Shown piece after piece: positions 1-64,000 of a DNA stretch of 64,000 nucleotides. A program made the position numbers and the translations under genes. The stretch comes from Hyphomicrobiaceae bacterium (lineage in GTDB: Bacteria > Pseudomonadota > Alphaproteobacteria > Rhizobiales > Hyphomicrobiaceae), in assembly GCA_016793635.1 (NCBI GenBank), contig JAEUMD010000007.1, positions 111,674 to 175,673 of the forward strand, read 5' to 3'. Below the pieces are notes generated by a model. That model had not been told where the DNA came from. It saw only the letters and a program-made list of their open reading frames with translations, and made no database searches. Within the stretch, counting starts at the first letter, position 1. Each line of letters opens with the position of its first letter.

Positions 1-77
1 GAAAGGCTGGATGACCCGAAGGGCTGATACTATAGTGCCGTTCCCTGCCCGATCTGGTGTTGAAGAGCCGCCCACCT

Positions 78-94
78 TGGCATATGGTATGCCA
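78..94. promoter_or_regulatory. Palindrome, likely operator of the GntR regulator or its operon
   Basis: A perfect inverted repeat, TGGCATA - TGG - TATGCCA, lies 150 bp before the GntR gene start. FadR-subfamily GntR proteins bind short palindromes of this size, often near their own gene, so this is a plausible autoregulatory or operon operator. Only the symmetry and location are seen; binding is inferred. No second identical copy was noticed before the ThDP enzyme gene. Confidence 0.45.
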
Positions 95-243
95 GAAGTG
101 ATGCCGTCCACCGGATCCCTCTCGAACTCTCGCGCGCCGTCACCGCCATTCAATCGGGCCGCGCCGCGAAGCGAGTGCTAACGGAGGGCGCCCCACGGCA
201 ACGACACACGGCTCACGACTTCCACCGGAACGGGAAGCTTCGC

Positions 244-930
244 ATGGACATGCAGAAGACGAGCCTCAACATCGTCCCGATCGGCGAAAGCCAGAGTCTC
301 AAGACGCGTGCCTACGAGGCGTTGAAGGCCGCGATCGCCGAGATGAACATCTATGACGACAACGCCGTGCTTCGCCTCGACGAGCGCGACCTCTCGGCCC
401 GCTTCGGCATCTCGCGCACGCCGCTTCGCGAGGCACTGGCCCAGCTCGACCAGGAGGGGTTGGTTCGCGTCGTCGCCCGCCGGGGCATTTTCATCGTCAG
501 GAAGACGAAGGCCGAAATTCTCGACATGATAACGGTGTGGGCCGCGCTCGAGAGCATGGCCGCGCGCCTCGCAGCAGAGCATACGCCGCCCGAGAGCCTG
601 ACGGAGTTGCGCCAGCTCACCGACCCCTACGACGACGTCAGCCGCAAGATGGGTGAATACTCGGACGCCAATATTCGCTTCCATCAGGCGATCCTGAGAG
701 CCAGCGGCAACCCGCTCATCGGTGACATCGCCGACGGGCTCTTTCTTCATGTCCGCGCCATCCGCAACCGCACCATTTTCGAAAAGGACCGTGCCCAGCG
801 CTCGATCGTCGATCATCGCCAGATCGTCACGGCGATCTCCGAGCGCGACGGCGATCTAGCCGAGCGGCTGGTGCGGGAGCACACGCTGCGACTGAGAGCT
901 CACGTCGAACAGCACGTCGACATTCCCTGA
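244..930 (+). CDS. GntR family (FadR/FCD type) transcriptional regulator
   Basis: About 228 residues. The N-terminal winged helix carries the typical recognition segment (RDLSARFGISRTPLREAL, roughly residues 43-60), followed by an all-helical FCD effector domain with the usual His and Asp/Asn metal or ligand positions (SDANIRFHQAILRASGNP). I chose the ATG at 244 because GGAAG lies just upstream and the family begins close to the HTH; an in-frame start further upstream would add unrelated residues. It sits directly ahead of the formyl-CoA/THF operon on the same strand and probably controls it in response to a small carboxylic acid or acyl-CoA. The ligand cannot be read from the sequence. Confidence 0.85.
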   Translation: MDMQKTSLNIVPIGESQSLKTRAYEALKAAIAEMNIYDDNAVLRLDERDLSARFGISRTPLREALAQLDQEGLVRVVARRGIFIVRKTKAEILDMITVWAALESMAARLAAEHTPPESLTELRQLTDPYDDVSRKMGEYSDANIRFHQAILRASGNPLIGDIADGLFLHVRAIRNRTIFEKDRAQRSIVDHRQIVTAISERDGDLAERLVREHTLRLRAHVEQHVDIP

Positions 931-1010
931 CGTTCGCGAAACGCCAGCCGACACGGCAAGACACAAACAACAAGAACAAACAAGAATCCCGACCTAGAGG
1001 AGGAATAGAC

Positions 1011-2768
1011 ATGGCGGCAACCGGTGCAGCCGAGGCGAAGATCGCCACGACGACGGCCGAGGATACGCTGAAGCGCAAGAGCACGGATCCCAACGTCGTC
1101 TCGGGCGGGCGCCTGGTCGCCAAGGCCCTCAAGAACGAAGGCGTCGATACGATCTTCACGCTCTGCGGCGGTCACATCATCGACATCTACGACGGCTGCA
1201 TCGACGAGGGCATTCGCGTCGTCGACGTCCGACATGAGCAGGTCGCCGCGCACGCCGCCGACGGCTACTCGCGCCAGACCGGAAAGCTCGGCTGCGTCGT
1301 CACCACCGCCGGCCCAGGCTGCACGAACGCCGTCACTGGCGTCGCCACGGCGTTCCGTTCCGAAAGCCCGATCATCCACATCGGCGGCCAGTCCTCGCTC
1401 ACCCAGCACAAGATGGGCTCGCTGCAGGATCTGCCTCACGTCGACATGATGACCCCCATCACCAAGTTCGCGTCAGGCGTCTTCTCGACCGATCGCGTCG
1501 CCGACATGATCTCGATGGCCGCGCGCGAGTGCTACGCAGGCGCCTACGGTCCCTCCTACCTCGAGATCCCGCGCGACGTGCTGGACGCCGAGATCCACCT
1601 CGACAAGGCGCGTATCCCCAAGCCCGGACACTATCGCGCCTCGGGCCGTTCCATCGGCGACCCGGCCGACATCGAGCGGCTGGCCGAGATCATCAACAAA
1701 TCCAAGCGTCCGGCCGTGCTGTTCGGTCAGCAGGTCTGGATGTCCGGCAGCCACCAGGAAGCGATCGACTTTGTTCGCGCGCTCGACGTACCGGCCTACC
1801 TGAACGGCGCCAGCCGCGGCATGCTGCACCCCGACGACCCGCACCACTTCGACCGCACGCGCAGCTTGGCGTTCAAGGACGCCGACGTCCTCCTCATCAT
1901 CGGTACGCCGTTCGATTTCCGCATGGGCTACGGCAAGCGCATCTCGGTGCCGACGCTGGTGCAGATCGACATGGACTACCGCACGGTCGGCAAGAACCGC
2001 GACATCTCGCTCGGTCTCGTTGGACATCCGGGCGCCATCCTCTCGGCGGTTGCAGCGGCTATCTCGGCCGGTCCTGACGCTGCGGCGCGCCAGGAGCGTC
2101 AGCAGTGGATGAAGAAGCTGCGCCAGGCCGAGGGCATCGCGCTCGAAAAGCTGATGCCGCTGTTCAAGTCGAATCAATCACCGATCCATCCCTATCGCCT
2201 TGCCTGGGAGATCAACGAATTCCTCGGCGACGACACGATCTACATCGGCGATGGCGGCGACGTCGTCACGATCTCGGCGCAGGCGGTCCGCCCGCGCGGT
2301 CCCGGCCAGTGGATGGACCCCGGCGCACTCGGCTCGCTCGGCGTCGGCACCGGCTTCGCGCTCGCAGCCAAGCTTGCGCATCCGAACAAGGAAGTCATGT
2401 GCCTCTATGGCGACGGCTCGTTCGGCATGACCGCCTTCGACATGGAGACGGCGCAGCGCTTCGGCGCGCCTTATCTAGCGGTGATCGGCAACAACTCCGC
2501 CATGAACCAGATCCGCTATGGTCAGATCGCAAAGTACGGCGAGAACCGCGGTGACATCGGCAATAAGCTCGGCGACGTCGAGTTCTCCATCTTCGCCAAA
2601 ATGATCGGCGGCTATGGCGAGGAAGTCCGCGACGCCAACGAGATAGGCCCCGCACTCCAGCGTGCCCGCGAGGCGATCGCCAAGACCGGCAAGTGCGCCG
2701 TGGTCAACGTCTGGATCGACCCGCGCGAGTACGCGCCGGGCACCAAGAACCAGACGATGTACAAATAG
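1011..2768 (+). CDS. ThDP-dependent acyl-CoA lyase of the 2-hydroxyacyl-CoA lyase / oxalyl-CoA decarboxylase family
   Basis: 585 residues with the three-domain layout of ThDP enzymes. The cofactor-activating Glu is in VRHEQ (Glu76). The diphosphate/metal motif runs from GDGS (467-470) to NN (494-495). Such enzymes yield formyl-CoA, either from oxalyl-CoA or by cleaving a 2-hydroxyacyl-CoA. By eye alignment with Oxalobacter oxalyl-CoA decarboxylase, the active-site Tyr120-Glu121 pair is replaced here by Leu138-Gln139 (GSLQDLPH), and the ThDP motif is GDGSFGM rather than GDSAFGF. These features, and a C-terminus ending in NQTMYK, look closer to the bacterial 2-hydroxyacyl-CoA lyases described for 2-hydroxyisobutyryl-CoA. 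The start has a strong GAGGAGG site. It heads a four-gene operon-like run. Family is secure; the substrate is open. Confidence 0.85.
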   Translation: MAATGAAEAKIATTTAEDTLKRKSTDPNVVSGGRLVAKALKNEGVDTIFTLCGGHIIDIYDGCIDEGIRVVDVRHEQVAAHAADGYSRQTGKLGCVVTTAGPGCTNAVTGVATAFRSESPIIHIGGQSSLTQHKMGSLQDLPHVDMMTPITKFASGVFSTDRVADMISMAARECYAGAYGPSYLEIPRDVLDAEIHLDKARIPKPGHYRASGRSIGDPADIERLAEIINKSKRPAVLFGQQVWMSGSHQEAIDFVRALDVPAYLNGASRGMLHPDDPHHFDRTRSLAFKDADVLLIIGTPFDFRMGYGKRISVPTLVQIDMDYRTVGKNRDISLGLVGHPGAILSAVAAAISAGPDAAARQERQQWMKKLRQAEGIALEKLMPLFKSNQSPIHPYRLAWEINEFLGDDTIYIGDGGDVVTISAQAVRPRGPGQWMDPGALGSLGVGTGFALAAKLAHPNKEVMCLYGDGSFGMTAFDMETAQRFGAPYLAVIGNNSAMNQIRYGQIAKYGENRGDIGNKLGDVEFSIFAKMIGGYGEEVRDANEIGPALQRAREAIAKTGKCAVVNVWIDPREYAPGTKNQTMYK

Positions 2769-2922
2769 CAACGCGCCCGCGTGAGCCCGCGTCGAGAGCC
2801 GTCACCGGCTTTCAACCCGGGCTGCGCACACCGGCCTTCACCCCCTCGCCTGAGCGGGGCTGGATTTTCGATACAAAAATACCGCGAGAGACAGCGCGGA
2901 CGCCCAAGGAGAACAAGCGACA

Positions 2923-4197
2923 ATGAAAGCCCTCGACGGCATCAAAATCCTCGACTTCACCCATGTCCAGTCGGGGCCCACCTGCACGCAGCTTCTCGCC
3001 TGGTTCGGCGCCGACGTCATCAAGGTCGAGCGCCCCGGAGAAGGTGATGCGACGCGCAAGCAGCTCATCGACGTTCCGGGCGCCGACAGCCTCTATTTCA
3101 CGATGCTCAACCACAACAAGCGGTCGATCACCATCGACACGAAGAACAAGCGCGGCAAGGAAATCCTCGAGCGCCTGGTGAAGACCTGCGACGTGCTCGT
3201 CGAGAACTTCGCCCCAGGCGCGCTCGACCGCATGGGCTTCTCGTGGGAACGCATCCAGGAATTGAACCCGCGGATGATCATGGCCTCGGTGAAGGGCTTC
3301 GGCCCCGGCAAGTACGAGGATTGCAAGGTTTATGAGAACGTCGCGCAGTGCGCCGGCGGCTCGGCCTCAACGACCGGCTTTCGCGACGGGCCGCCGCTCG
3401 TCACCGGCGCCCAGATCGGCGACTCCGGCACCGGTCTGCATCTTGCGCTCGGCATCGTCACCGCACTCTACCAGCGCGAGCGCTCGGGCCGCGGCCAGCG
3501 TGTGCTCGCACCGATGCAGGATGGCGTGCTGAACCTTTGCCGCGTGAAGCTGCGCGACCAGCAGCGACTCGAGAAGGGCCCGCTGAAGGAATATTCGCAG
3601 TTCGGCGAGGGTATTCCGTTCGGTGAGGCGACGCCGCGCGCCGGCAACGACTCGGGCGGCGGCCAGCCGGGCCGCATTCTCAAGTGCAAGGGCTGGGAGA
3701 CAGACCCCAACGCCTACACCTACTTCATCACCCAGGCCGCCGTCTGGGAGAAGGTGTGCGACGTGATCGGCGAGCCCGAGTGGAAGACCAAGCCCGGCTA
3801 CGCCAAGCCGGTGGAGCGCCTCGACAAGTTGAATGAGATCTTCGCGCGCATCGAGCAGTGGACGATGACCAAGACCAAGTTCGAGGTGATGGACATCTGC
3901 AATCCGCTCGACATTCCGGTCGGACCGATCCTTTCGCTAAAGGAGATCGCGGCGGATGAAGGCCTGCGTGCCACCGGCACGATCGTCGAGGTCGATCACC
4001 CCGAGCGCGGTCCCTACCTCTCGGTCGGCTGCCCGATCAAGATGTCGGACAGCCCCGTCGAGGTGAAGCGTTCGCCGCTCCTCGGCGAGCACACCGACGA
4101 GATCCTGACAGAGGTGCTCGGCTACTCGAAGGAGGAGGCGGCCGAGCTCAGAACCGTCGGCGCGACCGAGATCGTCAAGCGCCAGGCCGCCGAGTAG
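2923..4197 (+). CDS. frc: Formyl-CoA transferase (CaiB/BaiF class III CoA-transferase)
   Basis: 424 residues, the length of Oxalobacter Frc (428), and recognisably similar along the whole chain. Conserved segments include [32 protein letters not shown] and [10 protein letters not shown]. The catalytic Asp that forms the acyl anhydride is Asp167 in [10 protein letters not shown], and the glycine loop GGGQPG is present. The enzyme moves CoA between formyl-CoA and another carboxylate (oxalate in the classic case). Here it could also capture CoA from formyl-CoA made by the preceding lyase, releasing formate for the downstream ligase. AAGGAGAA lies before the ATG. It is 154 bp after the ThDP enzyme on the same strand. 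Confidence 0.9.
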
Positions 4198-4212
4198 GCG
4201 ATGGTTTATCGG

Positions 4213-4230
4213 GGGGCGCTTTCGCGCCCC
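4213..4230 (+). other. GC-rich hairpin in the frc - formyltransferase gap
   Basis: GGGGCGC - TTTC - GCGCCCC forms a perfect 7-bp stem 16 bases after the frc stop. There is no T tract, so it is a weak terminator candidate and may act instead as a pause or mRNA-stability element. The rest of the 314-base gap (4198-4511) shows no convincing gene. It ends in a good GGGAGG ribosome site for the next gene. Confidence 0.4.
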
Positions 4231-4511
4231 TCGTCACGCCCGGCCCGCGCCAATGGGCAAACGTCGCGACCATCGCCGCATTCGGAGAGCCGATCGAAGC
4301 CCCGGGAAATTAGCGAAGCCTGGAACATCACTCGAGCGCGCGGCATGCGTGAGCCAAAGGGCGATCCGGACCCGGATGCTCTCGAAACTTCAAGATGGAG
4401 CGCAATCGTCCGGCCAGGAAACATTTGCGCTTCGCTCTGATCGAATAGCGCAACAGCTCAACAACATGACATGGGGCCGCATCCAATGGGCTCCGAACGG
4501 GAGGATCATCG

Positions 4512-5450
4512 ATGCGCATCGTCGTCCATGGCCAGGAGGCCTTCGGCAAGGCCGTGCTCGAGCGCCTGCTCGAGCGCGGTGAGAACGTGGTCGCGGTTTT
4601 CTCGGCCCCCGACAAGGAGGGCAAGGCCCGCGACCCCCTCGCCGCCTTCGCCTCCGAGAAGGGCTTGCCCGTACATCAGCCGGCGTCGTGGAAGACACCG
4701 GAAGCGCTGGCACTGATGCAGTCGTTCAAACCTGATGTCTGCATCATGGCCTACGTGACGCTGTTCGTCCCGCAGCCCGTGATCGACGCGCCGACCTATG
4801 GCACGTTCCAGTACCATCCCTCACTGCTGCCCGAGCACCGCGGCCCTTCGGCGATCAGCTGGCCGATCGCGATGGGCAAGACACGCACAGGCCTATCTAT
4901 CTTCTGGCCCGACGAGGGTCTCGACGAGGGCCCCATCCTGATGCAGAAGGAGTGCGACATCGGCCCGGATGAAACGCTCGGCGACGTCTACTTCAAGAAG
5001 CTCTTTCCGCTCGGCGTCGATGCCATGATCGAAAGCCTCGATCTCGTTCGCGACGGCAAGGCGCCCAAGATTCCGCAGGACCACTCGAAGGCCACCTACG
5101 AGTACCGCTTCAAGAAGGCGATGGCCGAAATCGACTGGTCGAAGCCTGCTGCCGACGTTTACAACCTCATTCGCGCGGTGAACCCGGCGCCCGGCGCCTG
5201 GACCCGCCTCAAAGGCGTCAAGCTCGACATCTTCGACTCGCGCAAAGCCGAGGGATCGGGCAAACCCGGCGAGGTGCTCGCCATCTCCACGGACGGCGTC
5301 ACGGTCGCAGCCGGCAGCGGTGCCATTCTGGTGAAGCGGCTCCGCGCCGACGCCGGACAGAAGATCACGGCTGCGGAATTTGCCGCATCGACCGGGCTCA
5401 AAGTCGGCGACATCTTCGAGGCGGCAACCCCAGCCGAAGCGAAAGCCTAA
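4512..5450 (+). CDS. Formyltetrahydrofolate hydrolase / formyltransferase, homologous to the N-terminal domain of 10-formyl-THF dehydrogenase
   Basis: 312 residues: a formyl_trans_N Rossmann-like domain (about 1-200) plus a formyl_trans_C domain (about 205-305). It resembles methionyl-tRNA formyltransferase only distantly. Segments such as FSAPDKEGKA, YHPSLLPEHRG, SIFWPDEGLDEG and PGAWT follow the hydrolase domain of animal ALDH1L1. The catalytic pair would be His102 and Asp138, 36 residues apart as in that enzyme, while the usual Asn two residues before the His is Gln100. Known relatives hydrolyse or transfer the formyl group of 10-formyl-THF. Between frc and formate-THF ligase it may connect formyl-CoA or formate to folate. 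It is unlikely to be the housekeeping fmt, because no def gene is adjacent. Confidence 0.75.
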   Translation: MRIVVHGQEAFGKAVLERLLERGENVVAVFSAPDKEGKARDPLAAFASEKGLPVHQPASWKTPEALALMQSFKPDVCIMAYVTLFVPQPVIDAPTYGTFQYHPSLLPEHRGPSAISWPIAMGKTRTGLSIFWPDEGLDEGPILMQKECDIGPDETLGDVYFKKLFPLGVDAMIESLDLVRDGKAPKIPQDHSKATYEYRFKKAMAEIDWSKPAADVYNLIRAVNPAPGAWTRLKGVKLDIFDSRKAEGSGKPGEVLAISTDGVTVAAGSGAILVKRLRADAGQKITAAEFAASTGLKVGDIFEAATPAEAKA

Positions 5451-5500
5451 AAACCAAGGTTCGGACGTTAGAGCCGGTCGGACCATCAAAAAACGGGAAG

Positions 5501-5518
5501 TGCCAGCCAAGACTGGCA
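5501..5518 (+). promoter_or_regulatory. Inverted repeat abutting the fhs ribosome binding site
   Basis: TGCCAG - CCAAGA - CTGGCA is a perfect 6-bp stem ending immediately before AGGAGGAG, the ribosome site of formate-THF ligase. A hairpin here could tune ribosome access, or the repeat could be a protein site. Only the symmetry and position are seen. Confidence 0.3.
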
Positions 5519-5534
5519 GGAGGAGACAAAAACA

Positions 5535-7211
5535 ATGGCCGTGAAATCCGACATCGAGATTGCCCGCGAAGCCAAGATGAAGCCGATTGCCGAGGTCGCC
5601 ACCAAGGTCGACATTCCGGCTTCTGCGCTGCTCAACTACGGCCCCTACAAGGCCAAGGTGTCTGCCGAATTCATCGACGGCCTCAAGGATAAGAAGGACG
5701 GCAAGCTCATCCTCGTCACGGCCATCAACCCTACTCCGGCGGGCGAGGGCAAGACGACGACGACGGTTGGTCTCGGCGACGGCCTCAACCGCATCGGCAA
5801 GAAGGCCATGATGTGCTTGCGCGAGCCGTCGCTCGGCCCGTGCTTCGGCGTCAAGGGCGGTGCCGCCGGCGGCGGATATGCCCAGGTCGTGCCGATGGAG
5901 GACATCAACCTCCACTTCACGGGTGACTTCCACGCCATCACCTCGGCCCACAACCTGCTCTCGGCACTGCTCGACAACCACATCTACTGGGGCAACGCGC
6001 TCGGCCTCGACGCCCGCCGCATCGGCTGGCGCCGCGTGCTCGACATGAACGACCGCGCGCTGCGCTACATCGTCAACTCGCTTGGCGGCACGGCCAACGG
6101 CTTCCCGCGTGAGGACGGCTTCGACATCACCGTCGCTTCCGAAGTGATGGCCATCCTGTGCCTGTCGATGGATCTCAAGGATCTCGAGCGCCGCCTCGGC
6201 AACATCGTCGTCGGCTACACCCGCGACAAGACCGCGATCCGCGCCCGCGATCTCAAGGGCGATGGTGCCATGACCGTACTGCTCAAGGACGCCATGATGC
6301 CGAACCTCGTGCAGACGCTGGAGAACAACCCCGTCTTCATCCACGGCGGTCCGTTCGCCAACATCGCCCACGGCTGCAACTCTGTGCTGGCCACCAAGAC
6401 TGCGTTGAAACTTGCCGACTACGTCGTCACGGAAGCGGGCTTCGGTGCGGACCTCGGTGCCGAGAAGTTCTTCGACATCAAGTGCCGCAAGGCCGGGCTG
6501 CAGCCGGCCGCAGCAGTCATCGTCGCGACGGTCCGCGCCCTCAAGATGCACGGCGGCATCGCCAAGGACGACCTCAAGGCCGAGATCGCCGCAGCGGTCG
6601 CGAAGGGCTGCGAAAACCTGAAGCGCCACATCGAAAACGTGCGCAAGTTCGGCGTGCCGCCGGTCGTGGCCGTCAACCGCTTCATCACCGATACCGACGC
6701 CGAGATCGCCGAGGTGATGAAGGCCGCGGAGAGCATGGGCACGAAGGCTTTCTTGTGCACGCACTGGGCCGATGGCGGTAAGGGCACCGAGGAGCTGGCA
6801 CGCCACGTTGCCGACGTCGCCAACAGCGGCGAGGCCCGCTTCCAGCCGCTCTACCCGGACGACATGCCCCTGCGCGACAAGGTGCGGACGATCGCGAAGG
6901 AGATCTATCGCGCCGCCGATATTTCGTGCGACGCTTCCGTCGAGGCGCGCTTCAAGGAGCTGGAAGCCGCGGGCTACGGCAAGCTGCCGGTGTGCATGGC
7001 GAAAACACAGTATTCGTTCTCGACCAACCCCAACCTGCGTGGCGCTCCCACAGGCCACATGGTCCCCGTGCGCGAGCTGCGACTTTCCGCCGGCGCCGAG
7101 TTCATCGTCGTCATCACCGGCGAGATCATGACCATGCCGGGCCTTCCGCGCGTGCCGTCCGCCGACAACATCCGCCTCAACGAGAACGGTCAGATCGAAG
7201 GACTGTTCTGA
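5535..7211 (+). CDS. fhs: Formate-tetrahydrofolate ligase
   Basis: 558 residues, the standard length. The ATP-binding loop TPAGEGKTT covers residues 67-75, and the family blocks [28 protein letters not shown] and ALKMHGG are intact. The enzyme makes 10-formyl-THF from formate, ATP and THF in the cytoplasm and is the entry point for formate into C1 metabolism in methylotrophs and oxalate users. As last gene of the run it would assimilate formate released from formyl-CoA. A strong AGGAGGAG site precedes the ATG, and a classical terminator follows 25 bases after the stop. Confidence 0.97.
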
Positions 7212-7235
7212 AACACACGAGACGATCTGGATGAG

Positions 7236-7265
7236 AAAAGGCCCCGCGAAAGCGGGGCCTTTTTG
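7236..7265. terminator. Bidirectional Rho-independent terminator between fhs and the antiporter
   Basis: An 8-bp stem, GGCCCCGC - GAAA - GCGGGGCC, is flanked by AAAA on the left and TTTTT on the right. It therefore ends transcription of fhs on the plus strand and of the convergent antiporter gene, whose stop is about 25 bases away, on the minus strand. Confidence 0.9.
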
Positions 7266-7290
7266 TATGCCTCTACCGATGGACCTCGGA

Positions 7291-8778
7291 TCAGCCTTGT
7301 TGGCTCTCCTGCTGCTGGCGTAGCCGCCGCTCGTCCTCATGATCGACGCTGCTCTGGTTCACCGGCGTCACGGCGGCCTTGGCCACCGGCGGCGCTTCCG
7401 CCCGCGCCGCCTTTGCGGCCTCCGCACGGCGCGCTTCCGCACGCGCCCGGCGCATCTCGATCACCCGCATCGCGTAGGCCTGCAATAGCGTCGGATGCCC
7501 CGCGACGCGGCGCGTGACGACGATGCCACGGGCCATGGCGGACTGAACCCGCGTCAACTCCTCCACCTCGCCCGAGTAGGCGTGTACCAGCGCGAGCTTG
7601 AGACTTTCGATGCCGGTTTGCGAGGCACCGTGAACCCGGCGGATTGTGCTGAGCCACAGCGGGCTCAGCAGCAGCGACAACACGATGACCGAGATTGCGA
7701 GCTTGTAGCCCACCGGGTCGAGTACCTGGTTGGCGAGACCGACCCCGGCCAGCACGAACGAGAACTCGCCGAGCTGCCCGATGATGAGGCCGGCCTGATA
7801 GGCGTCCGTCCAGCTCAGTCCGACGAAGCGCAGGATGGCGATATTGGCGAGCGACTTGAGGCCGAGCACCGCGAGCACGAACACCGTCACCAGCGCCAGG
7901 TTGTGGACGATGAACTCGCCATCGAGCAGCAAGCCGATGGCGACGAAGAACAGCACCATCAACACGCCCTGGATCGGCTCCATGGCGTTGATGGCTTCCG
8001 TGCGCAGGGTCGTCTTGCCGATGAACAGGCCAGCGAGGAACGCGCCGTAGGCCGGCGAGAACCCGAGCACGCCGGACAACGTCGCCGCCGAGCAGCAGAC
8101 CGCGAGCGCCGTCAGCGTGACGAGCTCGATACGGCCGAGGATGTGGTCCTGGAAGGGGAAATGCAGCTTGCCGCGCGGACCGAGCGTGGCGATGAAGAGC
8201 GCGAGACCGCCAACCGCAAGCGCCAGGATCACCAGCGTCTTCGGCTCGAACGTGACGCCGTGGCTCCAGGACTCCGCCATGATGAGCATCGGCACCAGCG
8301 CGATGTCCTGCGCGATCATGATCGCGACGACGATGCGCCCGAGCTGAGTTCGAAGCTCGCCGATTTCCTCGAGCACCTTCAGCGCCACCGCCGTCGACGA
8401 CATGGTGACGACGAACGCCAGCAGCAGTGACTGCTGCGTTGTCCAGCCGAGGAACGCGCCGGTCAGCACCATCGCTCCGATTGCCAGAACGAGCTGGCCA
8501 ACGACGGCAAGCACCGCGGGCTTCAAGTCGGTGATGAACGCCTTCAGCGATATTTCCATGCCGACGAGGAACAGCAGGAACAGCACGCCGAGCTCGGCGA
8601 GCAGCGGCACGGCCTCGGCTCGCGGAACGAAGCCGAGCACGGTCGGTCCGAGCGTCACGCCGGCGAGGATGTAGCCGACCATCGGCGGCTGTTTCAGCCG
8701 CACCATGACGAGGCCCATCGTGACAGCCGCCAGTGTCAGAATCGCAATGGCCAGGAGATGCGGCAGTTGCTCGTCCAT
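7291..8778 (-). CDS. Cation:proton antiporter, CPA2 (KefB/RosB-like) family
   Basis: 495 residues with about 12 hydrophobic segments in the first 390. Family landmarks are GYILAGVTLGPTVLG near the start, LFLLFLVGMEI and MSSTAVALKVLEE. It likely exchanges K+ or Na+ for protons across the inner membrane. The C-terminal RCK/TrkA-N domain of KefB/KefC is absent. In its place is a tail of about 100 residues, rich in Ala, Arg and Glu and probably cytoplasmic and helical. It is convergent with fhs and shares its terminator. The transported ion is not determined by the sequence. Confidence 0.85.
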   Translation of the reverse strand: MDEQLPHLLAIAILTLAAVTMGLVMVRLKQPPMVGYILAGVTLGPTVLGFVPRAEAVPLLAELGVLFLLFLVGMEISLKAFITDLKPAVLAVVGQLVLAIGAMVLTGAFLGWTTQQSLLLAFVVTMSSTAVALKVLEEIGELRTQLGRIVVAIMIAQDIALVPMLIMAESWSHGVTFEPKTLVILALAVGGLALFIATLGPRGKLHFPFQDHILGRIELVTLTALAVCCSAATLSGVLGFSPAYGAFLAGLFIGKTTLRTEAINAMEPIQGVLMVLFFVAIGLLLDGEFIVHNLALVTVFVLAVLGLKSLANIAILRFVGLSWTDAYQAGLIIGQLGEFSFVLAGVGLANQVLDPVGYKLAISVIVLSLLLSPLWLSTIRRVHGASQTGIESLKLALVHAYSGEVEELTRVQSAMARGIVVTRRVAGHPTLLQAYAMRVIEMRRARAEARRAEAAKAARAEAPPVAKAAVTPVNQSSVDHEDERRLRQQQESQQG

Positions 8779-9019
8779 CCACCCCGCTCGCAGTTGGCGT
8801 CAATGCTGACAAAATCGGCGAAACTTGTCGGCGGCGGACTCGAAAAGCAACGCCCCGCGCAAGCTGTTGAACAATACTCCAGCTACGTGAAAAAATACAG
8901 CAGTGCCGCACACTTCGCCCATGCGGGGCACGCCTGACGGGCTCCCTCGTCGTGACATCGCATCATGCGCTCGAGGCGGGCAGTCCGATGCCGCGCGCTG
9001 GTCCCTTCAACGGCACCGG

Positions 9020-9970
9020 TCAGGCACCACACGTCGACCGGATCGGAGCGGCGGCGAGAATGCGCCGCGCGGCATCGCAATCCGCTTGCATCTGCGCCTT
9101 CAACGCCTCGACCGTATCGAACCGGCGGTCGGCGCGGATGTGTTCGACGAATGCCACAGTCAGCTCGCGTCCGTAGAGGTCGCCGCTGAAATCGAGCAGG
9201 AACACCTCGAGCATCGGCGAACCGTCGTCGAAGGTTGGCCGCGTGCCGAGGTAGGCGGCGGCGGCCTGGCGGACGCCGTCGAGCTCGGCCCACACCGCAT
9301 AGATGCCGTGCGCGAGTGCCGTGCCAGGCTCGAGCGGAATGTTCGCCGTCGGGAAGCCGAGACCGGTGCCGCGCTTGAAACCACCCGCGACGGTGCCCCT
9401 CACCCGCCACAGCCGACCGAGTGCCGCCGTCGCGCCCTGGATGTCGCCTTGCGCAAGCTTCAGGCGGATCGCGGTCGAGGAGAAAACTTCGCCATCCTCG
9501 GCGACCGGAGCGACGACCGAGACGCCGAAGCCCAGCCGATCGCCTTCCGCCCTCATCGTCTCGGGCGTGCCGGCACGGCCCTTCCCGAAAAAGAAATCGT
9601 AACCGATCACGAGGTGGCGGGGCGCCAGATGCCCGACGATCAGATCCTCGATGAACGATTGCGCCGAACGCGCCGCCATCTCGCGATCGAATTTCAGCAC
9701 GACGGCAAGGTCGAGCCCCAACTCGCCGAAGCAATCGAGTTTCAACGGCAACGGCGTCAGGTGGAAGTGGGGCTCCGACGGCTGAAACAATTCACGCGGG
9801 TGAGGCTCGAACACGATCACACCCGAGGGCGCACCCATTCTACCCGCCCGTTGGCGAACTTCCGCGAGCAGCGCCTGATGCCCGCGATGAACTCCGTCGA
9901 AGTTGCCGATCGCCAGCACCGCGCCGCGCAGCGCGGATGTCACGTTCGCGGTGTCACGGACAACCTGCAT
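9020..9970 (-). CDS. ribF: Bifunctional riboflavin kinase / FAD synthetase
   Basis: 316 residues. The N-terminal FAD synthetase (nucleotidyltransferase) domain shows GNFDGVHRGHQ near residues 22-32. The C-terminal riboflavin kinase domain shows GLGFPTANI and the acidic FxGDLYG-type strand (LLDFSGDLYGREL). It converts riboflavin to FMN and then FAD. I placed the start at the ATG at 9970 because AAGGGGAGG lies just before it; an in-frame upstream Met would add 16 residues with no homology. It lies 71 bases downstream of the MaoC gene on the same strand. Confidence 0.95.
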   Translation of the reverse strand: MQVVRDTANVTSALRGAVLAIGNFDGVHRGHQALLAEVRQRAGRMGAPSGVIVFEPHPRELFQPSEPHFHLTPLPLKLDCFGELGLDLAVVLKFDREMAARSAQSFIEDLIVGHLAPRHLVIGYDFFFGKGRAGTPETMRAEGDRLGFGVSVVAPVAEDGEVFSSTAIRLKLAQGDIQGATAALGRLWRVRGTVAGGFKRGTGLGFPTANIPLEPGTALAHGIYAVWAELDGVRQAAAAYLGTRPTFDDGSPMLEVFLLDFSGDLYGRELTVAFVEHIRADRRFDTVEALKAQMQADCDAARRILAAAPIRSTCGA

Positions 9971-10040
9971 TGGCCTCCCCTTGCGGCGGTGGAGCGGGGC
10001 GCACACTCGGCGCGCCACCGCTCTGCGCCTCGCCGCGGCC

Positions 10041-10469
10041 TCAGCCGCGCGACGGCACCATCAGCATCGCCTCACCCGTCACAACGGGCTTGCCATTGAC
10101 GGCGCAGACGCACTCGAACCGCGCGCGCTTCTTCTCCGCGATTACCTCGACGACCTTCACCGTCGTGACGACCGTGTCGCCGATCTTGACCGGCGCCTTG
10201 AAGGCCAGCGTCTGCGACATGTAGATCGCACCCGGACCCGGCATCTGCATGCCGAACACGGCCGAGATATAGGCGGCCGACAGCATGCCGTGGGCGATGC
10301 GCTCCTTGAACATCGTGCCGGCGGCGTAGGCGGCATCGAGATGCACGGGGTTCTTGTCGCCCGAAACCTCGGCGAAGGCGACGATGTCGGCGTCTGATAC
10401 TGTCTTCGAGAGGGAGGCCTCCATACCGACGGCGAGGTCCTCGATGAAGTAGCTTTTCGTCGGCGCCAT
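10041..10469 (-). CDS. MaoC-like (R)-specific enoyl-CoA hydratase
   Basis: 142 residues forming a single hot-dog domain. The hydratase dyad is visible in SGDKNPVHLD (Asp38, His43), and the block FKERIAHGML matches PhaJ-type enzymes. Members hydrate trans-2-enoyl-CoA to (R)-3-hydroxyacyl-CoA, feeding PHA synthesis or acyl-CoA breakdown. A strong AAGGAAAAA precedes the ATG. It probably forms a short transcription unit with ribF. The substrate chain length cannot be told. Confidence 0.85.
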   Translation of the reverse strand: MAPTKSYFIEDLAVGMEASLSKTVSDADIVAFAEVSGDKNPVHLDAAYAAGTMFKERIAHGMLSAAYISAVFGMQMPGPGAIYMSQTLAFKAPVKIGDTVVTTVKVVEVIAEKKRARFECVCAVNGKPVVTGEAMLMVPSRG

Positions 10470-10771
10470 GACGTTTTTTCCTTGTGATCGCGGCTGGGGT
10501 CAATCGATTACGCACACATGCGGCGGACGAGCCGGCGGTGTGCGGCTCGCGCGTTTTGTGCGGTGCGGCGGCACACTAGCGGCGCCTCTCCCAAGCCGCA
10601 ATCGGTCTTGAGAAGCAACGTGTTCGATGATGCGGTGAGGGCACCGCACGGGGAAGTGAATGCGCCGAACTGCCGGCCTCCCGAGGCACCCGCTCGAAAA
10701 GTTCGGGAATTCCACAAAGGCACTTGATCGGCCCCGGCGCCTGACATATAGGTGGCGGCCTTGGAAGCGCT
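10470..10771. other. Intergenic gap, no gene seen
   Basis: About 300 bases between the divergent MaoC gene and tRNA-Glu. The open frames here lack a ribosome site and family resemblance. It presumably contains the promoters of both neighbours; no clear -35/-10 pair could be assigned. Confidence 0.5.
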
Positions 10772-10847
10772 GTCCCGTTCGTCTAGTGGCCTAGGACACC
10801 AGCCTCTCACGTTGGGAACAGGGGTTCGAACCCCCTACGGGGCGCCA
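10772..10847 (+). tRNA. tRNA-Glu (anticodon CUC)
   Basis: A 76-base cloverleaf. The acceptor stem GTCCCGT pairs with ACGGGGC (one G-T), the T arm contains GGTTCGAACC, and the anticodon stem CCAGC/GTTGG holds loop CTCTCAC with anticodon CTC at 10806-10808. The CCA end is encoded. It would read GAG codons. Confidence 0.97.
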
Positions 10848-11011
10848 CCAATCTTCACACATCGCTGGCATGAAACCGCTGCAACGAAACCGCGAGCGGT
10901 CCGGGGCCATGGATGCGCTGACGGAATGCGAGGCAGAGAATATTTCTGCACAAGCGACAGCAACCGTGCTTTTGCGAAGTCCAGACTGCTCCGGCGATTT
11001 ACTCCACCGAG

Positions 11012-11200
11012 CTATTCCGGAAGGTCGATCCGATCACGTGCTCTGCCGTGTGGCATGGTGCCGGCTGCGGTGCCATCGTCCCAGCGCTCGTAGCGCACGC
11101 CGGGGAATATGACGATCTGTGCCGAGCCACGTGCGGACACTGGTGCCGATCGATTGTGATTGCGCCTCGACGAGGCCCGGAATTCGACGACGTGTGCCAT
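11012..11200 (-). CDS. Small conserved hypothetical protein
   Basis: 62 residues starting at an ATG with AAGGGATTG upstream. The basic N-terminus (RASSRRNHNRS) is followed by IVIFPGVRYERWDD, a pattern I associate with small uncharacterised proteins of Hyphomicrobiales. No membrane segment or known domain is visible. It lies downstream of DUF1491 on the same strand, 148 bases apart. The function is unknown. Confidence 0.55.
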   Translation of the reverse strand: MAHVVEFRASSRRNHNRSAPVSARGSAQIVIFPGVRYERWDDGTAAGTMPHGRARDRIDLPE

Positions 11201-11348
11201 GGTCAATCCCTTTGTGACCAGTTGTGCTGCTCCTCTCCCGGGCGACTCGCTTTCATTCCCAGCCCTTACGAATTAACTGACAGCGTACGCCCGCGGTGCC
11301 TAGTCAATATCTGCAACGTCGGCACTCGCGCTGTTCCCTGTGTTGCAT

Positions 11349-11702
11349 TCAAGTTTCTGATTTGAGCAGCCAGTCATCGAGGAAGTGACGCCCGTCACGC
11401 TCCTCGACCTCGACGAGCCACATGTCGGAATCGAGCCTCGTCTCTCGCTCGAGACGCGCATCGGCATCGCGCTCGTCGATTGGAACCGCTCCCGAGATGC
11501 ATATCCATCGCCGATCGTACACGGCTTCATCTAGGCCCGTCGGCGCCGGTGCGAAAATCTGAGCCGTGCGATCGGCGCGTGTCACCTTGAGGAATATTGC
11601 CCCGGCATCGTCATCGCCGTGCCGCACGACGAACGCCTGCGCGCCCGCTGCCGCGCAGATGCGCAGATACGCCTTCACCCAAATCGCCGCCTTGAGACGC
11701 AT
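11349..11702 (-). CDS. DUF1491 family protein
   Basis: 117 residues. The family pattern is clear: IWVKAYLRICAAAGAQAFVVRHGDDDAGAIFLKV at the start, a PAPTGLDEAVYDRRW centre, and an acidic end WLVEVEERDGRHFLDDW. I used the ATG at 11702, which matches the family N-terminus and has GGGAG upstream. DUF1491 proteins are common in alphaproteobacteria, but no activity is established. Confidence 0.85.
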   Translation of the reverse strand: MRLKAAIWVKAYLRICAAAGAQAFVVRHGDDDAGAIFLKVTRADRTAQIFAPAPTGLDEAVYDRRWICISGAVPIDERDADARLERETRLDSDMWLVEVEERDGRHFLDDWLLKSET

Positions 11703-11760
11703 GTTCAGCGCTCCCGCTCGCATTGACGGCGCACGATGCCACGTCCGAACGGCGAGCGGC

Positions 11761-11799
11761 TAGGGTCGGGGTCTGTTGACTAGGGTCGCGGTCTGTTGA
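11761..11799. repeat. Short imperfect tandem repeat
   Basis: Two nearly identical 19-20 base units, TAGGGTCGGGGTCTGTTGAC and TAGGGTCGCGGTCTGTTGAG, sit head to tail between DUF1491 and the truncated peptidoglycan-binding gene. They differ at two positions. They may mark the deletion or rearrangement that shortened that gene. Confidence 0.8.
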
Positions 11800-11890
11800 G
11801 ACGTGAAGCGCAACCGATGCCAACGTTCGAGTGTGCAGCTGGCGATCTTGAGGGATCCGCGGATGCGGCTCCATCAACGCCGACACCACT

Positions 11891-12247
11891 CTAGTCGCTC
11901 GCGGATCGCGACATCAAACTGGCGATGCCGTCCGTATCTCCGCCGTACCCACTCCGCGCTGCGAGTTCGTCTTGGACCGATCGCTTGAATTCGTCGGTCG
12001 TCGTGGTGCCGCGCGACGAGCCGGTGCGAGCACTACCCGCAGCAACCGGTACATTCTGCCGCACCGTCGTCGCGCTGCCGGCGAATGATGACGGCGTTGC
12101 ACCCGGCAAGATGTCGAGGCCCCGATAAGCGTGCTCCGGGCGTGCTCCGCGCAAGGAGCTCGGTTGCATCGCCAAGAGATTGAACGCCACCGAACCGACG
12201 ATGACGCAGATGGTCGCAAATCCGAATTTGAGCTGGCGCGAAGACAT
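11891..12247 (-). pseudogene. Truncated peptidoglycan-binding protein
   Basis: 118 residues: one N-terminal hydrophobic anchor (FGFATICVIVGSVAFNLLAM), a Ser/Thr-rich linker, then only the beginning of a PG_binding_1 repeat (VQDELAARSGYGGDTDGIASLMSRS) before a stop. In intact homologues next to DUF1491 this repeat continues for another 35-40 residues. The DNA after the stop (11760-11890) does not clearly restore it in another frame and contains a short direct repeat. I call it a C-terminally truncated gene; a short functional version cannot be excluded. Confidence 0.55.
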
Positions 12248-12465
12248 GACGATCCGGGGGTGATTGCAGCTGGGGCGATTATCCGTCGCTCATCTTAACG
12301 AGCTGTTAACCGGCCATACCGGTCCCTTAATGCGAGCCATGCAATTTTGCGAAAGTTGGTGCGCGCCAGCCAACCGTTCCCTCGCCATGCTCGGACAGCA
12401 TTTGTTGACGCAGCGACGGTAATCATAACGCCTGCAATTTGATGCACCTGATCGAGGGGCAAGCC

Positions 12466-12840
12466 ATGTTCTCCATCCGCACACTCGCGTTGGCGGGATT
12501 AGTCGTCTACATGCTTCCGACCGACCCGGCGCAGCAGCAGCTGTTCATGGAAAAAGCCATGGCGGCAGCGCATTGGACGAAGACATATTGCGACCGCAAC
12601 GCGGCGACCTGTGAGATCGCCTCAGGCGTGTGGAGCGAGATGAAGCAAAAGGCATCGTTCGGCTTCGCCCTCGCCTACGACATCGCGACCCGCAAGTCCG
12701 GCTCGGAGCCGGCAGACGGCTTCATCGACGCCAGCAGCGACCGCCCGCGCGCATGGCCTACGTCGAACAAGCCTTCGTACTCCGGGACCTTGACGCAGGA
12801 CGACTTGCGTCCAGTCTGGCGCGGTCATCCGGCGCCTTGA
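12466..12840 (+). CDS. DUF5330 family protein, probable exported
   Basis: 124 residues from the ATG with GAGGGG upstream. The hydrophobic N-terminus (TLALAGLVVYMLPTDP) looks like a signal anchor. It is followed by a helical segment with two Cys (TYCDRNAATCEIA) that could form a disulfide. The C-terminus ends in TLTQDDLRPVWRG, as in DUF5330 proteins of Hyphomicrobiales. The role is unknown; the Cys pair and leader suggest a periplasmic location. sufE follows 91 bases later. Confidence 0.7.
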   Translation: MFSIRTLALAGLVVYMLPTDPAQQQLFMEKAMAAAHWTKTYCDRNAATCEIASGVWSEMKQKASFGFALAYDIATRKSGSEPADGFIDASSDRPRAWPTSNKPSYSGTLTQDDLRPVWRGHPAP

Positions 12841-12931
12841 CCCGGCCTGTCGCACCACAACCTGATTCATCGTCGTCTCCACGTCCTTGCATCTGCGGTG
12901 CCGATGCCTCTATCTGAGGCTTGGTGGAGGC

Positions 12932-13369
12932 ATGATCGGAACAGCGATGCGACTGGACGAGATCCGCGACGACTTCGAGCTCCTCGACGACTGGGAGGAT
13001 CGCTACCGCTACGTCATCGAGCTCGGCCGCAAGCTGCCGCCGTTCCCCGAGGCGATGCGCACCGACGCCAACAAGGTGCGTGGTTGTGCCAGTCAGGTCT
13101 GGATCATCAGCCGACCGGACGAGCGCGGCGGCGTGCGAACGCTTCACTTCGAGGGTGACAGCGACGCGCACATCGTTCGCGGCCTCATCGCCGTGCTACT
13201 CGCGATCTACCAGGACATGACGCCCGAGCAGATCCTCGCGATCGATGCGACCAAGGCGTTCTCGGACCTCGGCCTCGCCCAGCACCTCACGCAGCAACGC
13301 TCCAACGGCCTCGCATCGATGGTCGCGCGCATTCGCGCCGATGCCACCGCCGCCGGTTCGGGCGCGTAA
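12932..13369 (+). CDS. sufE: Cysteine desulfuration protein SufE
   Basis: 145 residues. The sulfur-accepting Cys is Cys52 in KVRGCASQVW, and the family features DDFELLDDWEDRYRYVIELG and LGLAQHLTQQRSNGL are present. SufE takes persulfide sulfur from the cysteine desulfurase SufS for Fe-S assembly in the cytoplasm. The ATG at 12932 has GGTGGAGG before it; an upstream in-frame start would add 15 residues without homology. No other suf gene is adjacent. Confidence 0.95.
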   Translation: MIGTAMRLDEIRDDFELLDDWEDRYRYVIELGRKLPPFPEAMRTDANKVRGCASQVWIISRPDERGGVRTLHFEGDSDAHIVRGLIAVLLAIYQDMTPEQILAIDATKAFSDLGLAQHLTQQRSNGLASMVARIRADATAAGSGA

Positions 13370-13428
13370 AATCTCCCGCCGCCCGCGACACCCGCTGGCC
13401 GGCGCGGCCTCAGGCCCGTGTCGCGCGC

Positions 13429-14286
13429 TCAGCCGTCGATTGTCGGGCGATAGTCGGCGGTCGCCCAGTGCTGGATCACGGCAGCTGCCGATGATGCGAG
13501 CCGCCCGCCGAAACCATAATGGCGCGCCAGTGCGTCGAGCGCCATGTGTAGCGCGACCTTGCCCGAGCGCTGCGGCCATCCCGCCTCGCGCTCGAGTTGC
13601 TCCAGCCCCTTGAGGTGACAGCAGACCTCGAGCAGAACACTGGCCAGCTCCGGGCCGACCGCTGCGAGTGCTCGCCCTACCCTGTCGCGCGCCGCGACGA
13701 CGCTGTCTCGCAAGTCTCCCGCCGCTCGTCCCGCCTGCGGGCTTCGTGACTGCCCCGACCCCAGTGCCGTCCAGTTGGCGGTGACGCGCGGCGTCAACTG
13801 GCCAAGTTCGAAGTCGGCGCGCAGCCGCTCGCCTGCGTCGAACTGGGTATCGCTGACCATCGGCTGGCCATTGCGATCGCGCCGCCGACGCAACCATCCG
13901 AGTGGGCTCTCGGCGAAGTTCTCGACCGGACGACCGGCAGGCGACGTTTCGGCGACATCGGCTCCGCGCGCTCCCGTCAGCGCCGGCTCTGGCCCGCCCG
14001 CCGTTGGACCGGTCCGAACCACGAGAAGGCGTCGCGCCTCCGCGCTCAGCCCCCAGCCCGCCCCCTCCCGCTCTCGCACGATCAATGCGGCCGCGACAGC
14101 CGCCCTCCAAGCCTCCGCAGATGCGCGATGGAGAACGTCGGGTGTCTCCCCCCCGCCTCGCCGCACCACCCGCACCGCTTCGACGCCACCCTGGGCGTCT
14201 TCGGCCAGCTCGACGCGGGCGTCGGCACGCGCCATTGCCTTCAATAGCCGCAGCACTCCGCGACCCGGACCCGAAGTTGCGTTCAT
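13429..14286 (-). CDS. DUF6456 domain protein, probable DNA-binding regulator
   Basis: 285 residues. The C-terminal half carries the DUF6456 pattern (NFAESPLGWL, DTQFDAGERLRADFELGQL, TPRVTANW, LLEVCCHLKGLEQLE, GKVALHMALDALARHYG). The N-terminal part is a degenerate winged-helix-like region. Its ATG shares one base with the stop of the DnaA-like gene (TGATG), so translation is probably coupled. It likely works with that partner; its target is unknown. Confidence 0.75.
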   Translation of the reverse strand: MNATSGPGRGVLRLLKAMARADARVELAEDAQGGVEAVRVVRRGGGETPDVLHRASAEAWRAAVAAALIVREREGAGWGLSAEARRLLVVRTGPTAGGPEPALTGARGADVAETSPAGRPVENFAESPLGWLRRRRDRNGQPMVSDTQFDAGERLRADFELGQLTPRVTANWTALGSGQSRSPQAGRAAGDLRDSVVAARDRVGRALAAVGPELASVLLEVCCHLKGLEQLEREAGWPQRSGKVALHMALDALARHYGFGGRLASSAAAVIQHWATADYRPTIDG

Positions 14287-14663
14287 CAGTGCACCAGCCA
14301 GCCTGCGCTTTGACGAGGGCGGCCAAGGCGCGACGGGATCATGGCGAGGACGGCGCGCTCGAGCAGCTCGAGCACATGATCGAACGTCGGGTCGTCACGA
14401 CCGTCCTCGATGACGCTGCACGCGTGCGAAACGGTGGTCCGGTCACGGGCGAAAAGCCGCCCGACGTCGGTCAGCGACTTGCCGCACGCGACATGCGCCA
14501 GATACATGCCGACTTGGCGGGCCCGGGCGACATGTGCCCGCCCCCGCGTCGCCCGCCTCAGATCGCAATTGTTGATGCCGAAAATCTGCGCCACCGTCTG
14601 CTCGATGACGAGCCGCTCGATCCGTTCCTCGCTATTCAGCTGAGCCGCCGTTGTATCGTCCAT
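14286..14663 (-). CDS. DnaA domain IV-like helix-turn-helix protein
   Basis: 125 residues from the ATG preceded by GGGGATCGAGG; a longer frame reaches 14780 but lacks a ribosome site. The block TRGRAHVARARQVGMYLAHVACGKSLTDVGRLFARDRTTVSHAC is the DnaA-box-binding fold (domain IV), including the DRTTVxHA signature that recognises DnaA boxes. The AAA+ domain is absent, so it is not the initiator; it may bind DnaA boxes as a regulator. It is followed without a gap by the DUF6456 gene. Confidence 0.8.
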   Translation of the reverse strand: MDDTTAAQLNSEERIERLVIEQTVAQIFGINNCDLRRATRGRAHVARARQVGMYLAHVACGKSLTDVGRLFARDRTTVSHACSVIEDGRDDPTFDHVLELLERAVLAMIPSRLGRPRQSAGWLVH

Positions 14664-15065
14664 CCTCGATCCCCAGGGTTCGACGTCCAATGTGGTGACT
14701 GTCTCCGGCATGGACCGGAGCTGGAGGCGGTGCCGTAGCCGGAAGAATGTCCCGACATTTCTACTTGGCGCAGCTCCCACGACTTAAGATCATCGAAGAG
14801 TGCGCACCGCTCTACTCAAAGATATTCAGGTCGTGAACGAAGGGGATAACTTCTGAGGTCTCCGTCTCCGCTCGTACACTTCGCGGGACGTAGCAAGATC
14901 AGTACCGCAGATCAGGTTGTAGAGACGATTTATCCCCGGGCGGCTCCCATCGCCCTAGCCTCACGACCTTGAGATGGCAGTCGGGCGCCTGCCCGATGCC
15001 GGCGTGGGCGAGACGTACGGCGAACAGACGCGCCGGCTCTTGCCCGTGCAGCGCGGAGCGATGCG

Positions 15066-15428
15066 ATGGATTGGGCACGGGGCATCGACACGGCAGCGCA
15101 TGGCGCCTCGGCGCCGGCCCAGCGCGCACGCCCGAAAACCCCACTGTCCCGCCCGACGACCGCCGCCTACGATCGAGATCGCGACTTGCCGCGCCTCACA
15201 TCTCTCTGGCCGGCGGAGCTTGCCGACCGGACGCGTCAGGGCCGGGCCCGGCTCGTCGGACGTCTACGCCGCGCCCTTCGCGAGGAGCGTCAGCGGGGCC
15301 TCGCGGGACACTGGACTTACGATCTAGCACGCCATGCGCAACTTCTCGCAGCCTATCGGGCCGAAATCGTCGAGCTGGCCCGCATTATCGCGGAGTGTTC
15401 GGCGCTGGGAAGCGCGGAAAATAAATGA
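15066..15428 (+). CDS. Hypothetical protein
   Basis: 120 residues, Arg and Ala rich. The C-terminal two thirds look helical and amphipathic (LADRTRQGRARLVGRLRRALREE, then HAQLLAAYRAEIVELARI); the N-terminus is probably disordered. GGAGCG lies before the ATG. There is no domain I recognise. It is placed between the DnaA-like pair and mucR, convergent with mucR. Coding status is moderately supported by sequence character only. Confidence 0.5.
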   Translation: MDWARGIDTAAHGASAPAQRARPKTPLSRPTTAAYDRDRDLPRLTSLWPAELADRTRQGRARLVGRLRRALREERQRGLAGHWTYDLARHAQLLAAYRAEIVELARIIAECSALGSAENK

Positions 15429-15496
15429 GCGGCGGGCCTGCGCCACGCCGCTGCAGATGACGATGCCGATGTCCGATGCGCTCGATACTGTATCGT

Positions 15497-15904
15497 CTAC
15501 TCGTCGCGGCGAGTGCCGAGGCCCATCTTCTTGGCGAGATCCGAGCGCTGGCGCGCGTAGTTCGGCGCCACCATCGGATAATCGTGCGGCAACCCCCACT
15601 TCTCGCGGTATTCCTCGGGCGTCATGTTGTAATGGGTGCGCAAATGGCGCTTCAATGACTTGAACTTCTTCCCGTCCTCGAGGCAGATGATGTAGTCGGG
15701 CATCACCGATTTCTTCACCGAGATGCGCGGCCGCTGCTCCTCGCGCTCGGGCTCCGGCAGACGGCCCGTCACGCGGACCAGCGCGGCATGGGTATCGTTG
15801 ATGAGCTGCGCGACCTCGTTCGCGCCGAGCGAATTGTTGCTGACGTACGCCGAGACGATTTTCGCCGTCAGCTCAACCAGCCCACTCTGCTCCACTTCTT
15901 CCAT
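15497..15904 (-). CDS. mucR: MucR/Ros family zinc-finger transcriptional regulator
   Basis: 135 residues, family length. The zinc finger uses Cys74-x2-Asp77-x9-His87-x3-His91 (CLEDGKKFKSLKRHLRTH), followed by the conserved NMTPEEYREKWGLP. MucR proteins are H-NS-like silencers binding AT-rich DNA and control exopolysaccharide, motility and cell-cycle genes in rhizobia and relatives. Regulation of the polysaccharide genes in this window is plausible but not shown. The AT-rich DNA upstream (16020-16140) could be its own target. Confidence 0.92.
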   Translation of the reverse strand: MEEVEQSGLVELTAKIVSAYVSNNSLGANEVAQLINDTHAALVRVTGRLPEPEREEQRPRISVKKSVMPDYIICLEDGKKFKSLKRHLRTHYNMTPEEYREKWGLPHDYPMVAPNYARQRSDLAKKMGLGTRRDE

Positions 15905-16343
15905 GATACGCCCCTCGTCGTTCGGTCACCCATGCCCCCGCCCCCCGAGACGCGGAAGCCGCGGGACTCGCGCTGTGCGCGCGGTTGTCGATGCGGCTCG
16001 CGAGCGGCAAGGAGGGGAGTAGGTCATGAATTGAAAGCTTCGATTACTGAGACCAAATCGAGTTGACTGTCAACAACAACTCCACAAAAGCAGCTCATAT
16101 TCCTAACGAAGATTGTCTATAGCAACACAACCAACTTGCAATCGTTCACTCTATTTCCAGTCATCCTGACGCTTCTTGCACGTTCACCGTCAGCGCGAGC
16201 CCGCATCGCGGCTTGCCGGAGGCGCAAGCGCCCCCCATTATCCCTCACGTCATCCTGCCCCAAGCATCGACCCGGCCGGCCAGTGCGATGCCCGCCCAGT
16301 TTCGACAAGCGCCGCAAGTCCCGAAAGCCACGAGAGGATCTTC
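15905..16343. other. Divergent regulatory region between mucR and oligopeptidase B
   Basis: 439 bases with no gene I support. The part at about 16030-16150 is markedly AT-richer than its surroundings, with several short T/A runs, and is the likely promoter area for mucR. Possible coding extensions of oligopeptidase B into this gap lack family similarity and were not used. Confidence 0.5.
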
Positions 16344-18482
16344 ATGCCCACTCCACCACTCGCCGCCCCCGCGCTTGCCGTGACGGGGGCCACGCCCCCC
16401 TGCGCCGAGCGTCGTGAAAGCGTGAGCGAGCACCATGGGGTCCGGATCGACGATCCCTATGCTTGGCTGCGCTCCGCGCGCTGGCAGGGCGTGATGCGCG
16501 ACCCGGGCGTGCTGGAACCCGACATCCGGGCCTATCTCGAGGCGGAAAACGCATACACCGAAGCGCAACTGGCCGATACCAAGGAGCTGCAGGCGGCTCT
16601 GTTCCAGGAGATGAAGGGGCGGATCAAGGAAGACGATTCCCAGGTCCCGAACCCCGACGGTCCGTGGGAGTACTATTTCCGCTACGAAACGGGCGCGCAG
16701 TATCCGCTCGCCTGCCGCCGCCCGCGCGGCGCAGATCAGGGCGAAGTCATCCTGCTCGATGGCAACCGCGAGGCGAAGGACAAGCCCTACTGGCAGCTCG
16801 GCGGTCTCCACCACACCTCCGACCACCGTCTCATTGCCTACGCTGTCGATGACAGCGGCTCGGAGTTCTACACGATCCGCGTTCGCGATCCCGCCACGGG
16901 CGAGGACCTCGCAGACGTCATCCCGGATGCTGGCGCATTCGCCTGGTCGCTCGACGGCGGGACGCTGTTTTACGTTCGCCTCGACGAGAATCACCGCCCG
17001 CGTTGGGTGTATCGCCACACGCTCGGAAGCGACGCGGCGAGCGACGTTCTCGTCTACGAGGAGCCGGACACCGGATTCTTCGTCGGCGTGTCGAGCACGC
17101 AATCGAACGCCTTCGTGCTGATCGACACGCACCGCCACGACACCAGCGAAGTATACCTGATCGACGCAGCCGCACCCGAAAGTGCGCCGCGCCTCGTTGC
17201 CGCGCGCGACTACGGACACGAATACTCCGTCGAGCATCGCGGCGACCGGCTCATCATCCTCACCAACTCCGGCGGGGCGGAAGATTTCCGCATCTGCTCC
17301 GCGCCGGTCGCTTCGCCCGGTCGCGAGAATTGGAGCGAGCTCGTAGCCCACCGGCCGGGGTGTCTGATCCTCGATATCGTCGTCCTCGCCAACCACATGT
17401 CACGGCTCGAACGCGAGGGCGGCCTGCCGCGCATCGTCGTGCGCGACCTCGAAACGGGCGCCGAGCATGCGATCGCCTTCGACGAGGAGGCTTATTCGCT
17501 GGGTCTCGGCGCCGGCTACGAGTTCGATACGACCACGATCCGATTCACCTATTCGTCGATGACGACACCGAGTGAAGTGTACGACTACGACGTTGCGACG
17601 CGGGCGCGCACGCTTCGCAAGAGACAGGAAGTGCCGAGCGGACACGATCCGGCGAACTACGTCACGCGCCGCCTACAGGCGCCCGCGCCCGATGGAGAGT
17701 TGGTGCCGGTCTCGATCCTCTATCACAAGGATACTGCGCTCGATGGCAGCGCGCCGCTGCTGCTCTATGGCTATGGCGCTTACGGCCTCTCGATCCCGGC
17801 CGCATTCTCGACCGCTCGACTCTGCCTCGTCGACAGGGGCTTCGTCTACGCCATTGCCCACATCCGCGGCGGCAAGGACAAGGGCTACCGCTGGTACACA
17901 GACGGAAAACGCGAGAAGAAGCCGAACACGTTTACTGATTTCATCGCCGCGGGCGAACATCTCGCCAAGGCCGAACTGACGCAGCGCGGACGCATCGTCG
18001 CCCACGGCGGATCGGCGGGCGGCATGTTGATGGGCGCGGTCGCCAACATGGCACCAGACCTTTTCCTCGGTCTCATCGCCAACGTGCCGTTCGTCGACGT
18101 CCTCAATACCATGCTCGACAAGGACTTGCCCTTGACGCCGCCCGAATGGCCCGAATGGGGCAACCCGCTAGAGAGCGCCACCGACTTCGAAACGATCCGC
18201 GGCTACAGCCCCTACGACAACGTCAAGCGTCAGGCTTACCCGCACATTTTCGCACTCGCCGGCCTCACCGACCCGCGCGTGACTTACTGGGAGCCGGCGA
18301 AATGGGTTGCCCGGCTTCGGGAGCTCAACACCAGCGCCAATCTCTTGCTGCTACGGACTAACATGGAAGCTGGGCACGGAGGCGCCTCGGGGCGATTCGA
18401 ATCTCTCAAGGAAGCAGCGATCGAGTATGCCTTCGCGTTGAAGATCGCCGGTAAGGCCGCGTCGTCCCCAGTGGCGCGATGA
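16344..18482 (+). CDS. ptrB: Oligopeptidase B (S9A prolyl oligopeptidase family)
   Basis: 712 residues: an N-terminal beta-propeller (about 70-420) and a C-terminal alpha/beta hydrolase. The triad is readable: Ser557 in HGGSAGG, Asp643 in LTDPRV, His678 in EAGHGG. Typical blocks DDPYAWLR, YGYGAYG and AHIRGGKDKGYRWY are present. It cleaves short peptides after Arg or Lys, usually in the cytoplasm or periplasm. I chose ATG 16344 with GAGAGG upstream; an upstream TTG would add 56 unrelated residues. No clear signal peptide. It stands alone. Confidence 0.93.
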   Translation: MPTPPLAAPALAVTGATPPCAERRESVSEHHGVRIDDPYAWLRSARWQGVMRDPGVLEPDIRAYLEAENAYTEAQLADTKELQAALFQEMKGRIKEDDSQVPNPDGPWEYYFRYETGAQYPLACRRPRGADQGEVILLDGNREAKDKPYWQLGGLHHTSDHRLIAYAVDDSGSEFYTIRVRDPATGEDLADVIPDAGAFAWSLDGGTLFYVRLDENHRPRWVYRHTLGSDAASDVLVYEEPDTGFFVGVSSTQSNAFVLIDTHRHDTSEVYLIDAAAPESAPRLVAARDYGHEYSVEHRGDRLIILTNSGGAEDFRICSAPVASPGRENWSELVAHRPGCLILDIVVLANHMSRLEREGGLPRIVVRDLETGAEHAIAFDEEAYSLGLGAGYEFDTTTIRFTYSSMTTPSEVYDYDVATRARTLRKRQEVPSGHDPANYVTRRLQAPAPDGELVPVSILYHKDTALDGSAPLLLYGYGAYGLSIPAAFSTARLCLVDRGFVYAIAHIRGGKDKGYRWYTDGKREKKPNTFTDFIAAGEHLAKAELTQRGRIVAHGGSAGGMLMGAVANMAPDLFLGLIANVPFVDVLNTMLDKDLPLTPPEWPEWGNPLESATDFETIRGYSPYDNVKRQAYPHIFALAGLTDPRVTYWEPAKWVARLRELNTSANLLLLRTNMEAGHGGASGRFESLKEAAIEYAFALKIAGKAASSPVAR

Positions 18483-18550
18483 TCGCGACAAGAAATGTCA
18501 CAACACGAGTGATTGCAACACGGACGGCGCTCGCCCATAACGTGCGCCGC

Positions 18551-18637
18551 GCGGACGTGGTGGAACCGGTAGACACACGAGACTTAAAATCTCGAGACGG
18601 CAACGTCGTGCGGGTTCGAGTCCCGCCGTCCGCACCA
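18551..18637 (+). tRNA. tRNA-Leu (anticodon UAA)
   Basis: An 87-base class II tRNA. The acceptor GCGGACG pairs with CGTCCGC. The anticodon stem CGAGA/TCTCG holds loop CTTAAAA (anticodon TAA). It has a long variable arm, T arm GGGTTCGAGTCCC and encoded CCA. It reads UUA/UUG codons, rare in this genome. Confidence 0.97.
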
Positions 18638-18812
18638 GTTTGATGGAACCATCGCGCTGTGCGCGATGGTTCGTCCGGCGCTCGCGCCGGCGCGCCTTGC
18701 GCGCTGAGCCCGCCACGGCGGGCTGAAGTGAAGATGCTGTCTTCCGGAGACCGGAACGTAACTCTTGCCTCGATGGAGGCACGAGGTTACGGCCTGCCGG
18801 GCCACTCGAGCC

Positions 18813-19526
18813 CTACCGCACGGGACGGCCATGCCGGATTGCGGCGACCATCAGCAGATAGAGTGTCGCCGCATTGAGCAGATGCCAAAGGAAATGCGTG
18901 CCGAGCGCCCGCCCCGCGACACGCGTCAATTCGCAGACCTCCCAATCGACGGTGCGGAAGAACATCGAGACGAAGAACAAGGCCGCCGCGCCAAGCAACC
19001 AACTGGCGCTGCGATGTCCTTTCGCCAACGCCGCTACACCGACGAGCAGCATCGCACCGAATGCCGGCACGTAGCCCGCCGTACCGTTGAGGCAGGGGCC
19101 ACGCGCCGCCGCCGTCACGCTCAGCAGCGTCGTGCGGCAATCGACTCCGTCGGCGAACTGCATCGCGAGGACGAAAGCTCCAAGCCCCGCCCCCACCAGC
19201 AGCCAAGGCAGTCCCAACAACCTCCGCAATGCGTAAGCGAGATAGAGGTGCATGAAGATGCCGATGGGTGCGACGTCCGCGATCGCGGCCCAGCGCGTGG
19301 CGAAGGTGTGGAACAGGAAGCTGCCGATACCGATGGCCGCAAGAACAAGCACCAGCGCCCATTCAGGCACGGCCTCGCGCACGGGCCGCGAGCGCGCCAG
19401 CATGACCGCCGCGGCCAGTGCCGCGATGAGAAATGCAGCGTTGCTGACCGCATTGAGCGGCTCTGCCCAAAATGATGGATCGCCGCCACGTTCGCAGTAG
19501 CGGAAGATCCTAGTCTGCCACGACAT
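18813..19526 (-). CDS. Ceramidase-like (CREST superfamily) membrane hydrolase
   Basis: 237 residues with about seven hydrophobic segments. CREST hallmarks are a Ser and His in GIGSFLFHTFA, an Asp in the following helix (WAAIADVAPIG), and a HxxxH pair near the end (THFLWHLLNA). These residues form the metal site of alkaline ceramidases and related enzymes. Bacterial members are largely uncharacterised; a substrate such as an N-acyl lipid is inference. It is transcribed away from the EamA gene. Confidence 0.8.
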   Translation of the reverse strand: MSWQTRIFRYCERGGDPSFWAEPLNAVSNAAFLIAALAAAVMLARSRPVREAVPEWALVLVLAAIGIGSFLFHTFATRWAAIADVAPIGIFMHLYLAYALRRLLGLPWLLVGAGLGAFVLAMQFADGVDCRTTLLSVTAAARGPCLNGTAGYVPAFGAMLLVGVAALAKGHRSASWLLGAAALFFVSMFFRTVDWEVCELTRVAGRALGTHFLWHLLNAATLYLLMVAAIRHGRPVR

Positions 19527-19711
19527 TCCGTCCTCTGCTCCTACCGCCTACGACACCGGCGCCAACCGCGCGGGAGCATCCCTTCCGCATCCGCCGGCCA
19601 GCCGCTATAAGCACTCGCTCCAGAGCCACCCCGCCCCATCCCGAGCTCGCACGCGAGCCGGCGAAGGCGTGATGCCGGCCGGCGATTGGCCAATACGAGA
19701 GGCGCACCACG

Positions 19712-20623
19712 ATGGCAGAGCCCCATGCCGCCGCACCATCGGCCGCGCGCGACCGCCTCCGCGCGATCGGCCTGATGCTGCTTGCGCTGGTGTTCTTCTC
19801 ATGCCTCGACACGACGGCCAAGGTGCTCACAGCAAGTCACATTCCCGTCGCGCAGCTCTCATGGATGCGCTTCGTGGTGCAGTTCGTGCTGCTCCTGGTT
19901 TTCGTTCCGGCCCTCGGCGTGATGAAGGTCTCCAACCTGTTCGCGACTCGTAAGCTTGGCCAGCAACTCGTACGCTCGACGCTGATGGCAGCAACGACGG
20001 TCTTCAACTTCCTGGCGCTCCAGACCCTTCGCCTCGATCAGACCGTCACCATCGTGTTTCTCGCCCCGCTCGTGGTCGCGCTTCTCGCCGGGCCGCTGCT
20101 CGGCGAATGGGTGGGTTGGCGGCGCCTCGCGGCCATCCTGGTCGGCTTTGCCGGCATCCTGATCGCCGTGCGCCCCGGATTCGGCAACATTCCGCCGGGT
20201 GTCATCTATTCGTTCCTCGGCATGCTGGCCTATGCGCTGTTCATGCTCCAGACACGCCACCTCGCGCGCTTCGACCCACCGCTTGTCACGCTGTTCTATT
20301 CGATGTTCGTCGGCACGACACTCGGGCTGCCACTTGCCGTCACGCAATGGGTTTGGCCGGCCGATCTGCTCTCTTGGTTCATGATGCTGTCGCTCGGCAT
20401 TCTAGGCGGCATCGGTCACTATCTGTTCATTCTCGCCTACGGCCTCGCCCCCGCCTCCGCGGTCGCACCGTTCCTCTATGCCCAATTCATCACCATGGCA
20501 GGGCTCGGATATCTCGTCTTCGGCGACGTGCCCGACCTCTGGACGCTCGTCGGCGCAGCTATCATTTCCGCGGCGGGAATCTATCTGGTGCATCGCGAGC
20601 GCGTGACGCGCGGGCTCGAATGA
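19712..20623 (+). CDS. DMT superfamily transporter (two EamA domains)
   Basis: 303 residues with about ten membrane segments arranged as two EamA repeats. The second repeat is visible in LGILGGIGHYLFILAYGLAPASAVAPFLYAQF, and the first in MAATTVFNFLALQTLRLDQTVTIVFLAP. Such carriers export metabolites or amino acids, or import small solutes. The substrate is unknown. It ends four bases before the convergent NUDIX gene. Confidence 0.88.
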   Translation: MAEPHAAAPSAARDRLRAIGLMLLALVFFSCLDTTAKVLTASHIPVAQLSWMRFVVQFVLLLVFVPALGVMKVSNLFATRKLGQQLVRSTLMAATTVFNFLALQTLRLDQTVTIVFLAPLVVALLAGPLLGEWVGWRRLAAILVGFAGILIAVRPGFGNIPPGVIYSFLGMLAYALFMLQTRHLARFDPPLVTLFYSMFVGTTLGLPLAVTQWVWPADLLSWFMMLSLGILGGIGHYLFILAYGLAPASAVAPFLYAQFITMAGLGYLVFGDVPDLWTLVGAAIISAAGIYLVHRERVTRGLE

Positions 20624-20626
20624 AAC

Positions 20627-21106
20627 TCACCACCGCGCGGCAGGCACGGCACCGCGCACGATTTCCTGCACGCGCCGCCGAGTACCAGCGGAAGTCCCCT
20701 CCGGGAGAGCATCGGGCGCGAAAAAACCCTGCTCCGCGATTTCAAACGAAGGCGGCGGCACGGTCGGCTGCTTCCAGGCCTCGACGATGTACAGAACGAT
20801 GTGATCGCCCGGATAGACATCGAAGTGCGAATATATGGAGAACACACGCGGGCGCTCCGCCGGAATGACGCCGGTCTCTTCGAACAGCTCCCGCCGCAAC
20901 GCCACTTCGGCCGATTCACCACGCTCGAGCCCGCCACCGGGGAAATGCCAGCCGGGGCGATAGCCGTGCCGTACGAGCAGCAGTCGGCCCGCCTCATCGA
21001 CCACCGCCCCTTGAACGCCGATGGTGACGACACGCCCGCGCCTGATGAGGCGGGTCAACGGCGCCGCCGTTCTCCTCCGCAGGCTGTCGAGAAAGCCGAC
21101 GCTCAT
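20627..21106 (-). CDS. NUDIX hydrolase
   Basis: 159 residues. The Nudix box is complete (G-x5-E-x7-REL-x-EE-x-G: GGLERGE then RELFEETGV). The ATG at 21106 overlaps the fcl stop by four bases (ATGA), so it is translationally coupled to the nucleotide-sugar genes. This suggests a nucleoside-diphosphate substrate tied to that pathway, possibly GDP-mannose or a GDP-sugar, as for the GDP-mannose hydrolases of colanic acid clusters. Specificity is not visible in the sequence. Confidence 0.88.
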
Positions 21107-22068
21107 TGCATTTGGCCTTTTTCGACGAACCATCGGTAGGTGCTCGCGAGCCCGTCCTCGAGCGTGATCCGCGGCCGCCAGCCGAGTGCTTTGAGCTTGT
21201 CACCACTCATCAGCTTGCGCGGCGTGCCATCGGGCTTCGACGGGTCGTTGACGATGCGTCCCTCGTAACCGACGACCTTGGCGACGAGCTCGGCGAGATC
21301 CTGAATCGTCAAGTCGTCGCCCGAGCCGACGTTGATGTGCTCGTCGTCGCTGTACTCGCGCAGGATGGCGACGAGCGCATCCGCGCAGTCGTCGACGTGC
21401 AGGAATTCGCGTCGCGGCGTACCGCTGCCCCAGATCACCACCTCGGGCGAGCGGCCGATCTTCGCTTCATGGAATTTGCGGATCAAAGCCGGGATGACAT
21501 GACTTGACGCGAGATCGAAGTTATCGCCTGGCCCGTAGAGGTTCGTCGGCATGGCGGAGACGAAATCACAACCGTGCTGGCGCCGATAGGCTTGGCAGAG
21601 CTTGATCCCGGCGATCTTCGCGATAGCGTACCACTCGTTGGTCGGCTCGAGCGATCCGGTGAGCAGCGCGCTCTCGGCGATCGGTTGCGGCGCGTGCTTA
21701 GGGTAGATGCATGATGATCCGAGGAACACGAGCTTATCGACTTGCGCGTGGTAGGCGGCCTCGATGACGCTCGCCTCGATCAGCAAATTCTGAAGAAGGA
21801 AGTCCGCGGGATAAGTGTCGTTGGCGAGAATTCCGCCGACCTTCGCCGCGGCGACGAACACGGCATCGGGGCGCACCTCTTGCATCCATTGGCCAACCGC
21901 CCGACGATCCGCGAGATCGAGTTCCTTCCGCGTGGCGGCGACAACCTCGCATCGCTCGGCCGTGAGGCGGCGAACAAGTGCCGCGCCCACCATGCCGCGG
22001 TGTCCAGCGACGAAGACGCGCTGTCCGGCCAGGTCAAACCGCCGCGATCCTTGCACGTCGTTCGCCAT
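21103..22068 (-). CDS. fcl: GDP-L-fucose synthase
   Basis: 321 residues. The NADPH fold starts [11 protein letters not shown]; the catalytic residues are Ser118/Ser119 in LGSSCIYP, Tyr147 and Lys151 in EWYAIAK. The enzyme is a 3,5-epimerase/4-reductase that makes GDP-L-fucose from the product of Gmd. I chose ATG 22068, 10 bases after gmd. It forms a run gmd-fcl-NUDIX. A broken paralogue lies at 38764-39750; this copy is the intact one. Confidence 0.95.
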
Positions 22069-22078
22069 CGGCGCGTCC

Positions 22079-23179
22079 TCAATCCCTGAAAACGAACTCG
22101 CGGTAGATGTCCTGGATCGCGGCGTTGCCGCCATCGCGCTCGAGGCCGGCGAGGCGCATATCCGCCGCAACCATCTCGCGCACGAGTCCCGCGAGCGGCG
22201 TCGTGTGGCGCCACCCGAGCTTCCTCAACGCCTTCGACGGATCTCCGAGCAGGAGATCGACCTCGGTCGGACGGAAGTACGCAGGATCGATGCGAACGAG
22301 CACCGCACCGGACTTCGCATCCGTGCCGATCTCTTCGATGCCCTCCCCCGACCAGACGATCTCGCGCCCCACCTCCGCGAACGCGAGACCGACGAACTCG
22401 CGCACCGATCGGGTTTCGCCGGTGGCCAGAACGTAATCGTCCGGTTCATCCTGCTGCAACATCCGCCACATGCCATCGACGTAGTCGCGCGCATGGCCCC
22501 AGTCTCGGCGGGCGTCGAGATTGCCGAGATACAGGCACTCCTGCAATCCATGCTCGATGTGCGCGACTGCTCGCGTGATCTTGCGCGTAACGAACGTTTC
22601 GCCGCGCACGGGGCTCTCGTGGTTGAACAAGATGCCATTCGAGGCGTGAAGGCCATATGCCTCGCGATAGTTGACAACGATCCAATAGGCATAAAGCTTG
22701 GCCGCCGCGTACGGCGAGCGAGGATAGAACGGCGTCGTCTCGCTCTGCGGCGTCTCCTGCACCTTTCCATAGAGCTCCGACGTCGATGCCTGATAGAAGC
22801 GCGTCGCCTTCATGTCGAGAATGCGCAACGCCTCGAGCAGGCGCAACGTTCCAAGGGCGTCGGCGTTGGCTGTATACTCGGGCGTCTCGAAGCTCACCTG
22901 CACGTGGCTCTGCGCCGCCAGATTGTAGATTTCGCTGGGACGAATCTTCTGAATGAGCCGAATCAGGTTCGTGGCGTCCGTCAGGTCGCCGTGATGGAGA
23001 TGGAACGACGTCTCGTGTTCGTGCGGATCGACGTACAGCGCATCGACGCGCGCGGTATTGAACGAGGAGGAGCGCCGCTTGATGCCGTGAACGTCGTAGC
23101 CCCTGGCCAGCAAATGGCGCGCGAGATAGGCGCCGTCTTGGCCGGTTATGCCGGTTATCAAAGCGATCTTCTTGCCCAC
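22079..23179 (-). CDS. gmd: GDP-mannose 4,6-dehydratase
   Basis: About 366 residues. The Rossmann motif is TGITGQDG, and the active site shows STSELYG and the SDR Tyr/Lys in [12 protein letters not shown]. It converts GDP-mannose to GDP-4-keto-6-deoxymannose. I prefer the GTG at about 23179, which has GGAGG five bases upstream; an in-frame TTG about 27 bases earlier is possible. With fcl it supplies GDP-L-fucose (or, with another reductase, GDP-rhamnose or perosamine). A paralogue at 39793-40923 lacks the catalytic Tyr. Confidence 0.95.
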
Positions 23180-23402
23180 CGACACCTCCGCCTCACGGAT
23201 TGACAAACGAGCATGCCGCTACCCCGGCACACCGTAGGCAGCAAGCGGCTTCGCTATTCTTGCGATCGTGCCCCCGATCGGCAATGGGCTCGTGCCCTGC
23301 CCCCGATCGACGTCACAGGACGGCGTTGTGATTGCGATGCCATCGGTGCCGCTTACGCTAACGCGGAGGCACGACATCCGCGCCCCCGATACCGCGCAGA
23401 GC

Positions 23403-24767
23403 CTACCCGACCTTTTGAATGAGTGGTTCACCGGAGTGGCCAGCATCGGCAGAGCCCGCGATCTGTGGGCGGCCGATGCCATGGTAGGTCAGCCCGGCGG
23501 CTTCTGCGTCTTGCGGCCTGAAAATGTTGCGCATGTCGAGCAGGATCGAGCCGCGCATTCGACTCTTGAGCTCTTCGAGATCGAGCGCGCGGAACTCGTT
23601 CCATTCGGTCAGCACGACCAGAGCATCGGCGCCGTCGGCGGCGGCAAGCGCCTGGTCGCACCATTCGATGCCCGGCAACGCCTCCTCGCCGTGCTTCCTG
23701 CCCTGCGGATCGTAGGCGCGCACGCGCGCTCCGTCGTGCAGGAGGATGGGCAGAATCGTCAAGCTTGACGCTTCCCGGATATCGTCGGTGTTGGGCTTGA
23801 AGGTAATTCCGAGAACACCGATGGTCTTACCCTCCAGGTGGCCGCCGAGCGCCTTGCGAATGCGCTGCGCCATGTCGAGCTTGCGCTCCTCGTTGACGTG
23901 ATGGACCGTCTCGATCAGCGTCAACGGCGCGCGGTTTTCTCGCGCCGTTCTGATGATAGCCGAGACATCCTTCGGGAAGCACGAACCGCCGTAACCCGGC
24001 CCTGGATGAAGGAACTTGTCGCCGATGCGCCGGTCTCGGCCGATGGCCGATGCCACCTCCTGCACGTCCGCGCCGACCTTTTCGCAGAGGTCTGAAATCT
24101 CATTGATGAAGCTGATCTTGAGAGCGAGGAAGGCATTCGCAGCGTACTTCGCCAACTCCGCCGACTCGCGCGCCGTGAACATGACCGGCGCGTCCCGCAA
24201 CGACAGTGGTTTGTAGAGACGCCGCATCACCTCCTCGGCACGTTCGTCGTCACAACCGACGAGGACGCGATCCGGGCGCATGAAGTCCTCGATCGCAGAC
24301 CCCTCGCGGAGGAACTCGGGGTTCGAGCACACGGCGAATTCGCCATCGGGCCTCAAAGCTCTGAGCCGCTGTTCGATGCGCCGGCTGGTGCCGACGGGAA
24401 CCGTCGATTTCGTGGTGATGACTGTGAACCCACTGATGTGGGGAGCAAGGTCGTCCACCGCATCGAAGATGTAGCTGAGATCAGCATGCCCGTCGCCACG
24501 GCGCATCGGCGTACCGACCGCGAGAAAGACAATGTCGGCGACCGCGGCAGCTGCGGCGATGTCGGTATCGAAGGTGAGCCGTCCCGCGCGGACATTGCGT
24601 TCGATGAGATCGTCGAGACCAGGCTCGTAGATCGGCATCTCGCCGCGCCTCAGGCTGGCGACGCGCTGGGGCTGCTTGTCGATGCAGTCGACGCGCCAGC
24701 CGAACTCGGCAAAACAGGCCGCCGAAACAAGGCCGACGTAGCCGGCGCCAATCATGCAAATTCGCAC
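23403..24767 (-). CDS. ugd: UDP-glucose 6-dehydrogenase
   Basis: 454 residues. The NAD-binding start is MIGAGYVGL; the catalytic Cys263 lies in GYGGSCFPKD; the dehydrogenase centre shows STVPVGT and EFLREGSA. It oxidises UDP-glucose to UDP-glucuronate, a precursor of acidic polysaccharides. It is on the same strand as gmd-fcl but 220 bases upstream, likely a separate transcript or distal member of a sugar-nucleotide unit. Confidence 0.96.
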   Translation of the reverse strand: MRICMIGAGYVGLVSAACFAEFGWRVDCIDKQPQRVASLRRGEMPIYEPGLDDLIERNVRAGRLTFDTDIAAAAAVADIVFLAVGTPMRRGDGHADLSYIFDAVDDLAPHISGFTVITTKSTVPVGTSRRIEQRLRALRPDGEFAVCSNPEFLREGSAIEDFMRPDRVLVGCDDERAEEVMRRLYKPLSLRDAPVMFTARESAELAKYAANAFLALKISFINEISDLCEKVGADVQEVASAIGRDRRIGDKFLHPGPGYGGSCFPKDVSAIIRTARENRAPLTLIETVHHVNEERKLDMAQRIRKALGGHLEGKTIGVLGITFKPNTDDIREASSLTILPILLHDGARVRAYDPQGRKHGEEALPGIEWCDQALAAADGADALVVLTEWNEFRALDLEELKSRMRGSILLDMRNIFRPQDAEAAGLTYHGIGRPQIAGSADAGHSGEPLIQKVG

Positions 24768-24963
24768 TTGTCTGCTCCCTAGATGGCCTGCCTCGCGTGG
24801 CTATAGCCGTGCGTGGCATTCGAAGGCAAGTTGGGTCCACGCGAGCCTTCCGGCCCAGGCCAGCGCGCGTCCCGCAGAGGCGAGGACGTGGCTGCGGGGG
24901 CACACCTCGCCGGCGTCGTCCCCGTGCAATAGGTCGCGAGCGATTGATTCGGTTGGTCCCGCC

Positions 24964-25554
24964 ATGCCACGGTTCCCCGACTGGGGCCTTCCCCGAACCA
25001 ACGCAGCGAGCCTGCTGGACATGCGAGCCTCCGACAAGTACGCCGACGAGACCCTGGTTAACAACTGGATGGTTGTGACGACGCATCGGTCACGGGAAGA
25101 GTACGCCGCCCAGAACCTGGAGCGTCAGGGTTTCACGGTTTACTATCCACGCATTATTAAGCGTGTCAGCCATGCGCGACGAACCTATGACACGGCGCGG
25201 CCGCTGTTCCCTTCCTACCTTTTCGTGGCCCATTCGGCGGTGGAAGGTTCGCGCTGGCGCACGCTTTTATCGACTTTCGGTGTGCGCGCGGTAATCCGCA
25301 GCGGTGAAAACCCGAGCCTCCTCACGCATGCATTTGTCGCTTCGCTCAAGGCGCGCGAGGTCGAGGGCGTCCTGCGGCTGCCGGAAAAGCCCTTTGCGAT
25401 CGGCCAGGAGGTTCGCATACAGGGCGGCGCGTTCGATGGGCTGGTTGGCACAATTCTCGAACTCCGCGAGAACCAGCGCATCGTCGTTCTGATGCGCTTA
25501 CTCAACCAACAGTCGAAGGTTCTGCTGACGGCCGATGGGTTGAGCCCGGTCTAG
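24964..25554 (+). CDS. NusG-like transcription antiterminator (RfaH/UpxY type), copy 1
   Basis: 196 residues (or 177 from ATG 25021). The NGN domain shows WMVVTTHRSREEYAAQNLERQGFTVYYPR and RPLFPSYLFV; the KOW domain shows GQEVRIQGGAFDGLVGTI. Specialised NusG paralogues help RNA polymerase read through long polysaccharide operons. The one here stands beside ugd/gmd/fcl, transcribed divergently. It is strikingly similar to the protein at 35257-35829, nearly identical over the KOW half, so the two arose by duplication. Confidence 0.9.
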   Translation: MPRFPDWGLPRTNAASLLDMRASDKYADETLVNNWMVVTTHRSREEYAAQNLERQGFTVYYPRIIKRVSHARRTYDTARPLFPSYLFVAHSAVEGSRWRTLLSTFGVRAVIRSGENPSLLTHAFVASLKAREVEGVLRLPEKPFAIGQEVRIQGGAFDGLVGTILELRENQRIVVLMRLLNQQSKVLLTADGLSPV

Positions 25555-25807
25555 GCGAGCCCCGCGCCCGAGGAGCGGTAGCGGGCGCCAGGATGCTCCG
25601 CCCCGTTCAGAACAAGCGCAATCGCCTCCGGCTCGATGCGATCGTCGGGGCGATTTGGCCTGCTCGGCGACGTGTCGCCGGCTTTCGGCAGCCGCGAGCA
25701 GCTCGCGCATCGGGAGGATCTCCGCCTCGAGATCAAACCCCGGCCAAGGTTGCCGAGGTCCCCAGTCGCGGACCGGCCCAGCGCGCGCTCACCCAAATAC
25801 ACGGCGA

Positions 25808-27703
25808 TCAGATGAGCCCGCGCCGTTGCAGGCTCTCGATGAGGCTGTCGATCATGCGCTCGATGTCGCCGTGTCCTCCGTCAAGGCGGAACTCGGGCGC
25901 CTCGGGAACCTCGTAATCGGAATCGATGCCGGTGAAGTTCTTGATCTGCCCGGCGCGAGCCCTGCGGTAGAGGCCCTTCGCATCGCGCGCCTCGCAAACC
26001 TCGATGGGCGTATCGACGAACACTTCCAGGAACTCGTCGGGTTTGAAAAGCTCGCGCGCCATACGCCGCTCCGAGCGGAACGGCGAGATGAACGAGACCA
26101 TGGCGATGAGGCCGGCATCAACCATGAGGCGCGCGACCTCGGCCACGCGGCGAATGTTCTCGACGCGGTCGGCGTCAGTGAAGCCGAGGTCGCGGTTCAA
26201 GCCGTGGCGAACATTGTCGCCGTCGAGGATGAAGGCGTGATGGCCGAGGGCGAACAGGCGCCGGTCGAGCGCGTTCGCGATGGTCGACTTGCCCGATCCC
26301 GAAAGGCCCGTGAACCACAGGCAGAAGGGCTTCTGTCCCTTTTGCTTGGCGCGAACCGTACTATCGATGTCGATCGCCTGCCAATGCACGTTGGCGGCGC
26401 GGCGCAGACCGAAGCGGATCATGCCGGCGCCTACGGTCTGGTTGGAGATCTTGTCGATCAGAATGAACGAGCCGAGCGTGCGATTGCGCTCATAGGGCGT
26501 GAAGACGATCGGCCTGCCCGTCGCCAGGTTGCACAGACCGATCTCGTTGAGCGTGAGCTGGCGCCCCGCCTGATCCTCGAGCGTATCGACGTTCACCTTG
26601 TGCTTGAGCGCGGTGATCGACGCGGAGACAGTTTGCGCTGCGCATTTGAGCAGGTAGGGCCGCCCCGGCAGCATCGGCTCGTCGCCGAGCCAGATGAGGT
26701 GAGCCGCGAATTGGTCGGCGACCTCGGGCCGATCGTCGGCGGCGCAGATGACATCGCCTCGGCTCGTATCGACCTCGTCCTCGAGCACCATCGTCACAGC
26801 GTCACCGGCAGATGCTACCGGCAGCTCGCCACCCTCGGTGTGGATGGAGCGGACGCGGCTTGCGCGCGCGGACGGTAGCACGACGACGCGATCCTGCGGC
26901 TTTACCGCTCCCGCCGCGATCGTTCCGGAAAAGCCGCGAAAATCGAGATTCGGCCGGTTCACCCACTGCACGGGCATCATTAACCCGCCACTCTCGCTGC
27001 TGCCGCTGGTGTCTACGGTCTCCAGATAGGCGAGCAGTGTCGGCCCCTCGTACCAGGACATGTTGGGGCTCTTCGACACGATATTGTCGCCGGCGTGGGC
27101 GGCGACCGGAATGCAAGCCCAGTGCTTGATGCCGAGGTGGCGAGCGAAGCTCTCGTAGTCGGCGCGGATCGACTCGAAGCGCTGCTGGTCGTAGCCGACG
27201 AGATCCATCTTGTTGATCGCGACGACGACATGGCCGACGCCGAGCAGATGCGCGATGGCGCTGTGCCGCCGGGTCTGGGTCAGAACGCCTTTGCGTGCGT
27301 CGACCAGGATCACCGCGAGATCGGAGACGCTGGCTCCCGTCGCCATGTTGCGCGTGTACTGTTCGTGGCCCGGCGTATCGGCGACGATGAACTTGCGGCG
27401 CGGTGTCGCGAAGTAGCGGTAGGCGACGTCGATGGTGATGCCCTGCTCACGCTCGGCTTGAAGCCCGTCGACGAGTAGCGCCAGATCGAGGTTCCCGCCC
27501 GTCGTGCCGTGCTTGAGACTATCCCCCTCGAGCGCCGCAAGCTGATCGTCGAACACTTGTCCGAGATCGTAGAGCAGCCGGCCGATGAGGGTGCTCTTGC
27601 CGTCGTCAACGCTGCCGCACGTCATGAAACGCAGCATATCGCGATCTGCGGGTACCGTGCCGCCGGCTGTAAGTGCCGAAGCGAACGCAGGAGACTCGGA
27701 CAT
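25808..27703 (-). CDS. cysNC: Bifunctional sulfate adenylyltransferase large subunit / adenylylsulfate kinase (CysN-CysC fusion)
   Basis: 631 residues. The CysN GTPase has P-loop [17 protein letters not shown] and NKMDLV in the first half. The C-terminal APS kinase has P-loop GLSGSGKST and the block [12 protein letters not shown]. With CysD it makes APS and then PAPS, the donor for sulfate reduction or sulfotransferases, as NodPQ does for Nod-factor sulfation. Its ATG shares one base with the cysD stop (TAATG), and AGGAGGG inside cysD serves as ribosome site. It sits among polysaccharide precursor genes. Confidence 0.95.
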
Positions 27704-28608
27704 TAGAAATAACCCTCCTGCTTCTTCTTCTCCATGGAGCCTGAGGAATCGCGGTCGATCGCCCGTCCCTGACGCTCCGACACCCGCGAGGCAAATAGCT
27801 CGGCGACGATCTCCTCGACCGTCGTCGCGTTCGAATCGACGGCGCCAGTCAGCGGGTAGCAGCCAAGCGTGCGGAAGCGAACGCGCCTCAGCTCGGGCTG
27901 TTCGCCCGTCATCAGCGGTATGCGCTCGTCATCAACCATGATGAGCATGCCGTCTCGCTCGACGACGGGGCGCTCCTTGGCGAAGTAGAGCGGCACGATC
28001 GGAATACGCTCGGCGGCGATGTATTGCCAGACGTCGAGCTCGGTCCAGTTCGACAGCGGAAACACGCGGACGCTTTCACCAGGAGCGTGGCGGCCATTGT
28101 AGAGCGACCACAACTCCGGGCGCTGCTGCTTGGGGTCCCAACGGTGATTGAGCGCCCGCATCGAGAAGACCCGCTCCTTGGCGCGCGATTTCTCCTCGTC
28201 GCGGCGCGCGCCGCCGATGGCGCAATCGAAGCCGAACGAATCGAGCGCCTGACGCAATGCTTGAGTCTTCATCACGTCGGTATGTACGGCGCTGCCATGC
28301 GTGAACGGGGAGATGTTGCGCGCCGCCCCCTCGGGATTGATGTGGACGTGAAGTCGCAACCCGAGCCGCGCTGCGGTCTCGTCGCGAAATGTGATCATCT
28401 CGCGAAATTTCCACGTCGTATCGACGTGAAGCAGCGGAAATGGCGGCGGCGAAGGATGGAACGCCTTCATCGCGAGGTGCAAGAGAACCGAGGAATCCTT
28501 GCCGATCGAATAGAGCAGTACCGACTTTTCGCATTCGGCGACGAGCTCGCGGAAGATGAAGATCGATTCCGCTTCGAGCTTCTTCAGATGGTGGCTCAGC
28601 GAACTCAT
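27703..28608 (-). CDS. cysD: Sulfate adenylyltransferase small subunit
   Basis: 301 residues, standard length. The PP-loop is YSIGKDSSV, and the family blocks [14 protein letters not shown] and [15 protein letters not shown] are present. It forms the ATP sulfurylase with the downstream CysNC, making APS from sulfate and ATP. The ATG at 28608 matches the family N-terminus ([15 protein letters not shown]); a much longer upstream frame is spurious. No sulfotransferase was recognised in the window, so use for polysaccharide sulfation is only a possibility. Confidence 0.95.
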
Positions 28609-28949
28609 GCGAGGCGCGTTCCTTTCGGGCGTCGAAGGTTGCGCCCACAATGCAGCGGACGCGGCGGCGCCCTCTTTACCCGCTACATCGTCCGCTGTCA
28701 TGCCCGGCGGAGAAAACCCCGTCTTATCAGAGCATTCGCATGTAACGCGGGCCATCTCAGTGATTTCAATACGAGGATTGGCGCCACCACGACGACGGCC
28801 AAATCCCGGTGCCAGCTCACGTGTTATTCGCAGTTGCGTCGTGGGTCCGAATGCACCTGCTATGTGCGCCCGGACGGACTTTGCCAATTCAATCAGCGAG
28901 TTGCATCCATCTCGCAGACTGTTCCGACATGTGTGGGCGGCCAATAAAC

Positions 28950-29050
28950 ACGTGCCAAACAGGCGCCAAACAGGTGCCATGCAAGAACCGAGCACATACC
29001 AAACGCGAGCCGAAAGGGTGACAAACAGGCACCGAACACGTGCGACATGG
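28950..29050. repeat. Cluster of imperfect GCCAAACAGG-type repeats
   Basis: About four to six degenerate units (GTGCCAAACAGG, GCGCCAAACAGG, GTGACAAACAGG, with weaker ATACCAAACG and CACCGAACACG) in 100 bases. Spacing is irregular and the units are too short and divergent for a CRISPR array. They could be binding sites for a regulator of cysD or of the gene at 29240, or a low-complexity relic. Confidence 0.55.
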
Positions 29051-29067
29051 CTCCACCCACTCCACAA

Positions 29068-29095
29068 GATCCGACGGATACGATCCGACGGATAC
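29068..29095. repeat. 14-bp perfect tandem repeat
   Basis: GATCCGACGGATAC occurs twice without a gap. Each unit itself contains the near-palindrome ATCCGACGGAT (ATCCG-A-CGGAT), so the pair makes a two-site array of an 11-bp palindrome, a shape typical of operator pairs. Confidence 0.85.
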
Positions 29096-29239
29096 GGCTC
29101 GATTAGGCTTGAAGAACGAGCGTTGCTGCCCCCGGCTAGGCCCCTACAGCCCGAGCACAAACTGAATCGAAGACACACTTGCAGTGACGGCCGGTATACG
29201 CTGCGGGCAACAGCTGTAATCGAGAACATCGGAAGATCC

Positions 29240-29929
29240 GTGAGCGACGTCACTTTCAAGCGCGGGCAAGTGGAGTGGGCTCTCTGGCGGGCCCTCACGA
29301 TCGGCCGCGGCTTCGCCGACCAGCCTCCCGCTGTATTCCGCACGAGAATCAAGCGCCTTCTCGACTTAGATCGAGACAACAATGCCGACGAACCCGCATT
29401 CGCACCGCATGGGGAGGGGCAGGGCGTCGAGCTGCAATTCACCCCGTTTGACGTGTTCTGCTTGGGGATCGGCCTCGATCTTCTCGATATTGGGTTCAAG
29501 CAGGGTGAGGTCGTGCAGCTGATCCGCCACCTGCGACCAGAACTAGAGGGGTGGTTACCTCACCTGCTTGCGCGGCCCTCGCTGATCGATCGGCAGAACC
29601 ACTTGGCCCGCCAACATCCCGATCTTCCGACCGTTGAGCGCAAGGGGCGGGCACCGTTGGCCGACTCCCGGGTGTTTTTAGTCCTTGGTCGGATTGAGGC
29701 GACGGAGGCTCTGGTGGAGACCGAGGCGTCCGGGGGCGAGGCGGCGTTGCTTGCCCCGATCTTCTGTGCCGGTTTGGATCGCCTGCGCGAAGCGATCCTC
29801 GACCTGATGCCGCTTCGCCGGCGGGTGGCGGCCGTGCTCGAGATCACGGCGATGGCACAGGCGGTGGACACGTTTCTCGCCAAGGCACCGACCTTCGCCC
29901 GCGGGCGACCCAAGCGAGCCGGTCTCTAA
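29240..29929 (+). CDS. Hypothetical protein, possibly DNA-associated
   Basis: 229 residues from a GTG; an in-frame extension further upstream looks non-coding. The N-terminus ([15 protein letters not shown], then [14 protein letters not shown]) and centre ([40 protein letters not shown]) resemble a pair of helical modules in which the second has a MerR-like look. The C-terminus is basic ([10 protein letters not shown]). I recognise no catalytic motif. The tandem palindromes lie about 145 bases upstream, so it could be a self-regulating DNA-binding protein; that is inference. Confidence 0.55.
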
Positions 29930-30089
29930 GGGCCGAACAGCGTGGGGGGCTAACGCTGGCCGACTATCGCCTGCGAAGCGGCGCGTGCTTTCGGCCGATC
30001 AGCGGGAGGAGTTACCCGCCGAAGTTGACGGACGTTCCGTGTGACTTTCATCTTACCTCGATCGAGCAACGTGAGGCGACATCGCAACC

Positions 30090-30340
30090 ACCCGGCTTTC
30101 CAGTCAGGGCCAAGTTGTCATCCCCGAATAGGTCAGGGATGCGCGGGACTGGCACATTGGCATGACCGTCGACATCGGGGAGCACGGTGACGCGATCATG
30201 CTGCGTCCGAGCAGGCCTCTAGCGGCTACGTCCCTCGACGAAGTGGCCGGTTTCCTCGGGTAATCTGGCCCGACGCTTACCATCGAGAAGATGAAGGAGG
30301 CGGTCCTCAAAGAGGCTCGGCGAAGAGCCGAGAGATGTTC
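30090..30340 (+). pseudogene. Remnant of a VapB/AbrB-type antitoxin gene
   Basis: In one frame the DNA spells an AbrB-like swapped-hairpin antitoxin: GQVVIPE, stop, VRDARDWHIGMTVDIGEHGDAIMLRPSRP, then TSLDEVAGFLG, stop, SGPTLTIEKMKEAVLKEARRRAER. Two in-frame stops (TAG at about 30126 and TAA at about 30260) interrupt it and no start is evident. The order antitoxin then PIN toxin is that of vapBC operons. It is non-functional as read. Confidence 0.75.
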
Positions 30341-30703
30341 GGCGTTGATACCAACCTCGTTGTGCACCTGTTTGTCGGTGATGACCTGGAGCAAGCAAAA
30401 CGCAATATGGATCGGCAGCACGGTTCTGCTCGAGACGGAATGGATGTTGCGCAGCGCCGAAAATTTTAGCCCGGCAGCGATCCGGGGGGCGTTCGCTGAC
30501 TATTCGGCCTTCCGAACGAGGTCATTGGCGACCCGCCCCTCGCGATCCAGGCCCTTACCCGGTACGGGGCGGACATGAGCTTCGCGGACGCGCTGCACAG
30601 TGCAGCGGCCACGCCCACCTCCAGTCTTGCCAACTTCGATAGGGCGTTACAAAGGGCCGCCGAGGGCATCATCGCAGGCTCGCCGCAGGTCTTGGCGCCG
30701 TGA
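30335..30703 (+). pseudogene. Frameshifted VapC (PIN domain) toxin
   Basis: The start is normal, MFGVDTNLVVHLFVGDD, but the frame ends at about residue 45. The rest of a PIN domain continues in other frames: LLETEWMLRSAENFSPAAI, then MSFADALHSAAATPTSSLANFDRALQRAAEGI to the stop at 30703. All four acidic PIN positions (Asp5, the Glu of LETEW, the Asp of FADALH, the Asp of NFDRAL) can be found, but in three frames. At least two indels make it a pseudogene. Confidence 0.8.
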
Positions 30704-30881
30704 TCTGCGGAGCGAAATGACGCGGTGACATAAGCATTCTCAGAGCGGGACCAGCATCCGGGGTCAACAAGTACAACCGCCATAATGCACCCGGGCACAG
30801 AGCAATCGATCGAGTCCATCCCCTTTATTACAACCCTCTTTGGGGTTATATATAGGAATGCGAAAGACAAGGAGGTTCCTC

Positions 30882-31475
30882 ATGGATGGCGACGACAATG
30901 ACTTTGATGGGCGCGACCGGCGTGGTCGATGGGTCAAGGGCCACTGCCCCAATCGCAACGGGCGACCGCGCAAAAAACCGGTCATCAGCGACGCCGATGT
31001 CGGCTACTTCAAGCAACAGATGGTCGAAGCGACGGTTAAGGGCGAGAAATGCTGGCTGACCCGACACGAGTTGCTTCTGCATTCAATGTTTGATCAAGCG
31101 CTGAAGGGCAAAGTGTCGATGGCTCGAAAATTGTTCGATCGCTTCGAGAGCGTCGAAACGCTGTGGGCCGAAGCACAAGCCTTGCTGAAGCGCCTAGCGC
31201 AGCAGCTCCTCGAAAACTATGACGAGACTGGCAAGTTCGACGACAAGCTTCTGGACGAGTACGAGACACTTCGCCGAGGCTTGACTTATGACCGCGCGCC
31301 CCAGCCCGAACGAGCGCCTCGTCGCAAGGCGTATGCCGAGCCGCCAACCTGGCGGACCCGTCCCAAACCGCAAGCGGTACTCGCCCTCGAGCGGCAATGG
31401 GCCGAGGAAGAGGCCGAGGAGAAAGCGCGGGCGGCGGCACGATCCAAAACCAAAGCCAAAGCCGGCTCGACATGA
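30882..31475 (+). CDS. DUF5681 family phage-associated protein
   Basis: 197 residues from an ATG with AAGGAGG six bases upstream. The N-terminus holds the short DUF5681 motif (GRWVKGHCPNRNGRPRKKP), normally found beside phage packaging and DNA-modification genes. The rest is helical and charged, ending in an Ala/Lys-rich tail. It precedes the ParB-methylase gene by 56 bases, an arrangement common in alphaproteobacterial prophage-like islands. The molecular role is unknown. Confidence 0.75.
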   Translation: MDGDDNDFDGRDRRGRWVKGHCPNRNGRPRKKPVISDADVGYFKQQMVEATVKGEKCWLTRHELLLHSMFDQALKGKVSMARKLFDRFESVETLWAEAQALLKRLAQQLLENYDETGKFDDKLLDEYETLRRGLTYDRAPQPERAPRRKAYAEPPTWRTRPKPQAVLALERQWAEEEAEEKARAAARSKTKAKAGST

Positions 31476-31531
31476 CGAGCCAACTCGAAAACGATTGAGT
31501 CTGAAGGTCGGCTGATGCACGGAGAATACGC

Positions 31532-32869
31532 ATGGGTCTCATCGATCACGAAAAGCTCGAGCGCGTCGCTGTCGACGCGCTCGAACCTTATTCGGGCAAT
31601 GCCCGCACGCACTCGAAGAAGCAGATCCATCAGCTCGCGCGCTCGATCGAGAAGTTTGGTTTTACCAACCCGGTGCTGATCGACGGGACCAATGGGATCA
31701 TCGCCGGTCACGGCCGCGTTCTGGCCGCAAAATCGATGGGGCTAAAGGAGGTGCCGTGCCTCAGGCTCTCACACCTCACCGACGCTGATAAGCGGGCCTA
31801 CATCTTGGCCGACAACAAGCTCGCTCAGAACGCGGGATGGGACAAGGAGCTGCTGGCGATCGAGCTGCAGAGCCTGATCGAGGTCGACTACGACGTCGAA
31901 CTGACCGGCTTCACGGTCGGCGAAGCCGATGTCGTGATCGGCGAAGCGGCGCAGGCCTCGCCGGACGCGCGCGATGCCGAGGACAACACCATACCGGAAC
32001 CTGCCGGACGCGCCGTCACGAGGCCGGGGGACATCTGGCTACTCGGCCGCCACCGGTTGATCTGCGGCGACGCCCAGGATGCTACCGCGTTCGCCCGGCT
32101 GCTCGACGGCGAGACCGTCGACGCGGTGTTCACCGATCCGCCCTACAACGTCCCGATCGACGGTAACGTCTCGGGTCTCGGCGAGGTGAAGCACCGCGAG
32201 TTCGCCTTCGCCACCGGCGAGATGAGCAAGCTGGCGTTCACGAGCTTCCTCACGACAACGCTCGGCCATACTGCGGTGGCCTGTCGCGACGGCGCCATCG
32301 CCTTCGTGTGCATGGACTGGCGGCACATGGGCGAGCTGATCGCCGCTGGTGGAGCCGTCTTCGATGAGCTGAAGAACGTTTGCGTCTGGAACAAGACCAA
32401 CGGCGGCATGGGCTCGTTCTATCGCTCCAAGCACGAGATGGTGTTCGTGTTCAAGGTCGGCACTGCGCCGCATACGAACACCTTCGGGTTGGGCGAGGGG
32501 GGCCGCTACCGCACCAACGTCTGGGACTACGCCGGGGTCAACTCCATGGGCAAGCAGCGCATGGAGGAACTCGAGATGCACCCGACGGTAAAACCCGTCG
32601 CGCTGGTCGCTGACGCCTTGCTCGACGTGACCAAGCGTGGGGCGCGGGTGCTAGATCCGTTCGGCGGCTCGGGCTCGACGCTCATTGCCGCGGAGAAGAC
32701 CGGTCGCGTCGCGCGCCTGATCGAATACGACGCGATCTACTGCGATGTCATCGTCCGTCGCTTCGAAGCCTACACCGGAAAGCAGGCCAAGCTCGCCGCC
32801 ACGGGTCAAGCGTTCGAAGATGTCAGCACGCATCGAGCGACGTCCGCACCGGCACCGTCGTCAGTTTGA
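31532..32869 (+). CDS. DNA modification methylase with N-terminal ParB-like domain
   Basis: 445 residues. Residues 1-150 form a ParB/Srx-like domain (VDALEPYSGNARTHSKKQIHQLARSI, NGIIAGHGRVLAAKSMG). The C-terminal N4/N6 methyltransferase has DPPY (Asp202-Tyr205) before the AdoMet motif DPFGGSGST, an order typical of the beta class. Such fusions occur in phages and islands as orphan methylases that protect or mark DNA; no restriction gene is adjacent. The target site cannot be read. It looks intact. Confidence 0.9.
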   Translation: MGLIDHEKLERVAVDALEPYSGNARTHSKKQIHQLARSIEKFGFTNPVLIDGTNGIIAGHGRVLAAKSMGLKEVPCLRLSHLTDADKRAYILADNKLAQNAGWDKELLAIELQSLIEVDYDVELTGFTVGEADVVIGEAAQASPDARDAEDNTIPEPAGRAVTRPGDIWLLGRHRLICGDAQDATAFARLLDGETVDAVFTDPPYNVPIDGNVSGLGEVKHREFAFATGEMSKLAFTSFLTTTLGHTAVACRDGAIAFVCMDWRHMGELIAAGGAVFDELKNVCVWNKTNGGMGSFYRSKHEMVFVFKVGTAPHTNTFGLGEGGRYRTNVWDYAGVNSMGKQRMEELEMHPTVKPVALVADALLDVTKRGARVLDPFGGSGSTLIAAEKTGRVARLIEYDAIYCDVIVRRFEAYTGKQAKLAATGQAFEDVSTHRATSAPAPSSV

Positions 32870-33041
32870 GAGGGGCGCGGCATCCCCGCCCCATCAGACC
32901 GAGCAACCATTGGCGAACTTGCGCCGCTGGGGCAATCTGGGGAACCTCCGATGCGCTCGCGGGGATCAGGCAGTCTTTCGACAAGTCACCCATCCGCGAG
33001 GCGTCGATCAGAGCTGTGTCGAATGGAAAGCCACGCCGCGC

Positions 33042-33698
33042 TTACTGCTGCCCACTAAGGCAAGCGGTCGGGGGCGCCGGAAACAGTTCAGCTGAGCGTC
33101 CGAGGGCCCAGTAGCCGATCAAGCCAAGCACCTCGTGCCAGACCCAGGCCGACAAATCCTCCACGGTGCCGGGCGTATCGTCGACCGGCCAGGGCACCAC
33201 CGGAAAGTCGACCGCATGGAAGGCACCGATGGCGCGCGGCATGTGAACGGCCGAAGTCACCACCGCCCAGCACTCAGCATCGCGGGGAGCGACGAGGTCT
33301 TTGCTGTAGAGCGCATTCTCGTAGGTCGTGGTGGCGCGGCGATCAACCGCGGCCCGACGGGCATCCCTCATAGCCTCTTTCGCAACGGCAATTTCATTGT
33401 CGCCCGGCCCGCTCAGCACGATCGCCGCATCCGGAAAACGATCCGATAGGCCAACCGCCGCATGCACGCGCGTGGCCGAGCCGCCGAGGATGATGATGCC
33501 GTCGAGACGGGCGCCGTCGGGCAAACTCGGTCGAGCGATCCGATTCTCTAGTACACTGGCAAACGTCACGACTAACTTCGCTTCGAGGGTCGCCGCCAAG
33601 AAGGCGAGCGGGGCAAGCAACAGCCCCTCGGCGTGCCGCAGCTTCGCGTCGGTTCTGCCAATCGGGACTGTTGACCAGGAACGGCCGTCGAAACGCAT
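33042..33698 (-). CDS. YdcF/DUF218 family protein
   Basis: 218 residues. The DUF218 core is recognisable: LDGIIILGGSATRVHAAVGLSDRFPDAAIVLSGPGDNE, then TTTYENALYSKDL, then WAVVTSAVHMPRAIGAF. Members are inner-membrane-associated and often linked to envelope or exopolysaccharide functions such as ElyC and SanA. Most family members start with two membrane helices; here only one weak hydrophobic stretch (LLLAPLAFLAATL) is present, so the 5' end may be truncated or replaced. It lies alone in the accessory segment. Confidence 0.75.
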   Translation of the reverse strand: MRFDGRSWSTVPIGRTDAKLRHAEGLLLAPLAFLAATLEAKLVVTFASVLENRIARPSLPDGARLDGIIILGGSATRVHAAVGLSDRFPDAAIVLSGPGDNEIAVAKEAMRDARRAAVDRRATTTYENALYSKDLVAPRDAECWAVVTSAVHMPRAIGAFHAVDFPVVPWPVDDTPGTVEDLSAWVWHEVLGLIGYWALGRSAELFPAPPTACLSGQQ

Positions 33699-34089
33699 GG
33701 ATCAAGACCGCGAAAGAGCACTTCCTCCCGGCCAAAATCGATGAATCGAGAAAATCTTTGGTGAACGAGCGGCAGGATCGCGTCGAAGCCGCCAGACGCT
33801 GGGGCCAGCAGCACGTCAGTGACCACAGAATAAGGACGCCACCTTCTGCCATGGCCGGTTAGCGGTCGCGCTTCGGGACACATCGAAGCGACCGAAGCCG
33901 ATACCTGAAACATAGCGCAATGCGCCAGTCGCGCTGCTTCATTCGCTGGACTTCCGGACCAAACGGAGCGTTGCTGTGCGCTGTCCAGAACGACGAAGTG
34001 ATAGCTAATTCCAAGCGCCTCGCTGGCCGAGCGGGGCTTTCAGAGGTGCGGGCACCGTGCCCTGCAATTCTGAGCCCTGGAGCCACCCT
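33699..34089. other. Intergenic gap with no supported gene
   Basis: 391 bases between the divergent YdcF-like and DUF3489 genes. Several short frames occur but none has a ribosome site plus recognisable sequence. It may include decayed 5' sequence of the YdcF-like gene. Confidence 0.4.
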
Positions 34090-34431
34090 ATGAAACTGCA
34101 ATCGAAAGCGCGTTCTGCACGCCCCAATACCATGAAGCGACGCTCCGAGAGACCGACAACGCGACAGCCTGAGCCATCCGAGGTGGAGATGAAGACGCCA
34201 CACGTTAGCAAGCAGCAGCGCTGTATCGACATCCTCAAGCGGCCACAGGGCGCCATGCTGGCGGAACTAGCCGAAATCACGGGGTGGCAAGCACACTCGA
34301 TCCGCGGGTTTCTGTCGGGCACGGTGAAGAAGAAACTCGGGCTCAATCTCGTGTCGTCAGAAGAACTCGGTTCGCGACGCTACGCCGTTTGTCAGCCCAA
34401 GCGGCCCGGCCGAAAATCAAAAACAACGTAG
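34090..34431 (+). CDS. DUF3489 domain protein
   Basis: 113 residues. A basic disordered N-terminus is followed by a compact winged-helix-like DUF3489 unit (KQQRCIDILKRPQGAMLAELAEITGWQAHSIRGFLSGTVKKKLGL). The fold suggests DNA binding. Such genes are frequent in alphaproteobacterial phage-like regions and islands. No partner gene is evident. Confidence 0.8.
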   Translation: MKLQSKARSARPNTMKRRSERPTTRQPEPSEVEMKTPHVSKQQRCIDILKRPQGAMLAELAEITGWQAHSIRGFLSGTVKKKLGLNLVSSEELGSRRYAVCQPKRPGRKSKTT

Positions 34432-34586
34432 GCTGCGCAACGCGTTGGAATCGAAGTCATCCGAGCCGCGCACTGCGTCGCCTCAGTCCACATCTGTGGA
34501 TGATGGCGCCCATGTCGTCGAAGCTTCTGCCGGAACAGCGTAAGAGAATCTCTGATGTGAGCTGAAATCGCAGATAGGCATCCGAG

Positions 34587-34946
34587 ATGAAATCGCCGGA
34601 CCAACTCGTCGCGTTCGTCGCACGCGGCCACGGTGTCGTGATCGAGCACAAGGGCGAAAATCGCACGATCCGTGTCCTTAACGGGCGCGGGGGAGAGCGA
34701 GCGGCGGCGACTCTCACGATCGACGCTTATGAAGCCTTCATGACCGAGGCGATGTCGCGGCTTGCAGCCGGGCACCCTCGGCACTTCACGGTCGACATAA
34801 AGCGGGACTTCTACGGTGGGACCTGGGTAGAGGTGCGGTCGGGGTTGTTCGGCCGAAATGTAGCCCGGCTCCGAATCTCTCCCCGCCACATTTCCGTCCT
34901 GCAAGGGCAATTGGAGGCCAATGCGCACGTTGTGGCAGCAAGCTAA
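34587..34946 (+). CDS. Hypothetical accessory-region protein
   Basis: 119 residues, mostly beta-rich in character (GVVIEHKGENRTIRVLNG, HFTVDIKRDFYGGTWVEV, NVARLRISPRHISVLQ). No domain is recognised and no signal peptide is seen. It is short, on the plus strand after DUF3489, and probably part of the same island cargo. Coding is supported by uninterrupted, protein-like composition only. Confidence 0.5.
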   Translation: MKSPDQLVAFVARGHGVVIEHKGENRTIRVLNGRGGERAAATLTIDAYEAFMTEAMSRLAAGHPRHFTVDIKRDFYGGTWVEVRSGLFGRNVARLRISPRHISVLQGQLEANAHVVAAS

Positions 34947-35256
34947 GCGGGCTTGACAACCAGCGGCCTAAGACAAGGGCTACTGGCGCGGACTCTTCTG
35001 CAACCTTACGGCGAGAGTGTCGTCTTTGGCTTCGTTTCGTAAAGCCGCACTTGTCCTCAAGAAGTAGATGGTGGTCGTTACAGAATGCGTCCCTACCACC
35101 TGAAATCGTTCGATGTTCCTCACCCCACATCCTTGTGCTAAGTGCTTGTGCTAGCGCCGGAACATCGGTGCAGCTAGGAGTCGCATTGTAAGTAGGTCAT
35201 CCCGCGCTCGACAATCCGAGCTTCGCATGGCCTGATCTTTTTGCCGTGTCGCCGGA
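34947..35256. other. Leader region of the second NusG-like gene
   Basis: 310 bases without a gene I support. It is lower in GC than the flanks and would contain the promoter and 5' leader of the NusG-like gene. No ops-like element or terminator could be assigned by eye. Confidence 0.4.
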
Positions 35257-35829
35257 ATGCCGTCTCTAAACCTTGAGTGTCGTCCTATGCGCGTCGTCGA
35301 CAGACCTTTGAGTGACGCTCTCGTTATGCCGCCAGTACGCGATTGGCTAGTGTTGACGACGCATCCTTCACGCGAGGAATATGCCACCCAGCACCTGGAG
35401 CGGCAGGGGTTCACAGTTTACTACCCGCGAATCATGAAGCGGGTCCGTCACGCACGTCGCGTCTACGACGCACCGCGCCCGCTGTTTCCCTCATATCTGT
35501 TCGTCGCTCACAGCCCGGCGGTTAGCCGCTGGCGCGTACTCATGTCGACCTACGGCGTGCGCTCGGTGGTGCGGAATGGCGACTTGCCGAGTTTGATCGG
35601 CAATGACTTCATCGAAGCGTTGCGCGCCCGCGAGGTCGAGGGCGTCCTGCGGCTACCCGAGAAGCCCTTCACCATCGGCCAAGAGATCCGGATCCAGGGC
35701 GGCGCGTTTGATGGACTAGTGGGCACTATCCTAGAGTTGCGAGAAAACCAAAGGATCGTCGTGCTAATGAACCTGTTGAACCAGAAGTCCAAGGTCCTGC
35801 TCAAGGCAGACGGCCTAAGCCCGATCTGA
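35257..35829 (+). CDS. NusG-like transcription antiterminator (RfaH/UpxY type), copy 2
   Basis: 190 residues with NGN (WLVLTTHPSREEYATQHLERQGFTVYYPR) and KOW (GQEIRIQGGAFDGLVGTI) domains. It matches the protein at 24964-25554 along its length except the first 30 residues. Like that copy it is linked to a gmd-fcl pair, here 3 kb away on the opposite strand. It may serve the large polysaccharide locus to the right. It appears intact, unlike the neighbouring duplicated fcl. Confidence 0.9.
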   Translation: MPSLNLECRPMRVVDRPLSDALVMPPVRDWLVLTTHPSREEYATQHLERQGFTVYYPRIMKRVRHARRVYDAPRPLFPSYLFVAHSPAVSRWRVLMSTYGVRSVVRNGDLPSLIGNDFIEALRAREVEGVLRLPEKPFTIGQEIRIQGGAFDGLVGTILELRENQRIVVLMNLLNQKSKVLLKADGLSPI

Positions 35830-36161
35830 TCGCTCATTCATTCGCCCTCCGAGGCCGCGCTGCTCGAATACGAACCGCAGCACCCACCTGCCCTCCTCCC
35901 TGTGTCGTTTCCGCCGTTCGATGCGTGAGTGCGCCGTGTTCGAAGGCAACAAGAGGCTAGGGCCGAAGAGCCGTCTCGAGTATTTCCACAGCCCCCTCGC
36001 CGACCAAGAGAGTTGCCAGTTTCCAGTGTTCATTCCCGCTGCCGTCAGCGGGATCGGCTGAGCGGGATGATCGACGAACGCAAGATCGGTCGGCGGAGGT
36101 ATCCCCTGGCTTTTGCTCGCCCGCGCGACGGCCGCCAAGATCGCGCCCCCAGTTAGGTCGG
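35830..36161. other. Intergenic gap with no supported gene
   Basis: 332 bases between the convergent NusG-like and XRE genes. No coding sequence, terminator with a T tract or repeat was identified. Confidence 0.4.
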
Positions 36162-36428
36162 TCACTCAACCGGCGAGGCCAGCCGCACTCCCGGGCCCTC
36201 TGCCTTGGTCTGTTCAATGATGACCACGCCGGCTGCCTCGAGCGCCTTCTGGATACGAAATAGCGTCCGTGCAGTGCCGGTCAACTCGAGTCCGGCGGCC
36301 TCGATTCGCTTGAGTGTCGCTAGTCCCACTTCGGAGCGCAGGGCCAGTTCTTGCTGACTCATGCCGAGCAGAGCGCGAGCGGCGCGTATTTGGGGCGGGC
36401 GAAGCATTCCGGAGTCATTAACGCGCAT
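36162..36428 (-). CDS. XRE family helix-turn-helix regulator
   Basis: 88 residues. A single Cro/CI-type HTH is clear (QIRAARALLGMSQQELALRSEVGLATLKRIEAAG), followed by a short helix and an acidic tail. Size and position, divergent from phage-type genes (Gp157, Rad52), fit a phage repressor-like or island regulator. The 65-base gap to Gp157 would hold the operators. Confidence 0.85.
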   Translation of the reverse strand: MRVNDSGMLRPPQIRAARALLGMSQQELALRSEVGLATLKRIEAAGLELTGTARTLFRIQKALEAAGVVIIEQTKAEGPGVRLASPVE

Positions 36429-36493
36429 TCAAGTTGACTTTAAAGGCCGAAAACGATACCAAATAGCTCGTTTAGTAGCTCATGGAGATCGTA

Positions 36494-37015
36494 ATGCGTA
36501 CCAAATCCCAAGCCATGGTCACCCTTCCATCCGAACTCGCACGACACGCCTACCTGCGCTCCCGTCTGCTCGCCGAAATCCCGAACCTCGATGCAGATAC
36601 CCTTGCCGACACGCTCGAAGGCATGACCGACCTGCACGAAATGGTGGCCGAGGTCATCCGGTCGGCGCTCGATGACGAGGCGCTGGCCAGCGGACTCAGC
36701 ACCCGCCTTGCTGACATGAAGGCGCGGCTCGAGCGGCTCACCCAACGCGCCAAACGCAAGCGGGCGCTGGCCCTCAACGCCATGGAGGAAGCGCAGATTT
36801 CGAAGATCACGGAAGCGGACTTCACCGCCTCCCTGCGCCACGGCAGCGTGACACTCGAGGTCACCGCCGAGGAGCAGATCCCTCCGGACTACTGGCGACC
36901 GCAGCCGGCTAGGCTTGATCGCCAGGAGTTGCTTGTCGCTTTGAAGGCTGGAGCGGTGATCAACGGCGCCTACCTCGCTTCACCGCAGGCGCAGCTTAGC
37001 GTGAGGGCGAAGTGA
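36494..37015 (+). CDS. Siphovirus Gp157-like protein
   Basis: 173 residues from an ATG with GGAG nine bases upstream. The long central coiled coil (ARLERLTQRAKRKRALALNAMEEAQISKITEADFTASLR) and the ending IPPDYWRPQPARLDRQELLVALKAG..INGAYL match the Gp157 family, which in streptococcal phages has been linked to phage-resistance phenotypes and elsewhere lies beside single-strand annealing proteins. It is coupled to the Rad52 gene by a TGATG overlap. Confidence 0.85.
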   Translation: MRTKSQAMVTLPSELARHAYLRSRLLAEIPNLDADTLADTLEGMTDLHEMVAEVIRSALDDEALASGLSTRLADMKARLERLTQRAKRKRALALNAMEEAQISKITEADFTASLRHGSVTLEVTAEEQIPPDYWRPQPARLDRQELLVALKAGAVINGAYLASPQAQLSVRAK

Positions 37016-38172
37016 TGGCGTTCACCAGCAAGCAGGCCCGCGCCCTGAAGGCCAAGCTCGACCACAAGCACGTGAAAACGCGAGTTAGCAACGGCACGCC
37101 GATCGCTTACGTCGAAGGCTGGCACGTAATCGCCGAGGCCAATCGGATCTTCGGTTACGACTGCTGGGACCGAACCACGCTGTCCCCGACGTGTGTGTGG
37201 ACCGAGCTGCAGAGGGGACTAACCGTCTGCTTCTACTCAACCCGGGTGCGCATCCGCGTTCGCGCCGGCGAAAGCAGCGTCATGCGGGATGGGATCGGCA
37301 CCGGCATCGGCCGGTCGTCCTCTCCGGAGCAGGCCCATGAGATCGCGCTCAAGGCCGCCGAAACCGACGCTACCAAAAGGGCGCTCGCGACCTTCGGCAA
37401 CCCTTTCGGGCTGGCGCTCTACGACAAAGAGCAAGCAGGGGTAGCTAAGCCGCACAATGGCAAGGGATCAGACCAACCAACGACATCGGCCGGATACGCT
37501 CTTACCATTCCCGGAGGGACAACCACGACGTATTCCGGATCATCCCAATTTATCGCCGCCGCGCTCGCCGAGATCCCCAAGGTGGCGACGCTTGATGCGC
37601 TTTACGCCTTCTGGGAAGCGAACGTTGCGAGCCTGACGCAGCTCCGTCGCGACGCCGTGTCCGAGTCCGAAGATCCCGTCTCAGGCATCATTGCAGCCTT
37701 GAAGGACCGAGCGCAGCAATTCGGCAAGGGGGAAGAAATCGACGACCAACAGGCGCGTCGGGTCGAGCACCACCCCGGAACCCACTTTGAGGCCGCGCGG
37801 TTGGCGTTCCCCAAGGAGCGGCGGGTCCGCGACAAGGCGCATCTCGCCTTCGTCGCCAAGCACCCCTGCGTTGTATGTGGGCGAAACCCGGTTCATGCCC
37901 ATCATCTCCGTTTTGCACAGCCGCGGGCCATGGCTATGAAAGTATCCGATGAATTCACGGTGCCGCTGTGCGCAATCCACCACGACGAACTCCACCGTAC
38001 TGGCGACGAGCGGGCTTGGTGGGCGCGGCACGGCATCATTGAGCCGCTGAAACTCGCCGCCAAGCTATGGGGCGCCTCACAGCGCGGGAGCCCAGCACCG
38101 ATCCCGCTCGAAGCGCCCGAGCTCCCAACGACGCAGAGTGCCAGCCCCGAGGCTAACACGGCCGCCGAATGA
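37015..38172 (+). CDS. Rad52/22-type single-strand annealing protein fused to an HNH (DUF968-like) domain
   Basis: 385 residues. The N-terminal 170 are a Rad52-like annealing domain (YVEGWHVIAEANRIFGYDCWDR, then EIALKAAETDATKRALATFGNPFGLALY). A Ser/Thr-rich linker follows. Residues about 275-350 form a zinc/HNH module with Cys pair CVVCGRNP, HAHHLRF, and LCAIHHDELHR. The first part anneals ssDNA in phage recombination; the second looks like a DUF968 nuclease, usually a separate phage gene. The fusion is uncommon in my experience. It looks intact and is coupled to Gp157. Confidence 0.8.
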   Translation: MAFTSKQARALKAKLDHKHVKTRVSNGTPIAYVEGWHVIAEANRIFGYDCWDRTTLSPTCVWTELQRGLTVCFYSTRVRIRVRAGESSVMRDGIGTGIGRSSSPEQAHEIALKAAETDATKRALATFGNPFGLALYDKEQAGVAKPHNGKGSDQPTTSAGYALTIPGGTTTTYSGSSQFIAAALAEIPKVATLDALYAFWEANVASLTQLRRDAVSESEDPVSGIIAALKDRAQQFGKGEEIDDQQARRVEHHPGTHFEAARLAFPKERRVRDKAHLAFVAKHPCVVCGRNPVHAHHLRFAQPRAMAMKVSDEFTVPLCAIHHDELHRTGDERAWWARHGIIEPLKLAAKLWGASQRGSPAPIPLEAPELPTTQSASPEANTAAE

Positions 38173-38203
38173 GCCACCGTCGAACTCAACTGGGAGGGCC
38201 CAA

Positions 38204-38758
38204 GTGGCGTCCGAACGACAGATCCGCGCCAACCGGGCTAATGCGAACAAAAGCACCGGGCCCAAGACGATCGACGGAAAGGCCGTGAGCAGCCGGAACT
38301 CGGTGACGCATGGCCTCACCGCGCGGCAAGTTGTCATGGAATGGGAGGATCCGGCCGCATTCGAAACGTTGCGGCAATCGCTACACCAGGAGTTCCGCCC
38401 AGACCGGTCGACGGCATGTAGGCTCGTCGAACACCTTGCCGCGCTTCTGTGGCGCTTGCGCCGATCCGCGGCCTATGAATCCGCGCTGATTACTTGGATC
38501 TCACACCAACAGGCCGAGGCACATGACAGCCGCGGCGTAACGGTGGGGCCTGTTTTCCTCAGTAGCGATCGGCGCGGGCTTCACGAGTGGACCGCGCTCA
38601 GCGCCTCGCCCCAGGGCCAGGATCATCGTCGCACCGGACGGATGCTCGAGTCCGCCATGAGTCGAGCCGATTTGCTGTCGAAGCTAGGGCGTTATGAGGC
38701 CCATCTCATGCGTCAGGTCGCACAGACGATCGCCGAGCTGCGAAGGCTCGCTGGTTGA
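38204..38758 (+). CDS. Hypothetical protein of the ANKxSTGPKT type
   Basis: 184 residues from a GTG with GGGAGGG upstream. The N-terminus RANRANANKSTGPKTIDGKAVSSRNSVTHGLTA is a widespread bacterial motif of unknown function, often found in accessory DNA. The rest is helical (LVEHLAALLWRLRRSAAYE, RYEAHLMRQVAQTIAELRRL). There is no enzymatic motif. It ends five bases before the convergent fcl remnant. Confidence 0.7.
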   Translation: MASERQIRANRANANKSTGPKTIDGKAVSSRNSVTHGLTARQVVMEWEDPAAFETLRQSLHQEFRPDRSTACRLVEHLAALLWRLRRSAAYESALITWISHQQAEAHDSRGVTVGPVFLSSDRRGLHEWTALSASPQGQDHRRTGRMLESAMSRADLLSKLGRYEAHLMRQVAQTIAELRRLAG

Positions 38759-38763
38759 GCCGG

Positions 38764-39750
38764 CTACGGGCTGGATAGGTGGGCTGTCCCACTGGCATGG
38801 TGTTGAAGGTACCAAGCATAGGTCGAGCCTAGCCCGTCTTCCAGGCTGACCTTCGGTCGCCAGCCAAGCGCCTTCAGCTTGTCGCCGCTCATCAACTTGC
38901 GCGGCGTGCCATCGGGCTTCGCGGTGTCATTTCGGATCCGGCCCTCGTAGCCGACAACCTTGCCGACCATCTGCGCCAACTCCTGAATGGTCAGGTCCTC
39001 GCCGGACCCGACGTTGATATGCTCATCCTCGCTGTAGCCCCGCAGAATGGTGAGAAGGGCATCGGCGCAGTCGTCGACGTGCAGGAACTCGCGCCGTGGC
39101 GTGCCGGTGCCCCAGATCACGACCTCGGGGGCGCCGCAGACCTTCGCCTCATGGAATTTGCGGATCAGCGCCGGAATCACATGGCTCGTCGCAAGATCGA
39201 CGTTATCGCCGGGTCCGTAGAGATTAGTCGGCATCGCCGCGACGAAGTCGCAATCATGCTGGCGGCGATAGGCCTGGCAGAGCTTGATCCCGGCAATCTT
39301 GGCTATAGCGTTCCATTAGTTTGTCGGCTCGAGCGTTCCGGTGAGCAGAGCCCTTTCGGCGATCGGCTGCGGCGCGTACTTTGCATAGATGCACGATGAG
39401 CCGAGGAACACGAGCTTGGCGACGCCGGCGTCGAAGGCGGCCTCGATCACACTGGTTTCGATCAGCAAGTTCTGCAGCAGGAAATCCGCCGGATAGGTAT
39501 CGTTGGCGAGGATACCGCCCACCTTAGCGGCTGCGATGATCACCGCGTCAGGCCGCTCTTCGCACATCCAAAGATTAACATCGCGCCGGTCCGTGAGATC
39601 GAGCTTGGCTTTCGGCGCGATCAGCACCTCGCACGGCTCGGCCGACAACCGACGAACCAGCGCCGCACCGACCATACCGCGATGGCCAGCGACAAACACA
39701 CGCTTCCCGCCGAGATCGAATCGCTCTAAGGGCCCTGTGCTTCTGTGCAT
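38764..39750 (-). pseudogene. GDP-L-fucose synthase paralogue with premature stop and lost catalytic Tyr
   Basis: Read through, this is a full-length fcl paralogue of the gene at 21103. The N-terminal 144 residues end at an in-frame TAA (39316-39318) replacing the Glu codon in [12 protein letters not shown]; the remaining 184 codons are open in the same frame. Two codons later the SDR catalytic Tyr (TAC) is Asn (AAC), giving NAIAK. GAG to TAA needs two base changes, so a single sequencing error does not explain it. The product cannot be an active synthase even if readthrough occurred. Confidence 0.85.
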
Positions 39751-39792
39751 GAAGCTTCTAGTCCTCCTGTTCGTAGCGCGTACGCCGGCATC

Positions 39793-40923
39793 TCAATCCC
39801 GGAAAACGAGCTCGCGATAGAGATTCTGTACCGCTGTGTTGCCGCCATCCTGCTCGAGCCGAGCAAGCCGCATGTCAGCTGCCATCATCTCCTTGACCAT
39901 CTCCGCGAGCGTGGTCGTATGCCTCCAGCCGAGCTTGGTACGCGCCTTCGAGCAATCTCCGAGCAACAAATCGACCTCGGTCGGCCGAAAATAGGCCGGG
40001 TCGACGCGAACGACGACCTTGCCCGACTTGGCGTCTGTTCCGATCTCGTTGACGCCTTCGCCCGACCACACGATGCTGCGACCGATCTCCGCGAAGGCCA
40101 GCTCAACGAATTCTCGCACCGATTGCGTCTCGCCCGTTGCTAGCACGTAGTCATCCGCCTCATCTTGCTGGAGAATGCGCCACATGCCCTCGACGTAGTC
40201 GCGCGCATGGCCCCAGTCGCGCTTCGCATCGAGGTTGCCGAGATAGAGGCACTCCTGCAGACCGTGTTCGATGTGCGCGATGGCGCGCGTGATCTTGCGC
40301 GTCACGAACGTCTCGCCGCGGACAGGCCTCTCGTGGTTGAACAGGATGCCGTTCGACGCGTGGAAGCCGTAGGCCTCGCGGTAGTTCACCACGATCCAGT
40401 AAGCGTAGAGTTTCGCCGCCGCGTTCGGCGAGCGCGGGTAGAACGGCGTCGTCTCGCGTTGCGGGGTCTCCTGTACCTTGCCGTAAAGCTCGGAGGTCGA
40501 AGCCTGGTAGAAACGCGTCGCCTTCATGTCGAGAATGCGCATCGCCTCGAGCAGGCGAAGCGTTCCCAACGCGTCCGCATTGGCGGTGTACTCCGGCGTC
40601 TCGAAGCTCACCTGCACGTGGCTCTGTGCGGCGAGGTTGTAAATCTCGTCCGGGCGGATCTTCTGGATGAGACGGATAAGGTTCGTCGCGTCGGTCAGGT
40701 CGCCGTGGTGCAGATGAAACGAAGTATCGCGCTCGTGAGGATCGACGTAGAGCGCATCGACGCGGCTGGTATTGAATGACGATGAACGGCGCTTGATCCC
40801 GTGAACATCATATCCCTTCGAAAGAAGAAGGCGCGCGAGGTACGAGCCGTCCTGACCGGTGATGCCGGTTATACACTCAATACCGTCCTCCACTTGTCGT
40901 TCGATGCGTTGTTGCACGTCCAT
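39793..40923 (-). CDS. GDP-mannose 4,6-dehydratase paralogue, catalytic Tyr replaced by Asn
   Basis: 376 codons, open throughout, and very similar to the gmd at 22079. The nucleotide-binding TGITGQDG and STSELYG are kept, but the YxxxK tyrosine is Asn167 (SPNAAAK instead of SPYAAAK; TAC to AAC). The N-terminus also differs: [10 protein letters not shown] replaces [10 protein letters not shown] and no ribosome site precedes any start there, suggesting a rearrangement joint at about 40870. It is probably inactive, a decaying duplicate; a scaffold or binding role cannot be excluded. Confidence 0.7.
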
Positions 40924-40938
40924 AGCCGACCGTGCGTT

Positions 40939-42222
40939 CTATGGCTTGACCAATACGTCCTGGACGACCCGTTCCCAAGCGGCAACAGCTTGCGAAAGAT
41001 CAAAATGCGATTCAAATGTTGCTCGGGCACGTCGCCCTTGCTCCGCAGCAATTGCAGGGTTCTGTGCGAGTGCCTGGATGGTCGTGGCGAGCGCTGCGCC
41101 ATCCCCCTGTGGGACGGTAGTGCCAAATTTGCTACGAGCGAGAAGCCTCGCGATCTCGCCATTGGCATCGCCGATGAAGATCGCGGCTCGACCGGCCGCT
41201 GCTATGCCGTAAATCTTGCTAGGCACGATCAACCCTTCGAGTTCGGGACGAAGCGTTACCAGATGCACGTCAGGAGCTGAGAGGCTTTGAGCTAGCAACT
41301 CTTCCGGCTGATATGGTTTGACGAGGACCGAAGTCACGCCCTCACGCTCCGCTGCGCGCTTCAATTCCTCAAACTGAGCTCCGCCGCCGATAAAGAGCCA
41401 ACGAATGCGACGCTGTACGCTCCGGTTCAGCGACGTATCAGCTCCAATGGTCTCCGAATTCGCCCACGGCGATCGCTCGATCCGAAGGATTGCGTCCAGG
41501 AACGTCGCGTAATCATGGGCACGGCCGAGATTGCCCGAGTAACCGACGACAAAATCGCCGTCGAGGCCCCACGATCTTTTGAGCGAGTTAGATTCCCGTG
41601 ACACTTGGTGGATCAGCGCACCGTTGGCCCAGTTCGGTACGATGCGGATGCGCTTACGCAAGACGCCGAGGCCGGCGACGTGATCCGCCATGCGATCGCC
41701 CAAGACGACGTTCATGGCGGCGCAGCGCAGAGAGAGATTGCGAGCGGACTTCAGCATGCTGAAAGCTAGCCGGCCAAGCCTGCGGCGGCCGATGCCAAGC
41801 GCGAGTGCCACTTCGGGAAAGATATCCTGCAGCCAATTTACCAGCCGCGCTCCACGCCAAGCCACGATCGGCCAGAGTACAACTGAGAGCATCGGCGGAT
41901 CGGTCTTGACGATGACCACGTCACCACGGCGGACCAGACGGAACAAGGCCCATGCCGCGGATAGATAGAACGTGACGTAATCGACGGCACGCCCAACCAG
42001 CCAGTGCCTGCCAAATCCTGACGTGGCGACGCGATGGACTTCGACACTGTTCAAGGTCTCGCGCGCGGGCAGGCGGGTTTTCGGATTGTCATACCGCAGC
42101 CGCGACGTAATCACCGACACCCCGTGCCCGCGCAGTGCCAATGCGAACGCGATTCCCGAGAGCATCTGGCTCGTTGCCGAGTGGTCGGGATGAAAGAAGC
42201 GATTGATAAATATGATCCGCAA
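40939..42222 (-). CDS. Glycosyltransferase family 4 protein (WbuB-like)
   Basis: 427 residues, GT-B fold. The N-terminal domain starts RIIFINRFFHPDHSATSQML, typical of GT4 transferases using UDP- or GDP-sugars on lipid-linked acceptors. The C-terminal donor site shows VVGYSGNLGRAHD and LEGLIVPSKIYGIAAAGRAAIFIGDANGE with the catalytic Glu region. It likely adds one sugar of the surface polysaccharide at the cytoplasmic membrane. It lies directly upstream of the second gmd on the same strand. Confidence 0.88.
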   Translation of the reverse strand: MRIIFINRFFHPDHSATSQMLSGIAFALALRGHGVSVITSRLRYDNPKTRLPARETLNSVEVHRVATSGFGRHWLVGRAVDYVTFYLSAAWALFRLVRRGDVVIVKTDPPMLSVVLWPIVAWRGARLVNWLQDIFPEVALALGIGRRRLGRLAFSMLKSARNLSLRCAAMNVVLGDRMADHVAGLGVLRKRIRIVPNWANGALIHQVSRESNSLKRSWGLDGDFVVGYSGNLGRAHDYATFLDAILRIERSPWANSETIGADTSLNRSVQRRIRWLFIGGGAQFEELKRAAEREGVTSVLVKPYQPEELLAQSLSAPDVHLVTLRPELEGLIVPSKIYGIAAAGRAAIFIGDANGEIARLLARSKFGTTVPQGDGAALATTIQALAQNPAIAAEQGRRARATFESHFDLSQAVAAWERVVQDVLVKP

Positions 42223-42341
42223 CGGACTAATTCTCAGTTGCTTACACTCGACGAACCGCCCGGGTTCGCCTGAGGCAGATTAGTTTCAGTCATCCGGAAC
42301 AGGTGCCTGGGTGTGGAAAACGGGGAACAAGGCAGCTGACC

Positions 42342-42554
42342 TTGCCCCTCAACGGGACGCTACGACGCGAGGTGCTCAACGCCGAGTGGTTCGCGACGAC
42401 CCGTCAGGCCCAGGTCGTCATCAACACGCGGCTCCGCCAGTACAATCATATCCGCCCGCATCACGCGCTCGGCATGCGTCCACCGGTGCCCGAAACGTTA
42501 CTAGAGAAACCGCAAATCAGCGGCCCAGACCAAGGGGGGAGGATCAGGCTAGAC
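42342..42554 (+). mobile_element. Transposase fragment (IS3-type DDE, C-terminal end)
   Basis: About 70 codons of an IS3/IS481-like integrase core: LNGTLRREVLNAEWFATTRQAQVVINTRLRQYNHIRPHHALGMRPPVPET. The upstream catalytic part is absent. It abuts the downstream edge of the lasso operon and marks the left border of that insert. No terminal inverted repeat was found. Confidence 0.8.
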
Positions 42555-42624
42555 ATCCCGACGACGAACGCAACGCACTACGACACGCATGCAAGGCCGG
42601 AAGAACAAAATGAAATTCACAGCA

Positions 42625-42957
42625 TTAAGCTCCATTGGGCACCACCTGGACTAAACCCTCGGCCACAAGCTCCTCCAGCAGATCACGCGTGTCTAGTCTG
42701 CAAATCTCCGGATCGACATCGAACTCAGCCAACAGCGCACGGCACACCTCTGAAGCTGTCCTGGGCTTATCTAAGATCTCCCAAATGCGAGTCGCAGGAC
42801 CATTAAGTCCGTAATACTTGCCGCGCGCAACGCTGAGCAAGGCCATCTCGTCAATGCCAAGGCTGGCGCTGACAATTTGCGAGTTCCGCGCGTATATCAG
42901 CTTAAGTTCGTCGTGCCCTGGTTTGATGCTTTCCATTTTTTGCTGCCTGGCCATCAC
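42625..42957 (-). CDS. Lasso peptide RiPP recognition element (PqqD family, B1)
   Basis: 110 residues, a single winged-helix PqqD-like domain (VSASLGIDEMALLSVARGKYYGLNGPATRIWEILDKPRTASEVCRALLAEFDVD). In split lasso systems B1 binds the precursor leader and delivers it to the B2 protease and the cyclase. It is the last gene of the minus-strand run, 27 bases after the exporter. B2 lies on the other strand at 50287. Lower GC than the left half of the window fits acquisition. Confidence 0.88.
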   Translation of the reverse strand: MMARQQKMESIKPGHDELKLIYARNSQIVSASLGIDEMALLSVARGKYYGLNGPATRIWEILDKPRTASEVCRALLAEFDVDPEICRLDTRDLLEELVAEGLVQVVPNGA

Positions 42958-42984
42958 GGTGTATCTTCCGCTAAAATTAGCGAG

Positions 42985-44769
42985 CTAGAACTCTCGAAAA
43001 AGCGAATTGTAGCTCGCGAGAACCTCCTCTGTCGTGCCTGATGTCACGACCGTTCCTTGACTTAGCAATACCGCGGCACTAGCCCACCGCAACGATGACT
43101 CGCGGTGAGCTATCACAACAACAGTTGTCGTTTCCAACTCCCTCTGAAGCTTGGCAATAATCCCGATTTCATCGCCAGGACTCAGTGCATTGGTTGCCTC
43201 ATCAAGAACCAAAAGTTCCGGCTTGCGAAGTACCGCACTGGCCAAACGCAAACGTTGCCGCTGGCCACCCGATAGTCTCGCCCCGCGCTCTCCGACAATG
43301 GTGTTGAGACCCTCCGGCTGCGCTCGGACGAGGCTACCTGCCTGCACACACTCAAGGCTGTGCCAGATCTCCTCTTCTGTCGCTTCCCGCGCACCAACGA
43401 TAAGATTGGCCCGGATCGTGTCATGAAATAGGCTTGCATCTTGGGGGACGTAAGCAACCCCGCCCCGCCAACCCGCCCGCCGTGCCGCAGAAATCGGCGT
43501 CCCATCAATCAGAAGCTCGCCCTCATCCGGAACCAGCAAGCCCGCGATTATGTCTGCAAGTGTCGATTTCCCCGAACCCGAAACACCCATAATCGCGAAA
43601 ACCGAGCGCGCGGGAATGGTCAGCGATACCCTTCGTAATACTGGTCCGTGAGAGCTTTGTGGATAGGAAAAGCTTACGTCACGGAGTTCAATGCTCGAAC
43701 CCACGCTGATCCGCTGCCCCTGTACGGCGGGGGCCTCCGCGACAATACGAGCAGAGGTCTCCTGCTGATGTAGACTGTTATAGGCTGGTAACAGACCCAC
43801 CAACGTGCGAAGCGTCGTTTGTACTGTTGTGACCAGCGGCAGAAGCCGAGCGGATATCACAATCAAAAGGACCACTTCCATACTGGGCACGGCGATGACT
43901 CGAATGCCTACATAGACCAAAATAGCCAGGGCGGCCGCCCCTGCGAGATCCTGAAGAAGCTTTAGACGCGCACTGTTTTCCCCGATCGCAACTACTGAAT
44001 GCCGATAGCGGTCTGAGATTTGACCGAAATCGTTCTCTAGCACGCACTCAATGCCAAACGCTTTCGCAAGCTTAACTCCGCTCATGCGAGAGCCCAAACT
44101 CTCATAGAGCCTCTGCATGGCCTCAAGAGAGGACTTGCCATGCCTGAAACCAGAAGCATGAAGCAGTCCAGTCGGGATGGCGAGTAACACGACCACCCCA
44201 GTAATTGTGGCGGTCAACATGGGTGACACAAGGAAAGCCATAGCTATTCCGGCGGCCATCATTACCAGCGCTGAACCAAACATGATAAAACTGAGCACTA
44301 CGCTGCCAACACGCTCCACTAAGTCGGTCAGGGCATGGGTCTGCGTGGCGTGGCTGGCCGTGGTCAGATACAGCCAACTTGCGCGAGAAAATGCGACATA
44401 GACTCGCCGCCGCAGATGATCAACAAGGCCTGCGACATAGTGGACCGAGACTACGGCCGACACGTAGCCCAATAGCGAGCGGAGTCCTATGGCGGCAAAA
44501 AAAACAAGCAGCACGCCTTCCAATTGAAGCCAACCGCCTCCCGCGACCGCAATTCCAGCAAACGCGCCCGAAATGGCACTACCCGTTTCGCTCGCCGGGA
44601 CTACTCCAATCGACACCAACAAGGGGATCAGGGATGCGTAGCTCATCACCTCCATTAGCCCATTCAAAAGCGTCAAAAGGACAAGCGCCAACAGCGTACA
44701 AGGTCGGAACGCTATCACGTTCTTCAAAAAATCGCGGCCTACCTCCCAATTCGTCGGACTGACGTTCAT
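42985..44769 (-). CDS. Lasso peptide ABC exporter (permease-ATPase, D)
   Basis: 594 residues: six membrane segments in the first 330, then an ATPase with Walker A GVSGSGKSTLAD, signature LSGGQRQRLRLA and Walker B LLVLDEATN. McjD-type exporters of this layout pump the mature lasso peptide and give self-immunity. I chose ATG 44769, which overlaps the nucleotidyltransferase stop by four bases (ATGA); a longer frame upstream is antisense-like. No peptidase C39 domain is present, consistent with B2 doing the cleavage. Confidence 0.9.
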   Translation of the reverse strand: MNVSPTNWEVGRDFLKNVIAFRPCTLLALVLLTLLNGLMEVMSYASLIPLLVSIGVVPASETGSAISGAFAGIAVAGGGWLQLEGVLLVFFAAIGLRSLLGYVSAVVSVHYVAGLVDHLRRRVYVAFSRASWLYLTTASHATQTHALTDLVERVGSVVLSFIMFGSALVMMAAGIAMAFLVSPMLTATITGVVVLLAIPTGLLHASGFRHGKSSLEAMQRLYESLGSRMSGVKLAKAFGIECVLENDFGQISDRYRHSVVAIGENSARLKLLQDLAGAAALAILVYVGIRVIAVPSMEVVLLIVISARLLPLVTTVQTTLRTLVGLLPAYNSLHQQETSARIVAEAPAVQGQRISVGSSIELRDVSFSYPQSSHGPVLRRVSLTIPARSVFAIMGVSGSGKSTLADIIAGLLVPDEGELLIDGTPISAARRAGWRGGVAYVPQDASLFHDTIRANLIVGAREATEEEIWHSLECVQAGSLVRAQPEGLNTIVGERGARLSGGQRQRLRLASAVLRKPELLVLDEATNALSPGDEIGIIAKLQRELETTTVVVIAHRESSLRWASAAVLLSQGTVVTSGTTEEVLASYNSLFREF

Positions 44770-46001
44770 GGCATGATTGGCGCTTGTGGTCGCAACGTAC
44801 GATGTACCCAACGCAGTAGCGCCAGCGGCCGTCCAACAATAGCATACAGAAGGCACCATTCCGCTCCGAGCCTCAGGGTGCCCAAGTCTTTGTGATTAGC
44901 GAGATGACGCAGCAGTGCGAAGCCACGAGAGCTCCACGTCTCGGCCAGCCGCACCTCGTCGAACAGTTTTATGACGTCGGGGAGAACGTAAGAAAATTGG
45001 AAATGTCGGCTTTCGCGATCCGGCGCCAGCAACGCCGCCTTAGCGCCACGAACGAGACTGCCAACGGCCTCTCGCTCGGAATTCTTGAAAATGCGGTACC
45101 GGCGCCCCATCAGCTCCTCAAGAAGGACCAGCACAAACTGTACACTCCTCTTGCAGCCTAGCGCCCGTGCGCAATCAAGCACTGCGCCGACCGCCTGCTG
45201 GTCGCGAGCCTCGAATAGACGCGTCAGATCTGCAATCCATTTCATGCGAAAACACATGTCCCCAGCCGCATGACAACAAAGATAGACGGCAAGATGTTCA
45301 GACCCGAGCGTGCAAACGGTCTCCCCACCGATGTTCATCCTTTCTGATTGGGCGAGGAGCTTGTCGAACGAAACCGAAAAGATATACGGATCACTTAATG
45401 GTCTATGGTGTAGCTCCACCGTGGTCCCGCGATCGAAATCAAAGAATTCGTAAGCATTAAGAAGGAGGTGAGCCATGCTCGCTGCCGATTGAGGCAGCCT
45501 CGATCCTGGCGTTATACGCACGTACCCATCGCGACCGAGAACACGTTCTGCTTCAGAATGGTCTTCGGGCGCGACCAAAAGATCTATATCGCTCGAATGC
45601 CTGACCTCTGGGCAGCCCTCATAGAGTTTCAATGCGAGGGGACAACCCTTAAGCACAATAACTGAGACCCCATTAGCTTCCAGTATTCGCACGATGCGGA
45701 TGGTCTCTGCAGTTTGCCTCAAGAATGAAAGGGACTGATCCCGCGCAATCGCCTCTAGACGAATACGTAAGGGATCCGGTAGGCCGTCTACTTCCCCGCT
45801 GGTCACCTTTCGCGCCAACAATCCCAGCACACGATGACGCTCGCCAAGTTCAAGCAATTTGTCAAAATTCGTGTGTCGCGGAAGCACGATGCGCCCACGC
45901 TGCCCATCGGGGCCGCTACAAAGGACAATCTTGGCAAGCAAATCGAATTCGTGAGGTGTCCCCTCAGTGCGAATGAACCGGGGCAACACATCGACCTTCA
46001 C
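44766..46001 (-). CDS. Nucleotidyltransferase family protein (NTP_transf_5) of the lasso cluster
   Basis: 411 residues from a GTG that overlaps the cyclase stop (GTGA). The catalytic acidic pair is in SSDIDLLVAPED (about residues 137-148), preceded by GVSVIVLKGCPLALKLY. This family recurs in lasso clusters that also have a kinase, and in the Bacillus pseudomycoidin system I recall it being tied to glycosylation of the phosphorylated C-terminal Ser. Here it probably adds a further group to the phosphopeptide; the chemistry is not known. Confidence 0.8.
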   Translation of the reverse strand: MKVDVLPRFIRTEGTPHEFDLLAKIVLCSGPDGQRGRIVLPRHTNFDKLLELGERHRVLGLLARKVTSGEVDGLPDPLRIRLEAIARDQSLSFLRQTAETIRIVRILEANGVSVIVLKGCPLALKLYEGCPEVRHSSDIDLLVAPEDHSEAERVLGRDGYVRITPGSRLPQSAASMAHLLLNAYEFFDFDRGTTVELHHRPLSDPYIFSVSFDKLLAQSERMNIGGETVCTLGSEHLAVYLCCHAAGDMCFRMKWIADLTRLFEARDQQAVGAVLDCARALGCKRSVQFVLVLLEELMGRRYRIFKNSEREAVGSLVRGAKAALLAPDRESRHFQFSYVLPDVIKLFDEVRLAETWSSRGFALLRHLANHKDLGTLRLGAEWCLLYAIVGRPLALLRWVHRTLRPQAPIMP

Positions 46002-47950
46002 GAATTAGCGCCCTTCGTCCAGCGAATGAAACGTCCCACCGCAACAGCATACGGCAAAGCCCCACTCAGACGATACATTTGGTTATCGTTGCGGCCATTC
46101 GGCGTTCGCGCCGGCCACTCGTCGAGACTCCGACGAAGGCGTTGCGTATCGATCAACTCAGATACATCTGGATCGGAGCAGAGAATGTCCACTTGTTCTC
46201 GCAGCTGTGGCAGCTGACGCGACATCTGCATGTGCCAATCAGCCTCGGGTTCGCCACGCATGCGATTGGATAGGATCGAATTTGGTAGTCGCCCCGCCAT
46301 CACCCTGCGCGCGAGCCAGCGGGGCACTCCATTGCGCCAATACTGGTCCGGTGGCACACGGAGGCACCACTCGACGAGATGGCGATCACCCAATGGATCC
46401 CGGAAATCGATGCCGTAGAGTGCCCTCACCGAGTTCATCATCTCAGCAGCAACGTAATTGTTATTTGGCGCCAGATAGCGCGCTCTAAACTCGCGGTAGT
46501 CTCCAGTGGGTCGCTGCTCAAGAAATTCGCTCGCAAGCTCTCGTTGAAGATCAAATTTCTGCACCACCTCCGGCCTCAGGAACGAAAATCCTGTGAGGCC
46601 TGGATCAGAACTTCTGTGATGCTTAACCAGTCGATACAGCCTCCAAAGCCAGTCTGGGCCCAACGGCAAGGCTACTCGACTGACAATGGCCCTTGCAAAG
46701 GCGATCGGAGATGGCGCGGTAGCCATGAGTTCACGAAATAAGGCCACGAGGCGCCTCTCGCGAAGGTAGGCAGCAAAGACCTCACTTCCGTCCCAGCTCA
46801 GCGACAGATTGCCCATTCCGCCCCCCAGCAGGACCGTCGCCCCCATTTCCCTAGCCTGACGGAAAATCTGGTGCCGTATATTAAGGTAGCGGGGCAAGAG
46901 CGGAACGGCTGCGCCAACGGCTAAGAAGTCATTAAGACAAAAGTCCCAGGACTGACCAGAATGTCGAATGAAGTTGGAGCCAAGCCTCGGATGCATCGCT
47001 ACGATTTCACGGACATATGGGCCTTCGTCCCCATAGTAACCCACACCGACGCGGCCATCCCAACCCTCCTCCGGAACGTACGTGAACGCTGGCAAGCGTT
47101 CATTACCATCGACAAATTGGAGCGCGGTAATTGCAACTGCTGAAGAATCCAGGCCCCCGGTAAGCTCACAAGCTACTTTGCCCGGAGTGGCCATTCTGGC
47201 CCTAACAGCTCTATCCAAGAGCTCACGGGTAGCCTCGACATACTCATGGTCAGATTTCAAGCGGACAAAAGGGGCCTGATGGTCCAACTGCCAATAGCGT
47301 TCAAATGTAATGTAGGCGCGACCTACGGTCACCATATGCGCCAAGGGAACGTGCTGAACGCCCTCATACATTCCCTCGTTCCCAGCGTAGGCAATATTGC
47401 TGAGGCTGCGGGCAATGACGGCCGGATTAATCCGCCGCTCAACATCGCCGAATGCAAATAGACCATGGACCGATGATGAAACGATCACCCGATCAGGTCG
47501 GCAATGGAGCGACAAAGGATAATACCCGACCCGAGAACGCGCCGCGAAGAGCTTCTGATCCGAACAGTCCCAGACGATCAGTGCAAAATCACCGTCGAGA
47601 TGTTCTGGGAGCGACGAACCCCACCGCTCCCAGCCTCGCATCACGATCCAACTGTCGGATTTGCCAACCAGCCTGGCAGGACTGATGCTTAGTTTTGCCG
47701 CCAGCTCGGCCCTGTTCGAAACCCAACCATCGAACAGAAGAACAAATCGACCATCTCCACCCTCCATGGGCTGCTCGTCGCCGTCGCCGTCGCCTGGAGA
47801 TGCATGCGCATAGACGAGAGCAACAGGGCCATAGATGGCGAGCTTTTGATATTCCTTGCCGTGCGACTTGAGGGAGGCGACAAAGCCTTCGAGGCTGCGC
47901 TTAGGTGGGATCGATCGGTCGCGAAAATAAATCGCCGCAATTCCGCTCAT
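45998..47950 (-). CDS. Lasso peptide macrolactam cyclase (asparagine synthetase-like, C)
   Basis: 650 residues. It is an asparagine synthase B homologue: an N-terminal glutaminase-like domain and a C-terminal ATP pyrophosphatase domain with P-loop ELTGGLDSSAVAI (near residue 265). The N-terminus is MSGIAAIY rather than MCGI, so the glutaminase nucleophile Cys2 is Ser; ammonia release is not expected. This fits a lasso cyclase that adenylates Asp9 and joins it to the core N-terminus. It lies 183 bases after the precursor gene on the same strand. Confidence 0.88.
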   Translation of the reverse strand: MSGIAAIYFRDRSIPPKRSLEGFVASLKSHGKEYQKLAIYGPVALVYAHASPGDGDGDEQPMEGGDGRFVLLFDGWVSNRAELAAKLSISPARLVGKSDSWIVMRGWERWGSSLPEHLDGDFALIVWDCSDQKLFAARSRVGYYPLSLHCRPDRVIVSSSVHGLFAFGDVERRINPAVIARSLSNIAYAGNEGMYEGVQHVPLAHMVTVGRAYITFERYWQLDHQAPFVRLKSDHEYVEATRELLDRAVRARMATPGKVACELTGGLDSSAVAITALQFVDGNERLPAFTYVPEEGWDGRVGVGYYGDEGPYVREIVAMHPRLGSNFIRHSGQSWDFCLNDFLAVGAAVPLLPRYLNIRHQIFRQAREMGATVLLGGGMGNLSLSWDGSEVFAAYLRERRLVALFRELMATAPSPIAFARAIVSRVALPLGPDWLWRLYRLVKHHRSSDPGLTGFSFLRPEVVQKFDLQRELASEFLEQRPTGDYREFRARYLAPNNNYVAAEMMNSVRALYGIDFRDPLGDRHLVEWCLRVPPDQYWRNGVPRWLARRVMAGRLPNSILSNRMRGEPEADWHMQMSRQLPQLREQVDILCSDPDVSELIDTQRLRRSLDEWPARTPNGRNDNQMYRLSGALPYAVAVGRFIRWTKGANS

Positions 47951-48133
47951 CTAGAACAAATCAGCTCTCGAACAAATCAGCGACGGCAGAGCAATCTCGA
48001 AAGACACGTGACGCATTTTTTTTACTATCACGACAAATAACCCACCCAACTACTCGATGCTGAGCTGAGCGCCAAGTAGTTTGTAAATTTCATCGACCGC
48101 GTCGCCTGCGGTCACAGGTCTTAGAGTTCTCGA

Positions 48134-48316
48134 TCACGATTTATGGGAAGGCGTGTTACCACCAGTATCGGTTCTAAGGGCCGCCTTCTGAGCTTTTGTG
48201 ACCTCACTGATGCTGGCATGTGAGATATGCGGGCGAACCCAGGACTTTCGCGGACCCTTCAGCATCCCGCCAGGGCTTTCATTACTTTTCGTGTTGTCCG
48301 ATTTGTCGCGCAACAT
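48134..48316 (-). CDS. Putative lasso peptide precursor (A)
   Basis: 60 residues, ATG with AGGGGG eight bases upstream. The leader has W26-V-R-P29-H-I31, a Trp version of the YxxPxL leader motif read by B1, and ends T40-K41. The predicted core, residues 42-60, is AQKAALRTDTGGNTPSHKS: Thr at -2, Ala1 and Asp9 spaced for a nine-residue macrolactam, and a C-terminal Ser as in kinase-modified paeninodin. It lies between the kinase and cyclase genes on their strand. Conversely, no acidic residue exists for cores starting at Gly52 or Gly53. The core sequence is one I do not recognise. Confidence 0.75.
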   Translation of the reverse strand: MLRDKSDNTKSNESPGGMLKGPRKSWVRPHISHASISEVTKAQKAALRTDTGGNTPSHKS

Positions 48317-48319
48317 CCC

Positions 48320-48367
48320 CTACCCCCTATAAAAAAGCACCCTCTTGACCAGAGACTTATCAGTCAT
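48320..48367 (-). CDS. 15-codon upstream ORF in the lasso precursor leader
   Basis: ATG with AAAGGAAC upstream, then MTDKSLVKRVLFYRG and TAG. The stop is one codon before the precursor ATG and in the same frame, and the Arg-Gly-stop codons form the precursor's Shine-Dalgarno. Translation of this short frame would bring ribosomes to the precursor start, a possible coupling device. It could equally be chance. Confidence 0.3.
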   Translation of the reverse strand: MTDKSLVKRVLFYRG

Positions 48368-48437
48368 CTGAGTTCCTTTTTTATTCAATCAGAAACGCGA
48401 CAAGTCCGCCAGCGACCTAGGGTTGTGTGCGCGTCTG

Positions 48438-49352
48438 CTAGTTGTTTTGAAGATGCTCGAGAAGGGTATCAACCTGCTCTTCCGCCTCGGTAATCCGCAT
48501 GGACCTGTGAAACTCAAACATGCTGACTTGCGGGATGAGACGGCTCGCGAAGGTGAGGAACGCCCGTTCCGACCCGAACGCATCAATGAGGCTTGGTCGA
48601 TAAACATTCTGCCGTAACATCATCATCGCACTAAACTTTGGCAGCGGGACCAACTCTGGAGAGCCCGATTCCGGCGACATCCAACGTAGCACATACAGAT
48701 TCCGCAACGGAACATCATGCGTCTCGAACTGCCCCTTTACCTCCAGACGTAATTTGCTGTCATCAGGCGTGTCAATCTGCGCGACACTAGCCCCGAGCCC
48801 AGCCAAGGCGAGGGAGTCGGGCCACAATTTGAGCAAGGGGACACCCGGTACTGCTACGATCGCGCCAAAGCTATTCTCCCGAATGACCATCACGTCATCG
48901 GAGACTAGACGGTATCCTCGGCGCATCAGCATCGCAGCCAATGTAGACTTCCCTGCGCCCGAGTGGCCCAAAAATCCCGCGCAAACGCCATTGCGTTCGA
49001 AGGCGCTGGCATGAAGCGGAACAAGCCCGCGCTGATGCAAGATTGCGCCGAGCGCTGAGCCAAGCAGATAAAGGCGCACCGCTCCTGGGTCCGCCTGCGG
49101 CAGAGGATCAACGACAATATTCTGACCGTCTCGGGCAAGATATCGGCCGGTGCCCGCAATCTCAAATAGAGCGGACCGGCCCTTCACCTCATAACCGTCC
49201 ACAACCCAGCAACCGGGCGATCCAGAGTCGCCAGCAACGTTCCCGATACGAATCGTAACATCCAGTGCTGATGGATTGACGGCCGATGGCAGCTCGGCAA
49301 GCTCAATGTCAGAATCAATTGTTAAGCCATGGACGCGGTAGTAATATGGCAT
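48438..49352 (-). CDS. HPr kinase-like lasso peptide kinase (K)
   Basis: 304 residues. The kinase core has Walker A GHSGAGKS (129-136) preceded by LVPLHASAFERNG, and the acidic site RLVSDDV (148-154), as in HPr kinase/phosphorylase domains. In paeninodin-type clusters this enzyme phosphorylates the C-terminal Ser of the precursor, and the precursor next door ends in Ser60. The N-terminal part (about 1-90) is a beta-rich family extension. It is first in the minus-strand unit, 121 bases before the precursor. PTS function is unlikely, as no HPr is nearby. Confidence 0.88.
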   Translation of the reverse strand: MPYYYRVHGLTIDSDIELAELPSAVNPSALDVTIRIGNVAGDSGSPGCWVVDGYEVKGRSALFEIAGTGRYLARDGQNIVVDPLPQADPGAVRLYLLGSALGAILHQRGLVPLHASAFERNGVCAGFLGHSGAGKSTLAAMLMRRGYRLVSDDVMVIRENSFGAIVAVPGVPLLKLWPDSLALAGLGASVAQIDTPDDSKLRLEVKGQFETHDVPLRNLYVLRWMSPESGSPELVPLPKFSAMMMLRQNVYRPSLIDAFGSERAFLTFASRLIPQVSMFEFHRSMRITEAEEQVDTLLEHLQNN

Positions 49353-49498
49353 TTACTCGAACCTTCTAGGTCGTGCGGTTTGTCCCTCGTCAACACCTCA
49401 TGCGCAGCGGTATGGGCGTTACGGCTATCGCAAGATAGCTGCGTGTCAATCGGCGTCCAATGTTGACCCCGTATCGCCGTGCAATCTTGATGGAGCGG

Positions 49499-49974
49499 GC
49501 GTCGTCCACTCCGTCAAAATTGCATGCCGGTTCACACGCTGCGCTGCTTCGGTACGCGGGCTGGCGTGTCTGAGCGCCCTTCTCATCGAACGGGGCGTGC
49601 CTTCGCACATACGTTCCGACAATGGCCCCGAATTCGTCGCGTTTGCGGTACGCGAGTGGATCGCGGCGGTTGGCGCCAAGACGACCTACATCGCGCACGG
49701 AAGTCTATGGGAAAACGGCCACATCGAGTCGTTCAATGCCCGCCTGCGCGACGAACTGCTCAACGGTTAGATCTTCTATTCGTTGCGGGAGGCTCGGATC
49801 GCCATCGAAAGCTAGCGCAGGCACTTCAATGCGGCGAGGCCACATGGCTCGCTTGGCTATCAACCGCCAGCGCCCGAGGTGATCGTGCCGGCCTTTGCTG
49901 CATGGCCCGCTGCGTGGTCTCAGACCGCCCCGCCGCCCATGCAGCACCTAGCCGAAGGAGGCGCCATGAACTGA
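49499..49974 (+). pseudogene. IS3-family transposase OrfB remnant
   Basis: In one frame: LLIERGVPSHIRSDNGPEFVAF, then AKTTYIAHGSLWENGHIESFNARLRDELLNG, stop, IFYSLREARIAIES, stop, RRHFNAARPHGSLGYQPPAPEV. The D-D-E residues of SDNGPEF and ENGHIESFN are visible, but at least two in-frame stops and a missing N-terminal half make it inactive. It sits between the kinase gene and the divergent B2 gene of the lasso cluster. Confidence 0.85.
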
Positions 49975-50286
49975 CATTCCATCCGGACCACTCGATGGGA
50001 TCCGGTCAGGTCCTCGCAGGCTCTGAGCATCTTCGAGCGTGCCGGGGCGCGTCGCGACTACCGGCGAAAGGCCGCGGCGACTACGAGTCTGCAATCGTTG
50101 CCCTGAGAGTAAGTTGCACACAATCAAGATTGTAGGTTCCACGAGGATCCTTCCAAAAAAAATAGGTCTTCATTTGGCTTTTTTTAATTGCGCAAAATAA
50201 CGACGTGGGTCTTCATTCACGCGCGCAGACTGCACCTATAGGCCGGGGCGTCACCCCGCTATCGTCAGGCTCCAAGGGAGATTGAG
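49975..50286. other. Gap before the lasso B2 gene, possible promoter
   Basis: 312 bases. The left 120 are GC-rich IS-like debris; the part at 50145-50200 is AT-rich with A8 and T7-type runs and is the most likely promoter for B2. A stop-rich frame content excludes a gene. The AAGGGAG at its end is the B2 ribosome site. Confidence 0.5.
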
Positions 50287-50754
50287 TTGTATACGTGGCA
50301 ATTGTTGCGTCGGTGGATTGACTACGATGAACTGCAGCGTGGGGCTGTGGTCGTGGCGACGTGGAAACTCTTGAAGGCCTATACGGAGCTTCGCACGCGG
50401 AGCATCGACGCCATTTTGGCAGAACTGTCGGCACCGCAGCCGTCAGAGGTTGCCCAAGGGCCCACGCCGGAATCAAGTTTTGACCCCCGCCGTGCTGCAT
50501 GGGCGATTGACGTGGCTGCCCGTCATCTTCCCTGGCGTTCGGATTGCCTAGTCAAAACTCTTGCAGCATTCCGATGGCTGCGCCGCCATGGATTCGCTCC
50601 CCGACTTCATTTGGGCGTTCGGAAATCAGAACGACAACCAACCGTCCTAGAGGCCCACGCTTGGCTGACTCTCGGCGAAAGCGTCTTCATGGAAAGCGAT
50701 GTCAACTTCATTGATCAATTTTCGCCGATCTGGCAGCCCACGAACATGGGTTAA
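50287..50754 (+). CDS. Lasso peptide leader peptidase (transglutaminase-like, B2)
   Basis: 155 residues from a TTG with AAGGGAG upstream. The Transglut_core3 fold is clear: Cys87 in WRSDCLVKTLAAFRWLRRHGF, the family block LHLGVRK, and His124 in LEAHAWLTLG, with an acidic residue following (FMESD). B2 cleaves the precursor leader with help from B1, here predicted after Lys41. It is divergent from the other lasso genes and separated from them by an IS3 remnant, so the operon may have been split by that insertion. Confidence 0.88.
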   Translation: MYTWQLLRRWIDYDELQRGAVVVATWKLLKAYTELRTRSIDAILAELSAPQPSEVAQGPTPESSFDPRRAAWAIDVAARHLPWRSDCLVKTLAAFRWLRRHGFAPRLHLGVRKSERQPTVLEAHAWLTLGESVFMESDVNFIDQFSPIWQPTNMG

Positions 50755-51045
50755 TCTCTGAGCCAATCGTTGATTACGGGGATGGGCTAAACGGCCATTG
50801 ACTGCTGATTTACCATTCCACCGCCGTAAGGCCCACGATCAGTCGACAAGAGGCATTCCGGCTCTCGATCGATGACGGCACGTACCAGTCGCAAAGTCGC
50901 ACTACGGATCTAGACCAGAAATGCCCGCGAACCGTCGCAACGAAGGTTTCTAGAGGCGGCGGTCAATGGCCAAGAGCTGCGTACGACCTGACCGCGTCGT
51001 CGTGACGGCATCACCGTGGCCGGCTCGCCGCAGTCTTCAGCTTTG

Positions 51046-52212
51046 CTAGTTTTTTTTATGGGGTGCACGAAATCCACCTTCGATAAAGGGTGGCTTCTCG
51101 CCACAATCGCGCAACCAGCGATAAAGCTGCATCATCTTCCTTGCTATACCATCCCAACTAAAGTCACGTTCCATCCAAGCACGCCCCCGCGCGCCCATAG
51201 CGCCGCGATCCTCAGGCGACAACGACATCGCGTCTCTCAGCGCCGCAGCCATCGCCTCTCTTCCATGATCAATCCACCAGCCACAACGATGGGTCGCCAA
51301 GCCTGCCCAAGGGGCGCCCTTGGTCGCTATCACGGGCGTACCGCATGCGAGGCTTTCAGCCACTGAGACTGCGAAGCTGTCGGCGCGTGTTGAGAGCGCA
51401 AACACGTCCGCCTGAGCCAAAAGTCGCCACTTCGACTCGCCATAACGCGGCCCGGAGATCTCAACGTGGCTGAGCCCCAGGTCCTGACATAAACGCGTGA
51501 GTTCCTCGCCATGGCCTTTCTCGCTCGGCCCCACGATAAGGAGGCGCCACTTGGGATAATCCAACTCAAGTGTAGCCCATGCCCGGATGAGCTGATCCAG
51601 ACCTTTCAAGGGATGAACGCGCCCCAGCGAGATGACCGTGTGTATCTGTGGACCTGACTCATCGGTTGTGGGTCGAGGGATATCAATACCATACGGAATC
51701 ATCGCAATGGGTTGTTTGAGCCCGAGAGCGCGGATCGCGTCGCATTCGGCCGCCGAAGTTGCGTGGAAGCAACTGACGTCGCGAAGTCCGGCACCTTGAA
51801 CAGTTTGCCAGAACAGCTTCTTCTGGAGAGAGGAAAACTTCAGTGCTTCAGCGCCCAGCATTCCGTGAGGACTCAAAACCAGCGGTCGGTTGGATTCACG
51901 AGCAGCTCTCGCGGCGTAGATACTTGGTAATCTCCACAATCCATGGGCATGGAGCACGCTCGCCTTGGAGCATTTGAGCGCGCGACACATCGCGTGCGAC
52001 ATCCCGAGCTTATCTAAGAAAGGCGCCCAATCCAGATCTGGCTGAAAGCGCCGATCAATATATCCATCGACGTGATGCGAAGCAGTAGGCCCAAGCGAAT
52101 AGAGCTCGACGCTTGTCCCCAATTTCGCCAGAGCACGGCAAAGGCGGGGCACGACGTAACTGGGGCCGGCCGCGTTCGCATCCAAAGAAGAAATCGTGTG
52201 AACACAATGCAT
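51046..52212 (-). CDS. Glycosyltransferase family 4 protein
   Basis: 388 residues, GT-B fold. The N-terminal domain includes VLHAHGLWRLPS and LVLSPHGMLG; the donor domain has ISLGRVHPLKGLDQLI and the E-x7-E stretch VSVAESLACGTPVIATKGAPW. It resembles the transferase at 55277 (shared SPHGML/APHGML and KGxxxLxxA patterns). It presumably builds the surface polysaccharide. The ATG end lies next to an IS5-type terminus. Confidence 0.88.
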   Translation of the reverse strand: MHCVHTISSLDANAAGPSYVVPRLCRALAKLGTSVELYSLGPTASHHVDGYIDRRFQPDLDWAPFLDKLGMSHAMCRALKCSKASVLHAHGLWRLPSIYAARAARESNRPLVLSPHGMLGAEALKFSSLQKKLFWQTVQGAGLRDVSCFHATSAAECDAIRALGLKQPIAMIPYGIDIPRPTTDESGPQIHTVISLGRVHPLKGLDQLIRAWATLELDYPKWRLLIVGPSEKGHGEELTRLCQDLGLSHVEISGPRYGESKWRLLAQADVFALSTRADSFAVSVAESLACGTPVIATKGAPWAGLATHRCGWWIDHGREAMAAALRDAMSLSPEDRGAMGARGRAWMERDFSWDGIARKMMQLYRWLRDCGEKPPFIEGGFRAPHKKN

Positions 52213-52221
52213 GAACTGAGC

Positions 52222-52344
52222 GCGGAAGGATTAGGGTCCGGACTCTTTAGCACCACCACATGACAACGGCGGCAATGCAGAGGGCAGCCATGAAGTTCTT
52301 CACGTTTCGGTCGAAGCGCGTGGCGACGCTGGAAGCGATTTGCA
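52222..52344 (-). mobile_element. IS5-family transposase 3' end
   Basis: On the minus strand: ASSVATRFDRNVKNFMAALCIAAVVMWWC and stop, the usual C-terminus of IS5-group transposases, followed by GAGTCCGGACCCTAATCC, which resembles the terminal inverted repeat of such elements. The rest of the element is gone; it joins directly to an IS3 fragment. Confidence 0.75.
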
Positions 52345-52703
52345 GTAAGGTGGGCTGTCCGAAAGCGATCCGTGTGGACCAAGGAACGGAGTTCGTATCG
52401 CGAGATCTCGACTTGTGGGCCTATACCCACAACGTCGTACTGGACTTCTCCCGCCCCGGGAAGCCGACGGACAACGCCTTCATCGAGGCGTTCGATGGTC
52501 GCCTGCGTGCCGAGTGCCTCAACGCACACTGGTTCATGACGCTCACCGATGCGAGGGAGAAGCTAGAGGGCTGGCGTAGAGACTACAACGAGGCGAGACC
52601 GCATGGAGCGATCGGGAACAAGGTCCCGATGTCGCTGCTCAATCCCGCTGGCGATACCAGCCCGTCAGTGGCAACGAAGGCCGAAAACTCCAGCTTCGAA
52701 TGA
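52345..52703 (+). mobile_element. IS3-family transposase OrfB, 5'-truncated
   Basis: About 118 codons: IRVDQGTEFVSRDLDLWAYTHNVVLDFSRPGKPTDNAFIEAFDGRLRAECLNAHWF and YNEARPHGAIGNKVPMSLLNP, including the second Asp and the Glu of the DDE site. The first half is replaced by the IS5 end, so a reading frame starting at 52260 is chimeric. Not functional. Confidence 0.88.
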
Positions 52704-52711
52704 GGGCACGT

Positions 52712-52893
52712 TGGGGCTCAGACCACAGGACATGATGGTCGCCGGCTTCGACGCCCTCGCCATCATGCAAGCGGGCGGCTGGAAGTCGGCAAACGTGGTG
52801 TTGCGGTATGTGGAGAACGCCGCGACGAAAGAGTTGCATGAGCGCAGGTGGGAGCGACTTGGCGAACCACGGCTTGTGCGGTCATTTCGATGA
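52712..52893 (+). pseudogene. C-terminal fragment of a tyrosine recombinase
   Basis: LGLRPQDMMVAGFDALAIMQAGGWKSANVVLRYVENAATKELHERRWERLG is the end of a phage-type integrase, containing the GGW block and the nucleophile Tyr in VLRYVENA. The rest of the catalytic domain is missing. It follows the IS3 fragment with no clear tRNA or att site nearby. Confidence 0.75.
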
Positions 52894-52895
52894 AC

Positions 52896-53699
52896 TCAGG
52901 GAACGCTCGATCCCGAGATGCGATCGACCCCTTCGCTAGGTACTGCAACGGTACACCAAGCGGCGTCTAAACGAATTGCCTCACGGGACAACGGCTTCCC
53001 GCCATCAAAAAGCACATAGTCCGCGCATGTCAGCAGTTGAGAAACGCTCCCGGCATTCCGGCCGGAAACCTCGCAGACAACGATCGGGCGGGCCTCAGCC
53101 AGCATTAACTTGGCGCCTTGCAGGACCTCTAGCTCAGCTCCTTCGACGTCAATTTTCAAGAGATCGGGTTTCGGGAGCCAAGTCGCCAGTTTGTCAACCG
53201 AAACTGCCATCACGGTCTGCGCCTCGGCGATGCCGCCAGTTTGGCTGTTGCCGTACTCCGCGAGATAATTAGAGGCTCGCGCTCGCCGCGCAATGTTAAA
53301 TGAACGCAGCCCGAAATCCGCAGCTACGGCGACGGGGACGATCGTGAGCCTCGCGCTGGATTCACTCTGTAAGCCGGCGGTTCGTCGCAGAAGCTTGACC
53401 AGCACAACGTCAGGTTCAAACGAAAATATACTCCCCGAAGCACCGGCTCTCGCTGCGGCAGCGACGGAGAACAGTCCTATATTGGCTCCAATGTCCCACA
53501 CCGTGCTTCCAGGCTTAACGAGGTCCTTGGCTAGCTGGAGGAGCGTAGGATCATATTTATCAACCGGCTTGAAAATGGCGCCTAGCCCCCCCGCCGACGA
53601 CATCAAAATGGGCGAGCTGCCAAATTCCGCCGGGAGGCGACGGCGCACGGTCCAATCGCGGAAGAGGTCCTCCGCGATACGTCGCGGCCAAAATAACAT
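52896..53699 (-). CDS. FkbM family methyltransferase
   Basis: 267 residues. The AdoMet motif I is VWDIGANIGLFSVAAA, followed by SFEPDVVLVKLLRR and LLKIDVEGAELEVLQGA. FkbM enzymes O-methylate sugars or polyketides, and in polysaccharide loci usually methylate a glycan hydroxyl. It is two bases from the GT2 gene, so co-transcribed with 53702-55131. A second FkbM lies at 59270. Confidence 0.88.
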   Translation of the reverse strand: MLFWPRRIAEDLFRDWTVRRRLPAEFGSSPILMSSAGGLGAIFKPVDKYDPTLLQLAKDLVKPGSTVWDIGANIGLFSVAAAARAGASGSIFSFEPDVVLVKLLRRTAGLQSESSARLTIVPVAVAADFGLRSFNIARRARASNYLAEYGNSQTGGIAEAQTVMAVSVDKLATWLPKPDLLKIDVEGAELEVLQGAKLMLAEARPIVVCEVSGRNAGSVSQLLTCADYVLFDGGKPLSREAIRLDAAWCTVAVPSEGVDRISGSSVP

Positions 53700-53701
53700 G
53701 C

Positions 53702-54544
53702 CTACCTAATCCTCCTGCCTTCTCGCCGCAATTCGTATATCTTGAGCCGAATCGTCAAGAAGTACCAAGCTTTGTAGAACGCGTAGTAGAGACCTGCCGC
53801 ACCGTCACGGAAGCCACCCCGAATGACATAGGCATAAAGGAGGTAGAACCAGGGATACCACCACTTTGCCAAGTGGCGATACTTGAAATTCTGGCGATCG
53901 GTCAGACGGCTCCAGTTCTCCGCCCCGCTTCGCTGCAACCGTAGCACACGATTCGCTTCCCATAGCGCATAGTCACGGTGGCGATCGATAAACTTCTCGA
54001 TGCCGCGAAAATCGTTATGGTCGATGGGATCCTCGATCTCTCCAACAGCCCCCTCAATAATTGGGTGCTCATGAATTTCCATGTCGAGCTTCGACCAAGC
54101 ATCCTCGTCGATCCGCTCGTAAAGTGCCTTGCCCACGCGGAACAAGGCCAATTTGCGCTGGGGCACGCCGTATCTTAACCTGCGGCCGAGGAAGTAATTC
54201 GTATAATTCAACCAGTATCCATCATATCGCTGACTTGCAGTGGCGGTTGCGACGGCGTCACAAAACCTGTCATCGACGAACTCGTCCGCATCAAGGAATA
54301 GCACCCAATCTGTTGACGGCGGGTGGTTGATCAGCAACCAGTTCCGCTTTTTGGGATATTGGCCGTTCCATCGGAACTCTATCACATCTGCGCCCTGCTC
54401 GAGAGCAATAGCCCGAGTTCTGTCGCTTGATTCGGAATCCACAACGACCACACGATTGAAACGCGCGAGTCGATTTAGGCACTCTGAGAGATTGGCCTCC
54501 TCGTTCTTCACGGGAACCACGACTGTGACAGGTATCGTGGTCAA
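53702..54544 (-). CDS. Glycosyltransferase family 2 protein (WaaE/KdtX-like)
   Basis: 280 residues. GT-A fold: VVVPVKNEEANLSECL, the DxD site LFLDADEFV, and the later NYFLGRRLRYGVPQRKLALFR typical of LPS-core beta-1,4-glucosyltransferase-like proteins. A hydrophobic C-terminal stretch (PWFYLLYAYVI) may hold it at the membrane. Its start overlaps the acetyltransferase stop by four bases. Confidence 0.88.
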   Translation of the reverse strand: MTTIPVTVVVPVKNEEANLSECLNRLARFNRVVVVDSESSDRTRAIALEQGADVIEFRWNGQYPKKRNWLLINHPPSTDWVLFLDADEFVDDRFCDAVATATASQRYDGYWLNYTNYFLGRRLRYGVPQRKLALFRVGKALYERIDEDAWSKLDMEIHEHPIIEGAVGEIEDPIDHNDFRGIEKFIDRHRDYALWEANRVLRLQRSGAENWSRLTDRQNFKYRHLAKWWYPWFYLLYAYVIRGGFRDGAAGLYYAFYKAWYFLTIRLKIYELRREGRRIR

Positions 54545-55131
54545 GCAGCGGGATCCTCAAGCGACCGGGTCCGAACTTTAATCACCCGGGCCGGATTGCC
54601 GACTACGATTGCATCGTCTGCCACGTCTCTCATTGCTACGGCACGCGCCCCTACGATCGCCCGAGCCCCGATTGTGACACCTGGGCCGACGAACGCATCC
54701 GCGCAGATCCAAGCTTCGTCACCCACATGGATCGGGCGCTTTGTCAGAGGCATTGTCGGGTCATTATAATCATGAGAGCCGGCACAGATATGCGCGCCTT
54801 GCGAGACTGTCGTCCGCTCGCCGATTGTGATTGGGCCCAGAGCATAAAGGATGACTCGATCGCCCACTGCCGCATGTGTTCCGAAATCTAGGTTCCAAGG
54901 TATTGTGATCTTAACAGTCGGGTAGATATGGACTTCTCGGCCTATTTTTGCGCCAAAGAGTCGTAGCACGCCGCGCCGCCACCCCCACAGGTGTCGCGGC
55001 GTCCAGGAAAATAATGGCCCGCGTAGCAACTCCCATAGGGCGCGCCCAATAAGTTCGCGCGCTGTCCATTTTTGATTCAGTCGATTCGCAGCGATATCAA
55101 GCCAAGCCGGCCGCTGCCGTCGGATGACCAC
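54541..55131 (-). CDS. WcaF-like left-handed beta-helix O-acetyltransferase
   Basis: 196 residues from a GTG. Hexapeptide repeats run from KIGREVHIYPTVKITIPWNLDFGTHAAVGDRVILYALGPITIGERTTVSQGAHICAG to VGPGVTIGARAIVGARAVAMRDV, with His in AGSHDY as likely catalytic base. Family members acetylate colanic acid or other polysaccharide sugars using acetyl-CoA. Translational overlap with the GT2 gene indicates one operon. Confidence 0.88.
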   Translation of the reverse strand: MVIRRQRPAWLDIAANRLNQKWTARELIGRALWELLRGPLFSWTPRHLWGWRRGVLRLFGAKIGREVHIYPTVKITIPWNLDFGTHAAVGDRVILYALGPITIGERTTVSQGAHICAGSHDYNDPTMPLTKRPIHVGDEAWICADAFVGPGVTIGARAIVGARAVAMRDVADDAIVVGNPARVIKVRTRSLEDPAA

Positions 55132-55276
55132 CCGATGCTCTCCGAATTTTTATCTCAACCAGCTGCATCCAAGACGGGAGTTTCGCAAAACTCCTACGTT
55201 CGGTGAGTTGAGGCGCGTTGTTTGTGCGCCATCACCTAATCGTATCTCGTCATCGCAGTGGCAAACTGGGCTTAAC

Positions 55277-56473
55277 TCAGACGACGCAGTTCGGTCGGCT
55301 ATCAGATGGGCAGCCCGCGACCATCCAACGATATAGCGACTCTTGAGAGCTAGCGATCCCCGGCCAAGCATAGTGGGTCGCAACATGCTCGTGCCCTCTT
55401 GCGCCAATTGCTGCAAGTTCGGTAGGAGATCGGATAAGCGTCTCGCATAACTTATCTGCGAGACTGGCCGGGTCGCTCTCGATCCGGATAGCAGCGCCAG
55501 CAACGAACCCATCGACTAAGTTGCAGGCCTCTGTCATTAGAACTGGCAAGGACCACGCCCAAGCTTCCAACACAGACATCGGCAAGCCTTCTGAATAGGA
55601 TGGCAACACGAAGGCTTCGGCAGCTGCCAGCGCGGCCTCTTTTTGCGAACCGTATAGCGGGCCCGGCAGCACCACGTATTCTTCGAGACCGTTTCGCGAG
55701 ATCGCTGCAGTTAGTTCAGCGAGGTGGCCACCGTCGTCCCATCCGGCGATCACCAAGTTCCATTCCTTTGCGACTTCCGGAGCATTCGCGCGGAGCGTCG
55801 CAAACGCCTCAACGAGTCCGACAACACCCTTCTTTTCGTGGATGCGACCGACGAAGAGCAGCACGCGTTTGTCTGGCCACCACTCGGGTGGCGAGGCTGA
55901 ATTGCCGTTCGGAAGATCAATGCCGTTGCGGATGACTGCTACGGGATTCGTAAGGCCGTAGGCTCGAATCGCACCACACTCCGAATGACTCAGGGCATGA
56001 AAGCATGAGGCGCGCCGCATGTTTGCATCTTCATAGAGGTTGCTAGCCAGGCGTTTCTTCCAGACATTTTGACGGAGCGCCCAGGGGTCTAGCATTCCGT
56101 GGGGGGCAATTAGAGTGGGCGTCCCGCGTTTCGCGAGCCGAGCAACAAAACCCGAGAACGCCTGCCAAATACCGTGCTGATGCACGATGTCGAAATGCCT
56201 TCGAGATAGTTCCCGGTACAATTGTGGTGACAGGCCGATCCGGTTCGGTCCGAGCGCGTCGACCAAGATGGGCTCTATGGGAGTCCATTCGTGCAGATCC
56301 CGCTCCGAAAAATTATCTCGCAGGGCGATAACGGTGACCTCGTGCCCCGCAGCCGTCAGGTGCTGGGCAGGTCGCCGAGCCGCAGAACTGATTCCCCCAG
56401 CGGACCGCGAGATGCTGCCCAGAACCACTCCAATGGACAGAGGTTTCGCTCTGGACGGGTCAGGCAACTGCAT
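55277..56473 (-). CDS. Glycosyltransferase family 4 protein
   Basis: 398 residues, GT-B. Features: IVHQHGIWQAFSGF, LIAPHGMLDPWALRQNVWKK, LLFVGRIHEKKGVVGLVEAF and the donor-site EGLPMSVLEAWAWSLPVLMT. It likely transfers a hexose to the growing lipid-linked unit. The start overlaps the end of the next upstream GT gene by 14 bases. Confidence 0.9.
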   Translation of the reverse strand: MQLPDPSRAKPLSIGVVLGSISRSAGGISSAARRPAQHLTAAGHEVTVIALRDNFSERDLHEWTPIEPILVDALGPNRIGLSPQLYRELSRRHFDIVHQHGIWQAFSGFVARLAKRGTPTLIAPHGMLDPWALRQNVWKKRLASNLYEDANMRRASCFHALSHSECGAIRAYGLTNPVAVIRNGIDLPNGNSASPPEWWPDKRVLLFVGRIHEKKGVVGLVEAFATLRANAPEVAKEWNLVIAGWDDGGHLAELTAAISRNGLEEYVVLPGPLYGSQKEAALAAAEAFVLPSYSEGLPMSVLEAWAWSLPVLMTEACNLVDGFVAGAAIRIESDPASLADKLCETLIRSPTELAAIGARGHEHVATHYAWPGIASSQESLYRWMVAGCPSDSRPNCVV

Positions 56474-57674
56474 CCAAGACCTTCGTCTGCAAATACCTTA
56501 GGATAATGCTGTCCCACGGCGCAATCGGACCACGTCTAGGTATGGAAAGCGCGCTTTCTACCGCCCGCTTTAAACCCGTTCCGAAGCGGTCGGGCCCCCA
56601 GTCAGCGATCGCGCTCGCAGCGGCGCGCCCCATAGCCGCGCGCTCTCGCGGCGTCAATTTGAGAAATTGAAGGAGGCTCCTTGTAATTTCGGAAACTTCG
56701 GTGCCGGTTAGAATTCCTGATACCCCGTGGTCTACAACGGAGCGCGCAGCTCCACATCGATTCGATACAATTACTGGCACGCCGGCCGCCATTGCCTCAT
56801 TAATAACAAGCCCCCACTGCTCAACGGTTGAAACATGGGCGAAGGCTTCCGCAAGGCCATAGAATTCGGGAAGGTCTTCATAGCCGCGAAAGCCTGGCAA
56901 GTGAACATGCCGACTATCACCGCCCGCAACTATGGCCGACTCGATTGAAGCGCGTTCCGGACCGTCGCCCAATATTACAAGGTCGGGCGCATCCGCGACT
57001 TCTCTGCGTGCGGCGCAATATGCTGCGATGAGATTTGGCAGGTTCTTCTTTGTTACGAAGCGAGCCGATGCGAGGAGATAGGACTTTGGAAGGCCGTGCT
57101 TAAGGCGCGTTGCATCCGCTGAAGCACGAGCGACACCTGCACCGCGGCAAAAATGGTCATTGTCGACGGCGTTATAGCCGAAGTGGATTCGCTTCCGGTC
57201 TATGCCGAGGCGAGCCACGTATTCTGCGTGTGGCGAACCTCCCACGAGCGCCGCATCGAACTGCGACACCACCTTCCTCTTCACTAGTTCGCGCAGCAAA
57301 GACCTGGGGGCGTCATCGCTTTGTGATTCCGACATCACAATCACCGGAATGCGATGCTCTCGTCCGTGGGCGAGAGCCACTAGATTTTCAGGAGCAGTCC
57401 AACCGGACGCCGCGATTGCGTCAGGGCGGATAGTCGAAAGCTTCTCTCGAATTCGATTCGCCAATTCACCCGTTCTAGCACCGGCGTCATAGGCTTCCCT
57501 GCCATCGTAAATTCTGTGAACCGCATAGTAACCGACGTCAGTAGCCAGGAATTGCACAAATTCACCGGCATTGAGCGTTGAAATAACGTGAACTTCTCGG
57601 AAGTACTTCATCGCTCCGATATACCGCGCATTGTGGTAGGGCGCAATTTGAGCGGTGAAGATCGCAAGCCGCAT
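56460..57674 (-). CDS. Glycosyltransferase family 4 protein
   Basis: 404 residues from the second of two adjacent ATGs, with GAGG five bases upstream. GT-B donor domain: LLASARFVTKKNLPNLIAAY, VILGDGPERASIES, HLPGFRGYEDLPEFYGLAEAFAHVSTVEQWGLVINEAMAAGVPVIVSN with the E-x7-E pair. The N-terminal part (AIFTAQIAPYHNARYIGAM) is less usual. Acceptor and sugar are unknown. Confidence 0.9.
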   Translation of the reverse strand: MRLAIFTAQIAPYHNARYIGAMKYFREVHVISTLNAGEFVQFLATDVGYYAVHRIYDGREAYDAGARTGELANRIREKLSTIRPDAIAASGWTAPENLVALAHGREHRIPVIVMSESQSDDAPRSLLRELVKRKVVSQFDAALVGGSPHAEYVARLGIDRKRIHFGYNAVDNDHFCRGAGVARASADATRLKHGLPKSYLLASARFVTKKNLPNLIAAYCAARREVADAPDLVILGDGPERASIESAIVAGGDSRHVHLPGFRGYEDLPEFYGLAEAFAHVSTVEQWGLVINEAMAAGVPVIVSNRCGAARSVVDHGVSGILTGTEVSEITRSLLQFLKLTPRERAAMGRAAASAIADWGPDRFGTGLKRAVESALSIPRRGPIAPWDSIILRYLQTKVLDAVA

Positions 57675-57786
57675 CATGTCCTCATTATGGGATACTCGCC
57701 GCGGTCTTTGCGCAGCCATATCGATATGCCTTTGACCTTGCCGTGTGCGGCAACCACTTTTGGGCCCAGACCTTCATGGTTCCGCG

Positions 57787-59118
57787 TCACCTGACCGGCG
57801 GACCTGCATCAAGCCTTGGCGATGGTCCCCTTGCCGACTTCCGCACTCTTGGCTGAGCTCGGGAGAACCGCAACACAGCCATCGAGACAACCAGGATAAA
57901 CGGCAGAGGTGACACAAACTCGGCTGTACTGTGAGTGATACCTTTCAGGCCTTCGGCCAGTAGAACGAGGTAGTAATACTGTCCCGCGAGTCCACCCACC
58001 CTGGCGTTCGAGTACAGATAACCGAAGACGAGACCGATTGCGCCAAAGACGAAGACACCTAAGAATGCAAAACTTCGGTACGAGTCTGAAAATCCTGTCC
58101 GAGTCGACCCGAATGAGGTCGCGCCCTCTTCAAGGCCGAGCCCAATGCGCCGGCTGAGGGAATCGGCCTTCAGGCTTTCTTTCAACTCGCGTCCAAGCAG
58201 GAACGCGGGGACATACTGATGAACAAGGCTATTCCAATATTCGGCCCCATATTCGACACTTCCAGTGCTGTTGATGTACCAAAAGTCATATTGGGCGAGG
58301 CCGATTTCGCTGGCTTTTCCTTGACCCAGATTGAAATAGTCGAAGCTCTGGTAGATTTCGTTGCTCGTTAATGCCTGCATTAACGACTGGCCCGCGCTAA
58401 CTTTTTTTCGCAAAGCCTCAATTTGATTCAACAGAATTATGCCGACGAAGAGCGATAGCACTATAATCAATCGCGGTGGCGAGGTGCGTCTGGCTAGATA
58501 CCAACTGCCTGCCGACAGCGCCATTAGATCAAATATCTGCTCCCGCCTCACTCCGCCGAGCACCGCCCACAGCAGGGGCAGCGCTGCCGTGATGGCAATG
58601 GCAAGCGATACAGGCGAGCGTGTCCGCGCGAATGTCAGCGTTGCAAGGCACAACCCCATTCCACTAGTGGTGGCCAATAGAGCGTATAGAGTGATAACGC
58701 CGGTCCACTGCTTACCCATGCCGGAAGTGTCAATTCCACCCATCAGAATGATGCTAATGTGACCAATTGCAGTCAGGGCACCTGCGGCGAGATGCAATCG
58801 GCCTTGGTCGTAGTTGGCGTAAATTTTGGTTGGTGAGCGCAAAATTCGACGCAGTTCAAGGTTTCGACCTACTTTGAAGCCCCAAGATAAGAAGAGGAAG
58901 CATCCGGTCAAATAAAGCCAGAAGAAGCCGCTTTGGTAGGTATTGTATGTGTTCGATTCGAGTTCGATTCCCTGTGGCACTATCCACGCAATCCCCAGCA
59001 TGGCGGCTATCGTGGGAAACTCAAGAATTCCCTGCCCTGAGAGAATCCCACGGATCGCAATCCACGCTAGTGCCGTGCAAAGTATATAGAATTCAATTTG
59101 GAAATCGCCCTCAGTCAC
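57787..59118 (-). CDS. O-antigen/exopolysaccharide polymerase-like membrane protein (Wzy type)
   Basis: 443 residues from a GTG, with about 12 hydrophobic segments and a long non-hydrophobic loop around residues 245-345 that contains Arg/Tyr/Glu-rich sequence (EYWNSLVHQYVPAFLLGREL). This is the topology of Wzy-like polymerases, which join repeat units in the periplasm. Sequence alone rarely identifies Wzy; the position in a glycosyltransferase cluster supports it. No Wzx flippase was seen inside the window. Confidence 0.7.
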   Translation of the reverse strand: MTEGDFQIEFYILCTALAWIAIRGILSGQGILEFPTIAAMLGIAWIVPQGIELESNTYNTYQSGFFWLYLTGCFLFLSWGFKVGRNLELRRILRSPTKIYANYDQGRLHLAAGALTAIGHISIILMGGIDTSGMGKQWTGVITLYALLATTSGMGLCLATLTFARTRSPVSLAIAITAALPLLWAVLGGVRREQIFDLMALSAGSWYLARRTSPPRLIIVLSLFVGIILLNQIEALRKKVSAGQSLMQALTSNEIYQSFDYFNLGQGKASEIGLAQYDFWYINSTGSVEYGAEYWNSLVHQYVPAFLLGRELKESLKADSLSRRIGLGLEEGATSFGSTRTGFSDSYRSFAFLGVFVFGAIGLVFGYLYSNARVGGLAGQYYYLVLLAEGLKGITHSTAEFVSPLPFILVVSMAVLRFSRAQPRVRKSARGPSPRLDAGPPVR

Positions 59119-59269
59119 AATTTGTCTCGCACATCATGCGTGGCGCCGATCGGGGCCAAAACCGAACCTATCTTGTATGCGCTTATCGGAGCGAAGTCCT
59201 CGCCGCATTTCTGCCAGCTTAGCTCCGGTTGTACGCAAGGGCAGAGAGAAGGTAATCTGTGCGACACGT

Positions 59270-60070
59270 CTAGTCCAACTCGTACACCGAAAAGCGTCGA
59301 TGTGCGCGCAACGCGCTTTCCCTTCGGGCAAATATCATGTCTATCTGGAATAGTGCCCGATCTGATGCCCGACGAAGTTGCCCGCATATATCGTAGGGAA
59401 CGAAGCCGCGCGCATCCATGAATGCGACGACCTCGGGCATCAGCGGCGCTCCTTTATTATATTCCAGTAGCGCCACCTCCGCTAGCACCACTTCTGAATC
59501 GGACAGGGTTTCTTCCGCGCCTTGTAGCACCTCGAGTTCATAGCCCTGTACATCCAGCTTTAGGAGTAGCGGACGGGGTAGAGCAGCGACTTCCTGTATG
59601 TCGTCGAGCCGCTTCATTGGTAATGTCACTAGCCCTTTTTCTAGTTTCGTGACCTCCTCAAATACGGATGATCCTGTGCCCAGAGTATGGAAAGGCACCG
59701 CCTCCTGCTTCTTGGCACCGAAGAGTCCTATGCCGAACGTCGCCCGCTCCGATCCAAGCTGCTGTGCTACCACTCTCAGGTTGGCGGCCAAATCTGGCTG
59801 CGCCTCAAGCATATGAAATCTCGCTTCAGGGAAGATTTTCGCGGCGGCGCTCGTCCACTTGCCAACATTCGCACCGACGTCGACGATACCACCGGGCTTG
59901 AAACCGGCCTCTGAAAGATTTGCAAGACTACCAAACATTGAGAGTAGGCCGTTGCGAAAGCGGGTCTGTTCGTCGGCGACGGCGACCGCCTTGCGCAATA
60001 GTACTGCATGCATTGGCACCGGCAGCAGCCTCAACACGGACGTGACGACACGGCTTATCTCGCGCTTCAA
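59270..60070 (-). CDS. FkbM family methyltransferase
   Basis: 266 residues from a TTG. Motif I is GIVDVGANVGKWTSAAAKIFP, then MLEAQPDLAANL and LLKLDVQGYELEVLQGAEETL. It is predicted to methylate a sugar of the repeat unit with AdoMet. It differs clearly from the FkbM at 52896 and so probably acts on another position. It follows a 222-base gap after the GT4 gene upstream. Confidence 0.85.
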   Translation of the reverse strand: MKREISRVVTSVLRLLPVPMHAVLLRKAVAVADEQTRFRNGLLSMFGSLANLSEAGFKPGGIVDVGANVGKWTSAAAKIFPEARFHMLEAQPDLAANLRVVAQQLGSERATFGIGLFGAKKQEAVPFHTLGTGSSVFEEVTKLEKGLVTLPMKRLDDIQEVAALPRPLLLKLDVQGYELEVLQGAEETLSDSEVVLAEVALLEYNKGAPLMPEVVAFMDARGFVPYDICGQLRRASDRALFQIDMIFARRESALRAHRRFSVYELD

Positions 60071-60291
60071 GTCAAATCTCCGCCAAGAGCTGCAGTGCCG
60101 TAGTTGGGAGTGATCTATGAGCTTTGAAAGGTGCTACGATCTGAAAACTCGGCATTGAGAGGTCGAGTTGGAGAGAGCCAAGCGCCATCTCGAGCCTCAG
60201 AAAGTGTGCAACAGCATCTGTTCCGACGTTTGACGACTCGGCGGCCGGGGCCATAACTTCGGGCCTACCACCAAGTGCAGCAATATTGTCA

Positions 60292-61500
60292 TCATTTACC
60301 AAATCTTGAACCTGGATCGGTGCTCTGCGAGGCTCCCCGTAACGGCCCTTCCGCTGCGGCGCGAAACATCGCTCGATACTTGGGCACAAGCGCCGACCAG
60401 CCAAACGTCTCACGAGCATAGGACCAGCGGCGGCGGTCGCCCTCGACGTCCTCACCAAAAAGGTGAGCGTATTCGGCTAAAAGCGAAGCGAGCCCACCTG
60501 GCACGGAGAAGTCTCCGTAGACGGCATGTGAGCCGTTGACGAACCTTCCGACCGGATAGTCATGACAGAACACAGGTACGCCTGCGCCGAGCGCCTCGAT
60601 GTAGACGCGTCCGAAACCTTCCGCAAGTGAGCCGAGCACGAACACGTCAGCCGCAGCATACCAGATAGGGACCTCCGACGGAGGCACGGAACGTGCGACA
60701 ACACTGTCCGCGCCGAGCTTTTCACTAGCGTCGGATACGATCGCGGCGCTGCCCTCGTCCATTGCACCAATCATCGCGAGAAGCGGGCGTGGCTCGGGCA
60801 ACCTTGCCACCTCGTCCGCAACGTAACCCATTCGCTTATGCTGCTGAGCAATCCAGCCGACTGAGAGTATGATCTTACGATCTTCGGCAAGCCCTAACGA
60901 GCGGCGAGCGGCACGACGACTCTCGACTGAACGGTCGGGTGCTTCAGCTGGGACAGAGAAACCATAGGGGACGAGGATGTGTCTGAATTCGTCGTCGCCG
61001 TCCATTAGCGCGATGTCGCGGTAAGTTGGCGTGACCTGGTGCACGTAATCGGCCCAAGGGAACGGCCCCCGCATCGGCGCTCCGTTAGAATACATAAAGC
61101 GGTAAGGTACGCCCGTGACCATCCGCAGCGCGTTCAACCTCGGTGCGAGGTTCGCCTCGCTAGAAAAAACGACCTTCGGTTTGAACCTTCGGATTTTCGC
61201 GAGCACGGATGGGATACTCGAGATCTGTTCGATCGCATAGCCGTCGCGTCCGAGCAACCTTCCAATCGCTGGAGCGATGCGCCCTGTACGGGACATAGAA
61301 ACGGCCCTCTCCTGGCGCGGCCCTGTTGTACCAGCGCCGATCACGAGGGTGACATCAAGCGATGGATCGTCCTTAAGTCCATTAAAGGCATCGGCGAAAA
61401 AGGTTTCGATCCCGCGGCCGAGCCGACCTACACCAGTACAGAGCATAAGTACGCGGATTCGCTCGGCATTGGCCGCTGTGCGGGACCTCTCGATAATCAC
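60292..61500 (-). CDS. Glycosyltransferase family 4 protein
   Basis: 402 residues from a GTG overlapping the stop of the next upstream gene (GTGA). N-terminal GVGRLGRGIETFFADAF and donor-site PIWYAAADVFVLGSLAEGFGRVYIEALGAGVPVFCHDYPVG are GT4 features. It appears coupled to the GT2 gene 61497-62465. The sugar is unknown. Confidence 0.87.
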   Translation of the reverse strand: MIIERSRTAANAERIRVLMLCTGVGRLGRGIETFFADAFNGLKDDPSLDVTLVIGAGTTGPRQERAVSMSRTGRIAPAIGRLLGRDGYAIEQISSIPSVLAKIRRFKPKVVFSSEANLAPRLNALRMVTGVPYRFMYSNGAPMRGPFPWADYVHQVTPTYRDIALMDGDDEFRHILVPYGFSVPAEAPDRSVESRRAARRSLGLAEDRKIILSVGWIAQQHKRMGYVADEVARLPEPRPLLAMIGAMDEGSAAIVSDASEKLGADSVVARSVPPSEVPIWYAAADVFVLGSLAEGFGRVYIEALGAGVPVFCHDYPVGRFVNGSHAVYGDFSVPGGLASLLAEYAHLFGEDVEGDRRRWSYARETFGWSALVPKYRAMFRAAAEGPLRGASQSTDPGSRFGK

Positions 61501-62465
61501 CTAGAAAGCTCTCGGGCGAGTATCTCCTGCGTCTCCGGCGCAATCGGTAATGGGTATGCGTCGGGGCTCCATCCTTTGCGCGTCAGGTCCAGGGCACTCG
61601 GCAGGCTGAGAGCGTACAAAACGTGCTGAACTGCACGCCTAACGCCGCGAGGGATGTGATTAGTCTGCCGAATGTCGGGAAGCTCGGTGCCCTGCTCCCA
61701 CACCTTAAGCTCCGGTGCATCATCGTCGACCAGGAAGCGCCGCCAGTCGCCCACGGACCACCGGTGCGCCTCGGGACGTGTCCAGTTCAAGCGGTTCTCC
61801 TTGTCCGCCATCATAATGGCGCGCAGACGGCAACGGCGCTCGAGCTGTTCTGGATCCCGATGGGGATAGTGCCGGATCGGGAGACGTCTTTTTGCCACCA
61901 AGCCAGCATTATAAGGAAACGAGACCATAACTGGCCAACGCATCGATGCACGGTAGCGGCATAGCCTCGGCTCCGAATAATCGCTCACCGTGTAATGGCG
62001 GCGCCGCTCAGCGATAGATTTTTCTCTGTCGGTCGCGATCGCCGCGGCGGACTTCAACCCCTCCGCTTCGGCCCGCGTCAGCTGAAAATCAAAATATTGA
62101 TGGTATACTACGCCTTCTCTTGGCGAGACGCGCCTGGACACAAAGTCCTGTGGACGCACATGATGGAACTCATCCGCGTCGATCCTGACGAACCAGTCAC
62201 CATCTCTGAGGTATTCCCGCGCCGTCTCAAAGAGTAGTCCGCGCACTCGATTTTCATTATAGTAGACTGGCACGCGCGCGATCGGTTTTACTCTTTCGTC
62301 ACTTCTTGCCAATTCACGCACAATGTCCCAAGTGTCGTCGACACTGCCGGTATCGTAAACGTAGATGCGGTCTGCCCACTTGAGTGCGTGAACGAGGCAT
62401 TCACGAATTATGTCACCCTCATCCCGCACGGGAAGCAATGCAACAAATCGTGAATCACTTCTCAT
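61497..62465 (-). CDS. Glycosyltransferase family 2 protein
   Basis: 322 residues from an ATG with GGAGG ten bases upstream; a longer frame to 62519 lacks a site. GT-A features: LLPVRDEGDIIRECLVHALKWADRIYVYDTGSVDDTWDI and DGDWFVRIDADEFHH with the DxD. It has no membrane segment and may act on a lipid-linked precursor at the membrane. It is translationally coupled to the GT4 gene downstream. Confidence 0.87.
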   Translation of the reverse strand: MRSDSRFVALLPVRDEGDIIRECLVHALKWADRIYVYDTGSVDDTWDIVRELARSDERVKPIARVPVYYNENRVRGLLFETAREYLRDGDWFVRIDADEFHHVRPQDFVSRRVSPREGVVYHQYFDFQLTRAEAEGLKSAAAIATDREKSIAERRRHYTVSDYSEPRLCRYRASMRWPVMVSFPYNAGLVAKRRLPIRHYPHRDPEQLERRCRLRAIMMADKENRLNWTRPEAHRWSVGDWRRFLVDDDAPELKVWEQGTELPDIRQTNHIPRGVRRAVQHVLYALSLPSALDLTRKGWSPDAYPLPIAPETQEILARELSR

Positions 62466-62550
62466 CTCGGTCAAACCTCCGCATTTAGAAACCCGCGGAC
62501 ACCCCAGAAGCACCGACAACGCCCAAACGGGCGCTCATTTGCGTTCGCAT

Positions 62551-63465
62551 TTAAACAGAATCGGGCCGAAGTTCATCTCCTGACTGATGCACAACAGGCC
62601 GCGATGCATCTTGGCTCCGCAAATTCCTGAGGTAAAGGTAGGTAGCTGATCTGATCGGCTTGCGCCGGGAAATTGCCCACGGAAGCTTACTCAGAAAACC
62701 TATCCAACCGGAGAACCAAGCCAAAGGATCACCCCTTCTGATGGCAATCTGAATAAACGTGGACACCAACTTCGCTAGCAGACTGGGCAGCACCACCCAA
62801 AGGGGCTCTTGCAGCACAACAATCAGGGCGTGATTTCGTACCGCATAATGATTCATAGCCCAATTATTTCGAGCGATTGCGCTCTGCGCGTGGAACATCC
62901 AAGCCTCATGACAAAGAACCACCTTGAAGCCATGATCATAAATGCAGTTTGACAAAAATGTTTCTCCTCCCGCTCTGAAAAAGGCGTCCGGAACAAAGCC
63001 CGCAACATCGTCGAACACGCGCCTCCTGAACAAGGCGAAACCGGTCTTGAATAAATGCACCTGCGCCGTTGCGGTCCTCGGCGGCGCCTCACACGGCCCC
63101 TGTATGTTGCATGTCGCAATCATGCAGCGATCGTCCTCGTCTAGAATTTTTTTTAGTCGGGCCAGGCAATCATTGCTCATGAATTTCGCATCGTCATCCA
63201 TAACCATTATATAATTTCCACGGCAGTTTGCGATCGCAAGGTTAAGCGCTGGGAAAAAGCCGATGTTTTTATGAGTGTTGATAGCCCGAACCGCGTGATT
63301 CGCTGCCAGGCTTGAAGATCGATTGTCGGGAGGATTTAGAACGACAACTATGTCCAAAGCATCCCAATCCTGGGAGACACACGACCGAAGACACGCGTCG
63401 AGGAGTTCTGGCCTCCCGTGCGTGACGATGGCTACGGAAATCGTGGCTGCATTCGTCCCCCCCAT
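62551..63465 (-). CDS. Glycosyltransferase family 2 protein (rhamnosyltransferase-like)
   Basis: 304 residues. VAIVTHGRPELLDACLRSCVSQDWDALDIVVVLNP, GNYIMVMDDDAKF (DxD) and FRAGGETFLSNCIYDHGFKVVLCHEAWMFH match WcaA/WbbL-type GT2 enzymes. A C-terminal hydrophobic segment (VVLPSLLAKLVSTFIQIAI) may anchor it. The ATG at 63465 overlaps the acyltransferase stop (TGATG). Confidence 0.88.
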   Translation of the reverse strand: MGGTNAATISVAIVTHGRPELLDACLRSCVSQDWDALDIVVVLNPPDNRSSSLAANHAVRAINTHKNIGFFPALNLAIANCRGNYIMVMDDDAKFMSNDCLARLKKILDEDDRCMIATCNIQGPCEAPPRTATAQVHLFKTGFALFRRRVFDDVAGFVPDAFFRAGGETFLSNCIYDHGFKVVLCHEAWMFHAQSAIARNNWAMNHYAVRNHALIVVLQEPLWVVLPSLLAKLVSTFIQIAIRRGDPLAWFSGWIGFLSKLPWAISRRKPIRSATYLYLRNLRSQDASRPVVHQSGDELRPDSV

Positions 63466-64000
63466 CACGAAAAACCTCTCTCGGCCGCCCGGCCTCCGCG
63501 CCAGTTGCTGTTGGCCTTATTGCCCCAGCGGCGCACAATGTCTCTAGCAGGCTTCTCTACAAATACGTTTGCCAGATGAGCCGCAATCAAAGTCGCTGCG
63601 ATAGTGAAAGCTATGCGTAATACTCCGGTCTCTTCGAGGAAATCTACCCTGGCAATCACCCATTGGACTATTCTATGAAGCAAGTATATTCCAAACGAAA
63701 CCTCGCCAAGCCAAACGAATAAGGGAGTCCCGAGCAGTTTTCCTACTCTGCTTTCCGGCGCCACTGTCACGCCGAGAACCAAGGCGGCGCATATAGCGCA
63801 TGTTGCTAGGTCGGAATACACAAGGCCCTGCGGGTACATGAGCGGTATGGTGAGAAACGCAGCTAAGTAATAGAGGGCTAAGATTGGCAAGGCCACACTA
63901 AAGGCTCGGACTAGGCGCGAGTTCGCAGCTGGGCCGAAGCAATAGGCCAGGAACACCCCTCCGAGGAACAGGTGGAGATAACGACGGATATCAATCACAC
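63465..64000 (-). CDS. Acyltransferase 3 family membrane protein, partial
   Basis: The C-terminal 177 or so residues of an OafA/YrhL-like acyltransferase: five or more hydrophobic helices, with the ending WLGEVSFGIYLLHRIVQWVI and NVFVEKPARDIVRR. The catalytic His motif near the N-terminus is beyond the window edge, so this entry is cut at 64000. It would acylate a polysaccharide sugar across the inner membrane. It is coupled to the downstream GT2 gene. Confidence 0.82.
   Translation of the reverse strand, partial: VIDIRRYLHLFLGGVFLAYCFGPAANSRLVRAFSVALPILALYYLAAFLTIPLMYPQGLVYSDLATCAICAALVLGVTVAPESRVGKLLGTPLFVWLGEVSFGIYLLHRIVQWVIARVDFLEETGVLRIAFTIAATLIAAHLANVFVEKPARDIVRRWGNKANSNWRGGRAAERGFS

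Follow-up and report, generated by a model that had tools for sequence, protein, structure and literature searches.

A divergent lasso peptide cluster with a kinase and a nucleotidyltransferase in a polysaccharide locus of a Hyphomicrobiaceae bacterium

Here we describe a lasso peptide cluster in a stretch of 64,000 nucleotides from a Hyphomicrobiaceae bacterium (the whole of which we call the window). Sequence comparison places it, as a new and divergent member, in a kind already known: the lasso clusters combining an HPr-like kinase with a PF14907 nucleotidyltransferase. Taking all the results together, we consider it quite probable that it makes a lasso peptide modified at the end of its tail, through the steps proposed below, and, less surely, that the site of action of this product is the cell envelope or the surface polysaccharide.

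The genes and their open frames, the catalytic residues, the family of the precursor and the neighbourhood can be read directly from the window (Table 1). A previous sequence-only reading had claimed a complete seven-gene lasso set with intact frames, and this was borne out: all seven frames are open and of normal length, they lie at the positions given then, and the enzymes match their families. K, A, C, NT, D and B1 are all on the minus strand, and B2 is divergent. B2 also matches NF033537 (75.3 bits, above the cut-off of 33), starts with TTG preceded by AGGGAG and holds the peptidase residues Cys87 and His124. Ribosome sites judged by eye are plausible for A, K and B2, and an inner ATG at 44769 is a possible true start of D. 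No repeats of at least 20 bases framing the cluster as an island were found between 38000 and 53500.

Table 1. Genes of the lasso cluster and adjoining features
Feature	Position	Strand	Description
GT4a	40939..42222	-	neighbouring glycosyltransferase; 72% identical relative adjoins an unrelated lasso cluster in a congener
rve_3 transposase fragment	42303..42806	+	at the B1 edge
B1	42625..42957	-	PqqD-like recognition protein, 110 aa; PF05402, 67 bits
D	42985..44859	-	ABC exporter, 624 aa (longest frame); ABC_tran, ABC_membrane
NT	44766..46001	-	nucleotidyltransferase, 411 aa; PF14907, 174 bits (cut-off 31.2)
C	45998..47950	-	Asn-synthetase-like macrolactam cyclase, 650 aa; Asn_synthase match
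A	48134..48316	-	lasso precursor, 60 aa; profile made without A, and motif search
K	48438..49352	-	HPr-kinase-like peptide kinase, 304 aa
rve_3 transposase fragment	49597..49770	+	between K and B2
B2	50287..50754	+	Transglut_core3 leader peptidase, 155 aa; divergent; PF13471, 82.5 bits
GT4b	51046..52212	-	neighbouring glycosyltransferase; 47% identical relative in the polysaccharide locus of G760
rve, rve_3 transposase fragment	52260..52703	+	beyond the neighbouring glycosyltransferase

Neither Pfam nor NCBIfam gave a match to the precursor A at E values up to 0.1. A profile built from 26 relatives, with A left out, ranked it first of the five genome-wide hits (E 0.0285, the runner-up having 0.173), and with a profile made without the window it was the top frame of the window (E 7.3e-05, against 0.041 for the runner-up). 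A precursor motif, composed only after the family had been seen, matched one of the 770 window frames and none of the 29,344 frames of 30 simulated windows. At the level of sequence, the match of A to the precursor family is thus greater than expected by chance. A shows the features by which lasso precursors are judged, that is, the leader motif (WVRPHI...VTK), Thr(-2) and an Asp or Glu at core position 7-9. The predicted core is AQKAALRTDTGGNTPSHKS, 19 residues with a putative ring from Ala1 to Asp9, a tail of 10 and Ser as the final residue; Thr(-2), Asp9 and the C-terminal Ser are all present as previously described. The same reading had called the core unfamiliar, which holds as far as the search went: its letters are absent from the main text of the papers searched, a set that did not extend to lasso collections such as that of RODEO. 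Because His17 is the sole aromatic residue of the predicted tail, a steric lock is not obvious.

A linear phosphopeptide of the LPP kind shares with the window a kinase, an NTP transferase, a recognition protein and an exporter, and LPPs are also placed in polysaccharide loci (passages cited from PMC13381572). We nonetheless regard a linear product as highly improbable, since the core LPP set given in those passages has a signal-peptidase-like enzyme without a cyclase, whereas the window has a cyclase and the B2 peptidase, and the predicted core carries Asp9 at ring distance.

K scores 29.2 bits with PF07475, under the cut-off of 33.3, and keeps the His-Lys-Asp-Asp set (H114, K135, D152, D153), which is invariant in alignments of 14 and of 27 kinases. 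The cited parts of two papers describe this set as needed by the kinase, according to mutation (PMC9266682), and as conserved in kinases (PMC10368454). The predicted structure of K is a confident one (pLDDT 93.9) and resembles PEPCK and, at a lower rank among the matches, HPr kinases; a kinase tree gave no placement for it. The HPr-rel-A models of NCBIfam (TIGR04352, TIGR04353) stayed below their cut-offs, with 42 of 200 bits for the kinase and 29.2 of 35 for the PqqD protein.

Of the 54 precursors parsed from loci with a kinase, that of the window among them, 44 end in Ser, a number that includes two precursors added by hand once seen to end in Ser (42/52 without both). Together with the residues kept by K, this makes the kinase-type lasso cluster proposed from the letters the best reading, and by analogy the phosphate would most likely be on the final Ser of the core. 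An unmodified peptide, or one phosphorylated or glycosylated elsewhere (Ser16, or a Thr), seems unlikely to us, though it has evidence in its favour: BsfK phosphorylates Ser3 (reported in the part of PMC10368454 cited), six of the 14 other precursors from loci with a kinase and a nucleotidyltransferase, the class of the window, lack a final Ser that the remaining eight have, and the sister cluster in G760 retains its kinase although Cys and Pro are the last residues of its two likely precursors. BsfK and the G760 cluster speak against a C-terminal Ser as the general kinase site. Against another site speak the 44 of 54 precursors and, in loci with a kinase and a sulfotransferase without the nucleotidyltransferase, a C-terminal Ser in 27 of 27.

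The nucleotidyltransferase had been named by the sequence-only reading without its role being interpreted. It keeps K118, G119, D138, D140 and H198, invariant in 22 aligned rows, and its predicted structure (pLDDT 77.3) matches nucleotidyltransferase folds modestly. In pseudomycoidin the C-terminal Ser receives its phosphate and hexose from such a pair, a kinase and a nucleotidyltransferase (PMC9266682, in the part cited), and by this analogy NT should add a hexose to the phosphate; product masses of +80 plus 162 or 324 are therefore to be considered. The monoisotopic masses calculated for the predicted core are 1938.9871 as a linear peptide, 1920.9766 as a lasso, 2000.9429 with one phosphate, 2080.9092 with two, 2162.9957 with one phosphate and one hexose, and 2325.0485 with one phosphate and two hexoses.

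The cyclase C reaches 232 bits with its best lasso model, NF033535, under the cut-off of 525, and groups in a tree with cyclases of other lasso loci. The highest identity found was 37%, and the two nearest cyclases found (from the clusters L129 of G662 and L130+L137 of G760, genomes of the same order) form a clade with it. A scan of viral contigs with a single query yielded no cyclase relatives, and in 324 plasmid records the only matches were below 60% identity, the best among those listed being 31.8%. The PP-loop of C reads TGGLDSS, with Thr replacing the usual Ser. We had considered this Thr as the mark of a dead cyclase and dropped the idea as unsupported.

It could be argued that the cluster is decaying, its frames open and its product no longer made, with B2 separated by transposon insertions and the PP-loop altered. 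Three transposase fragments do lie in and around the cluster, one of these remnants parts B2 from the operon, the adjoining GMD duplicate has Asn for the Tyr of its PRSPYAAAK motif, the Fcl copy nearby is a fragment of 156 residues, and C carries the Thr. However, the seven frames are open and of normal length, the ribosome sites of A, K and B2 are plausible, and K, B2 and NT keep their catalytic residues; the Thr occurs in one other of the 71 cyclases (two with C), and in G760 B2 and K are likewise apart from C. We hence hold decay to be quite unlikely.

Every chemical step of the pathway for a functional lasso cluster is one that we infer from known families. B1 would bind the leader at its W-x-x-P part and present the precursor, and K would add one or more phosphates to a Ser, most likely Ser19, prior to folding. 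B2 would then cleave after Lys(-1), with Thr(-2) as guide, and C would close the ring by joining the Ala1 amino group and the Asp9 side chain. NT would subsequently act like PsmN of pseudomycoidin and attach a sugar to the phosphate, and D would export the finished product.

The claim of a polysaccharide locus proved correct: glycosyltransferases lie on both sides of the cluster, sugar-nucleotide genes below and an FkbM-type methyltransferase above. Kinase-bearing lasso clusters in polysaccharide surroundings were also found in the congener G001 (L040), in G662 (L129) and in G760 (L130 and L137). The two cyclases nearest to C, those of G662 and G760, sit in GDP-mannose/fucose polysaccharide loci; no nucleotidyltransferase was found in the L129 stretch, and the likely cores of G760 have two Cys each, unlike the window. 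L040, which combines a kinase with a nucleotidyltransferase beside the relative of GT4a, is not orthologous, its cyclase being 26% identical to C and elsewhere in the tree. Because such clusters recur in polysaccharide loci, the envelope or the surface polysaccharide is the probable place of action of the product, and this is the least certain part of our reading.

Among the known systems, for each of which we rely on parts of the papers cited, pseudomycoidin of Bacillus pseudomycoides (psmK, psmN) is like the window in its kinase, nucleotidyltransferase and C-terminal Ser site (PMC9266682, PMC8498205), but comes from another phylum and has another core; the likeness is one of published description. 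Clusters of the paeninodin type in the capsular loci of Bacilli share the W-x-x-P leader, the HPr-like kinase, the NTP transferase and the setting (PMC13381572). The proteobacterial kinase cluster of Sphingobium yanoikuyae (SyanK) has split B1/B2, C, K and D, as here, but in the order A-B1-B2-C-K-D, with no nucleotidyltransferase mentioned in the parts cited, and in clusters of its type the final Ser is polyphosphorylated (PMC5067487, PMC9266682). The bsf cluster of Bradymonas sediminis has A, B1, B2, C, D, K and a predicted nucleotidyltransferase, like the window, and differs in its Ile(-2), its Gly1-Asp8 ring and its Ser3 phosphorylation (PMC10368454).

The role of paeninodins is described as open, and they are called restricted to Bacillota (PMC13381572, passages cited), whereas the window cyclase groups in one clade with those of two genomes from the same order. 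The window adds a separate alphaproteobacterial line with such clusters in polysaccharide loci. Together with the congener, where a non-orthologous cluster adjoins a glycosyltransferase of like kind, this points to a connection with the glycan itself. A very doubtful extension would be that the peptide is joined to the polysaccharide, phosphate and sugar on the final Ser forming the link. Clusters with a kinase and a nucleotidyltransferase would then decorate surface glycans with lasso peptides, those with a kinase and a sulfotransferase would make free, charged peptides, and the modified Ser could stop the thread in related loci where the tail is free of bulky residues (such as GNGSTS or GATTSS). 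With concrete genes and masses, the cluster makes the role of phosphorylated, sugar-bearing lasso peptides testable.

A survey of kinase loci with iterated profiles placed glycosyltransferases near 8 of the 20 loci with a nucleotidyltransferase and near 2 of the 36 that have a sulfotransferase (p 0.0024, uncorrected for ancestry). L130 is counted among the eight and also supplied a profile seed (7/19 without it, p 0.0054), and the glycosyltransferase of G001 escaped the profiles, since its frame extends past the contig end. Sugar-nucleotide, flippase and ManC markers showed no enrichment at the same loci (4/20 against 12/36, p 0.36). Of three tests, only the iterated profiles gave this difference in glycosyltransferases. 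An earlier, weaker one, based on profiles of GT4 and GT2 (leave-one-out recall 4/5 and 0/3), detected them at five of the 62 kinase loci, with no difference between nucleotidyltransferase and sulfotransferase loci (3/25 against 2/29, p 0.65); the first, with single-sequence queries, found polysaccharide genes near 6 of 70 loci, its control recovering only three further window genes.

The counts do not establish mutual exclusion of sulfotransferase and nucleotidyltransferase: 67 distinct kinases divide into 32 with the sulfotransferase only, 21 with the nucleotidyltransferase only, five with both and nine with neither (p 3e-6), but only two independent pairs lie on supported branches. Two papers mention the sulfotransferase, with no step assigned to it in the parts cited; it adjoins the kinase in many relatives.

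Seven frames are open at 42625-50754 of the window, and the complete lasso cluster that the sequence-only reading had placed there is upheld, the genes other than A being named by Pfam/NCBIfam (see table). On the minus strand the genes are read in the order K, A, C, NT, D, B1. Because the cyclase C (232 of 525 bits on the best lasso model) and the kinase K (29.2 of 33.3 bits on PF07475) score below their curated cut-offs, the cluster represents a divergent line; judged from its sequence, it is a new, divergent member of the lasso clusters that combine a kinase with a nucleotidyltransferase (NT). At a threshold of E 0.001, the Transglut_core3 match of the leader peptidase B2 is the single one in the whole genome.

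Genes of the window cluster and selected features of related lasso loci
Feature	Position	Strand	Assignment
K	48438-49352	-	weak match to HPr-kinase C-terminal domain
A	48134-48316	-	lasso precursor
C	45998-47950	-	Asn synthase (Pfam/NCBIfam)
NT	44766-46001	-	PF14907 nucleotidyltransferase (Pfam/NCBIfam)
D	42985-44859	-	ABC exporter (Pfam/NCBIfam)
B1	42625-42957	-	PqqD (Pfam/NCBIfam)
B2	50287-50754	+ (divergent from the other six)	Transglut_core3 / lasso B2 (Pfam/NCBIfam)
G760 likely precursor	L130:14863-15003		profile match, E 0.00086
G760 likely precursor	L137:15193-15456		adjoins B2; chosen by eye from motif list
Sulfotransferase beside lasso kinase	L042:7476-8357
Sulfotransferase beside lasso kinase	L043:7994-8896
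Sulfotransferase beside lasso kinase	L053:14416-15252

The kinase has H114, K135, D152 and D153, none of which varies in alignments of 14 and of 27 kinases, and the same residue set is named in a review (PMC9266682) and in the BsfK paper (PMC10368454). The structure model of the kinase (pLDDT 93.9) has PEPCK at the top of its matches, the first HPr kinases following at rank 44. Residues K118, G119, D138, D140 and H198 of NT are kept and invariant in 22 rows, and its model (pLDDT 77.3) weakly matches nucleotidyltransferases, with one match at E up to 0.001 (4.9e-04); ANT(2''), LnuA and FKRP rank lower, the last of them an enzyme that attaches a sugar phosphate by a phosphodiester bond. In B2, Cys87 and His124 are both present and do not vary across 10 rows, and the PP-loop of the cyclase has Thr instead of Ser, as does one other among 71 cyclases.

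For the precursor we used a profile of 26 precursors from other loci, the window's own being left out. The precursor frame ranked first in the whole genome (E 0.0285; runner-up 0.173) and among the 770 frames of the window (7.3e-05; runner-up 0.041). A motif that combines the leader, Thr(-2), a small residue at position 1, Asp/Glu and Ser at the end was found in 1 of these 770 frames vs none of 29,344 in 30 simulated windows; the profile is the fairer test, as the motif was written once the family had been seen. Thr(-2) and Lys(-1) precede Ala1, followed by Asp9 and the tail TGGNTPSHKS, and this core, earlier described as unfamiliar, is new as far as searched.

According to PMC9266682, PadeK acts on the still linear precursor and phosphorylates its last Ser, several phosphates are added by ThcoK and SyanK, and pseudomycoidin is phosphorylated by PsmK before PsmN places one or two hexoses on the phosphorylated Ser, a host enzyme acting after nucleotidylation being kept there as a possible alternative for the hexose step; PMC8498205 agrees. 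Since the window likewise holds genes for both enzymes, a lasso peptide carrying phosphate and hexose on Ser19 would be expected by analogy with pseudomycoidin. A firm phosphorylation site is, however, argued against by BsfK, which acts at Ser3 (PMC10368454), and by the related genome G760, whose kinase has an intact motif, yet whose two likely precursors, with two core Cys each, have Cys in one case and Pro in the other as the last residue.

Kinase searches placed relatives in 3 of 100 related genomes, own included (besides it, 1/3 congeners, 0/56 other family members and 1/40 of the order), and in 25 of 385 across the class, own included. A cyclase scan of named genomes by a single peptide pattern gave 52 loci, which are thus a sample; 71 loci were annotated, the window among them. 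Precursors were found by pattern and iterated profile, the final Ser being part of neither. Parsing at profile E up to 0.05, after removal of L068, a copy of L053, yielded 58 distinct precursors. The last residue is Ser in 44 of 54 kinase-locus precursors, window included, two precursors (L039, L106) having been picked manually out of lists of Ser-terminated frames. Thr(-2) occurs in 45/54, and rings of 8 (39), 9 (14) and 7 (1) residues were parsed, with a bias of the parser toward Thr(-2) and eight-residue rings; the L098 core is visibly misparsed, with its final residue correct. Ser ends 27/27 precursors of kinase and sulfotransferase loci, 4/6 where sulfotransferase and NT are both present, 8/14 with NT and 5/7 of the remaining kinase loci, the window standing in this last group as kinase only because its NT scored under another name.

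A PF00685 sulfotransferase gene (the Pfam name being taken from 3 of them) lies within 400 bases of 37 of 67 distinct kinases and an NT within 9 kb of 26, 5 having both and 9 neither. Mutual exclusion of the two does not follow from these counts, because the types track the kinase phylogeny and rarely switch. PMC8498205 and PMC4289311 mention sulfotransferases in lasso clusters but give them no function. The lasso-type sulfotransferase profile matched nothing in the 64 kb of the window; sulfate activation genes, a GTPase/APS kinase fusion (Pfam) and by look a CysD-like frame, lie at 25808-29499. Sulfotransferase-type tails are short, often 6-8 residues, and 9/27 are devoid of any F, W, Y, H, R or K, so that the usual plug is absent there; our guess is that a modified last Ser serves as stopper in such tails. 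Tails of 5-6 residues without a bulky residue (GNGSTS, GATTSS, PTSSS) were seen at L070, L074, L080, L042 and L044.

The polysaccharide setting noted for the cluster recurs at its clade relatives. Among 397 genomes of the order and 398 of the phylum the closest cyclases were those of G662 (37% identity), G760 (35%) and G1134 (35%), and a quick tree of 72 rows joins window, G662 and G760 in a supported clade (SH-aLRT 98). On one flank in G662 lie a glycosyltransferase and, further away, a flippase; genes for GDP-mannose dehydratase (GMD), phosphomannomutase and ManC occupy the opposite flank. G760 has sugar epimerases between C and D, and its locus shares with the window UGD (54%), a relative of glycosyltransferase GT4b at 51046-52212 (46%), GMD (75%, measured against the damaged copy in the window) and Fcl (64%, against the window's fragment). 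Very large frames (L130:15141-19424, with cadherin-like and RTX domains, and L137:9104-15181) lie between the halves of the G760 lasso cluster. At the G1134 locus (L131) none of 6 marker profiles matched, and no flank gene resembled the window's polysaccharide proteins.

A glycosyltransferase of the congener G001 shares 72% identity with the window neighbour at 40939-42222 and starts some 230 bases away from an NT gene. This NT gene is part of a kinase and NT lasso cluster with a cyclase that is 26% identical to the window's and sits elsewhere in the cyclase tree. Two unrelated clusters of one type thus appear, from these identities, to share one glycan neighbour. The G001 contig has just 8,925 bases in an assembly 94% complete and 7% contaminated; two flanking stretches that match window DNA (75% and 86%) argue that it belongs there. 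The wider count is mixed. With iterated profiles, glycosyltransferases lie near 8/20 kinase and NT loci (window excluded, several cyanobacterial) vs 2/36 sulfotransferase loci (p 0.0024, uncorrected for ancestry; 7/19 and p 0.0054 without L130). An earlier, weaker glycosyltransferase test gave no difference between these types, nor did sugar-nucleotide and related markers (4/20 vs 12/36). Paeninodin-type clusters occur in capsule loci of Bacilli, their role being called unknown in PMC13381572; among the papers listed on lasso peptides with exopolysaccharide and kinase, with capsular polysaccharide, or with polysaccharide in Alphaproteobacteria, no title or abstract opening described such a setting for Alphaproteobacteria, most subscription journals lying outside the search. 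This recurring setting, through which the function of such peptides could be put to the test, sets the window above one more listed cluster.

The distribution among relatives is patchy, transposase fragments flank and split the cluster, and GC is 0.53-0.57 at 42.5-49.5 kb, 0.58-0.64 at 38-42.5 kb and 0.55-0.60 at 50.5-56 kb. Full-length GMD and Fcl copies lie at 21103-23206, while next to the cluster a further GMD (39793-40923) is damaged, its PRSPYAAAK motif having Asn at the Tyr position, and a further Fcl (38764-39234) is a fragment. All this is consistent with acquisition by transfer and with decay of the neighbours, the lasso frames themselves being open. A transposon end is shared (86% identical) between window 52615-52726 and L040:43-153 of G001, on the far side of each lasso region. 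A Rad52/Rad22 domain and DUF968 protein (37012-38172) lies near a ParB-N/DNA methylase gene (31532-32869), and these are perhaps phage genes.
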